A program made the position numbers and the translations under genes. Shown piece by piece: positions 1 to 64,000 of a DNA stretch of 64,000 nucleotides. The DNA comes from Cymbomonas tetramitiformis (Eukaryota; Chlorophyta; Pyramimonadophyceae; Pyramimonadales; Pyramimonadaceae). The DNA lies in the NCBI GenBank assembly GCA_001247695.2, contig LGRX02024778.1:19921-83920 (forward strand), read 5' to 3'. The notes under the pieces were generated by a model. It did no database searches and was not told where the DNA came from. It saw only the letters and a list, made by a program, of their open reading frames with translations. Positions within the stretch are counted from its first letter, which is position 1, and each line of letters starts with the position of its first letter.

Positions 1-105
1 AATAGTCTCGACCTAGGGATCTGACACCGAGTACTGTGCGAGTACTGGCACAGACCTTTGGCAGTCTGGTGACCCCCTGCGGGTGGTGACACACAGACTC
101 TAGCA
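1..105 (+). repeat. 3' end of an LTR, cut by the window edge
   Basis: This segment matches 4979-5094 almost base for base and ends in TAGCA, a usual ...CA LTR terminus. No primer-binding site follows it, unlike the LTRs ending at 2353 and 6146. It is therefore more likely a 3' or solo LTR of an element that starts before the window. Confidence 0.6.
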
Positions 106-155
106 CACCACCCTGTGACAGAACATAGTACGGAGCACGGGTGCCAGACTAGGTA

Positions 156-502
156 CAGTAATACCTCACTTTTAAGAGAATCGACGATAAGAGACCAGCC
201 AGCGTTTGGGGGGGTCGCGTTTTTTACGATGACCCTGAGCCTTTTCAAATCGTTAAGAGAATGGGTCCAAATAAGAGAACGGGAGCTGGCTAGATGAGGA
301 AATATGGTTGGGAAACCATGTTAAACCATGTATTAAATATGGTATGGTCGCAAATAAGGAACAAACCTGGCTATCGCTGACCTTATTGGATCGCGCTTCG
401 TTAAGCGCCGCTGGCGTGTTGGGGGGCGGGGGGGGGTTCACTTTTTTCCGATGAGGCTGGCTGACCGCATATCCCTGTTCTCTTAAATATGCAGTATTAC
501 TG
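156..502. mobile_element. Miniature inverted-repeat element, mariner-type ends
   Basis: Terminal inverted repeats begin CAGTAATAC and end GTATTACTG, flanked on both sides by TA (154-155 and 503-504), the classic Tc1/mariner target duplication. The arms stay partly complementary further in (TTTAAGAGAA both sides, then G-rich against C-rich tracts). No coding capacity. It sits just inside an older retroelement remnant. Confidence 0.75.
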
Positions 503-725
503 TAAGAACAAAGTCCAAAACAACAAACAGCTCTAGGTCGGAAACATATATATAGGGAGGCGTGTGTTTTCTGCCAGGGCTGTCCCATCCTAGGAAGCTG
601 CTAGGAAATTGCAACCTGCTAAAGTCCTACAGCACATCCCAAACTGCATCTAGCCACTTTCAAAGTGGTCCACGAGAGTGCAGAGTTCACCAGAGTTGAA
701 GAAGTCCTTGTTGTCAACGATAAGG

Positions 726-2168
726 TCAGCCAGAACCAGAGTCCAGAGACCAGAGGTAACCAGAGCCAGAAACCAGAGCCAGATTTGTAGAAGAATTTCG
801 GAAATCCAGAAATTGAAGATTGAAGTCCAGAGTCCAGAAAACCGTACAGCCCCAGAAAACCAGAAGGAAACCAAGGGAGAACACAGTCAGCCATATAGCA
901 AAGGCTCTCGGCAGGCACCCACCTGGGGTGAGCCGAAGCATCCAAGTCGGTGGGTGACCCCAGCACCACCGAACCCTGAGCAGCTCGGGTGCACATGCCA
1001 CCAACATGAGCAAAGGCAATACCAACGATGCAAAGCTCAGGCCCTTCGGGAGGGACGCTGCACCTACAGGGCGGACACAGCGGACCACTACAGGCTCGTA
1101 GGAACTGTCATCGTCCGAGCCGCAGTCGGAGTCGGAGCTCACATCGTCGATCACGGATAGCTCGGTGTCACAAACCGCCAGTGGGCGGATAACCGAGCAT
1201 GCATTGAGTGTAGGGGTAAGCTGACCAAAGCACCTGTCCATGAAGGTGGACTCGAACGGTGACTCAAATCGAGCCAGGTCGGATGCCGATACGGGGTAAA
1301 GCGGGGCCTCTGGCACATCGTGTTGCGCAGGTGGTAACACAACGCACACCACCGGCGGCAGAGCAATCCTGCCCAAATTAAGTGAGCTCTGCAGCGGTGC
1401 AGTAGCACCACCGGCTCCTGCAGCCGTACTAGCCGCAGACCGCAATGCCGAGAGCGCACCGCGTGCCTCGGCGATGGCGTCGCTAATGTCGACGCCGGAA
1501 GAGCCACCGTGGGCCATGCCGGCATACTGTGCACGTAGCCCCATGTCCAATGTCTTGGGGTAAGTAAAGGGCTCAGAGTCATCACGTACCAGCGGTTGAT
1601 CGTGCTGTTGACAAAGTCCGGCAAAGGCGGCGTCGTCCCCGCTGTCAAATGCTGTCTGAAATGCCGACACGACGTCGTCCATGGCTGCAGCCGTATCGCG
1701 CAAGCCCCCATCACATTCCCCACACACCGCAGGGCACCGAGCGGTGGCGTGGAAGTGCCCAGGTCACAAGGAACACTCCTGGACGAATGCAGACGATAGG
1801 GTGTGGAAAGAAATGCAGCGGGCCGCAGTCTTATAGTGCGACTGCGGCCAATAATTCCCCTTAAGGGGCAATGGCAAGGCCGCAAAACGGTGAGCCGCAC
1901 CTCCAAAACGGCGATTGCGTTCACGAAACTTTCCGTCTGGCTTGCAGCTCCTCTCATCGCGCCACTTGGATGGCGGAAACCGCACGCCACCCCCGCCACA
2001 CTGGCGGGAATCAATGTCACGAGTCGGCGGCGGGTCGGGCTCGACATCATGTCCGACACGCGTGAGGGTCTCGAGCAAAGCGGATACATCGCGCACCGCA
2101 CGCTCAAGCCCCGCCACCCACGCACGCATGTCGCGGTCGCCCCCTCCGCACGTACGCGGCAGCAACAT
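726..2168 (-). pseudogene. Gag-like retroelement ORF relic
   Basis: Two overlapping open stretches in different frames (2168-1764, then 1727-726) read as one protein with a frame break near 1750. The second contains FQTAFDSGDDAAFAGLC, which aligns with FQRFYDAGDEHAFESLC of the gag-like protein at 30454-32469. Both are followed by an acidic Ser/Asp stretch and then a hydrophobic segment (here SFASLVLPLLMLVACAP). The zinc-knuckle region expected at the frame break is not intact. The strand is opposite to the LTR and gag pieces on its right, so the locus is composite. The assignment rests on similarity to the other copy in this window. Confidence 0.55.
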
Positions 2169-2240
2169 GTGGAATGGGTGCTGGAAATGACACCCTGACT
2201 AGTTCGTACAGTCAGGTGTCATAGTCAGTGTGTCATCTTC

Positions 2241-2365
2241 GGCGATCAGCTTGTGTTCTAAACTCAGTATATAAGTCTATTATCTGAGTTTATCTGGGTT
2301 CGTTGTTTCACTGTCGGCAGCGTTCCCTCTCGTGCGCTGCTAAGTTCCCAGCAGGTTATGGTCCC
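2241..2365 (+). repeat. 3' part of an LTR plus primer-binding site
   Basis: The LTR ends ...CCCAGCA at 2353 and is followed at 2354-2365 by GGTTATGGTCCC. The complement of the eukaryotic initiator tRNA-Met anticodon loop is GGTTATGGGCCC, one mismatch away; Drosophila copia primes from this half-tRNA site. A TATATAAG box lies about 90 bases before the LTR end. The upstream LTR boundary is not visible to me. Confidence 0.6.
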
Positions 2366-2584
2366 ATTTCACGCTTGCGTGTTGTGATTTTAGCGTAGGA
2401 TATTCTTATTTTTTCGTTATCTCTTTTGAGAGTGTGTGTCCACGCCTTGTGTCTCACTCAGATTCGGATTCTACGCTCAGGTCTAGCTTGGGACTCGCGG
2501 CATACGAGAGTTGCTAGACGAGGTGGTGCTCTCCGACATTTTATTTGCGCTCTGGATTTGATTTCGTTTTCGTTATTTCCGACT

Positions 2585-4073
2585 ATGTCATCGACGCAGA
2601 TTTTGGAGAGTGAGGAGCTTCTGGCTCTTTTGGAATCTATTGACTCTGGTTTTAGGAGAGTTCAGACTCTCATGCGGTCACAGCTCATTTCTTCGTGCAC
2701 TTCTATGAGTCTGGCTATTTCGCATTTTCGTTCGCCGCAGGTTTCTCCGCAGATTTTGACCGCAGATCCGCCGATTATTTTAGAGGTTGTTGTGTCTGGG
2801 AGGCCACAGTTGGTGCTTCTGCACAGGATGCTGCGTCCGGAGATTTTTGCATTTCGTCTATGGAGCTTCGCGACACAGCAGTTGGCGATGAGCTGGGCGT
2901 TTTATCTTCAAAATCAGTTTCAACACAGATCACTACCACTAGACCCTCTCCTGGTGCCACTAGGGCGAGAGATGCTGTGCGACAGGCCCTCCTGTTCGCA
3001 CAGAAGTTCATTATATCCAGGCGCCCCCTTCAAGGAAGATATCTTGCCCCGATTGGCCGGCCCCGGGCCGAACTGAGTCGCCAAAATGAGGCCCGGGCCG
3101 AAGAGGGGCCGAAAGAGAAATTGCTTTGGGGCCGAACCAATGTGGCGCAAACTTCTAAAATTTTGATGAAAATTTTACGATTTGTGCGTTTTCCCATACT
3201 TAAGATTAAAAAATTTTGCGCCTGCGGCGGGCATTTTGTAGCTTGGACCGGGCGGACCGAAGACGGGCCGAAAGAAATTTTCATGTGGGGCCGTACCAGC
3301 TCAATGAAAGATATCTTCCCTGGCCCCCTTTGCCTGAGCCTCCCTATATCAAGGTAAGGTTTGCGCGGAGTCCAAAAATGCAAAAACTTTTCAAAAATCT
3401 TTTATTTGATAAATAGGTTGCCCATAGCACCTTGTACATATTGCGCACTTCAGGTATAAAATTGACCACGATAATGAAAAGTTATGGTCGATACCGCTCG
3501 GTCACCCCCCATACTTAACCATACTTAAGCGCAAACTTAAATCGCTCGCATCTCAAAATCTAGATTTTGAAAAGTTTTTGCATTTTTGGACTCCGCGCAA
3601 ACCTTACCTTGATATGGGCTCTGGGGAGCAGCGTTTCGAGGAGTATGGGAGTAGTGAGGAGGATGCATCGGAGTCCCCCCCTGGGTACTATGATAAATCT
3701 GACAGTTGTGAGGGAGTATAGGTGGAGCATTATGGCCACTTGACCGCTCCGTATTTTTCGTCCGATCGATTGGAACAGGTCGAGACCCTGGACACAGGTT
3801 TTCAGGGCGACCCTTATGGCGGAGTTTTAGAGCCCCCTCTTCGTTGGGGAGCAATTTTTACCGCAACAAGAATTTTCAGTTGGCACGGTTTTCTTCGAGC
3901 AGCCTACTACTGAAGACGAAATTTCATCGGAGAGCAACAACGTATCCACTACTGAAGAGTGGGCTGCCTGGGAGGCAGACGCCCATGATTCTTTCGACAC
4001 TGGTGGTGCAGTATATTATAATGAGGAGTCTTATGGCGCAGCTGGAGCTAACTATTATTATGACGATGGTTAA
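2585..4073 (+). pseudogene. Retroelement structural (gag-like) ORF, broken
   Basis: Starts at an ATG (MSSTQILESEELL) downstream of the LTR/primer site and ends in an acidic Tyr-rich tail (YYNEESYGAAG...YYYDDG, stop 4071-4073). The frame shifts near 2700 and is interrupted by an inverted-repeat insertion (3344-3616). A similar arrangement, a short Glu/Leu-rich start and a Ser/Asp/Tyr-rich tail, is seen in the 2.2-kb LTR element at 5981-8187, so the two probably encode the same kind of protein. No zinc knuckle, protease or RT is present. Called gag-like from position and the paired copy only. Confidence 0.45.
3344..3616. mobile_element. Short inverted-repeat (MITE-like) insertion
   Basis: Arms of about 55 bases (3344-3400 and 3560-3616) are near-perfect reverse complements, starting ATATCAAGGTAAGG and containing GCGCGGAGTCCAAAAATGC. 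The core is AT-rich and non-coding. Possible TA flanks are part of the palindrome, so the target duplication is unresolved. Confidence 0.65.
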
Positions 4074-4978
4074 TATTAATTGCTTTAAACAGACAGGCGG
4101 TGTTTCCAACTAAGTTTCTCCACCACTTGCTGTAGTTTTGGGGTCGAGAATTTTGTTGTGCCTTTGACCAATATAACGGGCAGCCTCGACAATTAAGACG
4201 GAAATTTTAAGGCAGGAGACCTACTCAGTTCGTAAGAAGTATCAGGCTAAACCGAAAGGCAAAGTTTATTTTATAGTTCTTCCATTAATGCCGACAGGCG
4301 AGATCTATCTCACACCGCACCAACTTAGTTTGCAGTCGCAACTGAATGCTAAGCTGATTCGGTTGCGGATGGGGCCAATCGATAGCTCAAACGAAAGGTA
4401 TTCGCCTAATGAATACAAACGCTTAAGAACCGAATGGTGGAAAGAAATATGGTCCATGCAATGCATTGTTTAGAAGACAATTGTGTGTCATACGCAAAAT
4501 ATTGCACACGCTGAACCGAAGGCACCTTCCAAAAGCGACCAAAAACCGATGATCGATGAACCATCGGTAGTTTTTGGTCGCTTTTGGGCTCACGTTACAT
4601 ATGTGTCTATTATGTCCACATATTTGATATGTCTCATGCATGTGACATTTAATTTATTCCCGAATAACATCATTTTTCTATTCCCCATTTTGGGTTAAAC
4701 TATCCCCGAATAATAGTTTTCCGTCGTAAATTTCCATTCCGAAAAAAAAACATGCACGCAGTGGCCCGAAACCGCGCTACGCTAGAAGGCCCATCAAGTC
4801 ATCCCGGCCGCCCCAACGCCCACCAATCAGAAGACCTTGGCCAATCACAACAAATTCAGCAGTGGTGTAAGCGGGGTGATATCCCATAACCTGTTAGATA
4901 TATAGCTCTGGCACTATATATCGGGTTTACTCTAAGTAGTAACATACAAGAGTGATTGATAAAACGGAAAACGAATAT
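4074..4978. other. Retroelement 3' internal region and upstream LTR part, no gene
   Basis: No convincing coding sequence. A local inverted repeat lies near 4526-4590 (CCAAAAACCGATGATCGATG and its complement). A TATATAGC-type box near 4900-4920 precedes the repeated LTR end. The 5' edge of this LTR cannot be set because its partner lies outside the window. Confidence 0.4.
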
Positions 4979-5094
4979 AATAGTCTCGACCTAGGGATCT
5001 GACACCGAGTACTGTATGTACGAGTACTGGTACAGACCTTTGGCAGTCGGGTGACCCCCTACGGGTGGTGACTGGTGACACACAAACTCCAGCA
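4979..5094 (+). repeat. 3' end of an LTR, second copy
   Basis: Matches 1-105, with a few small insertions (GTATGTACGAGTACTG; an extra ACTGGTG), and ends CCAGCA. No primer-binding site follows, so it is a 3' or solo LTR. Confidence 0.6.
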
Positions 5095-5096
5095 TA

Positions 5097-5374
5097 ATAT
5101 TACATGTGAACATCATTATGTAAATTCAACCGGTAGATGTCAACATCTGACCACAATGAACACATCTACGGGCTGGATTTGCGATATGATGTTTTTTTTG
5201 CGCGACAAACAACAAAAAAACATCGATTACGAACAGTTCGTCCGTTGTTTATCGCATTAAAAAACATCATTGTAACAAATTCAACCGGTAGATGTGTGTA
5301 TTGTGGTCAGATGTTTATATATATATATATATATATCGGTTGAATTTACATAATAATGTTCACGATGCAATATT
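5097..5374. mobile_element. Foldback MITE with internal (TA)n
   Basis: AATATTACATGTGAACATCA at the left is mirrored by the complement at 5347-5374, and the inverted pairing continues through ATTATGTAAATTCAACCG and the GTAGATGT / ACATCTAC blocks. A (TA)n run sits at 5312-5334. It abuts the LTR end. No coding content. Confidence 0.6.
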
Positions 5375-5435
5375 GTGAAGGGTCAAGCGTCGTGCACACG
5401 GTCTGCCTACATACTACAAGTTGCATACAACAAAC

Positions 5436-5600
5436 TACCATGCATTCATCATTTGCCTACGGGAAAACTACCATTAAAATCATTTGCCTACGCGCAGACT
5501 ACCATTAAAATCATTTGCCTACGCGTATACTACAGTAAATTTACTTGCCTACGCGCATATTACCATATATGGCATTTGCCTACGCGCATACTACGTACAT
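5436..5600. repeat. Minisatellite of about 35 bp, five units
   Basis: Repeated unit built on CATTTGCCTACGCGCATACTACC with variable AT-rich spacers. Units differ by several substitutions. No protein meaning is apparent. Confidence 0.6.
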
Positions 5601-5980
5601 TTACCCTAGCATTTAATAAGCCGGATATCATATACACCGTAGCGTCGTTCGTTGCGCCATATAGCAGACGCTCGTCGTCAGGGCTGCATGGGATTGCGCT
5701 AAATTTGACATGACATGTATTTGGTCACACTTGTCCCGTTTAGCTTAATCCCAAATATAGCTTGGATCGAAACGCATTGGTTATAGTGGCGACATGATGA
5801 CATGCATTAATCAGTGCCAGTATAGCCTCGTGTGGTGATGCGACGCCGTGTATCGTATGATATGCGATTGCAATAACGAACACAGCTAACCAAGGGTGAT
5901 TATGTTACACGCGGGCGCATAGTAAACACCGTACGTTTGCTGGTGGTATAGGGCTTATAGGCTCGATATTCGTCTAAGTA

Positions 5981-6146
5981 TGCTAGAATTTACCTATCGG
6001 GTTGTCATACTATGATAGTATGAGATGGCAGATCTGGTAAGTCATACTCATGACACCGTGAAACAAAACACTCTCGCCATATATTATTCGATCTGATAAT
6101 ATATCTTTAGCCTTTCCGAAAACGTCCGAACCGTGACTATCTAGCA
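5981..6146 (+). repeat. 5' LTR of the 2.2-kb element
   Basis: 166 bp, TG...CA ends. Contains the palindromic block ATATATTATTCGATCTGATAATATAT, a candidate core promoter region. Confidence 0.8.
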
Positions 6147-6158
6147 GGTTATGGTCCC
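6147..6158 (+). promoter_or_regulatory. Primer-binding site, initiator tRNA-Met half-site type
   Basis: GGTTATGGTCCC lies directly after the 5' LTR and is identical to the site at 2354-2365. It is one mismatch from the complement of the tRNAi-Met anticodon loop. Confidence 0.6.
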
Positions 6159-6413
6159 TTCTTGCGCTTTGCGCCCCACTTCTGTATATGAGGTTTTGAC
6201 GTTTTAGGCGATATTTTGCTGAGAAGGGCGGGTGGGCGTGCGTGCTTGCAGCCCACCCTCCCCAACATCCCGGATTTCCGAGAACGCGTCTGCGGTAACA
6301 TCATTTTCCGGCCGGCTGCATTTCTTCGTCTTTCGACTGGTGGTGCCTACGGACTTTGCTTCGCGTTGCAGTTTCGGCTACGAATTCTTTTTGCAAATTA
6401 GACGCATTTGGCG

Positions 6414-7566
6414 ATGGACCCTTTACGTTGTGGAATGTCGCGCGAGGAGCTTGCAGCCTTTGAGGCCAAGCTCGCTCCGCAGCTTCTGGACATGGAGACT
6501 ATGGGGCGCTCTCGAGCGCGTTTTGTTGCGGCGGATTTGCTGTTGCTGCTGCGTTATTACGTATAAGGCACTTGCCTTGAACGCGACCCCGCTTGGGGAC
6601 ACTGGGAAATCTTCTTTTGTTGCTTCTCTGGCTGGCGCACCGCATTTTTCGGATTGCGACACTCAGACAGGCAGCGTTGTTCTCGCTGAGTGCGAGTCTC
6701 AGACCTCTTTCAACAAGTTAAGCTATGACGTTGGGGTCCAAGGCGACTTGTATGAATCGAGGGTGGCTCTTTTGTATGACGCCTATGAGCTCTCTGGGTG
6801 GTTTCTTTCTTCAATTTCTCCATTTAACTTCAACGATGAGGAAGTTGTTCCCTGGATGAACGTGGCAGTCGAGCACATGAAGGCCAACCCCTCTCCCTTC
6901 GAGGTGGGGTTCCCCTTTTGGGAAGGCAGCGACATCGCATGCGCCCAAGCAATCTGTTTCCAAGTCCAAGCCCAATCCCTACGTCCCTCCCCACAACCGC
7001 GGCGGTAAATTCTCTTGTGACAAGAAGGTGGTGGCCAAGGTCGTTGACCGACATCACCACCACCACCACCACTCTGGACAGTGGACGCCCCTCTGGCAAG
7101 CGTGGACGTGGGCGTGGCCATACTTCGCGTGCTACGCGCTCTAGTGGTGCACCATCCTTCGAGTGCTTCGGAAAATTTTACTCGTCAGCCATCCCTTGCT
7201 CCCTCCTCTGTTATTCTTGCATCAGAGGGGACCTGCGACTTCGCGCAGGGAAGTGTTTCTCCTGCGCGTTTATCCAGCAGCTCTGGTGGTGCGGCCGCGG
7301 CTGATAGTTTCTTCCCCTCGAGTTTTAGTCAGTCAGCGGTAGCGGACAATTTTCAAAAAGTGGAATCGGACGCCTCACTTGAGGAAACCCCGCTCTCATT
7401 AGGCGGTGGTGCCTTTCAGTATGACGCCCACAACTATTCCTCGGACAGCGGCGCACATAATTTTACTCAGCACGGGCAGTATGATTGTTATACTTCTGCA
7501 TCCAGTGGCGACGAGTTTCAGAGGTTTTCTCCATCACGTGACTCTTATTCTTCTGACGAATGTTAA
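6414..7566 (+). pseudogene. Gag-like ORF of the 2.2-kb LTR element
   Basis: The ATG at 6414 opens MDPLRCGMSREELAAFEAKL and runs to a stop at 6566. The protein appears to continue in another frame from about 6567 (YESRVALLYDAYELSGWFLS, then a Pro/Arg-rich linker with a His run), with an in-frame stop at 7006-7008. It ends in a Ser/Asp/Tyr-rich tail (stop 7564-7566). The layout resembles the relic at 2585-4073. No catalytic domain and no Cys/His knuckle were seen, so the element would need proteins supplied in trans. An unrecognised intron could explain the first frame change. Confidence 0.45.
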
Positions 7567-8021
7567 TCTTCTGCTTCGGTGACTTAAAGCTTCGCAGTCT
7601 GGTAGACTCCCTTAGCAGTATCTGAGAGATGCCCTCACGGGGCACGCAACCTCACCGATCGTGGCCGCATTTTTCTTTTCTCATCGCTCGATTTACATGA
7701 CTCTGACCGTGGACGGCAAAGTAGCATGAACGCGCGGAGATCGGACGGCACAGGTGACGGCAGCTATTGGCACGTGACTCTGGCATTGGCTCCCCATAGA
7801 TTCAGTGAGTATGATTGTGGTGCTGCAAGCCTGTTGCAGTTGACTTTGTTTTCAGAGATCTTCAGTCGTGGATGGGCACAACCCAGTTGGAACTTGGCAG
7901 CTTTTCATTTAGTTGTTAGCCGTGCAACTGGTTAAATCTTCGGGTCACTAGTATCCGTAACTAGGGCATCTTAGATTTGGTGGTGAAGGGTATACACGGT
8001 GCCACCTCGTATGAGGTGGTG

Positions 8022-8187
8022 TGCTAGAATCTACCTATCGGGCTTTCATACTATGACAGTCTGAGATGGCAGATCTGGTAAGTCATACTTATGACACCGT
8101 GAAACAAAACACTCTCACCATATATTATTCGATCTGATAATATATCTTTAGCCTTTCCGAAAACGTCCGAACCGTGACTATCTAGCA
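8022..8187 (+). repeat. 3' LTR of the 2.2-kb element
   Basis: Same length as the 5' LTR, with only scattered substitutions (for example ATTTACC against ATCTACC). Confidence 0.8.
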
Positions 8188-8363
8188 GTCTATCCTTCAT
8201 GCGGAGTGCTCGAAATACGGGTTGGAGATACAAGGTGCTTTACTACTTTTCGAAAACCGTTTCGTCGCAACACTTGCACCGCACTTGGCACTGGCATAAC
8301 CTAAAGCACTACCTGACTCTAACGCGGCTGCATGGGAATCTCGAGTAGCCGAATATGTCCTAA

Positions 8364-9073
8364 AGGTTATAATTTTTTTCCGGGAGCAAATTTTGATGAT
8401 TTCCGGTGCAAACCATGGCACCTCGATTCTAGCGCGGATTTCCGGTACAAAAGCTCTTCGGTGCAAAAGTTGATTGTACCGGAAACAATGAAAAAAAATG
8501 CATATTTCCGGTGCAAAAAACGTAGATTCTAGACGAAGCATAGTTGGCGCTGGCGGTGGGGGCGGTCCGCCGGTGGTCGTACTTCGTCAGCGGTGGGCCG
8601 GGGCCGAGTGGGGAGGGGGAGGGGGAGGGGGGGGAGGGGGAGGGGAGGGGGGAGGGGGGAGGGGGAGGGGGAGGGGGATGGGGGGGCGTTCCAGCTGTCT
8701 GAGAAGTGACCACCCCCCCCCCACCACCACCCACCCACTTCGGCCCGCACTGCCCGAGCGGTGCCACGGAGTACCACCCGCACATATGACCCCGGCCCCC
8801 ACCGCCAACGCCAACTATGCTTCTAGAATCTATGTTTTTGCACCGGAAACCTATAAGTTTTTTCATTGTTTCCGGTGCAATCAACTTTTGCACCAGAATA
8901 TTCATTGTTCCGAAAATATATAAGAAAGTACATATTTTGGTAGCAAATATTAATTGTACCGTAAACAACGTCAATATTTGCCACAGAAATATCTATAGTT
9001 GTTCCTGAAATATATAGCAAAAGTTGATTGTTCCCGGTACAATCAAAATTTGCTCCCAGAATAATTTAAACCC
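8364..9073. mobile_element. Foldback element with 9-bp target duplication
   Basis: ATGTCCTAA occurs on both sides (8355-8363 and 9074-9082). The arms fold: GGGAGCAAATTTTGAT on the left is complemented on the right, and copies of the motif TTTCCGGTGCAAAA recur in both arms. A 9-bp duplication is typical of Mutator-like elements. The loop (8605-8690) is a long GGGGGA tract. No transposase is present. Confidence 0.75.
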
Positions 9074-9082
9074 ATGTCCTAA

Positions 9083-10734
9083 CAAGAACAAGGCACTTGA
9101 GGGTTTGAATTGATAAGTCGATTTATTACTTATCTGTTAGAGTTACCGCCTATAGGGCTTGTCATGTTGTGGGCTATGTCACTAGCAGTAGGTTGATCAT
9201 ACGGCAGTACAATAGCCTTGTGTAATTGTGTCTTAAATTATTCATTGTTCCTATTTTATTGCAGTTGGCTTCCCCTTTAAAATTGATGTGGAGCAAATCC
9301 ACGCCGGACGCGATGACTCCGACTGTCATCAATCATGCTCAAAACCCTATTCCGAGTTCCGCGAGATGACTTCGGAGTAGGTCTTATAAATTTTATCCGG
9401 TCGAGACTTTCCGAGAGGTATCCTAAACACGTGTGACACAAGCAGATACCCATCACTGCTCAGACCTAGGAATCTGGTCAGGGCCTTCACCGGGAGAATC
9501 TGCCGGCCAGGTCTCAACAGAAGCTTTCTTGTTAGGCACGTTAAACACCTTGAAACCCCACCTCAACAAGCGTGATAAATAATGACCTTAACAATGGGTC
9601 TGGCTGGGGAAGATATCCGCCGATTGACCGTCTCTACCGATTAATCGCGATTTTCGAGTCGCCAAACCCAGGAACTCTCCGATATCATATAATATGATTT
9701 TATGCGATACTTAGTTGTTGGTACAACCACTATACACCGGCAATACTCCGCCCCACGTTACACCCATTCGTGTTTATGCCTATCGCTCTCAGCTACGATG
9801 CACTCGTGTGTTGTAGGGATTGAAAATAGATGTAAGGCTTGGGGAGTAGTGCAAACCGTCCCCCTCTTTGCAATCTCTGAAAATGTATGAGCTATTCTCA
9901 TCCTAACCAGGAATCTCGTGACTGTCACCGGAATACAGATTTCACCTATTTATGTTCAAGGGACTCGGAAGTGCAGGATCCGCAGTGTGACATCGCCGTA
10001 CTTCAAGTTAGAGGATTCTTGGTTGAGAAAGAGTGAGAATTCTTTTCGTAACCAATTGGCGCATCAAACGTTGGAAACCGAAGTTCCTCGGTTGGCAGAT
10101 CCGAACTTTTCGAAAATTTTCGATATTTGAAGAGAAACCCGAAACAGAGTGAGGATTGGTTTAAGAATCACAACTTCCTCAACAGATACTGAAGCAGGGT
10201 TTTTGAAACTCAGGACATACAGCTTGCGCCTAAGTCAAGTGCAGACAAAGAGCATCGCCCCTACGTTTCATACATGGTGCTCCTTTATCGGAACGCTTTC
10301 TTGAAGCACATTTTCGGACGTGAAGACGAAGGACGAGCTCACAAAGCGGGGCTTGTTTGAAGTGCCTCGAAACGTCGTCGCACAAGTCCGCCGTTGCCAC
10401 AAGGGCAGCGCAATAATCATACGCGCGACTTCCATCGACGCCTGCCAAAAGAATTTTTCGTCGCACCGCTGCTGACACGCAGTGTTTGCACTGGGACGTT
10501 TTGTAGGGTCGCTGTCCACGTATGTATTCGCTTTCCTGTGACATGCTGTGCTGGGGCCCCTGTGGGCTGTCATGCCGACACAAAAGCTCGCGAGTAATGC
10601 CGACACAAAAGCTCGCGAGTGCGCAGATTCTTGCAAAGAGTTGGCAGTGATATAATAAGCACAGCACCGCTGCGCACGGCGCGTGTTGCCGAGTAACCTA
10701 AGGCCGTCCACAAGTACGTCGGGCAGCACCGAAG
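9083..10734. other. No gene recognised
   Basis: AT-rich then mixed sequence without a convincing reading frame. A 25-bp perfect tandem duplication (ATGCCGACACAAAAGCTCGC...) lies at about 10572-10621. A 153-codon minus-strand frame at 10268-10729 has no recognisable motif. Confidence 0.4.
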
Positions 10735-11775
10735 CTACGTGTGAAATAGCCCGTTCATGAAGAAGCCGGTATAAAAGTCTAGACTGTTCAAGAAGTGTGT
10801 CACTTCTTCAATGTATTCCTTCGGATGACGGCGGAGATGCTGGACATGCGTCGAGTGCTTCCAGCTCTTGACTGTGGTCGCGACTCCTGCGCAAAAGGCC
10901 GAGAAATGTGAGAAAGCCTGCAAAGGGAGGCTATCAGACCATCCGTCGTTAGAATGGGGGCTGAGCTGAGGTGTTAGCGTTTAGCCAATAGAACGCAGGA
11001 CTAGTGAAAGATGTGGAAGGTCTCCCGTGAAGCGCGGCACGGCATAGCGGAAAGAGCTATGCAAACGACACCTGCATTGCATCTGTCACAGCCGTTCTGA
11101 GGCTTTCACAAAGTAGCAGTACATCGCACCTGCTAACCTTTGGCGGCGAATCATATCTTCCACAGTAGTGGAAGGGATTAGTATGTCATCCTTAGAGTAT
11201 AAAAAGAGCGCTGGTGTTTGCTTCAGAAAGGGATACTTCAACCAGTTGTCGAAGTACGCGGCATCGAAATTGTAGCGCTGCATGAACTGGCCTGTGAATG
11301 CATAGAACACGAAGAACAAGAAGGCAAATAATGGGGTGAGCAAGTAAAAGATGGCGCGGACGGCCTCGGAGCGCTGAGACTCGTAAAAGAAGTTCCACAT
11401 ATTCTTGATGTTGACAAGTTCCCCTGGGCAGCTATCGAAGATCAGACCCGCGAAGCGAAAACTACTCTGGTTCTGTAGAGACATTTGTCGGCAAATTTCA
11501 GCCCATAACATGCCCCCGCCGTTACTGAAAACATGACAGACAATGCTGATCTCCGAGTCTTCTTTATGCAGCTTCATAATTTTGTCACATACGATGCGGG
11601 CGTGCTTCCGCAACGTGCTATGAACTCTGAACTCCTGTATACCGATCTGGCAGTGCTCAGTGTATGGCAACGTCGTGTGCCCCATGCTCCTGTATACATC
11701 TTCATACTTTCCCAAGTTCTTCAGATTACAACCAGCCCAGCCAAGCAGCAAGATGTTCAGCTTTTTCCCCGACAT
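10735..11775 (-). CDS. TMEM53/DUF829-like alpha/beta-hydrolase-fold membrane protein
   Basis: Two exons: 11775-11110 and 10866-10735 (donor GTGAAAG, acceptor GTCAAG), joining in phase 0 to 265 residues, the usual TMEM53 size (human about 277). The family's N-terminal signature LLLGWAGC is at residues 9-16, the nucleophile elbow FSNGG has Ser84, and the C-terminal HV motif (STHVQHLRRHP) supplies His228. Hydrophobic residues 141-162 form a likely membrane segment, as in family members placed in the nuclear envelope/ER. The ATG at 11775 was chosen because the family starts just before GWAGC. A longer minus-strand frame upstream (12252-11845, Arg-rich) could be a separate 5' exon but I cannot join it. 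Function in algae is unknown. Confidence 0.82.
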
Positions 11776-12444
11776 ATTTCTCGAGGTCACTGCTCTTCCA
11801 GAGGCGAACAGATGGAATCCTTTAGGGGGGCAACTATAAACCCATCAAGGCTGTGGAAATAATCTGAAGCAGTTGTACACATTGATGTTCACACATAACC
11901 CTCTTAGAAGACCATGCAGTCGAACCGATGTAGTTTCAGGCAATTTTCTCCGCAGCTTTGAAAGTTCATCAAAATGTTTTTTATCTTCCCCGACAACCTC
12001 AAAGAAAAAAGCTCTCAAATTCGAACAATCGAACCCCTCTTTTTTGCCCTCGGCCGCGGCCTGTCCATGTCCCTTGCACTTTGGACTTTCCACCTCGCAT
12101 GCGATTTTTTCACGCCGTGTCACTCGACTAGACGAGAGACGCAGCGCAGACCTGCTGGCGCAGACGGCAGACCCGCCCCGCGCCGGCGCGGGCGGGGGAC
12201 GCCGTCGTGTGGAAAACCTGCATTGAGAAACAGAATCGAGAATGCAGATCAACAGAAGCGACCTCTAGCATATAAAGCACTTAGCCCTACAGTAGTCTTA
12301 CGATTTAGGGCTCTACACTAACGAGTCACAAAATTGAAAAAAATTGAAACGATAGGATACAAGTAGCCGGGTAGACAGAAGACTCTCGGCTACATATGAG
12401 CATACATACACCAATTCCGGTGCCAGATAAAAGTGAGGGAATCC
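11776..12444. promoter_or_regulatory. Divergent promoter region between two host genes
   Basis: The TMEM53-like gene leaves to the left and the CoA-binding gene to the right, with under 700 bp between the chosen starts. The region includes an open minus-strand Arg-rich stretch (12252-11845) that may be 5' exon sequence of the left gene. No clear TATA box was identified. Confidence 0.4.
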
Positions 12445-14183
12445 ATGCAATATTGTTGTCATCCGAATTTAGCACTGTGCACTGCAGTGCGTGGTTACGC
12501 CGCTGAAAGCTTGTCAAGCTCTCTCAAGCATAGCCCTCGCGTTGGGTTTCCTCGCAGTCCCAACTTTTCCTCAAACCCGCTGCAGTTCGGCAGCACAGGT
12601 GCATCCATCACGCGAAAATTGACTACGTTTGCTATGGGACGCGGTGAAGAAATGCTCGACAAGCGAACATGGGTTGTTGTTGGGAACCATGGTACTCCTC
12701 GTCTTTGCCTAGAACAAGCAAGAAATCTTGCACGCACGTCTAGGGCAGAGTACTCATGAAGAATATGGAGGTGTTGTGAGGGTTGTTGGTTCAACGCAAA
12801 ACTTCTTTTGAATATTTGGTAACGCGTTACAACCGCGAGGTAACAGGGCGCAACCCGATCGTGGCTAGTCTCGTGGATCGCCTGGAAAGCAACGGCAAGG
12901 TCGTCTATCGTGTGAATCCCTACAAAAAGTCAGACGATTTCGAGGTATGACGTGTTGAAGCAATATGGTTACTGGGAGCTTAAATCTCAGTGCTAATTTC
13001 GGTCAGCAGCGACGGTGCTAAACCATCAAACAACAGTTGTATACACGTGTTTTCGCCACCAGCTTGTTCCGCGGCTTCTTAGTTCTAACAAGCGTGATGC
13101 AGTAGTAAGAGTGGGGGGAACTCTGCCTATTTTCTGATAAACCTTACGGAAGCGCCTTACTTGTGACCTGATTTTAGTTGCCGACTCAAGTGAGCTTATT
13201 TGCCTCCTCGAGGGGCCACTTCCAACTTAGGGTTGTTTGCAAGTCGTAAACAACGTCAGGCACATGTACATATCACACTTGTGAAAGCTTTCCGCCGTTG
13301 TACTGAGACCTCCGTCTGATTATGGCGTGCAGTCCATTCGCGATATCCCAGGAGCCCGTGACATCGAGTGCTTGAACTTGGTTGTGAATCCACAAGTCGG
13401 CATGAGGTATATTAGGTTTTCATGCATCTTTCACTGCGCCCTAACTTCGCCCCGTCGTCCAACAAATTCGGCACCGCGACGGCAATACTAGATTCGGGCT
13501 GCAGCGCCTATTGAGCTTGCAACTCAGTGCGAGATTTGGCCTTTCAGAACCTCACTTCAAAGTGCCCTTGTCCACTTCGACTGTTCAAAAGCAAGAAAAG
13601 CACTTTTGCGTTGGCCATTGAAATTATCCACAAGGTGATGCGGGTCTTGTTTAGCGTAATTGAAGATGCTGCTATGGTTGGCATCAACAACGTATTCATC
13701 CAACCGGGTGCTAGCAATCCAGACCTAATTCAATTGGCGACATCGAAAGGCATGGAAGTGCACGAGGTATGGTTGCAATTGTGAAGTGTAGGTTTTGCCG
13801 CAAATTCGTTTTGTTATAGTTATAACGCCTGCAAAACTTTTAGTAGTATTTGGTCATAACAGTTGTTCTTTTGCACTTGAATTTGAGGTGAGCGAGATTT
13901 TCAAGTGGTAATTTCACTGCAGAGCGCATAGGGTGCTCAGAAGTGGTGGGAAACAAGTATTTGTGACGACATGTTTGATAAGGCTTTGCTCGTCACAGGG
14001 TTGTGTACTGGTGGAGTTGAAATCGAAGCTGTGAAACGGTTTTCCCGGAGAATATTGATGAAGTACACACGTGCGTTGAAGAAGTGCTGCCGTTTTCCTG
14101 GCACGATGATGTACTTCAGAAGCATAAAAAACAGTCAGTCTTTGGCCTCGGAAAAGAAAGGGAAACTTAGAGCGTTAGGCTAA
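12445..14183 (+). CDS. CoA-binding-domain (Rossmann) protein, five exons
   Basis: Exons: 12445-12691, 12847-12944, 13333-13406, about 13592 or 13601 to 13766, then a last exon. The phases agree (1, 0, 2, 0). The protein reads RTWVVVGNHGRNPIVASLVD..., then GKVVYRVNPY, a LNLVVNPQVG strand and GINNVFIQPGASNPDLIQLA. These are the successive landmarks of the CoA_binding_2/YccU-type family (nucleotide loop, VNP, VNP, QPGA). The first about 70 residues are Ser/Arg-rich without acid, consistent with organelle targeting. The last exon is uncertain. Acceptor 13930-13931 gives an 84-codon extension ending at 14183. Acceptor 13921-13922 gives a short RIGCSEVV end stopping at 13964, which suits the family better. 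The molecular role of the family is poorly known. Confidence 0.72.
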
Positions 14184-15295
14184 GGTCAGTGTAGCATTGA
14201 ACCGCTTAGATAACTTGATCCCACACGTTTGTTGTGCTTGTAAGTTGTTCGTAGCCCTCAGGGGTAACTTCATCCGGACAGGTTGCCCTAAAGTTGAAAA
14301 GAGACCACTCATGCTCTCAGATTGTAGAGTGTAAATAAAGTGCTTGCTATCGCACTACATCTACAAATATCTATTTTTTGAAAATCTGACATACGTAAAT
14401 CATTTAACGCTCTTTGAAAATCAGGAAAAATGCCTCAACTCAAATATTTAGACTCGTTGACATGATTTCTCATGAAATGATTTTGCCGACACAGCTGAGT
14501 TTAATTTCATATGAAATCGACGCATTTGACAAGGGGCTCATTCCCCAAGTTGCCGAAAGGCAAATCAACCCGAAATAACCCTTTGTAAGTATATCGGGTT
14601 TCATTTGTTAGCTCCTAGGAAGGACCGGAACAATGAATTTCACTAGGATATGGAACGGTAGATTCAATACCCATCCACCCTATAAACACATAACACACAC
14701 AATACTTTCTATATGTAACGTTAATAATGTATCGTTATCAATAAATAACAATATATGTTCATGATGACATGCCTTGTTGACGGCACGATGCCCGATATAC
14801 ATCGAAATCTTCGATGGAAGTGTCTACATACAATTGGATAAAGCGCACGAATTGTTTCCGAAATTTCCAGTATCGAAATTATTTGCGAAGCGTTGATCAT
14901 TACTTGAAACATGGATGATGTATGTGACCAATCTGCACATATGACATACCGGTAGTGCACATGTGAAAACACTAGGAGCCAAGGACTGCGTCAATCCCCA
15001 CAAAATCCGATAGTATTGATAGTAGGAATTGCGATAATCTCGGAGCCAACCAGATATTGAATTTCATGAGCGCGCAGAAGATTTGATTCGACGTTGCGTG
15101 CTAATATATATGCTTATATATATGGATATATATATATATATACTTCATGTAGGTATGTATCATGCCTCGATTCAGCGACAGGCACAGGCATCCACTTCGA
15201 ACATTCCTAAAACTACATCCAGCATGGCAAGAGCAAGCATGCACTGCAAGAAGTTGTGTGCACTTGGTGGTGGCATGATTCCCTGCCGTGGAGAC
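14184..15295. other. No gene recognised
   Basis: AT-rich intergenic DNA. A (TA)n-rich stretch lies at about 15098-15145. No coding motif, RNA gene or paired terminal repeat was seen. Confidence 0.4.
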
Positions 15296-18200
15296 TCATA
15301 GTTCTCCCCCCGAGCCCTCCACAAGGGAGTAAAAGTTGTCAAGCTCTTCCAGATATGCCTCCCAGTCGTCAATATGAGAGCAGCTGCCCCCAGCGAAGTT
15401 TCGCACCTGTATCACGAGAAACATCACACGTCAGCATTAGCATACACGATGCCACAGGGCATGTATCCCATCCCAACGATGACTGGATCGGCCAATGCAC
15501 TAAGATGACATCAGAAGCACAGCATTCAGCGAGTTGTAGGACTCAAATGGTCGGAGGCACAGCACTTGGCGCCTTCTAGCGTGCAGCACTTGAGCTATCT
15601 GTTCAGTGCCTCAAGTTCTCCCATATTCCGGCTCAAAGCCTCACAGCAGAGATCCAAATGTCAACATTCAACAGATGTACAGGGGCAACCAAGCACTGCA
15701 ATCTCCATGCACAAGGGAATTTTGACTGGTCAAGTATAAAGAGGCAGCACCCGCGAACTGGGAATCCTCTCATCCATAAAGGCGAGTGTACTCGGCGAAA
15801 CCTCATCTGGCCAAACCAACGCCATGCCCACCTGCCACGTCATCTGTATTTGGAGGCATAGCAAACGTCTCGTCCACGCCACAATCAGCATGCTTCAGGC
15901 AGAGGCGATCCAAGCAAGATCGGGATCCACGTTGAGACCCCATTCCTGCATGAGAGGGAAGATGACGTAAGAGAATCACGAGACGCGGCCCCACACCGTA
16001 TGCATCATGTGCGAGAAGAGCAGGCGATGCGGTCTGCAACAGATGCGCCACATGCGAGCAAAGCAGGAGAGCCTGCACCATCACTTGCACGGGTAAGGAG
16101 AGCGCGAGGGGAGGCCCGCACCATATGTGCCGCGTGTCAGGAGCACAGGCATGGATAGCTCGTGCAGGCGCTCCTCCACACTCCACCCAGCTAGGATCCC
16201 CGCCTCCCTGTGCGAGATTGAATGTGCGTCAAGCGAGGCTGGCAATCAAATATGATATCAGCATGACATTCGATCTGAAAACGCCTCAATCATCAGATAC
16301 CTGATTCGTCTCGTTTCCGAATGAAATTTCAAATTTCAAACTCAAATTGAATTCCCAAGGGGAGAAGCACCAAGCCCCACACACACGAGGACGCAAACAT
16401 GCCAGCTGCCCGAAGGCCTTCATAAGCTAGATCCGATCCGATCCTGATTTTACCCTGATTTTCATCTGTCTTATTAACCGATTTTTGTCTGATTTTTGGT
16501 CGGCGTCTTATTCGTTGCATCGCATCAAGTGCTGCAGCACGTGAATCTGATTGCGTCGAATGCTCTTTGAGGTGATGAGCCGACGGCACATCCGCGTACT
16601 AAGCAAATAACGTGAGTGAGTCGCTAAGCCCTGTGGGAGCGTCAATCAGCAGTCCCGCGAAAGAGCTATTATTTTAGCATGCACCCTGCCTTTACTGCCC
16701 AAGCAGGCCGATGAGGTGACACTCTGCCTCCACCTCCCAAGCAGCCCGATGACGCCACGTCCTGCACCCCTCATGAGAAGCGCAGTGCTCAACACGCTGA
16801 AGCAGCATCCTACATGGCTGAGCACGTAAGAGTGGATCCTTTCATCTTTGTTTGTGATCGAATGGCTGACGGCGCACTCCGCATTCCCCTGCCTCCTCCG
16901 CCGGATGCCCATATTTGTGGATCATTCAGTGCTCTCGGAGGGCCCGGAGTGAGGGCACCTGAAGGTGAGGCCACCGGTTAGTGCCAGCACCGCCTCTTCG
17001 GATGTTAGCTCTTCTGAGGCTGTGATACAATCGGGCAGACGCGCGCTGAGGTGCTTTCTGTCGTAGACCCGTTTCGCAGATCGAAATTCGAAGGTGGTCC
17101 GCGCCTGGGCCAATAGCTCCCTCGACAGCCCCCCCTCCCGTGTCCTCCATTTTCTTCAACCTCCCCACTAACTCCACCCTGGTCTCTCCACCCCATTACA
17201 ACTGCTGAATCCCTTCACATCTCCCCATTCCTGCCTGGCCGGCCCCTCTATCCAACGTGCGTTCTCAACACCGGCCAATCTGCCCATAGTTCCCTTTGTC
17301 TATTTCCTAAATCTCACCTCTTCAGCTCACCAAACTTCCACGTGCTATCTGTCTGCCCCCTCTATCTGACCTCTGCAACAACCCCAGTCTCCCACGACAG
17401 CCTCCTCCAACGCCTCCATCTCACCACCTCAACTCTCCTAGATGTCCATTCTGCCCTTGTCCACCGCCTCCCTCCAGGCACACCGCCCCATCAGACAGAG
17501 GGACAAGGAAGAGCTGCTTTGACACGCATCCACGTACACATGCATCCGGCAAGAAGGCAGCCAATGCAAACTCCCGAATGCATTCAAGCAGGAGAACCAG
17601 GAATGATGGTTGGCCACACCTGGAAAGATATTCGAGGGTGCTGCCGCCGGCAACAGGGCCCAACTCAATCACAACTCCTGGCGCATCCGAGTTAGGCCTG
17701 CTCTAAGGCATGGTGGCGCGCACCGCGGGGTCATCGTCTCCGCGTCGGAGGGCCTCTTGAATGGCCGGCGCGAGCCTCTCTAAGTTGAGCTGACGGTCCA
17801 TCATCTGCCGTTGTGTGCTTGGTGGCACACCCGAGAGGGTGAGGCTTGCGACACCCTTCGCGTTGCCCCCATCGAGCAGGTACTCGAGGGCCTTCCCACA
17901 CACCCCCAGCCTTCTCAAGAGCTGCTGGATACTGGCACTCTTGCAGTCCTCTCATCGCCACAACCTCACGGTGCTCCAGCCCCACAGGGCAGGCCACCTC
18001 AAGCACCCGAGTCATCTCAACGCTTCACTCCTGATGTGCGGAAACAGTGCTCCACGTCATCAGGTTGGTAGACGAGCCCAGCGGGCGAAGCTCTGCAGCC
18101 TCCGTGCAGGCCTCAATACGCAGAAGTGGCCATAGAAGCTATTGCAGCTTTTCTTGACGGTCGCTATACCGCTGGGGGATAGCGACAAGGAAGGCAGCGG

Positions 18201-19774
18201 GAAGGAGCGGAGGGGGGGGCAGGCAATACCACCATGCCGCCCCAGCCATGACCGAGGAGATGGACCTCCTCGAACCCGAGCTTTCGCCTCACTGCGTCCA
18301 GCTCATCTGCAAACAACTGAGGGTGGGTGCACCCAAACCTACCTTGACAATCTACAGGTGCCACACCGCTCGACGGCTTCCCCACACAAACAGGGCGCTG
18401 GCAGCTTGCAGCACTCGCACTAATGGGTGAGCATCGGGGACGGCAGAGCGTACCTTCAGGGAATATTCCACTGGCTCACGCGGGTCAGAACTGAAACCGC
18501 ATCCGAACTGCAAGGCCGTTCCCCCTTTCCCTTCGACTGTCAGTGACACACTTCAATACCTGAAGGTGAACCCAGTTCGAAGAGGCGTGCCACGCTACAC
18601 AGAGAAGCCCGCTGCGATGAAGGTGCTTCTTGTACGAAGCGGGGCCGGCCGAGAGGGCTGCTCGGCTGCAGCCACGTCTGCGTGCGAAGAGCCTTCGTTA
18701 TTGCCCCTGAAGGCTGGCCGCGTTTGTTCTTCTGAATTGTGTTTATTTAGTTTGAACTCTCTGCATGTCTCAGCCCTGTGACGCAAAGTGGAGGTGGCTC
18801 GCTGGACGAGTAAGTGCGGGTGAGGTGGCTGCACTTTTGGCACACGGGTCGGGCAAATATGCCAAAGTGCTCAAACGTGTTACGAGGCAGGACAACGAGT
18901 GTCGCAGCCGTCATTCCGTCGGGGTGCTCAGACGGGGGTTATGGCACCTGGTCATAGTAGGCCACTCGACGGTTCTGACTCGACAGTAGCTCCAGCGGCT
19001 CGAGATAGCGGGAAGATACCCCAGGGCCCCCTGCGACGCCCTACAAGCACGGCTGTGAAAACCGCAGCGGGGCGTGCCGTGGCACCTGGGCAATCTTTGG
19101 TGGCCACGTCGCCTCAGAGCCACCAGGAACTCCAGATCCTAGAGCACCCTTTCATGCAAGAACATGCAGCACAAACAAGTGCTTGAACAGTGCAGAGATC
19201 AGGGTTGTGCATGCAAACATGTGTCACAACAGTTGTGAGAGGTTTTAACGGGTCAAAGAATAGGAGCCCCGATTGATATTGAAAGCATGCCAGAACGGCT
19301 CGGCTAACTCAGAAGGCGGCGCAGGTTAGGAGGTCACAAACTGACGCCCCCCGTCTTCCATGCGTCGTCCACGCATCGTGGAGCAGGCGCTTTTCTCAAA
19401 AAGGGCAGGTGCCTCTTGCAATTCTTCCAGCGCGGCGCTTCCTGAAGAGGGGAGAAGTCCTCCCACAACGCACCGTGAAGGCAGAGCAAAGGCAACTTGC
19501 CGGCCTTGCGCTCGGCCTTCTTTTTCCCCACCACGCGAAACCTGCTTGGCACAGCGCATGGGAAATTCAACAAGGACAGGCAGAGGCGGCCGACTGTGCT
19601 TTTGATAGGCTGCCTACTTTCGTGAAAATAATGCAAGGGCGATGATTGCTCCAGGGCTCGTATGTGGTTGTGTGTGTACTGTGAAGGAAGAGCGGAGATA
19701 TACCAGGTTTGGGCGCCATTGAAGTTCACCGTGTTCTCGTCCCAAGGTGTTGTGTAGACGTACCCTGGTAGAAG
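15296..19774 (-). CDS. Proline iminopeptidase-like (peptidase S33) gene, catalytic Ser replaced
   Basis: Exons with agreeing phases: 19774-19704, 19541-19474, 19030-18948, 18507-18454, 18316-18233, 17891-17724. The terminal exon is 15406-15296. Joined, they give the family order TWFRVVG, LPLLCLHGGPG, YLEPLELL, YYDQFGCGFSS, ELDAVRRKLG, VHLLGHGWGGM, ALEYLLD, then CGVDETFAMPPNTDD (about 15870-15830) and SCSHIDDWEAY. The nucleophile elbow should read GHSWGG; here the codon is GGC (Gly), while Asp and His regions remain. The exons between 17.7 and 15.9 kb are not securely resolved, and a first exon upstream of 19774 is probably missing. The gene is either an inactive homologue or a decaying copy. 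Cytosolic or organellar location cannot be judged. Confidence 0.72.
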
Positions 19775-19826
19775 CTGAAACACGTGCCAAGCTGTCCAGT
19801 GGGTGTCCTATGGAAGCGTCAGCTAT

Positions 19827-19848
19827 CCTAAACCCTAAACCCTAAACT
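19827..19848. repeat. Interstitial telomere-type repeat (CCCTAAA)
   Basis: About three CCTAAAC units, the Arabidopsis-type telomere motif used by plants and many green algae. Short internal tract, useful mainly as a lineage hint. Confidence 0.7.
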
Positions 19849-21275
19849 ATAAGTCTTGGGCTTCGGCTCGGAACTCCACCTTCGCAAAACTTGCCAAGTC
19901 GCTCACAAGATCACAAGCCTCTGCAAGTTTCTTTCGCGCTATTGTTTCCCCTCCGCTTCGAACAAAAAAAACGGGCAATAGCAACGCCCTTGCCGGCTTC
20001 TAGAAATCAAGTTCCGAACGTGTCAAACAATGTGCTCTCTTTGATTTGACCACTAAGGAGATGATGGAGGGAGGGAGTGAGTGAGCCGAGAGTAACTTCT
20101 AACGCAGTTTCTCATCCCGGTCGGGAAATAGCGAGAGTGACCACCTGACTGTCCCCTTTAGAGAAGATGCCACAAAAAGGTTCGATCGCCAGTGCCTCTG
20201 GGGTGGCACTGGCAACGCCGGCAGCTATAAGTGCGTTCTGGAAGAGTGCCCTGCCACGTGGGAACACGATACAGGGAGTGTCAAGGCGAGGATCAGTAGC
20301 GTGCCACTAGAGCTAGGTGCCACAACCAGGGGAGTTTCAAAGTGAGGAAGTATAGCATCCCCGCCTTGCTTCGGAGTGTAACAGCCATGTTAACAGGGGA
20401 ATGTGCGATCTTAATCTCAAAGGGAAGCTCTAGATGCACGCCTCCCCCTATTCTGCTTGCAGAACAACGCCTTGAATAGATCAAAGAAGAACAAGCAGCT
20501 CGGTCGATTGTGGAAGCACTCGACCCGGATAGGACGTACTCAACCCGAGACCGCATAAGGGAATCTACCTCGAGAACTCGCGACGTGAAGGCGATAACGC
20601 GTCATCCTCCGTGGCCGTTGTCCCCTGAGCCGGCAAACCAAAACGTTGGTTGGTGGAGAGCTTGCGAGGTCAAGAAGCTTTCCGGGGTGGCTGGGAGCGG
20701 CAGGTTGGACAGAGCCACAACGTTTTGCCAACAGCATAAAGGGTAAATCAACCACAGACAACGAAAAAAAAGTGATACGTTACCGTGGTAGGAAAGTTGT
20801 CGGAGATTGCAGCAACCGAAGGGAAACTTGAGGAGGGATGCGATCGAGCCTTGTTGTTACGTGCGTTGAGCAGGCTGCTGCGGAGGGTAAGTCCATTCGC
20901 TGTTGCGTGTGCATGTCTAACGCCTCCCTGCGTCATTTTTTTCTTAACTTGACTCTCTTGTTGTGGCTTTGGCAGCGAACTGAAAGTAGTAGCTGTCCAC
21001 AGACCCACAGTGATCGGAAACGCAGACATGGAGATGTTTGGAGAATGCCAAACTGCACAATCTTCGACAGGTGTTAACACCTGTGTTAGCTGCCAAGGGT
21101 AAGAAAGCTGCACGGATGATAGGTGTTGAGGAAAACTGTTAGTGTTTACGTATAGGCTCAAATTTGTTTTGTTCTGGACTCGTGAACCCTTTACAGGAGG
21201 AATTCCAAGTTTCGGACAAGAAATGAAAAAAACTGACGGTTTTCTAATCAGCTGCGGCTACATAGCCCAGCTTGC
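19849..21275. other. No gene firmly recognised
   Basis: Mixed-composition sequence. A minus-strand frame at 20926-20748 (Ser-rich, basic) could be a transit-peptide exon of the peptidase-like gene, but I cannot connect it. Nothing else stands out. Confidence 0.35.
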
Positions 21276-22075
21276 ATGACACATATGACACATCTTGGCT
21301 CTGGTCATGGTCCCGGCGGACCGGAACCCCACTTCTCATCGGCTGGTGGCCGCGGTACGGGAGGCGGCTCACAGGAGGCTGGGGACAGGCGGCTCAACAG
21401 GAAGGAGCCGCTGGAGTTTGCTTTTGTGCAGAGTGGTGCCCGTTGCTGGTTGATGCTGGGAGGGGTCACTCGGCAGATGTTTGCTACACTGGGTTTGGAC
21501 ATGTGGACCGGCTTTTGGCGGTATGACTGTGCAGAGAAGGTGAGGCTGCGGGATATGAAGTTCTGTGAGACCCACATGACCACCTTCCTGGAGAAGCGGA
21601 AGACGGACAAGGTATGGTCAGCTGGTGGAGGTTGCTCGGGCGGCGGAGGGGCTGCCTTTGTGCCCAGTGGAGGTCAGTCAGAGGTGGGTTGACACTCAGA
21701 TTGCACGAGGGGTGCAGCCCGATGAGCCACTGTTCCAGCAGATTGATGGCAGGCGGTTTCGGCGGGACCCGTCGGCTGACTGCCTGACGGTGAAGAGGCT
21801 GGACTATCCTCAGTTGAGGAAGTACGGTACCTGTTCAGGATGCTTGGTGAGGCATCCGGGCAGGACCCCGAGACTCTGAGGCAGCTGTATGGGACCCAGT
21901 CCTTGCGGTTTGGCTGGTGGGGCCACGGCGGTGGCTGCGGCTGACCAGGTTACTGATTTCGAGTTCAATCAGTACGGGGGCTGGAGCTCGTCGGCGGCTG
22001 CGGCCACCTACAAAGCTACCAACCTCAACCGCAGGCTGGCGGTGTCCAGAAGCATGCCCCATGCTCAGCAGAGTA
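21276..22075 (+). pseudogene. Tyrosine recombinase relic
   Basis: Three overlapping frames (21276-21692, 21625-21879, 21889-22075) give one degraded protein. It has LRDMKFCETHM..FLEKRKTD (core beta-strand with Lys), LPLCPVEV, then PLFQQIDGRRFRRD. The C-terminal box runs SLRFG/GGATAVAAA...QYGGWSSS...TYKA, matching R, H/W and Y positions of the recombinase catalytic core. It aligns along its length with the minus-strand fragment at 58975-59391 (shared THM, RK.DQ, CPV, DGR, RD). At least two frame breaks. It directly abuts the reverse transcriptase below. Confidence 0.65.
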
Positions 22076-22140
22076 GGCGGCCCTTCTTGCCTGATTGCTT
22101 GATTTGCTGCCATGCATTGTACGTGCAATGCTTTGTGGTG

Positions 22141-23290
22141 ATCTTTGTGTGCTTGCACCGGCCGGGTTCCATTCACATATGGTACTTATGGTGCCGAAGC
22201 CGAGCAACCCTAAGGAGTTGCGCTTGGTTATCGACTACAGGTCGATAAATGAGATCACGGTCAAGGACAAGTACCCTCTTCCTGACGTACAAACCCTCCT
22301 CGATGACCTACAACAAGGAGCAACCGTCTTCTCCACTGCAGACGCCCTGTGGGGATTCTGGCAAGTTCCCATGGAACAGGAGGACATCGAGAAGACAGCC
22401 ATGACCACCCACTTTGGAGCTTATGAGTGGTTGGTCATGCCTATGGGACTGAGCAACTCACCGAGCACGTGGCAAAGAATGATGACGCAGTACCTCGGAC
22501 ACCTACCCTTCTGCAGAGTGTTCGTGGACGACATCATGATTTGCAGTGACACGCCTTCTACTCATGTCGGCCACGTACGTGCCGTACTAGCTGCCTGTCG
22601 CCAGCACAAAGTATACCTCAAGCGAAGCAAGTTGAAGTTGTGCATGCGCGAGCAGTACGCTTCCTTGGCCATGTGTGCAGTAAGGAAGGTTGTCGTCCCC
22701 AACGCGACAAAGTTGCCTCAGTTCGCGACTGGCCGGAGCTCGAGACTGTCACCCACGTGCGCCAATTCCTTGGAATGTGTGGCTTTTACCGGCGGTACAT
22801 CCAGTCCTTCGCTCACATTGCCCACCCTCTCACTCGCCTCACGAAGATGAGAGTGCCATGGACTTGGGGCAAGGAGGAGAAAGAAGCCTTCCAACGATTG
22901 AAGTCAGCATTGATTTCGGCACCAATCCTCGCCCTACCGGACCAGCGCTCAGCAGCCGATGGGTCTCGCCCATTTTGCGTGCAGACCGACGCCAGTGCGG
23001 TCGCACTAGGAGGCGTGTTGATGCAAGACCTGGGGCGAGGTCTTCAACCGCTGGCTTTCGAGAGCAGGCAATTCTCCTCGGCCGAGCAGAACTACCACGC
23101 TGGGGAGCGGGAGCTGTGCGCCATCCACCACTGCACCACAGTGACGTGGAGGCATTACCTTATATTCACCGACTTCAAACTCATGGGTGACCACAAACCC
23201 TTGCAGTGGCTCTTCGCACCGGCTCGGGAGCTGAGTCGACGCTAGGCACGCTGGTATGAGAACTTGGTGGAAGTGGGCGTGCACCAAATG
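22141..23290 (+). pseudogene. Ty3/gypsy-type reverse transcriptase and RNase H, broken
   Basis: RT motifs in order: LRLVIDYRSINEIT, PLPDVQTLLDDL, FSTADALWGFWQV, VMPMGLSNSPSTWQ and the catalytic FVDDIMI, then FLGMCGFYRRYI. A frame shift near 22660 moves the protein to the second frame. RNase H follows (FCVQTDASAVALGGVL, ..NYHAGERELCAI, TDFKLMGDHKPLQW). A TAG at 23243-23245 interrupts just before ARWYENL. The N-terminus is missing, because the first RT block starts abruptly at VLMVPKPSN. No DDE integrase or chromodomain is found downstream. Confidence 0.85.
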
Positions 23291-23575
23291 GAGCACGTAC
23301 CTGGCCGATGCCTAGTAGTTCCGGACGCCCAATCCACACGACCAGACTACAAGCAGTCATCCGCCAGGGAGGGGCTCAAGGAGAAGGGCGTGGTCGACCG
23401 GGATACAGACGAGCCTCGTCAGAGTGTGCCAAGGGAGCCGGCTGAGAGCTCGACCCCCGCCGATCTCACCTCATCAGTATTGTTTCGGTGCAATCGACGA
23501 GGACGACACCGACGAAGAGCCGTCCGAGGAGCCCGCTAAAGTCAAGATCCTTGAAGACCCCATCTCCCCATCTCG

Positions 23576-24310
23576 GTGCTCGACACCACGTTTGATTACT
23601 CCGACTCTGAAGACGAGTCTGTACCTCCGGTCAGCCCTCCGTTGGTCGTTGGGGAGCCCACTCATCTGAATGGGCTCACCTGGGTGGAAACCCCCGACCT
23701 GTGGGAAGACGCAGCTGAGACGTTGCACACCGCGGAGCGCGCCTTGCATGAAGCCACCCTTGCTGGCGTCACTACTCGCTCTCGCTCGCAACCGGAGCAA
23801 GCCCCCTCTCCAACCCCCTCAACTCCCCTTAGTCCTTCCCCTCCCAGCAAACAAAGTTCCCCTCCCGCGTCAAGCTCCCACTACGATAACGTGGTAGACC
23901 GGCATGACTGGAAACTGGTAAAGGAGAAGTTCGAAGAGATCTCAGCGCAGTACGGCCCGTTCGACGTGGACGCGTGTTGTGACTCCATGGGCGTCAACCG
24001 CCAAGTGGACACCTATCGGACGGAGTGCCTCAAGCAGCAATGGCGGGGGAAGCACGTCTGGTGCAACCCCCCCTACAACAAGGATAGCAACCTCATTGAG
24101 AGGATCCTACGCCACTTCATGGCCGAGTGGCGCGCCGACCCAGAGAACACGTCGGCGATGTTCCTACTGCCGGACTATGACGCGCCCTGGCGCACCCTTA
24201 TCCAGCCCAAGTACGGCATGCACGTGGTCAAGGTGTTCGACCTCAAGGATGCCAGGGGCCACCCTACATGCTTGTTTGAGTCACCAGATGGAGTGCTGAA
24301 ATCTGTATAG
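23576..24310 (+). CDS. Dam-like DNA N6-adenine methyltransferase domain of a retroelement
   Basis: An open frame of 244 codons continues the polyprotein after RNase H. Residues 1-105 are acidic then Pro/Ser-rich linker (with TTRSRSQ). From 110 the domain reads DWKLVKEKF, GPFDVDACC (127-135), QWRGKHVWCNPPYNK with the NPPY catalytic motif at 164-167, and FLLPDYDAPW. This is the layout of phage/DIRS Dam-like domains (PF05869 type). A GTG opens the frame, so it is probably reached by read-through of the upstream polyprotein rather than by its own start. Stop TAG at 24308-24310. The catalytic NPPY is retained, unlike in many metazoan retroelements where it is degraded. Confidence 0.65.
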   Translation: MLDTTFDYSDSEDESVPPVSPPLVVGEPTHLNGLTWVETPDLWEDAAETLHTAERALHEATLAGVTTRSRSQPEQAPSPTPSTPLSPSPPSKQSSPPASSSHYDNVVDRHDWKLVKEKFEEISAQYGPFDVDACCDSMGVNRQVDTYRTECLKQQWRGKHVWCNPPYNKDSNLIERILRHFMAEWRADPENTSAMFLLPDYDAPWRTLIQPKYGMHVVKVFDLKDARGHPTCLFESPDGVLKSV

Positions 24311-24382
24311 GCAGCCCTGACTGGGAGTCTCGGTCAGGCCCCTATGACAGACTCCTAGGCCAACACTGGACTGCTGACTGAC
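24297..24382 (+). repeat. Retroelement 3' terminal segment
   Basis: Nearly identical to 59509-59594. It contains a hairpin (CCTGACTGGGAGTCTCGGTCAGG). At both sites a tyrosine recombinase relic lies nearby, suggesting one element family. Confidence 0.6.
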
Positions 24383-24396
24383 CTATAGGTTCGTGC

Positions 24397-24556
24397 TGTG
24401 ACACACGCTGTGTCACAGGTAGGCTAGACTCCGAAACCGTCCGAGACCGTTCCGGGTATATCTAGCTTAGGGTTTATTTATCTTATGAGTTTATCCACAC
24501 AGTTCGGGAGTTTCCGATATCTAGTGAACTAGGATATTCCAGTAGGTCGTGGCCCC
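24397..24556 (+). repeat. LTR and primer-binding site of gag element A
   Basis: Candidate LTR 24397 (TGTGACACACG) to 24544 (ATATTCCAGTA), followed by GGTCGTGGCCCC at 24545-24556. The same junction occurs at 61006-61017 in a related element. The LTR start is my best estimate. Confidence 0.5.
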
Positions 24557-24697
24557 ATCCACGCTTTTATTCCACTTGCTGATTTGGCCATGATTGGCTA
24601 AACGGCCGCTTGGGGAGGTGGTGCGCGCGGGCGCGTTTGGGTGCGACTAGGATTTATGGTATGAATTGTTTGCGGTAAGCAACTGGGAGTGGCGGCC

Positions 24698-25566
24698 ATG
24701 GGGACCGCGCCTCGTTACGGACTAGTCTTAGCAATGTTCGGATCCAGTTTTGCACCGGCACTGGCCCTGCTGGTTACCGTTTTCTGGGTTGGTGTTCGCG
24801 ACACCTTCGACTTCGACGACATCTTCGAGTGCCCCTCGCCGCTCCACTCTCTTAGCTCCTCTCCGTTGCTGACCATTACCATTTTTCCGCTACCACACCC
24901 AACCGCGCGACTGCGTACCACCTCCCCTCTGGCTTTTCAGAGTATGGGTATGTTGACCCGAGCGAAGAAGTCCCTGGACAGGGACAGTGACATCGACGCC
25001 TCACTGAGGCTATTAGACGGGGTTCGGAACAGTCCGACGGTGCGTACGCCAATTGTTCCGACCTCCGCTCCAACTTCCAACGAGGATGCAGACGTGGCGA
25101 CCAGGAAGTACTTACAGGAGCAGAGCAAGCTGGTTGACGACATCTACAAAGCGCGTCTACACCGCCAATGGGCCAAGGGTATCCGCGAGGATGTCCTTGG
25201 GGACAAGAAGCACCACTTCCGCGGTACGGACGATGCTGGCCTCCTCTCCGAGCTGGTGGTGCAGCTGCGTACGGAGTTTCATTCGGCTGGACTGGAGCTG
25301 GCATCCTTTGACCTCGACGACCCTCTGGCTCGTGTGGTGACCAAGGTCAACGGCTTGCTCTTCGACGTTACGTTCTGGCTCTGGTTATCGAGAAGCACAG
25401 CAACGCCTACGTCTGGTTGACTGGCACCGACGCCTCGTCTGACCGTGATGGACGGCGAGCCCTGGTGGACATCATCAAGGGTTGTGTACCGGTGGCGCTG
25501 CGTGAGTCGCACCAGGAGGAGCACGCCGCGTTGCGTTATCCCGCAGACACTGACCCGCAGCCCATC
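24698..25566 (+). pseudogene. Gag-like ORF of element A, 5' part
   Basis: ATG at 24698 (MGTAPRYGL). An N-terminal hydrophobic segment (FAPALALLVTVFWVG) precedes the conserved block TRAKKSLDRDSDIDASLRLL and DGVRNSPTVR. It then reads DDIYKARLHRQWAKGIREDV and GDKKHHFRGTDDAGLLSELV. The copy at 61160-62836 matches throughout. Near 25360 extra bases relative to that copy shift the frame, so the following VEKHSNAYVWLTGTDASSD equivalent is out of frame here. The ORF is then split at 25567 by a foldback element and resumes at about 28207. Confidence 0.65.
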
Positions 25567-26299
25567 TGGCTCGGGGTTTATGTTGGATTAAGTTTTTGAC
25601 ATCTACTGGATTAAGTTTTGTTTGGGTAGATTTAGATTAAGTTCATGTGACACGATCGATCGAGAGGTCATCAGACCTGAGACAGGTCGTCATCGTCTCT
25701 TCGCCGGAAATTTCCGGCGAAATCACATCAACACATTGCATGCTGCCGAGCGGAGGGCAGCATGCATGCTGGGAAGGCAGGTTGCATGGTGCCGCATGGT
25801 GCCGAGAGCAGGTTGCATGCTTGCATGCTGGGGAATAGTTTTCAGAAGCATATGAAAAATATTCTATTGCTTCTAAAAACTACTTATTATATATCATAAA
25901 CCCTTTGCCTTGACATTTACCGCTGCACGCGACCGGCAAGCATCTTTGAAACTCGGAAGTTTCAAAGATGCGTTTGGTATTTTGGGTGCACCCTAAAATT
26001 ACAAAACAGCCGAGCGCTTCCCGTTTGTGCGGGATATTCACATTTATTCCACGGTATATTTCATATGAAATATACACATAAGCACGAAGGCATCGGCCAC
26101 GCATCTTTGAAACTAACGAGTTTCAAAGATGCGTTTTTGTCATTTGGGTGCGCATACCCAAATAACAAATCAGCCGAGCGCTTCCCGTTGGCGTGGGGTA
26201 TCCAACGCTTGAATGTTAAATATTCATTATAATATGAGTTAGCATGCGAGGTTGCAAAGGCATCGGGACAGAATCTACGAAACTGTCCTATGCCTTTGC

Positions 26300-26930
26300 C
26301 TTTGGGTTCGAACGTATCCAAACCCAAAGATGCCAAACAGCCGAGGGCTTCCCGTGCGTCCTAGCGCACGAAACTTGGCGCAAATACTGCCAAGAGATAT
26401 TTACCTAAGTTACTTGAAGCTCAAAGCTTCAAGTTACTTGTGCGCCCAACGCGCAATTTATTTCTAAGGCAGATGTTTTGGGTTTGGGTTCGAACGTGAC
26501 ACCCAAACCCAAAGATGCCAAACAGCCGAGGGCTTCCCGTGCGTCCTAGAGCGCGAAACTTGGCACAAATACTGCCAAGATACAAATCTTTAAGTTACCT
26601 GAAGCTCAAGGCTTCAAGTTACTTGTGCGCGAAACACGCAATTTATTTCCAAGGCAGATGTTTTGGGTTTGGGTTTGGGTTCGAACCCAAACCCAAAGAT
26701 GCCAAACAGCCGAGGGCTTCCCGTGCGTCATAGAGCGCGAAACTTGGCACAAATACTGCCAATATGCATATCCTTAAGTTACTTGAAGCTCAAAGCTTCA
26801 AGTTACTTGTACGCGAAACGCGCAATTTATTTCTAAGGCAGATGTTTTGGGTTTGGGTTTGGGTTCGAACCCAAACCCAAAGATGCCAAACAGCCGAGGG
26901 TTTCCCATGCGTGTGCATGTGTGTTAAACC
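26300..26930. repeat. Tandem array of ~185-bp units with telomere-like palindromes
   Basis: Three to four units start at GATGCCAAACAGCCGAGGGC (near 26330, 26511, 26697, 26881). Each ends in GGGTTTGGGTTCGAAC and its complement, a self-complementary block. The array forms the loop of the foldback element. Confidence 0.7.
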
Positions 26931-27383
26931 ATGTGAAATATTCCATGAAATAAATGTGAATATCCCGCACAAACGGGAAGCGCTCGGCCGTTTTGTAAAA
27001 TTAGGGTGCACCCAAAATACAAAACGCATCTTTGAAACTCGGAAGTTTCAAAGATGCTTGCCGGTCGCGTGCAGATGTAAAAAGGCAAGGCAAAGGGTTT
27101 ATGATATAGAAGACGTAGGAATAGTTTTCAGAAGCACTAGAATACTTTTCATATGCTTCTGAAAACTATTCCTACTGCCGCTAAATCTTATTACACCCTT
27201 TGCCTTTCCCTTTGCCTTTGACCTTCCGTTCGCAGTTTTACCATGTGTGCCTGACCTCGGAGCGGTGGCACCTCGGATCCGGCGAAATGACGATGACGAC
27301 CTGTCTCAGGTCTGATGACCTCTCGATCGATCGTGTCACATGAACTTAATCTAAATCTACCCCAGACAAAACTTAATCCAGTA

Positions 27384-28156
27384 CAGTGGCTGTTCCCATT
27401 ATGACGCACTTTTTGGATCGTTCCTCAGGACGAGCTCGATAATTCGATATGCGCGCGCAAACGGTCGAGATGTCACCTTGTCAGTCAAGATGAGTTCCCA
27501 AAAAACCGAATTTAAAAATATCAAAATCTCGAGCTTCCACAACCCTGCGCATTGGTGGAGGGTCGATACTGCTGTTCCCATTATGATGCAACGCCTTAAT
27601 ATGAGATTTGTTATGAAACAAACTGATCGTTCGGTGCTAGTGTAAAAATATACGGAAAATCTTGATTTGCACCCAAACGTCGTGCCCAAATGAAAATTTT
27701 GACCATCCCATGATATATAAATGGGGGTATTTTATATATCGCGCTGGGTCCGCGACGCCAACTCGAATATCATTGGGAGATAATATATGCAGTGTATACA
27801 AAACCAAGCTTCGAATCGACAAAAATCAGGGGGAAACACGCTGTAAACAATTGTTTTTTTCGTTACCCGTCCTTTTCTAGCTCCGTTCCGTCATATCGAA
27901 TATATCACGCGTTTGAACGCTATTTCATGGAATCGCGCGCTATTTTTTCGAGTATTTTACTGGACAGCAAGAGAATTTACATTTGTATACAAAAATCATT
28001 TACACCCAAGTTTTATATATCGCGCGATTGGACGATTGAGTGAAATCCCTTGTTTTATTGCGAAATCGAAGATTCTACTGTCTTAGAATATGGAGTTTGT
28101 AATGAAAATCTGAAGTGCGTCATAATGGGAACACGTCATAATGGGAACAGCCACTG
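27384..28156. mobile_element. Mariner-type non-autonomous element
   Basis: 773 bp with inverted ends CAGTGGCTGTTCCCATTATG and CATAATGGGAACAGCCACTG, flanked by TA on both sides (27382-27383 and 28157-28158). It interrupts the right arm of the foldback element; removing it restores the arm pairing exactly. No intact transposase. Confidence 0.85.
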
Positions 28157-28206
28157 TAGATGTCAAAAACTTAATCTAAAATAAACCTTTTCCCATCCCA
28201 TCTTGG

Positions 28207-29814
28207 CTCGGGAACAGCGTCTGGTGCGGGATAACAAAGCTACGAACTGGACACCCACCGAGGAGACCAGGAAGCTCTCCCTGTACAACCGGCTGGACCC
28301 GGTGTTTTACACCGCGGTCAAGGTGCGGTATCCTCTCGCGGCCGATCTCGCGCATGTCTCCTTGGCGTCTCTCCGCTCCCTTGTGGTGGAGATTTATCAG
28401 GCTTGGGCGCAGACGGGGGCGGGGAAGGCAGTCTCGGGCAAGAGCGGCATCTCTGCGCAGCTCTCCAGCACCGAGTACGGCGCCCTTCTCAACAAGATCA
28501 ACGAGCTTCAGGACTTGCTACGGCAGCAACGCGGGACGGACGCGCTGCCGGCGCAGCAGCAGCGGCAGCAGCCGCAGCGGCAGCAGCGGCAGCAGCAGCA
28601 GCGCGGTACGCAGCGGGGATTCCGTGTCGGCACGCACCCGCTGCCTGCAGTCGGTTTCGACCGTGACGACCAAAAGGCGAAGCCCTTTTGCGGGAGGTGC
28701 AAGAAGGCGGGGAAAGGTGAGCAGTACCACTTCTACCGCGACTGTCCGTTGGGCGGGCGTCAGCATCCCCCGCACTCGGCCGCGGCATTCTGCATTCCCA
28801 TCGACGAGGAGGACGCGGAGGGGGTGCGTGCATTGGCCATGTGTGCCCTGTTCCAGCAGGCGGCGGATGATGGGGCCGAGGCTTTTGCCACTGCGGCATC
28901 TACGTACGGGCCGCCTGCGGTACTCTGTGCGGGTGCGGTGGGCGGGATCGACGTGTCCGCCTACGGCTTCACGGTAGAGCCGCAGCAGCCTGCTGACGAG
29001 CCCGCAGGTGACGACATTCATCAGCGGCTGGACGATCTCGCCGCGGAGGTCCATGCCGCGGCAAACTGCAAGGTGCACTACACCCACGCATCCTTCCCAC
29101 CACGGGCGGTTCTCGAGCCGCATGCATCGGCTCTGGTGTGCGGCCCCGCGGCAGCGGGGAACATGCCGGAGGAGCAGGTTCCGGCAGGTGGTGCGGCGGC
29201 ATCGGCATCCGCCGTGCCGGCCCCTGCTATACCTGTCTCGCAGGAGGAGGATGTGAAGCCCGTGCCGCTTCAATCGGCGCGGGTGACTGCCACGACGGAC
29301 GGTGAGTTCCCTGGGTTCGTTCAGACTGTCAACCACGCCGCCATCGCGCCGGTTGACCTCACCGGCTACGACACCGACGACTACGAGGACTTTGCCGATG
29401 GCAGCTTCCGGCTGAAGCCGCGGGGTTCGCCTCCGTCGGCCAATTATGTTTCCGGGCCACCCGTGGACGAGCAGAGGGCCTACGGTTGTGGGAAGCCGCC
29501 CTTGGGGCTTTCCTGCCACGGTTGGGTCATGGGGAATTCCTTTCCTCCTTTCCCTCGTTCTTTGCATCTCGATCATGGGGGTGGCAGCCGTGCCCGATGC
29601 TCAGTCGGCTGCGGGATTGCCTTCGCCTGGTGGTGATCTCGATTGGGAGACTCCGTCAATTTTCTCCACGAATGAATTTGTTGAATCCGTGATCCCGGCT
29701 CAGGGTTCCTTTGTGGCTGACAATGTGCCACCGCTTGAGCCGCCTGAGCCCCCTGACCTCTTTCAGGACCTTGTGCTGGACTTCGGGTTTAGGCTTAGTT
29801 ATTATGGGCTCTGA
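28207..29814 (+). pseudogene. Gag-like ORF of element A, 3' part with zinc knuckle
   Basis: Continues the split gag (ARE/REQRLVRDN, DPVFYTAVKVRYPLAADLAH, SLVVEIYQAWAQT, all shared with 62461-62660). A Gln/Arg-rich stretch (CAG-rich, 28550-28610) follows. A CX2CX9HX4C knuckle (FCGRCKKAG...YHFYRDC) sits near 28690-28745, with a long acidic/Ala region after it. The frame closes at 29636. A second frame (29446-29814) overlaps and carries a hydrophobic leader (FLLSLVLCISIMGVAAV) plus a Pro/acidic tail. No protease, integrase or RT before the next LTR at 29847, so the element is gag-only or truncated. Confidence 0.65.
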
Positions 29815-29846
29815 CTAGCCCCTAGCCTGACCCTGCTTCCGTCTCG

Positions 29847-30016
29847 TGTCCGTGACATCCTAGCACTGTACTGTACAGTAGTACAGTACAGTAGTACAGT
29901 CATCGTTTCACTGTCTGGGTTTCCGAGAGCATAAAGCTTCGGCCAGACACAAGTTATATGATTATCAGTTTGTCTCCTAGCGAGCTTAGCCGGACAGCGT
30001 ATCTGTCTTCCTCGCA
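29847..30016 (+). repeat. 170-bp LTR of element B, copy 1
   Basis: TGTCCGTGACATCC...CTTCCTCGCA. It contains the tandem palindrome CTGTACAGTAGTACAGTACAG. A 170-bp second copy lies at 42505-42674 with only about two differences. Confidence 0.85.
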
Positions 30017-30028
30017 GGTTATAGGCCG
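30017..30028 (+). promoter_or_regulatory. Primer-binding site of element B
   Basis: GGTTATAGGCCG directly after the LTR, resembling the initiator tRNA-Met half-site with two mismatches. Absent after the second LTR copy, which marks copy 1 as the 5' LTR. Confidence 0.5.
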
Positions 30029-30453
30029 CACCGGCTTTCCGGTGATTCTGATGATGGCACAGCGCCTTGCTGTTGCCATGTTCGGCTAAGTAGGACGTAG
30101 GAGGGGTTGAGCGCCCACTTGGGCGGTGGTGATTTACTCTTACGGTATGGCCTTTTGACTTGGCAGTGATGGCGGCACGCATTGTGCTCGCCTTCGCTGC
30201 ACAGGAGATCAGTTGGTGACGGGTTGTTTTTATTTTACGGAAGCATCGTCGCAGCGAGGGTTGATCTGTTTCGTGCGCCGCTGGCTCCGGCGAGGTCGTT
30301 CCACACGTAACTGATTTTGGCCGCTCTCATGGTTTCGCTTACGACCTGTGAATTTTGATCTGTCAGCTGAGACTTCTGCAAGCTATCTGGCCGCTGTAAG
30401 CGTTCTTCAACCATCTCCCTGTTTAGCTCAACCTCCTCCCCTGTCTCTTCATC

Positions 30454-32469
30454 ATGGTTACCACAGCAAATAGATCGACGCGGTCTCGCGTCCGTAGATT
30501 AGAAACGATTTTTGATGACGTCGGTGCGCAGCACGCTGCGACTCCTCACACGCCGCAGCTGCCAGCTCCGACCACCGCAGCTGCGAGAGAAATTTTGGAC
30601 AAGTGCAAGCAGTTGGCTCGTGACAGTTTCGACAGGAAGGTTGCCAAAACCGTTGCCACTAAGATTCTAGGCGACAAATCGCAGCGCTTTGCAGGGACAG
30701 AGGCGGACGCAGTGGACATTTTTTCACAATTGATGCATGAGTTGCGCGCACAGTTCGTGCTTCAGTCGTCGGCGTTTGCTCCCCTGTTTGACTTGACTGA
30801 CATGGCGGTTGAGGCTAGGCATGAGGCAAATGAGTTATTGCTCTCGGCTCTGACATTTCTGGCTCGCCCTGGCTCACCTGCCCGTGACTGGCTTGAGGCC
30901 TCTGGGTCCGACGTTCCTGGAGATGGCAAGCGCGCTGCCCTTGAGGTGGTGCGCATGCTCCAGGAACGTTCGGAACCCTTTGACTCTTTTGAGTTGCTGC
31001 TGGCGGTCCGCATCCCCAGCAGCAAAGATCCTGACCGTGGCATCCGCGAGTTCAATGGCCTGTTGAGGGACGTTCAGCGTTCCCACAACTTGCCAGAGGA
31101 CGCGGTGAAGCGGCAGTTTCTGAAGGCTCTCGGCGATTCATGGCTATACCGTGATTTGGCTAACTCTCTGGCTCGGGCTGACCAGCGGCAGGGCGTGTCT
31201 CTCCTGACTATTCAGGCTCGTGTGCGGGAGCAGTTCCGCCACGGCCTGAAAGTCTCTGACGCCCCTGTCTCTGCTCTGTCATTCGGCGATGGCGCGTCTG
31301 ACCTGGCTGCGGCGTTGTCCAGTCTGCAGAAGCAGCTGGAGCGCATGCAACAGGACATTCGTGACCTGAAGCGGCAGAAGCGGGAAGGGCCTCCGCCTGC
31401 GGGCAAGCACCTTACCCGCTCTGCTGCTAAGCATCATCGTGCTGGTGTTAAGCCACTTGGCACCGCTCCTCCTGTCTCATTTGACAAGAAGAGTGGTGCC
31501 TTCGTGCCCCACTGCCAGAATGCGGTGTGTGCCAAAAGTGGTTTGAAGCACTGGCATGCTGAATGCCCCAACGGCGGTCTTCACTCTGCCCACTATTGTA
31601 GTGCGGTTGAAGACTACGAGACTGACTGCTTGGCTGTTCGTTTCCAGCGTTTCTATGACGCGGGAGATGAGCACGCCTTCGAGTCGCTCTGCACGATGGA
31701 GGGTCGCCCAGAGGTGTGCGAGCTGTCGGCGCATTCTTTTGTGACGGCTGAGCCCACGTCTCTGCGGCACTTTCAGGATGCGGCGGCTTCCGCTCAGGAT
31801 GCGGCAGCTGACGAGGACGGCGTGGCTCACTTTCCTCTAGCCACATTCCACTCGGGTGCACGGGGTTCGATTCCGCCACCGCCTGCGGTTCGGGATCCCT
31901 CTGCACTCGTGGCTGGTGGTGTGCCTACGGCTCATGACCCACCAGTGGCTGTCCCTGGCTCTCTCGGCTTGCCTGGTTCTGTCCCATCGCTCCAGCTTGG
32001 CGACTCTGCACCGGCTCCGCTGTTTGCTGGCATGACGATTGAGGCTTCTGACATTGGCTCTGAAATCTCTGACAACGACCAAGGCTCTGACAATGACTCT
32101 GACGGCGGGCGGCAAGTGGCTTTTGACTCCTTCGGCACTCTTGAGCATGACTCTGACAGGGGGGCATCGCCACTAGCAGCTCCGATGTACCGTCCGCGGG
32201 CGCCGCCGAGTTTTCTCCGGTGTGCGTTAATGTCCTCGATGCTCTGTTGTTCTCTACTGGCCAGTGCTACGGCATCTCTGGTTGCCGTGGGCGGTGGTGA
32301 CAGGGGCCTGGTTGAGCCCGGAGTCACCGTCCATCGGTCTACTGGGGGTATCTTTTTGCTTCGGATCCGTCACTTGGCTCTCTGGACATCCGTGATTGGC
32401 CGCCTGACGATCGAGTTCTTTTATCTCTTTCTTCAATGTTCAAACCGCCATGGGAATCTACTTGTCTGA
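30454..32469 (+). CDS. Gag-like protein of LTR element B
   Basis: A 671-codon frame from ATG 30454, the longest retroelement frame in the window without a stop. Basic start (NRSTRSRVRRLETIFDD), an alpha-helical capsid-like part (RDSFDRKVAKTVATKILGDK; FNGLLRDVQRSHNLPEDAVK), a coiled coil (LQKQLERMQQDIRDLKRQK) and a variant zinc knuckle CX4CX6HX4C (CQNAVCAKSGLKHWHAEC) follow in Gag order. Next come FQRFYDAGDEHAFESLC, an acidic Asp/Ser stretch, and a hydrophobic segment (SSMLCCSLLASATASLVAV). A second frame ending at 32630 overlaps the end. No enzymes are encoded. The frame being open suggests recent activity or selection on Gag. Confidence 0.75.
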   Translation: MVTTANRSTRSRVRRLETIFDDVGAQHAATPHTPQLPAPTTAAAREILDKCKQLARDSFDRKVAKTVATKILGDKSQRFAGTEADAVDIFSQLMHELRAQFVLQSSAFAPLFDLTDMAVEARHEANELLLSALTFLARPGSPARDWLEASGSDVPGDGKRAALEVVRMLQERSEPFDSFELLLAVRIPSSKDPDRGIREFNGLLRDVQRSHNLPEDAVKRQFLKALGDSWLYRDLANSLARADQRQGVSLLTIQARVREQFRHGLKVSDAPVSALSFGDGASDLAAALSSLQKQLERMQQDIRDLKRQKREGPPPAGKHLTRSAAKHHRAGVKPLGTAPPVSFDKKSGAFVPHCQNAVCAKSGLKHWHAECPNGGLHSAHYCSAVEDYETDCLAVRFQRFYDAGDEHAFESLCTMEGRPEVCELSAHSFVTAEPTSLRHFQDAAASAQDAAADEDGVAHFPLATFHSGARGSIPPPPAVRDPSALVAGGVPTAHDPPVAVPGSLGLPGSVPSLQLGDSAPAPLFAGMTIEASDIGSEISDNDQGSDNDSDGGRQVAFDSFGTLEHDSDRGASPLAAPMYRPRAPPSFLRCALMSSMLCCSLLASATASLVAVGGGDRGLVEPGVTVHRSTGGIFLLRIRHLALWTSVIGRLTIEFFYLFLQCSNRHGNLLV

Positions 32470-32685
32470 ATTCTTCAGTTGAATTACTTTCTGCTGTGGA
32501 ACCGCCTTGCCCACTTGGGCCTGGTGGTGCTCGATTTCAAAAGGACAGTTTGCAATTCACTTCGGGATTACTCTGTGTTTACATCCCAACCGCTGAACTC
32601 AGCTCTGCTGACCAGCTTCAAAGTGGCTGAGTTTCTTGTCAATCATCCTGGCAGCTTGATTAGCTTTAGCCCAGTAGTGGGATGA

Positions 32686-33342
32686 CCGGGTCAAGACCCC
32701 GGCACCCAGAACAGACTATTGGGAATAAATGAATCTCGATCGTCGTCTAAAAACCTTCATTTTGACACAATTTTCGTCGTCTAAAAGTTATTGCCACGTC
32801 ATCTGAAAAGCGCCACGTAAGCGACACGTAAGCGACACGTAAGTCGTCCCGCAATTTTTATTACAAAATATTACTGGAATTATTTATTTGTGCATGATAC
32901 TTTCGTACTCGGCGAGTCCCGGTAGATTTTTTTGTTGCATTTTTGTTCATATGCGTGCATATCATTTACAAGTATGCAAATATGGGTACATCCATGTGCA
33001 ATTTAGGCCAACATGCACGGTACACGTTTATGAATGTGCGTATATAGGTGCTTCAATTCCCGTAAAATAAGTTGCAACTGAGATGGGTACTAGCATATGA
33101 TACACAAATCTATACCATCATACAAATTTATTCAAAATACACCAAATATTTGTCTATGATGTCTTCTAGGCAAGAGATTTCGATCATTTCACCGTGCTAA
33201 GGCTACTATATTGCTGATACATTGGAATCTATATCTTCAATCCACAATTATTTGCGGTACTTGTAGGTTTTATTTCCCTCGATAGCGAGGTAACGTTGAC
33301 GGCAATGTTGACGCTCTATCGGAAAACATAAATGGCAGAGCT
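32686..33342. other. Junction between gag element B and the minus-strand cluster
   Basis: Contains the tandem repeat GCGACACGTAA (about 32815-32845). From about 32985 it is a ~190-bp segment that recurs at 34110-34300 as 3'-flanking DNA of the paralogous gene pair. No coding sequence. Confidence 0.5.
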
Positions 33343-33747
33343 TTATTGGTCAAGGCAATTGCATCGCACGCAATATAGGTCGATTTCCTCTTCTCGTTGA
33401 TGCCGCGGAATAATAAGCGCCCAAGTGACGTCGATTGGAATGACCAGTGTCCTTGGGGTAACCCATTCGTTCCCTATTGGGCTCTGGTCGGGATAAAGTT
33501 CCGGTTCTTGAAGGTCAAAAAACATGTATTTCCGAATTCTCCAGGTGTAGCGCCACCAAACGATCCCTAAGTCCTGTCGGACATGTCTGTCCTCGTAGGG
33601 GATGTTTAAGAACTTACATATCATCCAGCTGTCTACATTGCATTGAGGACATCGCATGTGGACCATTCCATGTGTATTGATAGCGTCTGCAGTGGCTTCA
33701 TCGCGATCGCGTGTCCCATAAACTCCGAATCGTAGAATTGAAGGCAT
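33343..33747 (-). CDS. Small Cys-rich protein, paralogue 1 of pair A
   Basis: 134 codons from the ATG at 33747. The chosen ATG begins MPSILRFGVYGTRD. The protein has a CPQC pair, then WRYTWRIRKYMFFDLQEPELY, DQ, PRTLVIPIDV and ends CVRCNCLDQ. The neighbour at 34413-34787 shows the same order (CRVC, RFIRKTRETWYFQLLDEHVY, DEQ, RTPVTMPVPTD, CNC), so the two are tandem duplicates. Cys pairs at both ends suggest one zinc site. The family was not recognised. Upstream at about 34040 lies TTTTGGTCCAATCA, a CCAAT-type promoter block shared with the paralogue. Confidence 0.6.
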   Translation of the reverse strand: MPSILRFGVYGTRDRDEATADAINTHGMVHMRCPQCNVDSWMICKFLNIPYEDRHVRQDLGIVWWRYTWRIRKYMFFDLQEPELYPDQSPIGNEWVTPRTLVIPIDVTWALIIPRHQREEEIDLYCVRCNCLDQ

Positions 33748-34412
33748 AACGTGGCCACGATATTGCAGGATTTTATACCTGTAGATAACAATGCTTGCAA
33801 GGTGATTAGCAGTTGAAGCGAGCGTCGCCCATAGCAAAAGTCGAAAATATAAATTGTGAGGATAAATGTGGAGCTATAATACCTGCAGATGGCAATGCTT
33901 TCAAGGTAAGTAGCAGATGTTTGAAGGTATGATTGAAGGTGCGTATGTTAGAAGAAACAGGGGGAAATGAATCTTCAAGGGTCGGGCAAGAGCTTTTGTA
34001 CCTGGTCGTGAGTGGACCGCGGGTCGTGCAAGAGTAGTGTACTTTTGGTCCAATCAGCTTCGTATATCTCGCACATGCGGGATCGCTTAGTCGCCGATTC
34101 CCGTATGCAAATGTGGGCACATCCATGTGCAATTTAGGTCAGCATGCACGGTACACGTTTATGGATGTGCATATTCGGATGCTTAAATTCCCAGAAAACA
34201 AGTTGCAACTGAGATGGGTACTAGCATATGATACACAAATCTATATCATCATACAAATTTAATCTATATACACCAAATAATTGTCTAGGATGTCTAGGAG
34301 CACATAAATAAGGGTAAGTGTTGGTGTAGCTAGCAGAATAATACATCAGTGTAAGTATCTAATGTGAACTTGCAAATATAAAATAAAGACTGTACACAAG
34401 CGTATATGTTTC

Positions 34413-34787
34413 CTAACGGCAGTTGCACCACTTTCCATCATCATCATTCTCGGGAGAGGCACCGGAGTTCAACTCGGGAATATAGTCCGTGGGAACCGGC
34501 ATTGTCACTGGGGTTCTTATGTCAGCGACGCCTTGCTCGTCGGAGTATACATGCTCATCCAACAGTTGAAAATACCATGTTTCCCGCGTTTTGCGGATAA
34601 ACCTCCACTTCGCGTAAGCGGGGTCATGTCTAGTCATGTCATATCTAGGATGCAGCGCAGGATCGACGAACAGTTCCTCGCGAATTAGAAACAAATTCCA
34701 GGATTGGCACACACGACATTTTTCGGATTCTATGTGCAGTCGTTCAAGCTGAACAGGTAAGTCTGCAGGGAAATGAGGCGCATTCAT
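34413..34787 (-). CDS. Small Cys-rich protein, paralogue 2 of pair A
   Basis: 124 codons from ATG 34787 (MNAPHFPADLPVQLERLH). CRVC near residue 25 and a C-terminal WCNCR enclose an aromatic, basic centre (WRFIRKTRETWYFQLL). Homologous to 33343-33747. The duplicated block also includes about 170 bp upstream of each start (33880-34050 and 34820-35010) and about 190 bp downstream. No known domain recognised. The spacing and common orientation with the cluster suggest it moves or evolved with the methyltransferase gene. Confidence 0.6.
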   Translation of the reverse strand: MNAPHFPADLPVQLERLHIESEKCRVCQSWNLFLIREELFVDPALHPRYDMTRHDPAYAKWRFIRKTRETWYFQLLDEHVYSDEQGVADIRTPVTMPVPTDYIPELNSGASPENDDDGKWCNCR

Positions 34788-35301
34788 ATTGGAGGTAGCG
34801 TGTTATGTAATCGCAAGCGCCACACTATAATACCTGCAGATGGCGATGCTTTCAAGGTAAGCAGCAGATGTTTGAAGGTATGGTTGAAGGTGCGTATGTT
34901 AGAAGAAACAGGGGAAATGAATCTTCAAGGGTCGGGCAAGAGCTTTTGTACCTGGTCGTGAGTGGACCGCGGGTCGTGCAAGAGTAGTGTACTTTTGGTC
35001 CAATCAAATTCGTATATCTCGCACATGCGCCGATTTTTTAATCAAAGACAAAAACACAACCGAGGCAGAAAACCCCATACACAGGCACATCAGCATATCG
35101 GCAAGAAACACAAGCCATTGACGAATGAACATTATACACTTCTACCACATTGTTAACATATGTTTAAGTATACTATTCTTATCGAAAAGTAGTCGAAAAT
35201 CTAACCCTCGGGAGGTTGCAATCCTAAGTCTTACTCGAAATCAAAGTGGAATCAAGATAACATTCTGACTCGTAGCCGCCGTGGTTTCGTTGACGGTAAC
35301 G

Positions 35302-35556
35302 TTACGGCTGAACCTGTCGGAACTTGAACCGAAAGGCAAGGTCGTTTCGAAACACACATCGAAAATACCCCAACGTGCATTTGTTGCCTTCCGCATTCCT
35401 GCACATATAACATTCATTGTAGTTCCTCCACAACATTCGAACAGTCATACCATGAGGAAGATAGTCAAAATTCCTCATTCTCATTCTGGGGGCAGTAGGG
35501 CATGTTGCATACATGCCAAGAACATAGGCAACAATACATTCTCGCTTGGATGGCAT
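35302..35556 (-). CDS. Small protein, paralogue 1 of pair B
   Basis: 84 residues from the ATG at 35556 (MPSKRECIVAYVLGMY), then LPHGMTVRMLWRNYNECYMC and CTLGYF. The gene at 35871-36104 has the same skeleton (MPSKR, LPPGMT, LW.NYN..C, CSL..F). The N-terminal basic patch and Cys residues might bind nucleic acid or zinc; this is a guess. A CCAAT box (GGCCAATCAAATG) lies about 110 bp upstream at 35668. Function unknown. Confidence 0.55.
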   Translation of the reverse strand: MPSKRECIVAYVLGMYATCPTAPRMRMRNFDYLPHGMTVRMLWRNYNECYMCRNAEGNKCTLGYFRCVFRNDLAFRFKFRQVQP

Positions 35557-35870
35557 GGTTGGATGAGGTGGCAGGTGAAGAAAGAAAAGTGCCAAGCTGA
35601 AAAGTGAGTTGTGAGGACAAGGTAGGTGCTTAAATATCTCAGTAGTGTGGCCGTCGTGATTTCAGTTGGCCAATCAAATGACCTCTTTCAGGTGGGTCGG
35701 ATCGAAGGCCCGCATGTCACAAACATAGCATGTCACAACATTGGAAATGTGAAACGTCGATAACAATTTCATTCAAAATATGTTCGAATACAATTATATT
35801 TAACGGTGTTCCAACGATAAGTCAATTTGCTCAATGACAAAGCTATATGCTGTCGCTATATAGCATCAAT

Positions 35871-36104
35871 TCATCCGACGGAACTTGACCCAAGAGCTAA
35901 GCTCCTCTCTGAACACACGACAAAAAGGCTGAGTGAGCATTCCATGCCTTCGCCGTCGACGCATTGTGTATTGTAGTTCTGCCACAACGTTTGGATAGTC
36001 ATACCCGGCGGAAGAAGAACTGTATTGCTGCATGGGTAAGACTCCCCGTGATTTTTGGCAAACTGGTCGATGTATGTGAAAACAGACTGCCGCTTGGATG
36101 GCAT
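35871..36104 (-). CDS. Small protein, paralogue 2 of pair B
   Basis: 77 residues from the ATG at 36104 (MPSKRQSVFTYIDQFAKNHG). LPPGMTIQTLWQNYN and MECSLSLF align with the neighbour at 35302-35556. The conserved start MPSKR in both supports the chosen ATG over upstream near-cognate codons. No domain recognised. Confidence 0.55.
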   Translation of the reverse strand: MPSKRQSVFTYIDQFAKNHGESYPCSNTVLLPPGMTIQTLWQNYNTQCVDGEGMECSLSLFVVCSERSLALGSSSVG

Positions 36105-36345
36105 GACTATGGTAGAAGTAGAAGCAGGTGCGTCGCTGACGGGAAAAGGGGGCAAATGAGTAGTTTAGGCAAGAAATAGAGCTTATGATCTTGGAAAGTC
36201 TTGGACCTGCCGAATTATTAGCCTATCAGATACCCGGTACTAGTCCGCTCGGATCGAAGGACCTACAAGTACATATCTACTATTATTTTGCGACGAAGGC
36301 GTGTCTGCGAAGTCCATGATTATCCTGTCTGCATTGCCAATCATT

Positions 36346-37112
36346 CTATGAAAGCAACCTCTGAAGTATGCTTTTCGGGCACCTTAACTTGCAGATGCAC
36401 ATCATCAACCGACCAAACGGAGTGAGACGGTAAAATGGATAAGAATATACAAAATCTGGAGCGTGTAAGTTGGAGTGTACAAACCCCATTCTTGCTGTAT
36501 ACTTCTGAAAGTGAGGGGTTTTGAAAATTGTGGCGTCCCGCATTTCAATGCGCACCGAGGTAACGATTTGCCCGCCAGATATCTGCTGTCTCACGACGGG
36601 GCGACCCTTTGGCCGACCTGCAAAACATGCGACGCATTGGATTTCCCAAAAGGCTAGAAACTGCAGGTAGTCCCCATAGGACCAAGCACTCATGGAATTC
36701 CGTTCTGCTGGATGCCGCGTATCCCCCGGGTACTTAAACAAAGGTCGGCATCTTGCATATGGCTGTCCTAATATATGACCCCTTGCAAAACGACAGAAAA
36801 ACTTATGCCGTGCGTAATCAGCTTTCCGACAAGTTTGGGGGCTTTGCAGTAATTCGCAAGATAGCAGCCGGTACACGTTGCAAGTTGTGAACGATCTTGA
36901 AGCCCGCAGTGCAGGCAAACTGGGTACAAAAATTTCATCCGTAAAGGCAGATTATCATGCACGCTTGCGTCATACATTTGAAATTGTATCTTATGTTCCT
37001 CTTCCATCGATTTCTTGAGCGCTAGTTCTGAGGGCGAGGACTCTTCAGGGAACCATAGTAACCAAACGTTTTTATCTGGATTTTCCTTCCGCAAAGTAGC
37101 AAGTATTGTCAT
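36346..37112 (-). pseudogene. MYND zinc-finger protein with a broken frame
   Basis: ATG 37112 (MTILATLRKENPDKNVWLLW). A MYND finger starts CLHCGLQDRSQLATCTGC..NYC in the first frame and is completed by TCRKADYARHKFFC in the -1 frame. The break falls at a run of five C on the minus strand (plus 36837-36841). Read across it, all zinc ligands of C-C-C-C-C-C-H-C are present. The C-terminal about 150 residues (to the stop at 36346) are unrecognised. One missing base, an assembly error or frameshifting would each explain it. MYND fingers bind Pro-rich peptides in transcription-linked proteins. Confidence 0.6.
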
Positions 37113-37493
37113 TGGAATTGATTGAACTGAGATGGATGGGAATAAAGGTGCGTCGATGAAGTGTCGAGCGGGGAAATGATTTTGGAAGAGAGGGGAATAG
37201 GTTTCATACCTCAATGGTCGTCGTGGTACCGCTCAACTTCATTTAACCAATATAATCAGGCAATCACAATGAAAGCGGAGGCATGTCACCCGCCCCATAA
37301 ATGACATCGGTTCCACAACAACATATGTCGCCAATACTTTTGGAGAATATACTTTATTTACAATTGTCATATCAAGATATACCATACGTGTTTCATCAGC
37401 GTACTTCTGCACTGAGACAATAGGTTATTAAGACTATCAACAAATATTGACCTAGGTGCTGGCACCATGTCCTAGCAGGGAAATCATCATTGC

Positions 37494-40400
37494 CTAGCGA
37501 GCTTTACTTTTCTTGTTCTGATCGGATCCCGGATTTCCGCCTGGTGCCACTTTCCGCTTAGGTATAGGCCCCGCCTTCTTGGCGGCCTCAGCCTTCTGTT
37601 TCTTGGCGGCCTTGTCGGCCTCGGCCTTCTGTTTCTTGGCGGCATCCTCCTGTTTCTTGGCGGCCTTGACGGCCTCGGCCTGCTGCCGCTTGGCGGACTT
37701 GTCGGCCTCGGCGGCCTCGGCCTGCTGTTTCTTGGCGGCCTTGGCGGCCTCGGCCTCCTGCTGCTTGGCGGTCTTGGCGGCCTCGGCGGCCTCGGCCTGC
37801 TGTTTCTTGGCGGCCTTGGCGGCCTCGGCCTCCTGCTGCTTGGCGGTCTTGGCGGCCTCGGCGGCCTCGGCCTGCTGTTTCTTGGCGGCCTTGGCGGCCT
37901 CGGCCTCCTGCTGCTTGGCGGCCTTGGCGGCCTCGGCCTCCTGCTGCTTGGCGGCCTTTTCCGTTTCCCTCATTTCGACCGCCGTCTTCTTCTCCCGCTC
38001 CTTCTCGACTTTCTCTTGCTCTTTACGATGTGCCTCTCTCTGCCTTTTCACCTCGTCGTATTCCTGCTTGCTCAACACTTCGTCGGCCAAAGAAAAAAAT
38101 CCATCAGGAAACCTAATGCGCTCTTTCGCTGAGTCGACCATACCTTGCTCCCTGCATCCAAGACACCAGCACTTGTTAAAACCGATATACAAAGTATTTT
38201 TCAAAAAATGGATGTAGACATGAATGCTTACCTATCGAAAGCAACGGAACCCAATCCCAACATGTTGGCGGCTACCGAAGTGGTCCCCGAACCGCAGCAC
38301 GCATCCAAGATGAAGTGATAATCGTGATGAAGAGGTAACACCCCCTCGTACGCAGATTTCCCCCTCGCTTCCCCCTCTAACTCAGGACCTCGCATATGGA
38401 TATTGATGAGGTCGTGGATGAGCTTCAGCGGCTTCTGGTGTTTGTTAATTCTTTTACCCTCGGAGTTAATGGCGAATTTCGACGAGTGTACAGGGGCATA
38501 TTCCCAGGTGTTGGTTCGGCAAGAAGCCACGAACTGCTTATCGACGACATCACTATCCGCATTCTCCTCCTCACCGAGAACTCTAATCAAGTTCTTCATC
38601 CAGGGAAGCCTTTTATGCACGGCTGGGTGGGTTTCGTCTGCGAGAGCAATCAGCGCTGCTTAGTCAGATTGCCCATGCTTAGACGCCAAAAGGCAATCAC
38701 AGAATTGTACGTAACTTAACATCTACGGACCTGTAGGTGTTGCTTCCTTGACGTAGTAACACAAGACAAAGCACTCCATACGGTTGGCGTAGTTCCGTGG
38801 CGCAACGCCGGATTCCAAGGGCATCATGTTCGATCTGCTCAAAGGTTTCACCCAGAACATCTTTTCGGCGTTCCCGTGGCAAAACTGCTTGGCGGCTTCG
38901 AAGAACTCGTGGTGTTGTTGGAAGCCACAGAAACATCCCCCTACCCAATCATCACACGTGGTCAAATTGTTGAAGTTGTGTAGGAATTGCTTGAACTCTC
39001 CTGCTAAGAGAGGTTTCGGGAACCATTTCTTGTTCGAGTCCAGAGCATACTCGCAATCCATAATGAAACCGGTGAATGGAAGCCTGGGAAGAGTCGTGAA
39101 GGATTCAGGTGATGCGGGCTCCAGCAGAAAGTCCTTCTTGAAAACCAACTGCGGAATCTTGTGAGTGTAGAAGTAGTCATCATCGTCGACTTGCTGGCCC
39201 TCAGGAACGTTTGACAATATTCGATAACTCACACCTGTGTGCAATGTAAACGATTAGTAATTACATAGCTACGGTGCACAAATGGAATATGAAACCGAGA
39301 TACGCACCTGGAAGATCCTTTAGGATGTTTTCCGCAGTCGATGCTGTCGTCGACCCGATTTTCAGCAACATCCTGCTCTCGATATTATTCCAGTAGAACT
39401 TTATATCCTTCGGAATGTTTTTGATCAGTTTCTCTATCTTCTCCTCGTGCCGCTGTTTTTCTTTTGCAGGCCGTTGTTCAAATTGAAATTTCCGGTTCTC
39501 CTGCTCGTTCTTGCAGGAGACCTTCGGGGGCACCACTCCCGCCTGGTACAGTTGTAAACAAACCCCGTTGTTAATTGAACGCGCAAGCCGATATGGAAAA
39601 AATCAGATATCGTGAAGGACGACCAGAGGGCGCAACTTAGGTAAATTACCTTCAGTAATGTACGTATTTCTCTCTCATCCCCAGCCCCTGGGAAAACTTC
39701 GCAAAACTTCCCCCAGTCTTGTTCTGGGTTGGGAAACGTAAAGGTGTCAAGCTTCTTTTGCAGCGCAATGATTTCTGCATCCAGCTCACCGTACGTCATC
39801 TTACGAGCCCAGAACTTCGACTCGGGAGCACCGGGATCCACGACAGCATCCACTGGTTTCCTTTCCTTAGGTATGGGATACCCATCTTCATCTAGGTAAG
39901 GAATGAAGCAGGCTGCACCTATGTCGTATATGTCGTTTTCGAACCCTCCCGGTTGTGTTTGCAGAAAGTTCTGCATAGAATGCCGGTTTTTCTTGAGAAA
40001 GCTCAGTTGCCGGTAGGCCGGTGTCGATTCCAAGGAGGTTGTTATGTTGAATCGTTTATGAGCCTCTGAGGCAAGCAGCATTAGGTTCTCTCGAACATTG
40101 TTGAGAGTCTTGATCTCGGCGATACGGTTGATCATATCTTTGACCGTGTACTTCCGTTCGATGACGGCTTCGTCGACGAGGTCAGTGATCTCACGTAAGT
40201 GTCCTTCGGTCAAGGGGGCCCAGCTTTCATAGAACCCCTTCGGCAGATCATGGTAGACGATCGGCTTTCCGGCTGTGGGGTCCCATTTAGGTTGCTTGGT
40301 CGTTGGTGCGTTGAGGTCAGTTGTGCCGGTCGACATACCGATTGAACGTTTACGCTTATTGCGAGATGACCCAACCGTGGCCAAGGTCGTCTCCGTGGCG

Positions 40401-41710
40401 TCTTCATTGTCCGGGTCAACTCCCTCTAGCAAACCTTCATTGTGGGCCTTCATCACTGAAAGCGGAAACATGAAATACCAAATCGTCAGTTAGCTACTGC
40501 AAAAACACCTAAGAGCAAATAAGAATAATGTCGGGACGGAATTCACAAAAAATGGCAGCACCTCTCTGAAGTTGTTTGAACAACTGGTACGATTGCACCG
40601 AGATAGCCCAAGCAGCCCAATGCGTGTTCTTCTTGTCTGCATTCAGCTTCTGGTGATTGAACACCTGCGTCTTCAGCGCCGCTTCGAATTCGGGATTCAA
40701 GTTCTGCTTCGGCGGCACCCGACGGTATTTCAAGTTCTCAAAACTCTTCATTCCAGCGTCTCTCTCGTTGGGTTCGGCCATCAGTTTCTCCACGTGTTTT
40801 CGCATGCCAAGAATGATCTCCGTCATGTTGCGGTGCTTCATGTAGGCGTCAATGTTGTTCTGCTCATTCCCAAGCTGCGTGCGCAAACGAATTGCACGGA
40901 TCATGACTATAGCTGAGAAGCTGGCCGACCGTAAACCTCCCTAAACACTTGAGTATGTAAGCCCTGAGAAGCACCTGAGAAAACTGGCATGAGTGAGACA
41001 CACCTGATTCATTTCGATGGCGCTCAAGTTCATGAAGAGACGGCATTCGATGAACTGAAACGCTTCCGTTCGATTTTCATGGTTTGCGTGCTTTGCTTCA
41101 TCCGCCTTGACGCAGCGACGCTTTGCCTCCAGCAAATGCTGATGTCCAAAGCAGGTGAATCTGTAGAATAACAAAGAAAGTGTAAGTTGGAACACATATG
41201 CATGCATCCATCAACGCAATGGGTCTTACCTGTATCTGCCTTTCCCGATGTCCGCCCAAACGAATGCCTCTGGGTTGGTGCTTGTTGCATCTTTACGATT
41301 CTCTATGACGGAAATCAGGGCTGGAGATCCCGAACCGGTGTGTGGGTTCCAGTACATCATTTCGGCAATAGCCTGGGCGTGATGTTCGTCCAGTGGTCGA
41401 GGGCGATGCGCTCCTTCTGCATCATCGATGTACTGGATGGGGATTCTCCACGATGTCGCACATGGATTATTAGTGTCGACCAACTTATGCATGTCATCGA
41501 TTTCCCTGATGGCCCACATAAGCAACGTATACTTGGTTTTAGTAATGCACATACACCATCAAAAAAAGCAATGGTCGTATAAGTAAATCTCAGGAGGGAA
41601 GATGCATACTTGCGAATGGCAGCCTGCTTTTTTTGCTCATCTGCCTCGGTTTCATCGGCGGTCTTCGGAGTCTTTGAAGGGGACACAATCTCCTCATCAC
41701 CCTGCTCCAT
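37494..41710 (-). CDS. ParB-like domain fused to beta-class DNA methyltransferase
   Basis: Nine coding exons: 41710-41610, 41505-41230, 41160-41004, 40874-40562, 40455-39650, 39542-39308, 39234-38731, 38637-38232, 38151-37494. All introns are GT-AG, all phases agree, and the total of 3456 nt gives 1151 residues without a stop. Residues ~35-180 look like ParB/sulfiredoxin: RPRPLDEHHAQAIAEMM, then RFTCFGHQHLLEAKRR (the GHxHxxEA box) and ECRLFMNLSA. Residues ~283-630 are unassigned, helical. The methyltransferase lies in beta-class order: motif IV position FIMDCEYAL (~689), FWVKP, then HQKPLKLIHDLI and the SAM motif LDACCGSGTTSVAA (~907-920). The tail (~950-1151) is a Lys/Ala/Glu coiled coil ending in basic, NLS-like residues. 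Such fusions are known from phages; an intron-rich one is unusual. Confidence 0.85.
37560..37980 (-). repeat. Coding minisatellite in the methyltransferase tail
   Basis: Repeated GCGGCCTTGGCGGCCTCGG-type units encode AEAAKAAKQQ(E/Q) blocks, with a longer period of about 60 bp in the middle that is repeated three times (37725-37900). The period conserves frame, so the coiled-coil length could vary between alleles. Confidence 0.7.
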
Positions 41711-42369
41711 GATGAATGCAGGAATTGGCCGCTGCGGAGTTCCAGCTGCAGGAGATACAAGGCCCGCTGATGGGAGAGGGCTTGCCGCTGATGGCCCTGG
41801 AGCAGGGCTTGCCCCTGATGGCCCTGCACCTGCAGGGTTTGCCCCTGATGGCCCTGCACCTGCAGGGCTTGCCCCTGATGGCCCTGCACCTGCAGGGCTT
41901 GCCCCTGATGGCCCTGCACCTGCAGGGTTGCCCCTGATGGCTCTGCACGTGCAGGGCTTGCCTCGCAGGAACCTGAAGGGCTTATTCCAGAGAGTCTTCG
42001 AGATTTACGAGTGAGAGGTGTAGTTTCAATTGAAGGAGGTGTAGCCGTTTTTGTATATGGTAGTTTACGACCCGTATCGTCTCCACCAACTGCAGGTTGC
42101 GTTGGCACCTCAGCTTCAGCTTCAGCTTCAACCTCAGCTTCAGATGGAGGCCCGTCACTATCGAAACCTTCTCACAGCACAAAAGCAAATCAATTCTCAG
42201 TATTTGAATACATATATCATTTTTGTGACCTAAGACGGAGAGCGAAGGAGAAAGGGAGATAGAGAGGGAGAGATGTTTTATATCGGCTCACCGGCATCGC
42301 CTTCAGGGTTGGCAACTTGTTGCGTTGGAACCTCAACATCAGATGGAGGCCCGTCACTATCGAAACCTT
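41711..42369 (-). other. Upstream exons of the ParB-methyltransferase gene, frame broken
   Basis: Exon 42369-42292 (GFDSDGPPSDVEVPTQQV) splices in phase 1 to 42170-41610, which starts with the same GFDSDGPPS and adds EAEVEAEAEAE and RKSRRLSG. It then runs through five 36-bp units encoding PAGAGPSGAS. The first unit lacks one base (GCAACCC against GCAAGCCC in the others), so this N-terminal part is out of frame with the body. Translation from the ATG at 41710 avoids the break. Confidence 0.6.
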
Positions 42370-42504
42370 CTCACAGCACAAAAGCAAATCAATTCTCAGT
42401 ATTTGAATACATATATCATTTTTGTGACCTAAGACGGAGAGCGAAGGAGAAAGGGAGATAGAGAGGGAGAGATGTTTTATATCGGCTCACCGGCATCGCC
42501 TTCG
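42100..42504 (-). repeat. Tandem 200-bp exon-intron duplication
   Basis: Exon end plus intron (GAAGGCGATGCCG then GTGAGCCGATA...) is present at about 42272-42470 and again at 42472-42504, where the next exon copy is cut off by the LTR. The intron sequence (TTCTCAGTATTTGAATACAT) is identical between copies, so the duplication is young. Confidence 0.75.
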
Positions 42505-42674
42505 TGTCCGTGACATCCTAGCACTGTACTGTACAGTAGTACAGTACAGTAGTACAGTCATCGTTTCACCGTCTGGGTTTCCGAGAGCATAAAGCTTCGG
42601 CCAGACACAAGTTATAGGATTATCAGTTTGTCTCCTAGCGAGCTTAGCCGGACAGCGTATCTGTCTTCCTCGCA
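42505..42674 (+). repeat. 170-bp LTR of element B, copy 2
   Basis: Same ends and length as 29847-30016. It truncates an exon copy of the ParB-methyltransferase gene on its left. The flanks CCTT(C) and CCTT(G) hint at a 4-bp duplication but the host sequence does not continue on the right. No primer site follows, so it is a 3' or solo LTR. Confidence 0.8.
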
Positions 42675-43069
42675 CCTTGCTCAGGCAGATTTGAGTTTCG
42701 ACATGGCCTTCTTCTACGGTGTGGCTCTACATGAGAGAGGTCCTTTCGGGAACCCTCCCTTCGGGTCGGACTTGATTGAGACCACCGCTAACTACTTTGG
42801 TGCTGTCGATTGACTTCTTGTTCACTCTGGATGCACACCGACATGGTGGTGTGCGGAACTCCGGTGACTTCAACAATTTTATGGTTTATGCTTTTGCTTT
42901 TGACATCTACAAGTTATATTCTGGCTTGCTAGCTCGGTGCCTTTCAGTTGTTTAGCGGGTGCACAATGCCCGTAGGTTTCTGCACTTGTGCTAGCTAGAG
43001 GCTTTCCAATTTGTGTTTCAGAATTGCACAGTTGGACTCTGATGGTCAACATCTGTGGTTGATCATAAA
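42675..43069 (+). other. Unassigned DNA after the LTR, short open frame
   Basis: A short frame reads MAFFYGVALHERGPFGNPP and ends TTANYFGAVD at 42813. It may be a retroelement 3' remnant; I do not recognise it. The remainder is non-coding. Confidence 0.3.
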
Positions 43070-45862
43070 TATGGGTTTTACTGATTTGAAACCCATGGAA
43101 GTTAATTCACTTCCTGATGATTTATAGGTGTATCAACTTGTAAGCGGATTAACCACTTTAGTGATAACTTGTCAGAACCTATGATATATTTGGGCATATG
43201 GCTGTGCACTAAGAGCATATCAAAGTGATATCTCTAGATTCCAAATATATCAGGACACAGCTTGATAATAATCTAAGCAGTTCAACACAACACAATGTGT
43301 GTGTGTGTGTCCACAACAACCTATGTCAGTCAGTTCAATATGTAAGTACTGATCTGAGTAGGTACATGCTTTTTGTGTTGATCATTACTGAATCAATTGT
43401 CACAATGCATTGAGGTTGTTGTCGCTTGCTCCAGCAATAATGAAAAGGTATGGACAGTGTTCAGCAGTTACCAGCTGCATTGTGAACACCGTATACTGCC
43501 TTCGGGTCTGGAGATATTCTCCATCCAGCCCTTCAGCATGTAGTTTTATCTTGTTACCTTAACTATCGCCATCACTGACATCCAACACGCACATGTGTTT
43601 GTTGGATGGTATCTATATTATCATACACATAGTTGATATTATAGTTGATCATTTCACTTACTGAGTCAGTGAATGTCATTATACATACCATAGTCAGTGG
43701 TGTGTGCATTACGCAGGTACTTGCTGATTTAGTACATGTAGGTGTGTGTGTGTGGAACTTTACTACACACTTGTATACAGGTGATAATGGTATTACAATA
43801 TACCAAGATAATTCATCATGCAGGATGATCTGTATACCAAGTACTGAATAAATCCAACATGATATATATATCAGATTAGTGGTTATTGTAATCTTGGATA
43901 CTCTCATTTACAATAATGAGTTGCTTGATTTATTTTACATGTAGCTCCGGTGAGCATTCCATTCAGTGATCCACCATAGAACGATCATGCTCATCCCAAA
44001 TCCTTCGTCAGAGCATGTCGAGCTAATTATGGTGTTAAGATCACCTTCAGGCACCTTACACTTACATGATTCCAATATAGCTAACATGCACTGCAATATG
44101 CCTTGTGCAATGTATAATGTATTGTGATGTGATGCTAATATTCCAGTTGTTATCATGATCAAACTGGTAATATATATTACAGCTGTTACCGTGGTCAAAC
44201 TGTATTAATGATGCATGCACAATTCACAGTGTTGCAGTCACTCAGTATATAATGTATATGTAGTGTAATGCATATATGCTGCATGCACTCATTATATACT
44301 TCATGATGGTGTATACTGCAAGTCAAGTATATGTGTGTATGTGTGTGTGCTGCAATCATTGCAATCTCCGCACACTCTAATCTTGCACATATTATTATGT
44401 TGCTGCAGAATATTCAGTGATCTATCATGTTGAGCGTGTACGTGTGTGTAAGCTATTCACACAGTATTTATGCAGTTCACACTCTTGATTGCAAGTAAGT
44501 ATACAAATTTGACAATAAATAAATTGCAATATCTCAGCAGTCATCAAAGTATTGTGTGGCATGCTGCAATATTTGTCATCATGCGTCCATTCATGATTAT
44601 CCCTGTAAGTATACACATATTTTGCAGAGGATATCGTGATGCGCGCATATGATGCGCAGGTGATTATTGCAACTATCGATGATGATGGTGTATTGGTGAC
44701 ATTTTGTATATTGACATCGTCATCATAAAACTGCAAAATGATTGTCGTGCGCTGCAAGTGATTTATTTGCGATCATGAAAATCGCAATGTGCGCGCTGCT
44801 GATAAAAAGCATATCTTGTCGCCGTATGCATAGCATACGATACGAATGCTAATTTTCGCACGGATCATGATTCCGCTGATGATTATCGTGTCCGCATCTC
44901 ATACTGCGAATTTCTTATAGCTGCGAATCATTTCTGCGCGTGCATATGTGATCGCCGTACATACATTTCTTACAGTTGCGAATCGCTTCTGCGCGCATAT
45001 GTGATCGCCGTACATTTGTATGCCGCATGCACACCTTTTCGCGCAGTATATACGACGCTCAGCTGCTGTGTACGATTCTGCGAATGCGACGATTATCCTC
45101 GCGCACTCTATTCGCTTTTGCAGCGATCAGTATATGCAGTATATCAATATTTATGCGATTGCGTCGCCAGATATGATTTGCGCTCCGCAACCTGCATACA
45201 CAAAATTATTGATATCTATGCTGCACTCACACTAGAGTTCTCGTTTCTCGCCTTGACGATCGAATACCAACTGATAAGGACGCAGACGCGAGCCTTAAGA
45301 TATATTATGATATAATAAGATAGCGCAGGTGTTATTGAACAGTAACACGCGCACAGCTTATGAGCGGGTGATGAGTGCAGACTTCGTCCGAAGATACTGC
45401 TGTAGCACAACGCTATCTCATCTATACCGAATGCCTCCCATCTCACAGATGGCACCGCTATTGGGTTGTGAACCCGAGGCATTGGTTGAACGACTAGTAT
45501 CGGCAGAACGAATGATGCGTTCGCCATATGATACTCGCATGCTTGTTCCGCACATGCTAGAAGCGAAGATGATTTCTTCTCCGAACCGTTCGATACTTCA
45601 AGATAGCATCTTGCTTCGCCATTCTCGAGTCCGACATACGGCCTCTCGATGACAGGTGTCATTCAAGTCTTTCCTTGAATGAATGACAGATGATGTGACT
45701 TATCATCTCGATGACATGTACAATCATAGTCGACCGTACTGACGACTGTCTGTCATTATAATATATGACATGACTCGACATGACATGACATGGTATGACA
45801 TGTCTGACATGTATGACATGTATGACACGTATGACATGTATGACACATGTGTCATCGGTCAT
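43070..45862. repeat. ~3-kb repeat, copy 1
   Basis: Begins TGGGTTTTACTGATTTGAAACCCATG (a small hairpin) and ends in TGACATGTATGACACG repeats and CATCGGTCATAACCCTGACA. Aligns in the same order with 45954-49072, including GTATACTGCCTTCGGGTCTGG and ATCCAACACGCACATGTGTT. Long CA/TG-rich and purine-alternating tracts, no coding sequence. Confidence 0.75.
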
Positions 45863-45953
45863 AACCCTGACATCTCACCTGAATACATGAAATGGAAATT
45901 GACATTTTTCATGTTATTATGTGAAGATATATGTATGGTCAATATTTGGTATA

Positions 45954-48900
45954 TTGGGTTTTACTGATTGAAACCCATGACAAATAGACCAAACCCTAAT
46001 ATGAATATGTAGGTGTATCAACAGTGACTTACAGTCACTTAAGTGATAACTTGTCAGTTGATGTATTACTTACTTAGGACTGTCAACTCCTTAGATAACC
46101 TTAGCCAGTAGCTTAAGGCGAGACTTACTCCTCGGTTCAGTCGCCTGTCAGTGGCTGTTGATCGCGTTGCTTACCCACGAATGGGTCTGTTGGAGGTCTG
46201 CTTTATCTCTTTGGATCTATGACAATACTCTGGATGGCATTACCATCCAGATACTAAGTAACTTGAGCAAATGCTCATAGTAATCTACCATTTACTTGGG
46301 CATATGTAGATGCACTGGAAGAGTATCAAAGTGATATCTTCAGTTTCCAAGTAAATCTGAACAAAGCTCGAACAATCAGAGCAGTGTCTGTGATAACCTC
46401 TATCAGTTGTCGAGATGAATACTGATCTGTGAGATTTATTACATGCATTGAAGTGATCAGAACTGAATCAACTGTCAGAATGCAATGTAGACGATGTTGT
46501 TGCTCCAGCGATAGTGAAAAGGGTATGGACGGTGTTCAGCATTGACCAGCTGCTTTGTGAACACTGCATACTGCCTTCGGGTCTGGAGATATCCAGCCCT
46601 TCAGCATGTGGATTTATCCTGTTCCCTTAGCTATCGCCATGACTGGCATCCAACACGCACATGTGTTTGTTGGATGGTATCTATGTATCATATATGTAGT
46701 TGATATTATACTTGATCATTTACACTTACTGAATCAGTGTAATGTCAATATACATAGTAATGTCAGTGATTTGTGCATTGTGTAGGTACTTGCTGATTTA
46801 GTACACTTAAGCAAATTGATAGTGATTAATCATACAAGATAGTCTGTATACCACTGGACACCATATAGCAAGTATGATGCATATCAATTTGGTTAGTATA
46901 GTTGTAATCCTGCACTTCTCATCATGATGGATGATGAGTTGATTGGTATATTTTCACAAGTGGCTCCGGTGTGTATTCCATCTTGATCAACAGGAGAACA
47001 GTTATTCCATCCCAAATCCTCCGTCAGGAATAACTGAGCTAATTCCTGTCTTCATGACCAAGATTGGCACCTTATACCAATTGGATTTCAATTATAGCCT
47101 ATACTTGCAATGCAGGTATGCTAAATGGTATATTGATGCAAAATCTAGCATGTATGTGAGATATGCATGTTGCAGTGTAGTATAGTTGTATTGCTGGATA
47201 AACCCCCGGTTCCATGGGGTACAAGCCCATGGTCGGTTAGGCGCGGACAGACAGCCATCAAATCGATCAACAGAACTAAATGATGGTTTCAAGATAAGTC
47301 CTTACTTTTTAATCCTTTGCAAATACATCTATGTTACACTGTTGGTCGATATGCATGTATGCCAGCCGTTATCGTGATCAGGCTGTATATATGTGTGCAT
47401 GAATGCTAAGTTCATGTGACCAAACTGATTATTATCACAGTGTGATTGAATGCACAAGTTACAGTATGTATAGCAAGTTGCAGTATGTGATAGTGATGAT
47501 GACCTGTGATTAGTGGCATAAGTGTGATAACTTGTCACTCACTGTCAGCATGTTATTATAATAATGGCAGTATGGTATAGTGATGCATGGTGTATACCAC
47601 AGTATGTGTGTGAAATGATGATGACATTGCACACTATTTTTGCACAGCATATGTGTGTATACTGATGATTGGTATAGCACACATTATTACTGCGCAGCAT
47701 CATATGTCCATCTGGTGCAAAATTGTGCGTCCAACTGCAAAGTAATGTATGTCCATCTGCGAGTTATTGTATGTACATCGTGATTGCATACTATGTCTGC
47801 GCGTAGCACATATTGTATGTCGCGCTGCATGTAGATGCACCACAAATCATGCGTCCACAAATCATGCGTCCCTGCATAAGATAAATTCATCGCAGGTGTG
47901 CGTCGCACTGAACGAGCTAAAATCATCGTACGGGCGCGTCGCACTGAACGATTCGTGCGGAACATTTGCAAATAGCGAAATCATCATATGTGTGCATCGC
48001 ACTGAACGATTCGTGCGGAACATTTGCGAACATCGCTGTCGCACATCTTTTTCGCACATTATGAATGTGTATGTCGCTGTCGCCGGTGTTTGTCGCATAG
48101 TACGAATGCGATTGCGCTGATAACGAAATTTCGTGCGTCCCTGTCGCGCTTGATGCGAATCATACATACTGACGATCATTTTTCGTTCGCGGGCCTGATT
48201 CTCGCATACCGTACCAACCCTGCAATATTTTGACAACATACATGTACGATTCGTACGCTCGTGCGCACACCTTGTCGATATTTATTTACTGGTGATATGC
48301 TGTTAGCTGCGAATATGTTCGCGCTCATGATATTATTGCGCACTCCGCCGTTCGCTGACGATATTGCAGCGAATGCTGTCGTACGCGTGAAGATATTCGG
48401 ATTATATGTATGTGCGAGTTCTGTCGCACAGTATGCAGATATGCGAACTATGTCGCGCCGTATAAAATCTATATACGATATATATCAAGTCCGCTGCACA
48501 CACACTCGTGTTCTCGTTCTTCACCTGAGCGGAGATATACCACTGCCACGGTTCTATGCGAACCTTATGTGTGACGCGGCTGCTATTGAACTGTAGCAAG
48601 CACGCGATAATATTTGGTGGGTATGAGTGCAGCGCTCTGGTGTCCAGAAGTGCTTGCATGAGCCCAATGCTCCTCATATACTTCCAATGCCCTCACGCAA
48701 TCACATGCGTTACCACCATCGGGTTGTGAACCCGAGGGCATTGGGTGAACTTCCCGTATCGGCTGGTCGAAATAGCCATTGATACTCGCATGCTGTTCAT
48801 TTCATGCTTGAAGCGAAGACGCGTCCTCTCAGAACACTTCGGTTCTTCAAGAACTTGTCTTGCTTCGCCATCTCGATGCCAATACCTGGCCTCTCGATGA

Positions 48901-49072
48901 CAGATGTCACTCACCTTAAGTGGATGACAGACATTATGACTGTACATGTCATAGTCGACCGTACTGACAATACTCGACGACTGTATGTCATTATGACATA
49001 TGCCATGACATGACACGACATGGCATGTATGACATGTATGACACGTATGACACATATATCATCGGTCATATC
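45954..49072. repeat. ~3-kb repeat, copy 2
   Basis: Same order and ends as copy 1 but with many substitutions and indels, so the duplication is older than the 200-bp exon duplication nearby. Its right end (CATCGGTCATATCCCTGACA) stops at the edge of a coding remnant (FIADAFCQ) on the minus strand. Confidence 0.75.
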
Positions 49073-49382
49073 CCTGACAGAAAGCGTCTGCGATAAACAG
49101 CAAGTCCGTGCTCTTGAAAGTGCGCAGCTTGCGCTTGGAGGCCGGCGCAAGGTTCGCAGCGCGTGGAATCCAGAACTGCCAGTGTACCAGACGTTTCTCC
49201 AAATCCAAGTCCAAGACCTCACCATAGTGCATGGGAAGTGAAACCTTCCCACGTGCCAGTGGAACCGTAAACCAGCACTCGTCGGCGGGGTTGTTTTCAC
49301 CTGCAGCGGTGACAGCAAAGGTTTTTGGAACAACAGTTATCATTTTGAAGGTGTAGTCTGCCGGGAGGAATTCCCGGGCCAC
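49059..49382 (-). pseudogene. Coding remnant downstream of the DUF7869-like gene
   Basis: Open frame with protein-like composition (FLPADYTFKMITVVPKTFAV, DECWFTVPLARGKVSLPMHY, STDLLFIADAFC). It follows the DUF7869-like gene in the same strand and is probably its last part, displaced by a one-base frame break near 49400 and cut by the 3-kb repeat. No domain recognised. Confidence 0.4.
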
Positions 49383-49419
49383 AGCACGTTGCGAACGGCA
49401 TGTCGTCCTCGTCTGATTA

Positions 49420-51354
49420 GTCCGACTTCACAGAAACTGCTCGAGCAGTTACGGGCCTTGCTGCTCGCTGAAGTAAAGGCATGTCGTCATACGAGTCCGA
49501 CTCACTCTTCTCGGGCGATTCTTGAAATAGGCAGCGGCCATTGTTGACAGAACGTGTCCTGGCCTTCCGTTGAGGAGGGGAAAAGGTGGGAGACGCTGTC
49601 GTAGGGGGAGAACCTCGTGGTCGTTTAGGATCACCTGCTTCCGCCTGCCCAATTTTGCGAGTCTTGACACTGTCTTGGACAGGGGAGGAAGGAGGGGACG
49701 ATGGGTATACACGCTTCGTGCCAGCGGCAGCATCAGCGCGCATGCCGGCACCTCTCCATTTGCCTCGACCTTTCCCTGCACCTGCTTCAGCAACTGCAGC
49801 TTGACTGTTGGGGCCAGTTGATCTCCCCCCACGTCCTTTGCCTCGACCTTTCCTTGCACCTGCTTGAAGCTGCGACTTATTTGTCGGGGGGCCGGTTGAT
49901 CCCCACGTTCTTTGCCTCGACCTTTCCTGCACCTGCTTCCTTAGCTGCAGCTTGTTGCCGGGGCCAATTGATCTCCCGCCCCATATCCTTCGCCTCGACC
50001 GTTCCACACACGCCGACAAGCTGCAGCTTGACTGTCGGGGCCAGTTGTTCTCCCCCCACGTCCCTTGCCTCGACCTTCATCTCCGTTGTCGTCGGAAACC
50101 GGTCTCGCGCTTCCTGCATTTGAACGCTGACCGCGACGCCCCTTTTCCTGATGTTCCTTGCGCGCTGCGGCGGTCGCATTGAACAAACGTGTGGCCAACT
50201 CTGCAGCCAGCCCCGCACCGTCGAGCCCCATATGCTGCAACACCGCCTTAAGTTCGCCCTTATTGTACCTGAATAATAAGGAACATAAGGAACGCTTTGG
50301 TCAGTCAATGGGCAGCGTGCTTGATGGCGGTTCATATCATGTACTAATTAAAAGAAGTGACTATTGTAGAACTCACCAGAAAGAAATATCTTCAACTCGA
50401 CGTGCTTCTTGCTCACATCTTTTCGTTATTTTGGGAATGTCCACTGGTAGATCCTTGACCATCACATTTCTGCCGTCGGCAATGGTCTCCAACTCTGGTT
50501 GAGGTTCAGTTGTTGCGGGTCGGACGCCTCGGTCGTGTTCTGGTGCCAAGCGTTGCTCAGCAGCAACTTCAAGTCCAAGGGTTGCTGCTGATCAAACTTC
50601 GGGCCCTTCCAGGTGTCGTAGTCGGAAGCCTTCTGTGGTAAAGGGAAATACCCACATAGATGGTCTTGTTGCTCATGAGAGATACGGTCGACACCATGAT
50701 CACATAGCCGCTGAAACGCATTCAGGGTGTCTGCCTCCTCCTTCGCTTTCAGCGGCTGCACTTCCTGCAAGGGTGGAGAGCTGTCAATGTCGGGATAGCT
50801 GTTCATTACTTCCAGACCTTTGGTCAAGTCCTCGTCTACGCCTTTGGGAAGACACGGCTTAATATGGTCCCCCCTTTGTACTTCATGCGAACTACGCCAC
50901 GCTCGTCCTTTTGGAATTCCACGTAATGCACGTCGCGCACCATACCTCCATATCCCGTCAGGCCCCAGTTCATATGCGGCTTCAACCACTTTTTGAAGTC
51001 CAGCTGCTGACCCTGAACTTGTGCCAGCTTCAAGAACTTATTTACCGGCCACGATATAAGCCAGCTGATATAGTCTTCGAGTAGGATGAGCCATCGACCT
51101 GCTTTTGTAGCATCCTTACCGAATATGTACATCTTCATCAAACCGAACCAGCCATCAACATCGTTGTGGGTGTGCCCAACCATGAGGCGATGCAACACGA
51201 GTTTGTGGTAGATGCCATAATGAACCAGCAGGGCGCAAAAGCCGAACGTGTAGCGATTCCAGTTTTCAGAGCCTCCGTCAACTTGAAGATGCAACGTCTT
51301 CCTGAAGAACCGTTTGCCAGTATGACCCAAAGCCAGGAGCATATCAAGTTCACG
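49420..51354 (-). pseudogene. DUF7869-like transposase-fold gene with SAP domain, degraded
   Basis: First exon from 51354 (acceptor TTTCTAG): LHLQVDGGSENWNRYTF, then HRLMVGHTHNDVDGWFG, the hallmark D..SEN and GHTHxDxD blocks of the DUF7869 family, an RNase H-like transposase-type fold. A one-base break at a G6 run (plus 50869-50874) and another near 50570 follow. The frame then reads LPVDIPKITKRCEQEARRVE and splices (donor ~50377, acceptor 50269) to GELK..LQHMGLDGAGLAAELATRLF, a SAP DNA-binding motif. A tail of repeated GRGKGRGGR(T/S)TGP and a basic, Ser-rich end stop at 49417-49419. The N-terminus before 51354 is missing. Acts presumably in the nucleus on DNA. Confidence 0.65.
49790..50075 (-). 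repeat. Coding tandem repeat of ~100 bp, four units
   Basis: Units start CCTCGACCTTTCC and contain GGGGCCAGTTGATCTCCCCC. They encode GRGKGRGGR-type AT-hook-like peptides but indels move successive units between frames. Confidence 0.65.
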
Positions 51355-53503
51355 CTAGAAACGAAGGTTGCACCGAGTAAACGATCGAGAACTCCTGCGG
51401 CATCTATCCGTTCCTGCGCATCCGAGTTGACTTATCAGTTAAGAAACACAAACAATATAACGTGAATTAGCGTGTTCGGTTAAAGGGTGTCTCGCAGACA
51501 TCATGAAATAAATACACCTTTACATCAAGGATTCAAAAACTGCACAAAAACCCGTCCCACACGTTGGATCCTGCAACGAGTAAAAAAAAAAAAAAACAGC
51601 GCGGTAGCATGGTCTACAACGACCGGGGTGATCCCGCCAGGGTCAAGCCCCAAACACGCTGCTACCTCCAAGGCAAAAGCGGAATTCAGCTAGGTAAAAA
51701 TAAAGCTTTTGCGGGTAGATGAGTCCGTAACTTTCGATGCTGAGAACAACTTCGTAAGAAAACACCTTTGCATAGTCTTCCCGGGAAAACAATGATAGGA
51801 GACGCACGAAAAACGGTTTCAGTCATTCCTATCTCACAACGATTCATTCGGGTCTGGCAATGTCGGCAATAGCATGGTCTGCGTAACCGGGTTGATACGG
51901 CCGCGGTCAAGCCTCAAACATGCTGCCACCTCCCGATGCTGAGATAATTTCTTACGGTACGGCATCCGAAAAAAAAGACCAGGCTACGCGCCAGAGTGTT
52001 AACGAGAGATTTCCATGCCCAAAAAATAAAAGCGTGCCCTACACACAAAGAATTGCACATCTACATTAAAACATCACCTACACAAAACGGTCAGTGACAG
52101 AACAAAATCGTGAGCCATTGTTGCCGTAGAAGTGTAGAATGGAAAAGTAATGAGCGCTAACAAAAGCAGCCACACGAATAAGCATAAAAGCAAACGTCAG
52201 TAGGATACGTAAACGAATAACGCGAAATTAAACAACTCAAACTGCAAGAACAAATCACAGTATAAGGAAGGTTTGGGGAAATGTGAAAGACTACCAACAC
52301 CCGCGCTAAGTGGACTCTGGTGTGAACTTGTTCTGAACTAAAGATCACAACTTGTTCTGAACTAAAGATCGAACATCATTGTCAATTGCTCTGTTCAACC
52401 TATCAGATTCCCGAAGGGAAGTCATCGTATCGATCGATCAATTCGGCTATTGGTTAAAATTCGATTTCCGCTAACGCGGACGGGTCTTGAGGTGCAGGTG
52501 GCACATTTTTTACTTTTAGAGCAGATCGCTACTCGACGCGATGCGACAGCGACACCGCAACGCGACACCGCGACGGGACAGCGAAACGCGAACGACGTTA
52601 ATATTTATTTTCATGCAATCTGAATCTGCAATCTCGATGTTGTCTCAAATGTAGGTGACTGCTGACTCTTATTTTACATCCCGGTTTTTTCTTCTAGCTA
52701 GGCTTGTCTGTGTCAACAACCACCTGTATCTGTAATGGATGACGCCATTAGATGGCTCACGTCATCGCCATTAAATGGCTGACGCCATTTTCAGGTCCTA
52801 GGGTAATGGTTGTTAAATTGAAAAACAGCCAACTTTTGCAATGATCATTTTTTGGTACCGCGATCGTGCATGCATAAATTTACAAAAATACTGCAAGTCT
52901 CCTTAAAAGGTCATCCCCTAATTCATACATTTTCATTCAAATTTCACATGCGCCAACCGCCCCTGTTTACCCAAGAGTTTGTAAGGCACATATAGCACTG
53001 AATTTTCACAATCAAAAAACATACCCACGGCTTCATGTCAAAATATTCCAAATTCTTATCAACTTTACCTCACTCATTACAAGGAATTCATATCAAAATT
53101 CCCGCGAACGCTGAATGTTTCTTAGGAATTGCGATTTAGTATTCAAAGTCTGTGCACAAAAATAATCTCTGTGACAAGTATGGAATATGTTAACAATGCT
53201 AGAGAGCACCCGTCAATCAACATACATTAGTAGCACATATCCAATATAAATGGAAATCTGCTCAATCTTTCATGGCAACTTTCATTATAATATATCATGG
53301 TGTTTCAAAAAAGGTTCACTCTGTTTATCTTGCATTGCAACAAAGAACGGTCGGATTCAAGACCAGCACTCACTATTCCTCACTGATCAAAGGGACTACA
53401 TTTGCTCCTTCTGGTCAAGCTCTGGGCCTCCATGTTGGGCTTCCACTGGTCACGCATCCATAGTAACGTAGTTTCCATAGAAAACGTGGCAACACTAGCA
53501 CGA
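51355..53503. other. No gene recognised
   Basis: A short protein-like stretch (ERIDAAGVLDRLLG, 51407-51370) just upstream of the DUF7869-like exon may be its remnant. Two related ~100-bp blocks (51600-51665 and 51865-51935: GGTCAAGCC, GCTGCCACCTC) repeat. A triplicated GCCATTAGATGGCT-type motif lies at 52740-52795. The rest is AT-rich and empty. Confidence 0.4.
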
Positions 53504-54872
53504 TTAATCGAATGAGACCTTAGTGCCAGAGCCGCCACCGCCACCAGAAGAGTCTATGGACAAGCCCTTGCCTTTGCCTTTTCCTCCCTTGCCCTTACCC
53601 TTTCCCTTACCACCCTTTTCACCCTTACCCTTCCCTCCCTTGCCTCCCTTACCTTTGCCCCCCTTTTCGCCTTTTCCTCCCTTGCCACCGCCACCTCCAC
53701 CTCCACCACTAGAGTTCGCGTCCACCTTGAGCCACCGCCCATGTAGTTCCTCACCACTCTTTCCTCCAGCCTTTTGTGCACTTTCTGCATCTGCAAACTC
53801 GATGAATCCGAATCCTCGAATCTCCCCAGACTCTTGGTCGGTAGGAAGGCGAATGCTCCAGATCTCCCCACACTCACCGAACATTTCGGAAAGGCCAGCC
53901 TTGAGCTCCTCCTCCGGCTTCCACTTATCAAAGCCCCCGATCCATACGGTGCGAGCAGTACGGTCGGGGTCATCCCTGCCCTTGCCCGGAGTGGCCTCAC
54001 GAGGGGTAGCCAGCTCCACGTGAATGTTGCGACCGAGGAAGTCGGCGCCGCTGTACTCAACCGCAGCGTTAGCAGCCTCGGATGTTGCAAAGTCCACGTG
54101 GCCGAAACCGCGTGACTGACCATCACGATAGGCGATTCGCACTTCGGCCACCTCACCACACTCCTTGAAGAACTCGGAAATAGCATCCTGTTTCAACCCC
54201 AGAAAACTTGAGTCCTAATTTTTGCTCGACTGTATCCGTGAAAGTCAGGTTGGCAGCGATCAGAACGGCCTCAAAAGTGTCTGATATCGGAATCGCCCTC
54301 AGCTATAACCCGGAGGATGAAGGGCATCCTCCTGAGGTGATGAGACAAGACAGAGGCCGAGCTCCAACCAAATGGTTTGTGCTAGGTCTGCAGCAAAAGG
54401 GGCAGGTAAGAGGTGAGACACCAAGATGTAGTGAGGCTAAGGTTGTACCTCATCAGCTTGGAAAGAGAGGTTCTTGATGAATATGGTGCAGTTATCTGAG
54501 GAGGCAGGTTGTGCACTGCCGTCCTCAGCCTTTGACTTCTTGGGTGCGGGAGTTGATTCATCTTCCGCCTTTCGTTTCTTGCTTACGGGTGCTTCCTCCT
54601 GCGGGGCATTTTGCAGGAGTCTCAGTTTACAGTGCCAGCAACCTAGAAGGTGCACGGTACTTAGAGAGGAAGGGGACAAGCTTACGGGCGAGGAGACGGT
54701 GACTGCAGAAAAACTCCTAGGAGATAGCTACAAGTCTCTGAGTCATCACAATGCAAGCGGACGGGCTGAAACGGTAGTTCAGAAAAACAAGGGAGACGAA
54801 GATACAGGCCCCTGCCATGCCGCCCGTGATCACAAGCTCCGTACCATTTCCTCATCATCGTCGTCGTCGTCA

Positions 54873-54907
<35 letters not shown>

Positions 54908-57907
54908 ATCGTCGCTGTCGTCATCGTCGTCATCACTATCAGGCTTCTTTGCCGCAGCTTTCTTCACCGCAGGCTGCCGTAAACCCACAACAATCTTTTG
55001 AGTTCCTCCGACTGAAGAGCGACTCAACAGACAGAGAGCATAAAGCAAGGTATCAGCAGGCGTGGACTTTACAGAAAGAAAAGTAGTTTTTTTCAAAACT
55101 CTAACGAGACCAGGCATGAAACTATGTCCTACACGTCAGCTACTTCGGCCCCAAAGGATAGAAAGCAACGAACATGAAGGGTAGGAACTCACCTTCTCCT
55201 CTTCGTCATCGTCATCATCCTCGTCATCCTCGTCGTCATCATCCTCGTCATCATCCTCCTCGTCGTCATCATCCTCGTCATCGGAATCGTCAGCCTTCTT
55301 TGCGGGGACTTTCTTTGCCGCAGGCTGCATACACAAACACACTCAAGGTGAAGTTAGTCTTCTCAAGTAAGACAGAAGAGCGTTAGTGAAGAGAAAAAAC
55401 AAAGCGTTCAATTTGAAGGGAGTTTCGAAATACCTTCTCCTCTTCGTCGTCACTGTCACTGTCGTCGTCGTCATTATCGTCAGAATCAGCCTTCTTGGCG
55501 GGGGCTTTCTTTGCCGCAGGCTGCACACAAACGCACACGGCATAGATTTCTCCCAGTCAGTCTTCTCAGTAAAACACAAGAACGTCTATGAGGATGCCAA
55601 AAGTATGAGTACGAATTCACGATATTGCCGAACATACCTTCTCATCTTCGTCATCGCTGTCATCATCGTCGTCGTCGCTATCATCATCGTCGGAATCGTC
55701 AGCCTTCTTTGCTGGGGCTTTCTTAGTTGCAGGCTGTACACACGCAAGGTAGAGGGTTTTTCCCCAATTAGTCTTCTTACGCAAACCACAAGACCGCGTG
55801 CGAGGATGGGAAAGGCGATGCAATGACGCTTGCATCTATCTACCATGTAATCTGCCTGAAGGAAGCTTTGTATTTTTCCACTTACTGGCTGTAAGTGAAG
55901 AACTGGTCCATAGTCACGGTGTTCCAAAAAGAAAAAAGAAATACGAACACGGAGATCACGAAGTTACTACTGCACCACACACAAAAGAACAGAAGGTCTT
56001 ACCTTCTCTTCCTCCTCCTCGCTACTGTCGTCATCGTCGTCGTCGTCGTCACTATCGTCGTCGCTGTCAGCCTTCTTTGCCGGGGCTTTCTTGGCCGCGG
56101 GCTGCATTCAAGTCGAAGAACCTCAGATAGACAGACACGGAATAGAGACACTGGGCAAAGTTGACAACTTTCCAGCCACAGAAAGATGCTTGAGTAACAG
56201 AACACCGCACGCACGATCGGCAAGCAAGTGCTCGAGGTGTAAAGAAAAACAAACGCTGCAAGATCGTACATGCGCTGTAAACGAGGTTATCTGTTTAATA
56301 TGGTTTTGTTTAGAATCTGAAAACGATCAAAAGATCGCGCTCCAATTTTGCGCAAGCCTTAGCACTGATAGATAAAGATTAGCCAGTGCACAAGCGACGG
56401 CGTCCCGACATATGCCATAATCCTGCGCACAGGGATATCGCTAACGAAGGCATACGGAACTCTGTGATACCTTTTCATCTTCATCACTGCTTTCGTCGTC
56501 ATCATCGTCATCACTGCTTTCCTCCTTTTTAGCTGGTGCCTTCTTGGCGGGAGCCTTCTTCACCTGTCACCAATACTCCGACCAAACCGAGTTCGATCCT
56601 GCGTGTTTTGGGTGTTTCTGGCATACATAGAGCGGAAGGACAGCATACTTACATCTTGGAAACGGCAAACGTCAGAAAAGAAACTTATCCAGCTTTCACA
56701 GCCTAAAACTACTTCCGAGTCTATCTAAGTATCTATGTACAGGTGGAACGCCTCGCTTCCCAAAAGACAACAGGTTGGAACGTAGAATATGCTAAAATAC
56801 GACCAGAGTGGTGAAGCTACGTTTCAGAAAAGGCAGAACTCGATCGCAAAGAGACCAAAATACGCCATCGCAGGAACATGTGAATGCAATTGTAGGAACA
56901 AACATAAATATACAGAAATATGCGATGCATAAGGGTCTCCGTACCGGCTCCTCTTCCTCCTCGGAGGATTCATCGTCGGAGTCCGATGGTGGCGGCTTCT
57001 GCGGCGGCACAGAATCAAAGATAAGAAACACGCATAAGGTCGGTGCACCGCGAGAAAACGGGACAAAGTTTAAACACTCTCTGAAACGCGAACAACAAAT
57101 TGCCGAAAGACGTGGGAAACGTGCAGGTATTATATGTTGACACAAAGGTACACGATGGTACGAGACACTTTGTGAACGTGATCCTTGCAGCTTTGAACGG
57201 GGCAGGCCGTATTGCCCAGTGGCAAGGACGAACTGCTACAGTTTCGTTGGAGATAGGCAATTGGCGATTGGTTGGCGATGGGTTGGCGTCAGATTAGTGG
57301 GAGAGCCTAATTTTTGACTCGACACGAAACACGCGAATTCTGAACTCCTCCAGAAGGAAGGAGAACTCAGAGACAGAAAGTAACATAAGGATTACAATGT
57401 GCTAGAAAGCGACTGACACCAGCAAGGCTTCAAAGTCACGGCTTGGCTAAAGCCGTAACATAACGAAAATATCAGGAAGTTTGTGTATTGTTTCGGGTAT
57501 CGGGATTGATTTGCACAACCCAGTTGATGCCTGTCGTACAAAAAGGAGACACACAGATGGGTACAGCCCGGATCGTACACTAATTCCATATCAATCAGTC
57601 TAACGGGGCTCGATAGGTGTTCGGATGACGGCAGCACTGTTTTCTACGGCAGAGCTCATTTCAACACTGGAACAACAAAGAGTGTGACGCGCATCAGCGT
57701 CAAGTAATTCTCAAGACAAGCACATATACTATCAATGCCCTACACTTGACACAAAGGTACTGGTATTGTCAAAGGAAGGCGCACCTTCTTTGCATCTGCC
57801 TTCTTGGTCTTAGTGGCAGGAGGATCTTCCTTCTTCGCTTTCTTAGCAGAAGGTTCCTCGGCCTTGGAGGACTTCTTGCTCTTCTTAGACAGCTCCTTAG
57901 ATCCCAT
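53504..57907 (-). CDS. Nucleolin-like RNA-binding protein, ten exons
   Basis: Exons: 57907-57785, 56998-56945, 56563-56471, 56101-56003, 55733-55638, 55520-55434, 55324-55193, 54973-54845, 54598-54449, 54187-53504. Every intron is GT-AG and phase 0; 547 residues. Exon 1 is Lys-rich (MGSKELSKKSKKSSK). Exons 2-8 each encode an acidic block, six of them starting PA(A/T/V)KKAPAKKAD-like followed by Asp/Glu runs. Two RRMs follow: TIFIKNLSF...RGFGHVDF and TVWIGGFD...RGFGFIEF. The tail is Gly/Lys (GGKGGKGEKGGKGKG) rather than the usual Arg-Gly. Nucleolins act in rRNA processing and nucleolar chromatin. The family order (acidic, RRMs, Gly-rich tail) is complete, so the gene is probably functional. 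Confidence 0.9.
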
Positions 57908-58974
57908 GTTGAATTCTCTTATTCTGTTGAGAGAAGATATAAAGAGAAATGGTACCGAAATACGTTCACACGAAGGAGTGAATTAGGAGGCGGTTAACTT
58001 AGGTGAGCTGTTAAGAACCGTCGCTAGGCGTGGCGATGGCGTCGAGCGGTGGAGCTGGCGTTTGGGCCGAGCTCAGCCGGCAGCGGCACGTGAATATGAC
58101 ACACGGGTGACGTTGGTATAATATTCCTGTGTCGATGCACAGCAAATCCAATCCGTCCATTTGTTTTACTGTTGCGTCAAGATTTTCGATCGTACATGAT
58201 GTGCACGTTTATATCAGATTAATATCAGCCGCACTAGCAAAGTCGACCGCTGGCGCTGGCACATGGTAGGATAATCAACTTCTACTTAGTTGTGACACAC
58301 CTACCCTACGGACCCCCCCTAGCTACCCTAGCTACCCAATAATCACAACTGTAAAGCTAGATGCATGTCACGGAGACAAAACAAAGATCTCATGGCAGGT
58401 AATAATACACCAATAATAATAGCCCGCAGGCACCCATACTGGCCGGCACAAAGTGCTACTACCTACCGCATTGCAACACATTAAGCGGTCTCGGAGCCGC
58501 ATAGTAAAACTCAATACTCAGCTGCAGCAGTCACCGCAACTCTCTCCTCGGTGGACGGTTGTATGTCCCGCATAGCAGCTGCCTGGGTCATCCAGTGCCC
58601 GTGCCGCATGAACTCTGCAAAGGACACCCGCTGAGCCACCACCGTAGCTCCCCCAGACCGCATGCTCTGGGTGCCGAAGACTGCAGTGACCTCTGCCTCC
58701 GTCTTACCCGCCCACCCCCGACCCCTTCCTCAACGTCTCCAAAACCCCCCTTAATCTTCGACTTCCCTCCCCACCGCTCAGATTCAGCCACCCCTCCACT
58801 CACCCGGCCATGGCTGCTTCTCCATCTTCTAGAGTTTTTTATTGCCTAGCACTTAGCTTTTTCTCTAGATGTCACCCTGCTGAAAAGTGGGCCGAGCCCC
58901 TTTGTGGGCGCGCTATAGCAGAGGGAGTAGCCCCTGGTGTTTTCACTAGCCTGCTCTGCAGGGATACCGCACTC
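57908..58974. other. No gene recognised
   Basis: Upstream region of the nucleolin-like gene (57908 onward, likely its promoter) followed by mixed sequence. A short open frame at 58810-58998 (MAASPSSRVFYCLALSFF) has no support beyond length. Nothing else was seen. Confidence 0.35.
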
Positions 58975-59391
58975 TCAGGACTTTGTCCCCTTTGCTAGCG
59001 TAAATGTTTTATTATTATTATTACCCGCCGCTTGAGCCACCATCCTGATGACCTCTCGCCTGCATGCGTGGTACTCGATGTGCCTACCATTCAGGGGCAC
59101 CTGAGAATCCCTGACCGCCTTCCTGCCGTCCCACCCCTCGAAGAGGTTCACCGACCCTGACAGCTGCCCTGCCTCAACGAGCCGCTCGGACAGACTCACT
59201 GGGCAGAAGTGCTTCCCTCCATGGGCCACATACACCACGTCACCCTCACTGTACTGGTCATTCTTCCTGGCGGTGAGAAGGAAGACCATATGGGTAGAGT
59301 AGAACCTCAAAGCTCCCACCCAGATCATCTTCATGTCAAGGTACCGCAGGCACCCCGCCCACATCACTGCTCCCATGCAAGCCACTGTCAA
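58975..59391 (-). pseudogene. Tyrosine recombinase fragment
   Basis: Reads RYLDMKMIW, FYSTHMVFLLTARKNDQYSE, GDVVYVAHGGKHFCPVSL, NLFEGWDGRKAVRD and ISY-like HIEYHACRREVIRM. It aligns with 21276-21879 over the central catalytic half. The C-terminal R-H-Y boxes are missing beyond 58975, so it is truncated. Confidence 0.6.
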
Positions 59392-59508
59392 TCTGATGAT
59401 GGAGAACTAGCCTCTATTGTCTGTATGATACAGCCTAATGCCAGTAGCCAGTAGCACCACAGGCATGGCCGCCTTCCTGTGCCTCACACGGAGCCCAAAC
59501 TTCCTACT

Positions 59509-59594
59509 GAAATCTGTATAGGCAGCCCTGACTGGGAGTCCCGGTCAGGCCCCTATGACAGATCCCTAGGACCAACACTGGACTGCTGACTAAG
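59509..59594 (+). repeat. Retroelement 3' terminal segment, second copy
   Basis: Near-identical to 24297-24382, including the CCTGACTGGGAGTCCCGGTCAGG hairpin and ACACTGGACTGCTGACT. Confidence 0.6.
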
Positions 59595-60467
59595 ACGCGC
59601 AACATGGTGCCGGTCCAGGTACAGTCTCTGATCCGCCCAGTTGTGGTCAAGACGAACGTCCAGAGACGGACGAACCCCGGCCACCTGGCCATCGGTGACC
59701 CACCTCGCGCGTCCACCCACCCAGGGGTTTGGTGTTGCGTAAAGTTGTGCAAGCATGCGCTCCGACACTGCCCGTTCGGCGGGCGCCAGTAACGCCAGGT
59801 GGCTCCTTCGACCTCCTTCAAGCGAACATGTGTGAACGCGAGACCTCGCCTCGATCTCTGCGCGTGTGGCGACTCGGGGTCTAGGGGGCGCAGCAGATGG
59901 CCCTGACGAAGGCAGTGGTGACCCCACCGATGACTCATAGCCGTCATGGATGTGCTCAGACCGAATCCCAGAGGCAGCAAACCTCTCCTCCCTCGTGCTC
60001 AGGGGTGGGCGCCCTAGCCATTCGCACTCCGTCTCCTGCCCAAAGATCTCCGATTGCAAACACACCACTGGGTCCATCAAGGGCACCATGGCTGGCGTAG
60101 AAGCTCACTCCCCAGTCCAGTAAGCAAGTACAAGGTCGCTGGCAGAGTTGGGAGCTAAGCCAGTGTGCTGAGCACCCCTGGATTCGCAGCACCACTGCTG
60201 ATTCAGAAGGTGGCATGTGATATGAGGGCCTCACCGGCTGACCAATACCGTAGGAAAGATAGAAGAATTCTCCAACACATTATGATAAAGCACTAGAAGG
60301 TCACTCCAGTAGTAAGCAGCACTCCAGGCTGGTAAAGTAATTGACTCTGAATCCACCAGGTAACTGTGTCACACCAGGGAATATCGCTTAAAAGACCACT
60401 CAGTTGTCGCCTTCAGGGCTGATGCTGCTGCCAGTCCTCTGGCAAGCGTTTCCCTGCTTCAGGCTTA
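59595..60467. other. Open minus-strand frame of unknown meaning, probable element remnant
   Basis: A 178-codon minus-strand frame (60089-59553) is Arg/Ser/Pro-rich (ATRAEIEARSRVHTCSLEGG; PNPWVGGRARWVTDGQVAG) and runs into the repeat segment. It may be the upstream part of the same recombinase element. No motif was recognised. Confidence 0.3.
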
Positions 60468-60925
60468 GGCCAGTACACCAGGGGTGTCCCTGGATTAACC
60501 GTCAGACAAGGTGGAGCTGCCCAAGAAACCGTAAGTTGTAGTTCCAGACATAGAGCAGTGACTCACTGCTGATCCACTTCTTTGCTGGTAAGTAAAAGCA
60601 GATGTCGCCGCTAATTAGCTCCTAGGCCAAGCACACCTGCCTTTCAGCTAGGCCAGTACACCAGGGGTGTCCCTGGATTCGCTTCAGATAAGGTGGCCAG
60701 CTGGAGAACCCACTGGAAGGTAGTTCATCAAGGTGCACATTAGCTGTTGATCCACTCTTAGCCGGTAAGTCCAGGCAGATGCCGCTGCTGATTAGCTCCC
60801 AGGTGACACACACTTGCTTTTCAGTTAAGCCAGTGCACCAGGGGTGCCCCTGAATTCACTTCAAACAAGGTGGCCAGCTGAAGGAACCACTGAGAGGTGC
60901 TCATCCAGGTGTACATTCACTGCTG
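60468..60925. repeat. ~180-bp tandem repeat, two and a half units
   Basis: Units begin near 60468, 60651 and 60827 at GCCAGTACACCAGGGGTGTC and share ACAAGGTGG...CTGCTGAT and GATTAGCTCC blocks. Divergence between units is moderate. No coding content. Confidence 0.7.
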
Positions 60926-61017
60926 ATTTAGGGTTTATTTCTTATGCGAGTTTATCTATATTGGTTCACTGACTGTCTGATATCTTGAACCGGGATATTC
61001 CAGTAGGTCGTGGACCC
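60926..61017 (+). repeat. Truncated LTR and primer-binding site of gag element F
   Basis: Resembles 24466-24556 (TTAGGGTTTATTT..., ATATTCCAGTA). GGTCGTGGACCC follows at 61006-61017. The LTR is cut on its left by the tandem repeat. Confidence 0.6.
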
Positions 61018-61159
61018 ATTCCACGCTATTTTCCACAGCTAGTTTGGCCATGATTGGCTAAAGCAGCCGCTTGGAGAGGTGGTGCGCGACGGCGCGTTTG
61101 GGTACGCACGGGAAATTTGAGATGAGCGGTTTGCGGTGAGCGCCTTTTGAGCCGCAGCT

Positions 61160-62836
61160 ATGGGGATTCGACATGGACCGGGCCTAGTCGACGCAATGTT
61201 CATTTACGGTATTACGCTTGCCCTGATCCCGCTTGCTACCGATTTTTGGGCTGGTGGCTATAGCACCTTCGACCTCGACGACGTCTTCCAGTGCCCCTCG
61301 CTCGCATGGCTCTACTACCGCTCTTTCCGTAACTGTGGCGTCGCATCTTCCCCACGACATTACCCGAACGCGCCCCGGCGTACCACCTCCCATCAGGCGT
61401 TCAGAGTTACGGGAGTTACCACGAGAGCGAAGAAGTCCCTCACGAGGGACAGCGACATTGATGCCTCGCTGAGGCTTATCGACGGGGTTCGGAACAGCCC
61501 GACGGTGCGGGCGCCGACTGTCCCGACCCCCTTGTGTGTGGAAACTTTAATTTCTGCTACTTGGATGGGTATACCGGGCTGAAATGGCGTTCAAAGTTAG
61601 GGCGGGTTGGCCCGAAAATTACGGCGGGTTAATCCCTAACTTCGTTTATTGTTGCTCCGCGTAGGCTACGTGGTGGTCCCAAGGCACTAAGTGACAATAT
61701 TTGAAGGAAGTGTTGTGTTTTGTGACCTTAAGTTTCGATATAGAGCACTTCCCTATCGGTATAGACCAATCCTCAGCCCAAAATGTGTGGCGTTCTGCCA
61801 ACTTTTTGGGGGTAATTTTGAAGGTTGATAAACGCCTGTTGTTCCTACTTTTTGCCCGGGGTCGATTACGCGCGCGATATCGTAGAAATGCCTAGGTATT
61901 GGTAACCCGCCGTAACAGCGTGTTACGGCGGGTTAACCCGCCTTTCGCCGAATAGACACCAACCCTGCTTCGAACGAGGACGCCGACGTGGCCGTCAGGC
62001 GTTACTTGCAGGAGCAGGCGAAGCTGACCGACGAAATCTACAAGGCACGTCTTCATCGTGCCTGGGCCAAGAGCATCCGCGAGGACGTTCTTGGTGACAA
62101 GAAACACCATTTCCGCGGTACGGACGACGCTGGCCTTCTGTCCGACCTGGTGGTGCAGCTACGTGCGGAGTTCGAGTCGGCTGGACAGGAGCTGAAGTCC
62201 TTTGATCTCGACGACCCCCTTACCCCGGTTGTGAGCCGGGTGAATGGCCTTCTATACGACGTGCTGGCTCTCGTGGTGGAGAAGCACAGCAACGCATATG
62301 TCTGGCTTACTGGTACGGATGCTTCGTCTGACCGAGATGGCCGGCGAGCTTTGGTCGACATCATCAAGGGCTGCGTACCGGTGGCGCTGCGGGAGTCGCA
62401 GCAGGAGGAGCATGCGGCCTTGCGTTACCCCGCAAACGTAGACCCGCAGCCGATCTTGGCGCGGGAGCAACGTTTGGTGCGGGACAACAGGGCCTCCGAC
62501 TGGACACCTACGGAGGCTACGCGTAAGCTGAGCCTGTACACCAGGCTTGACCCGGCGTTCTACGCTGCGGTTAAGGTGCGCTACCCCATGGCTGCTGACT
62601 TGGCTCATGTCCCGTTGGCCTCGCTCCGCTCCATGGTGGTAGAAATCTACCAGGCTTGGGCTCAGACTGACACGGGGAAGGCAGCTTCTGGCGCGGACGG
62701 CATCTCCGCGCACCTCTCCAGCAGCGAGTACGACGCCCTCCTCGTGAAGATCACGGAGCTGAAGGAGTTAGTACAGCGGCAGCACGGGGAGGCCCTACCA
62801 AATAAGGACGGGTCCATGCGGTCCCGGGACCAATAG
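61160..62836 (+). pseudogene. Gag-like ORF of element F, interrupted
   Basis: ATG 61160 (MGIRHGPGLVDAMFIYG), an N-terminal hydrophobic stretch, then TRAKKSLTRDSDIDASLRLI and DGVRNSPTVR as in element A. A ~430-bp insertion (about 61535-61965) breaks the frame, which resumes with NEDADVAVRRYLQEQ and stays open through VEKHSNAYVWLTGTDASSD, SLYTRLDPAFYAAVKVRYPM and SMVVEIYQAWAQT to a stop at 62834-62836. Element A reaches a zinc knuckle beyond this point; here the sequence runs into a GGACCC minisatellite instead, so the 3' half is lost. Confidence 0.65.
61535..61965. mobile_element. Insertion with GGCGGGTTAA hairpins in gag element F
   Basis: Absent from the matching position of element A (about 25064). 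The right end forms a perfect stem (TAACCCGCCGTAACA ... TGTTACGGCGGGTTA, 61902-61936), and GGCGGGTT(G/A) motifs recur at the left end. It also begins GTGTGTGG and ends AATAG, so an intron-like reading cannot be excluded. Confidence 0.5.
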
Positions 62837-62935
62837 GGACCCCGCATGGACCCCATATGGACCCGTAGGGACCACATGGACCCCACATGGACCCCACATG
62901 GACCCGTGAAAAATGGATCACATGGACCCGTCGAT
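62818..62935. repeat. GGACC-type minisatellite
   Basis: Repeats of CATGGACCCCA/CATGGACCCGT directly follow the truncated gag frame. Inverted copies (GGTCCATGCG) lie at 62811 and 63022, suggesting another insertion boundary. Confidence 0.6.
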
Positions 62936-64000
62936 GAAGCCTTCGGGTTTTTACCACTAGATTGGTCCAAAATCCCTATCGGTCCGGGGTGGGTCCCACA
63001 CGTGGTACCACTGATTTCTCGGTCCATGCGACATTTCACCATGTGGCTACTACCCAAATTCATGGTCCTACCACAAGGACCAATGGGCAATTGCGGTTTC
63101 GATCACTAAATCGACTATTTGAGGCACAGGTAACATTTGCACATGATATTTATGAGTTAAATGAATTTTATTTCTTATAGCGGCGGCCCCCATGAGACTT
63201 TAGGTGTGTGGTTGAAGGACACGCTTTAGGGGTGTAATTTCACCAAAAGCTTGAAGAAAATGGTGGTCCTACCACAAGGACCACCGTATTTTGAGTATTA
63301 GGAGTCACATGCGGGGCTCACGGTGATGCTCATGGTTATACATCTTGAGTTTATGACCAAATAAGATAACTGAATCGGTTACTTCGCACCCTCGTCATCA
63401 TTTCCGCTCTATTTCAGCATGGCGCATGTTCAACACAATGCAAATTCCGAATTTAGTGAATTTCGGACTTTAGAAATTGGCATTCATCCATTCTAAAATG
63501 TACACGCCAGTCGAAAAATAAGATATTTGGATGATGTTAGACTTTCAGAAATTCGCAATACATATATACTTGAAGATTTAATGTGCCGCACACACCAACC
63601 TTGCGATATATGCCCTCTAGCAAGCAATTGTGATGGCTGGCTGGTCAGCTCGCGTGACCACTGTTTTAGGGGGGAAACCAACGAGCCAATATATTAGAGG
63701 GGAAGCCAACGAGCCAACGAGCCAATATATGCATTCCAACCGGGCCTACCGCCCAAATATGATTGGGACATATGTATCATGGGTTCAATTTGATGGTATC
63801 CGCGCATGTGTAGTGTTGATATATGATTGGTAAAAAATTATTGAAGATGAGTCACTAATTTGCCACATTTTGAATGTTCCAAAAAATCCGTTTTGAAAAA
63901 TTTGAGTGTAGAGGTTTGAAATGCATTCGTCATGGATATATGGGATGGATATAGGCCAAACCAGCGTTCAAATAAATTAATATAGGACCTATATATACCA
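62936..64000. other. No gene recognised
   Basis: AT-rich DNA. ACCACAAGGACCA recurs at 63069 and 63273, and a short GGGAAACCAACGAGCCAA-type tandem repeat lies at 63673-63730. No coding motif. Confidence 0.4.

Follow-up and report, generated by a model that had tools for sequence, protein, structure and literature searches.

Few transposons carrying genes for chromatin or DNA modifiers (TET/JBP, SET and rare methyltransferases) are found in the part of the literature considered here. The TET/JBP-encoding DNA transposons of fungi include Zisupton, IS3EU, EnSpm, Plavaka and Helitron, and an escape from silencing is proposed for such elements (Kojima 2025, PMC12730594). The elements of Bao and Jurka (2013, PMC3627910) combine the terminal inverted repeats (TIRs) of a transposon with a transposase and a methyltransferase. 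These elements are single-copy, viral and tied to algal viruses, and their methyltransferases belong to other classes (Methyltransf_26, C5). In phages, ParB_N-N6_N4_Mtase fusions (e.g. that of Streptococcus phage phi1207.3) are intronless proteins of about 410 aa with an intact DPPY motif.

The window analyzed here is a stretch of 64,000 nucleotides from the genome of the green alga Cymbomonas tetramitiformis. It contains a spliced methyltransferase-like gene, which probably (at about 0.8) belongs, as an accessory gene, to a large DNA transposon present at high copy number in this genome. Like the fungal transposons, the element would combine a gene of the DNA-base-modifying kind with a possible escape from silencing; unlike them, it carries an N4/N6 methyltransferase-type domain instead of a dioxygenase, a DUF7869 gene, and has a green alga as its host. 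It differs from the Bao and Jurka elements in having introns, a length of about 23 kb and many copies in the genome of its host. The gene product shares with the phage fusions a C-terminal PF01555 domain and the order of motifs (HPTMKP, then motif I, in the phage). The ParB_N domain of the phage protein, however, passes its Pfam cutoff (27.4 vs 26.3 bits), whereas ParB_N is undetected in the Cymbomonas protein.

The gene and its product

The methyltransferase-like gene lies on the minus strand and is read from 41710 down to 37494. Its nine exons have GT-AG borders, with ends picked among alternatives so that the phase holds, and the joined frame is open up to a single stop at its end. If exon 4 starts at its second acceptor (40874), the gene encodes 1151 aa, followed by the stop. 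The junctions of exons 1-8 are identical to those of the C. tetramitiformis protein P0001 (CYMTET_47180), which differs at the 3' end, where it joins another frame. The phased exons and the length agree with the first-pass annotation, in which nine phased exons and 1152 codons including the stop had been assigned. The exons are as follows.

41610 to 41710, minus strand: exon with the ATG first taken as the start; the frame runs on upstream, and this is not the true first exon
41230 to 41505, minus strand: exon 2 of that model, with the "ParB-like" RPRPLDEHH stretch; junction as in P0001
41004 to 41160, minus strand: exon 3, with the FGHQHLLEA stretch; splice model
40562 to 40874, minus strand: exon 4, begun at the second acceptor like that of P0001 (from the first acceptor it would start at 40940)
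39650 to 40455, minus strand: exon 5; splice model
39308 to 39542, minus strand: exon 6; splice model
38731 to 39234, minus strand: exon 7, coding for the N-terminal half of the methyltransferase domain, in which DCEY replaces a DPPY-type motif IV; splice model and comparison with relatives
38232 to 38637, minus strand: exon 8, with the HQKP motif and the SAM-binding motif I (LDACCGSGTT); near-identical in 40 of 40 scored genome places
37494 to 38151, minus strand: exon 9, coding for the last part of the methyltransferase domain and for the Ala/Lys/Glu coiled-coil tail that follows it; stop TAG at 37494-37496

The coding DNA of the coiled-coil tail is a 33/42/75-nt tandem repeat. Three protein searches identified as relatives the Cymbomonas proteins P0001-P0003, P0006, P0007 and P0012, the short ENA/NCBI contig proteins P0004, P0005 and P0011, and one EukProt model, P0008.

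The C-terminal half of the product is a beta-class N4/N6 DNA methyltransferase-like domain (PF01555, E 3.5e-6, 27.6 bits vs a cutoff of 26.7). When searched alone, this domain matches PF01555 more strongly (E 1.2e-7, 32.4 bits vs 26.7). The C-terminal half also matches phrog_67 (E 7e-13). The annotated beta-class methyltransferase ending in LDACCGSGTT is therefore upheld. This sequence is a SAM-binding motif I of the FxGxGTT type, which follows HQKPLKLI and is C-terminal to the site of the catalytic motif. In beta-class N4/N6 DNA methyltransferases, the catalytic motif IV has the pattern [DNS]PP[YFW]. The pattern is absent from the query and from all seven relatives that cover the site (P0001-P0005, P0011, P0012); all have DCEY at this site, which was assigned by position, the HMM alignment beginning after it. 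Judged from its sequence, the protein appears to be methyltransferase-like, with a retained SAM-binding motif and a non-canonical catalytic motif.

The N-terminal part had been annotated as ParB-type, and this identity is not supported: no signal was obtained in any sequence or profile search made. Residues 1-301 have no Pfam match at E 10, no PHROG match and a single, unrelated match in NCBIfam (E 0.1). A 220-aa N-terminal piece has no sequence match in the PDB (phmmer, E 10) and no tblastn match in phages at E 10. In hhalign, 78 aligned proteins, taken from the 80 IMG/VR loci with a relationship to phage ParB-methyltransferases, provided no support for ParB either. This profile-profile comparison is insensitive, because the 78-protein family missed even the methyltransferase domain of the query (hmmsearch score -1.4, hhalign probability 0.2). 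An AlphaFold model of P0001 (7 sequences) has a pLDDT of 43, which is too low for a fold search.

The element and its copies

A genome search with a 429-nt probe found 437 candidate places; identity was scored at 40 of these, and all 40 are ~100% identical. The left end of the element is at 32710 in all nine copies whose left side was read (including that on scaffold C1129). The seven copies that were compared, as well as C1129, all begin at 32710, and the flanks outside this border are unrelated. The near-identical copies, the fixed left border and the TIR confirm that the gene is located in mobile-element DNA, as had been proposed. On the other side, similarity ends at 42503-42510 in five of seven copies, those with contigs reaching there, and these five go on with other sequence. 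The features of the element in the window are listed below.

32710 to 42510, unstranded: left part (3' side of the gene) of a large TIR DNA transposon; window copy cut at 42503-42510
32710 to 32723, plus strand: terminal inverted repeat AACAGACTATTGGG of the left end; its 14-nt reverse complement stands, without a mismatch, at the opposite end in C1129
33346 to 33873, minus strand: small Cys-rich ORF of the element; paralogue near the right end in C1129 (44% identity, 139 columns, E 1.75e-35)
34416 to 34802, minus strand: another small Cys-rich ORF, which also resembles that right-end ORF of C1129 (34% identity, 79 columns, E 1.25e-7)
36771 to 37232, minus strand: small ORF with a MYND-finger-like Cys pattern (Pfam zf-MYND E 0.32, below cutoff), inside the shared element
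41777 to 41962, minus strand: coding tandem repeat with a 30-nt unit (GPSGASPAGA); in the window copy one unit has 29 nt, which shifts the frame
42130 to 42503, minus strand: duplicated 199-bp exon/intron unit, 5' part of the gene; more diverged extra units in other copies
42502 to 42674, unstranded: 173-nt repeat of another element, putatively LTR-like, directly next to the truncated end; 29844-30016 holds a copy with 99% identity

The only copy with both ends is the 23-kb element of C1129, a single scaffold, with an assembly gap included in that length. Its ends are perfect 14-bp TIRs (14/14) with a shared 12-nt subterminal match. Between the TIRs, in this one copy and across the scaffold gap, is a DUF7869 gene (E 7.9e-50), the product of which can be read as a DDE transposase from its conserved residues rather than from a library label. 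A palindrome array occupies the centre of the C1129 element, and the ORFs around it are on opposite strands. The leftward arm contains the methyltransferase-like gene with its many exons, together with small Cys-rich ORFs, and the rightward arm contains the DUF7869 gene and more small Cys-rich ORFs. The array is composed of 24-nt palindromes (GCGACTCATCCGCGGATGAGTCGC) and has GANTC 24 times in 527 nt; elsewhere in the element GANTC occurs 41 times in the 12.3-kb left arm and 24 times in 8.7 kb of the right arm. The array is present on both sides of the C1129 gap and at the broken end of six of the eight contigs tested (C2913, C2467, C1586, C11187, C10427 and C10677), while C1208 and C1184 end earlier, without it. 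The methyltransferase side is joined to the right arm on C1129 only, across a 2.3-kb run of N. As this join crosses the N run and no target-site duplication is visible around the C1129 element, the two halves may derive from separate copies. The right arm is missing in some copies, namely the window copy and, where read beyond the gene, C9274 and C7494.

The window copy does not have the intact frame that had been ascribed to it, as it is truncated at 42503-42510 on the 5' side and frameshifted upstream of the ATG at 41710. That ATG is not the true start, and the ORF runs on upstream of it. The frame of the 30-nt repeat is open through in three of seven copies and shifted in the other four, including the window copy, where the shift sits just upstream of this ATG; C2913, an untruncated copy, has the repeat open. 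Because the window copy ends at 42503-42510, it is devoid of the real 5' exons, which were read from C1586 and match, by eye, the N-terminus of the paralogue P0002. With its 5' exons and right half missing and a frameshift just upstream of the ATG, the window copy of the gene is probably non-functional. The repeat at 29844-30016 and 42502-42674 (D7) was considered as the terminal repeats of the element and rejected, because the copies have a common border at 32710 and diverge past 42510.

Differences among copies were counted twice, the repeat-encoded tail being excluded both times. In seven copies, exons 2-8 together with the first part of exon 9 have 1 synonymous and 21 nonsynonymous differences (C819, whose contig ends in the region, was excluded). 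Fifteen copies, over 37965-40150 (S 384, N 1449), have 9 synonymous and 37 nonsynonymous differences, a pN/pS of about 1.1 and one premature stop. Diversifying selection, as read from the seven-copy count, was rejected, since the 15 copies are close to neutral. The open frame had been taken to argue for selection; the pN/pS among copies indicates that it reflects youth and not selection at the level of the copy.

Origin and possible role of the gene

As the transposon occurs in many near-identical copies, the gene is best explained as the mobile element's own accessory gene and not as a unique captured host enzyme. Had the alga taken up a ParB-methyltransferase fusion from a phage or bacterium and retained it by selection, this would account for the resemblance of the methyltransferase domain to phage family phrog_67 and for the order of the N-terminal part and the methyltransferase, which is that of phage ParB-methyltransferases. 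The near-identity of all the scored candidates inside an element that has a TIR and a fixed border, the near-neutral differences with one stop among 15 copies and the absence of a ParB signal from every search made all speak against it. Moreover, the phage matches to the gene are confined to the HQKP-motif I region of four records, and IMG/VR scans with two alignments gave 69 and 97 pattern matches, none of which was confirmed as a relative. The captured modification enzyme of the first-pass annotation is thus largely refuted and has very little probability left.

The element might instead be a degraded endogenous virus, of the Polinton-like PLVA/PLVB type or mirusvirus-like CHeCME type. Such elements abound in the Cymbomonas genome, are similar in size and in some cases have DDE-type transposases; PLVA/PLVB are 19.5-29.5 kb long with a DDE transposase, and some transcripts from their regions had introns (PMC10675990). 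This origin is quite improbable, however, as the TIR is short (14 bp) and no capsid, packaging ATPase or DNA polymerase was found in the ORFs scanned, a subset with the C1129 gap outside it. The N gap and the lack of a target-site duplication in C1129 would also fit a fusion by the assembler of two unrelated repeats, one an element with the methyltransferase gene and the other a DUF7869 transposon. Such a fusion is unlikely in view of the perfect TIR and subterminal match at the two outer ends (a 14-mer would match by chance in 6 kb with a probability of 2e-5), the related inverted 48-bp repeats (~80% alike) that flank the gap on both sides, and the paralogous ORFs in both arms.

The DUF7869 protein would cut and paste the element via its TIRs. 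The methyltransferase-like protein may be a DNA-binding helper, SAM-dependent or pseudo-enzymatic, acting on the element's own DNA, where it might protect the ends, influence expression or confer resistance to silencing. This helper role is put forward tentatively. Self-marking or escape from silencing is a possibility, weakened by the non-canonical DCEY. It is very doubtful that a divergent ParB-like region and the methyltransferase-like domain together bind, and perhaps N6-methylate, the palindrome array, and in this way control divergent promoters or keep the element unsilenced. If true, a eukaryotic transposon would have reinvented a parS-like or CcrM-like system.

A "captured enzyme" that looks unique in one window can thus have dozens, probably hundreds, of copies, and an open frame in one window need not imply host selection. 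The Cymbomonas element adds a testable case of a transposon that may mark its DNA or shield it.

Exon model and predicted protein

The methyltransferase-like gene occupies 41710 to 37494 of the minus strand. Its nine exons have GT..AG borders and join with matching phases, the latter as the first-pass annotation had proposed. If exon 4 begins at its second acceptor (40874), the choice made in the model of the Cymbomonas tetramitiformis protein CYMTET_47180 (P0001), the product is 1151 amino acids plus a stop, exactly the 1152 codons claimed earlier. The predicted protein is 96% identical to P0001 in a local alignment, with about a dozen substitutions, gene-model differences aside. The two models match through exon 8, after which the 3' end of P0001 joins a different frame; in our judgement, the 3' model of the window (FDREQGMVDSAKERI) suits the end of the methyltransferase domain better.

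A DNA methyltransferase-like domain of the beta class makes up the C-terminal half. It matches PF01555 (3.5e-6 with the whole protein, 1.2e-7 with the domain alone) and PHROG family 67, 'DNA methyltransferase' (7e-13), and it contains motif I (LDACCGSGTT) as well as the HQKP motif. A tblastn search of phage records gave weak matches (E 6e-4 to 6e-2) in 4 of 50,697, confined to the HQKP-motif I region. Both the exon model and the domain proposed earlier stand. The catalytic motif of such methyltransferases is normally [DNS]PP[YFW], and DPPY is invariant in all six aligned phage proteins. The query and all seven relatives covering the site (P0001-P0005, P0011 and P0012), which range down to 43% identity, carry DCEY; because of this replacement, catalysis is doubtful or the chemistry is altered. 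The P0002 gene model is without motif I. In the EukProt model P0008 (gene3956), the tail exon of the methyltransferase-like transposon gene is preceded by a different N-terminus; this model may be an annotation chimera.

The ParB label had been based on two short motifs picked by eye, and it finds no support in Pfam at E 10, PHROGs, NCBIfam, PDB phmmer at E 10, phage tblastn at E 10 or profile-profile comparison. A low-confidence structure model (pLDDT 43) has a strand-strand-helix at FVWADIGKGRYRFTCFGHQHLLEAKRRC, which is compatible with ParB but is not evidence for it.

Borders and organization of the element

A 429-nt probe across exon 8 found 437 candidate places in the genome (851.7 Mb, 25,745 contigs; the window is C16047:19921-83920), and all 40 places scored were about 100% identical along the full probe. 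For seven copies the flanks were read as well. In each of them the similarity to the window starts at 32710 (AACAGACTATTGGG...), and the sequence outside is unrelated; counting the window and contig C1129, every copy with its left side read (9 of 9) has this left border. The high copy number and the fixed border bear out the mobile-element setting suggested earlier. Long blocks are 97.0-99.6% similar to the window, with some internal deletions or duplications in C2539, C2467 and C1208. The similarity reaches 42503-42510 in the five copies with contigs long enough; the contigs of C2539 and C819 are too short. At that point the window copy runs into an LTR-like repeat, whereas the element sequence of the five goes on.

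Other features of the window
11089-11844, minus strand: DUF829 protein (E 4.6e-30), probable host gene
22095-23245: retroelement reverse transcriptase and RNase H domains (PF00078 5e-29, PF17919 4.7e-27)
25624-27362: 184-bp tandem array flanked by inverted arms of 152 and 85 nt, 91-98% complementary
29844-30016 and 42502-42674: LTR-like repeat, 173 nt, two copies 99% identical
49420-50300, minus strand: repeat-rich ORFs, weak SAP-domain match (E 0.026, below cutoff)
53507-54214, minus strand: RNA-recognition-motif protein (PF00076 7.3e-26), probable host gene

The LTR-like copy at 29844 sits shortly upstream of a 680-amino-acid ORF (30427-32469), which is gag-like to our eye and has no Pfam match. 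Tandem copies about 90% identical to the array at 25624-27362 lie near the element copy on C1184.

On C1129 the element spans 13038-36310 and measures 23,273 bp, of which 2,303 bp are a run of N. Its right end, CCCAATAGTCTGTT, repeats the left 14 bp exactly in inverted orientation. A 12-nt subterminal stretch is also common to both ends, at positions 83-94 and 91-102 counted from the respective end. In the right arm, the opposite strand codes for a DUF7869 protein (PF25273, E 7.9e-50), which we take from resemblance (LQLDN..., GHTHENIDQMF) to be a DDE transposase; no paper naming DUF7869 was found in the literature searched. The right arm also carries small Cys-rich ORFs, one of which is 44% identical (E 1.75e-35) to a left-arm ORF (window 33346-33873). 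The two arms are separated by an array with a 48-bp repeat unit. The unit contains a perfect 24-nt palindrome, GCGACTCATCCGCGGATGAGTCGC, and GANTC is very frequent in the array (24 occurrences in 527 nt). The array is found on both sides of the N gap in C1129, and six of the eight contigs tested break within it (C2913, C2467, C1586, C11187, C10427 and C10677). C1129 shows no visible target-site duplication; its two ends are joined across the N gap and, because of that gap, may derive from different copies.

The 5' end and variation among copies

Beyond 42510, the copy on C1586 continues with additional 5' exons of this gene (MSSSSEEGADSVEG...; SMLVIHGMM...FALVVADKQ; DVVVIDTTPIF), read directly from the frames. 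By eye they resemble the N-terminus of the divergent paralogue P0002 (MLVIFGS...DFALVVADQK; VVVDITPIF), and they have no Pfam match. The ATG taken earlier for the start codon is therefore most likely internal to the gene. Just upstream of it is a 30-nt coding repeat, open throughout in three of seven copies (C2913, C2539, C1184); the other four (window, C2467, C1586, C1208) contain a 29-nt unit. As the two units differ in the length of a C run, a sequencing error may lie behind the shorter one.

Fifteen copies compared over 37965-40150 show 9 synonymous and 37 nonsynonymous differences (384 S sites, 1449 N sites; pN/pS about 1.1) and one premature stop, with 45 of 1833 exon sites variable versus 4 of 353 in introns. 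In a smaller set of seven copies (exons 2-8 and the start of exon 9), 1 synonymous difference stands against 21 nonsynonymous. The pN/pS ratio indicates that the copies evolve about neutrally after insertion, so that the open frame reflects their youth and is not the argument for selection that had been made from it. The one hint of constraint over longer times is the presence of common motifs in the divergent paralogues P0002 and P0012.

Place of the gene in a probable giant transposon

The genome paper (PMC10675990) reports elements of giant-virus, Polinton-like and mirusvirus-like type and gives unclassified repeats as 43.6% of the assembly; a term search of its main text finds no 'methylase', 'ParB' or 'methyltransferase'. 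Among the matches listed, no title or abstract opening names this element or a eukaryotic ParB-methyltransferase gene, which leaves room for a published description elsewhere. The nearest precedents found are DNA transposons of fungi that carry TET/JBP genes (PMC12730594) and Mariner elements borne by viruses and equipped with methyltransferases (PMC3627910). The suggestion of a captured modification gene is not upheld: the gene is best accounted for as belonging, in an accessory role, to a giant TIR transposon of high copy number, of which the window holds the left portion (32710-42510).
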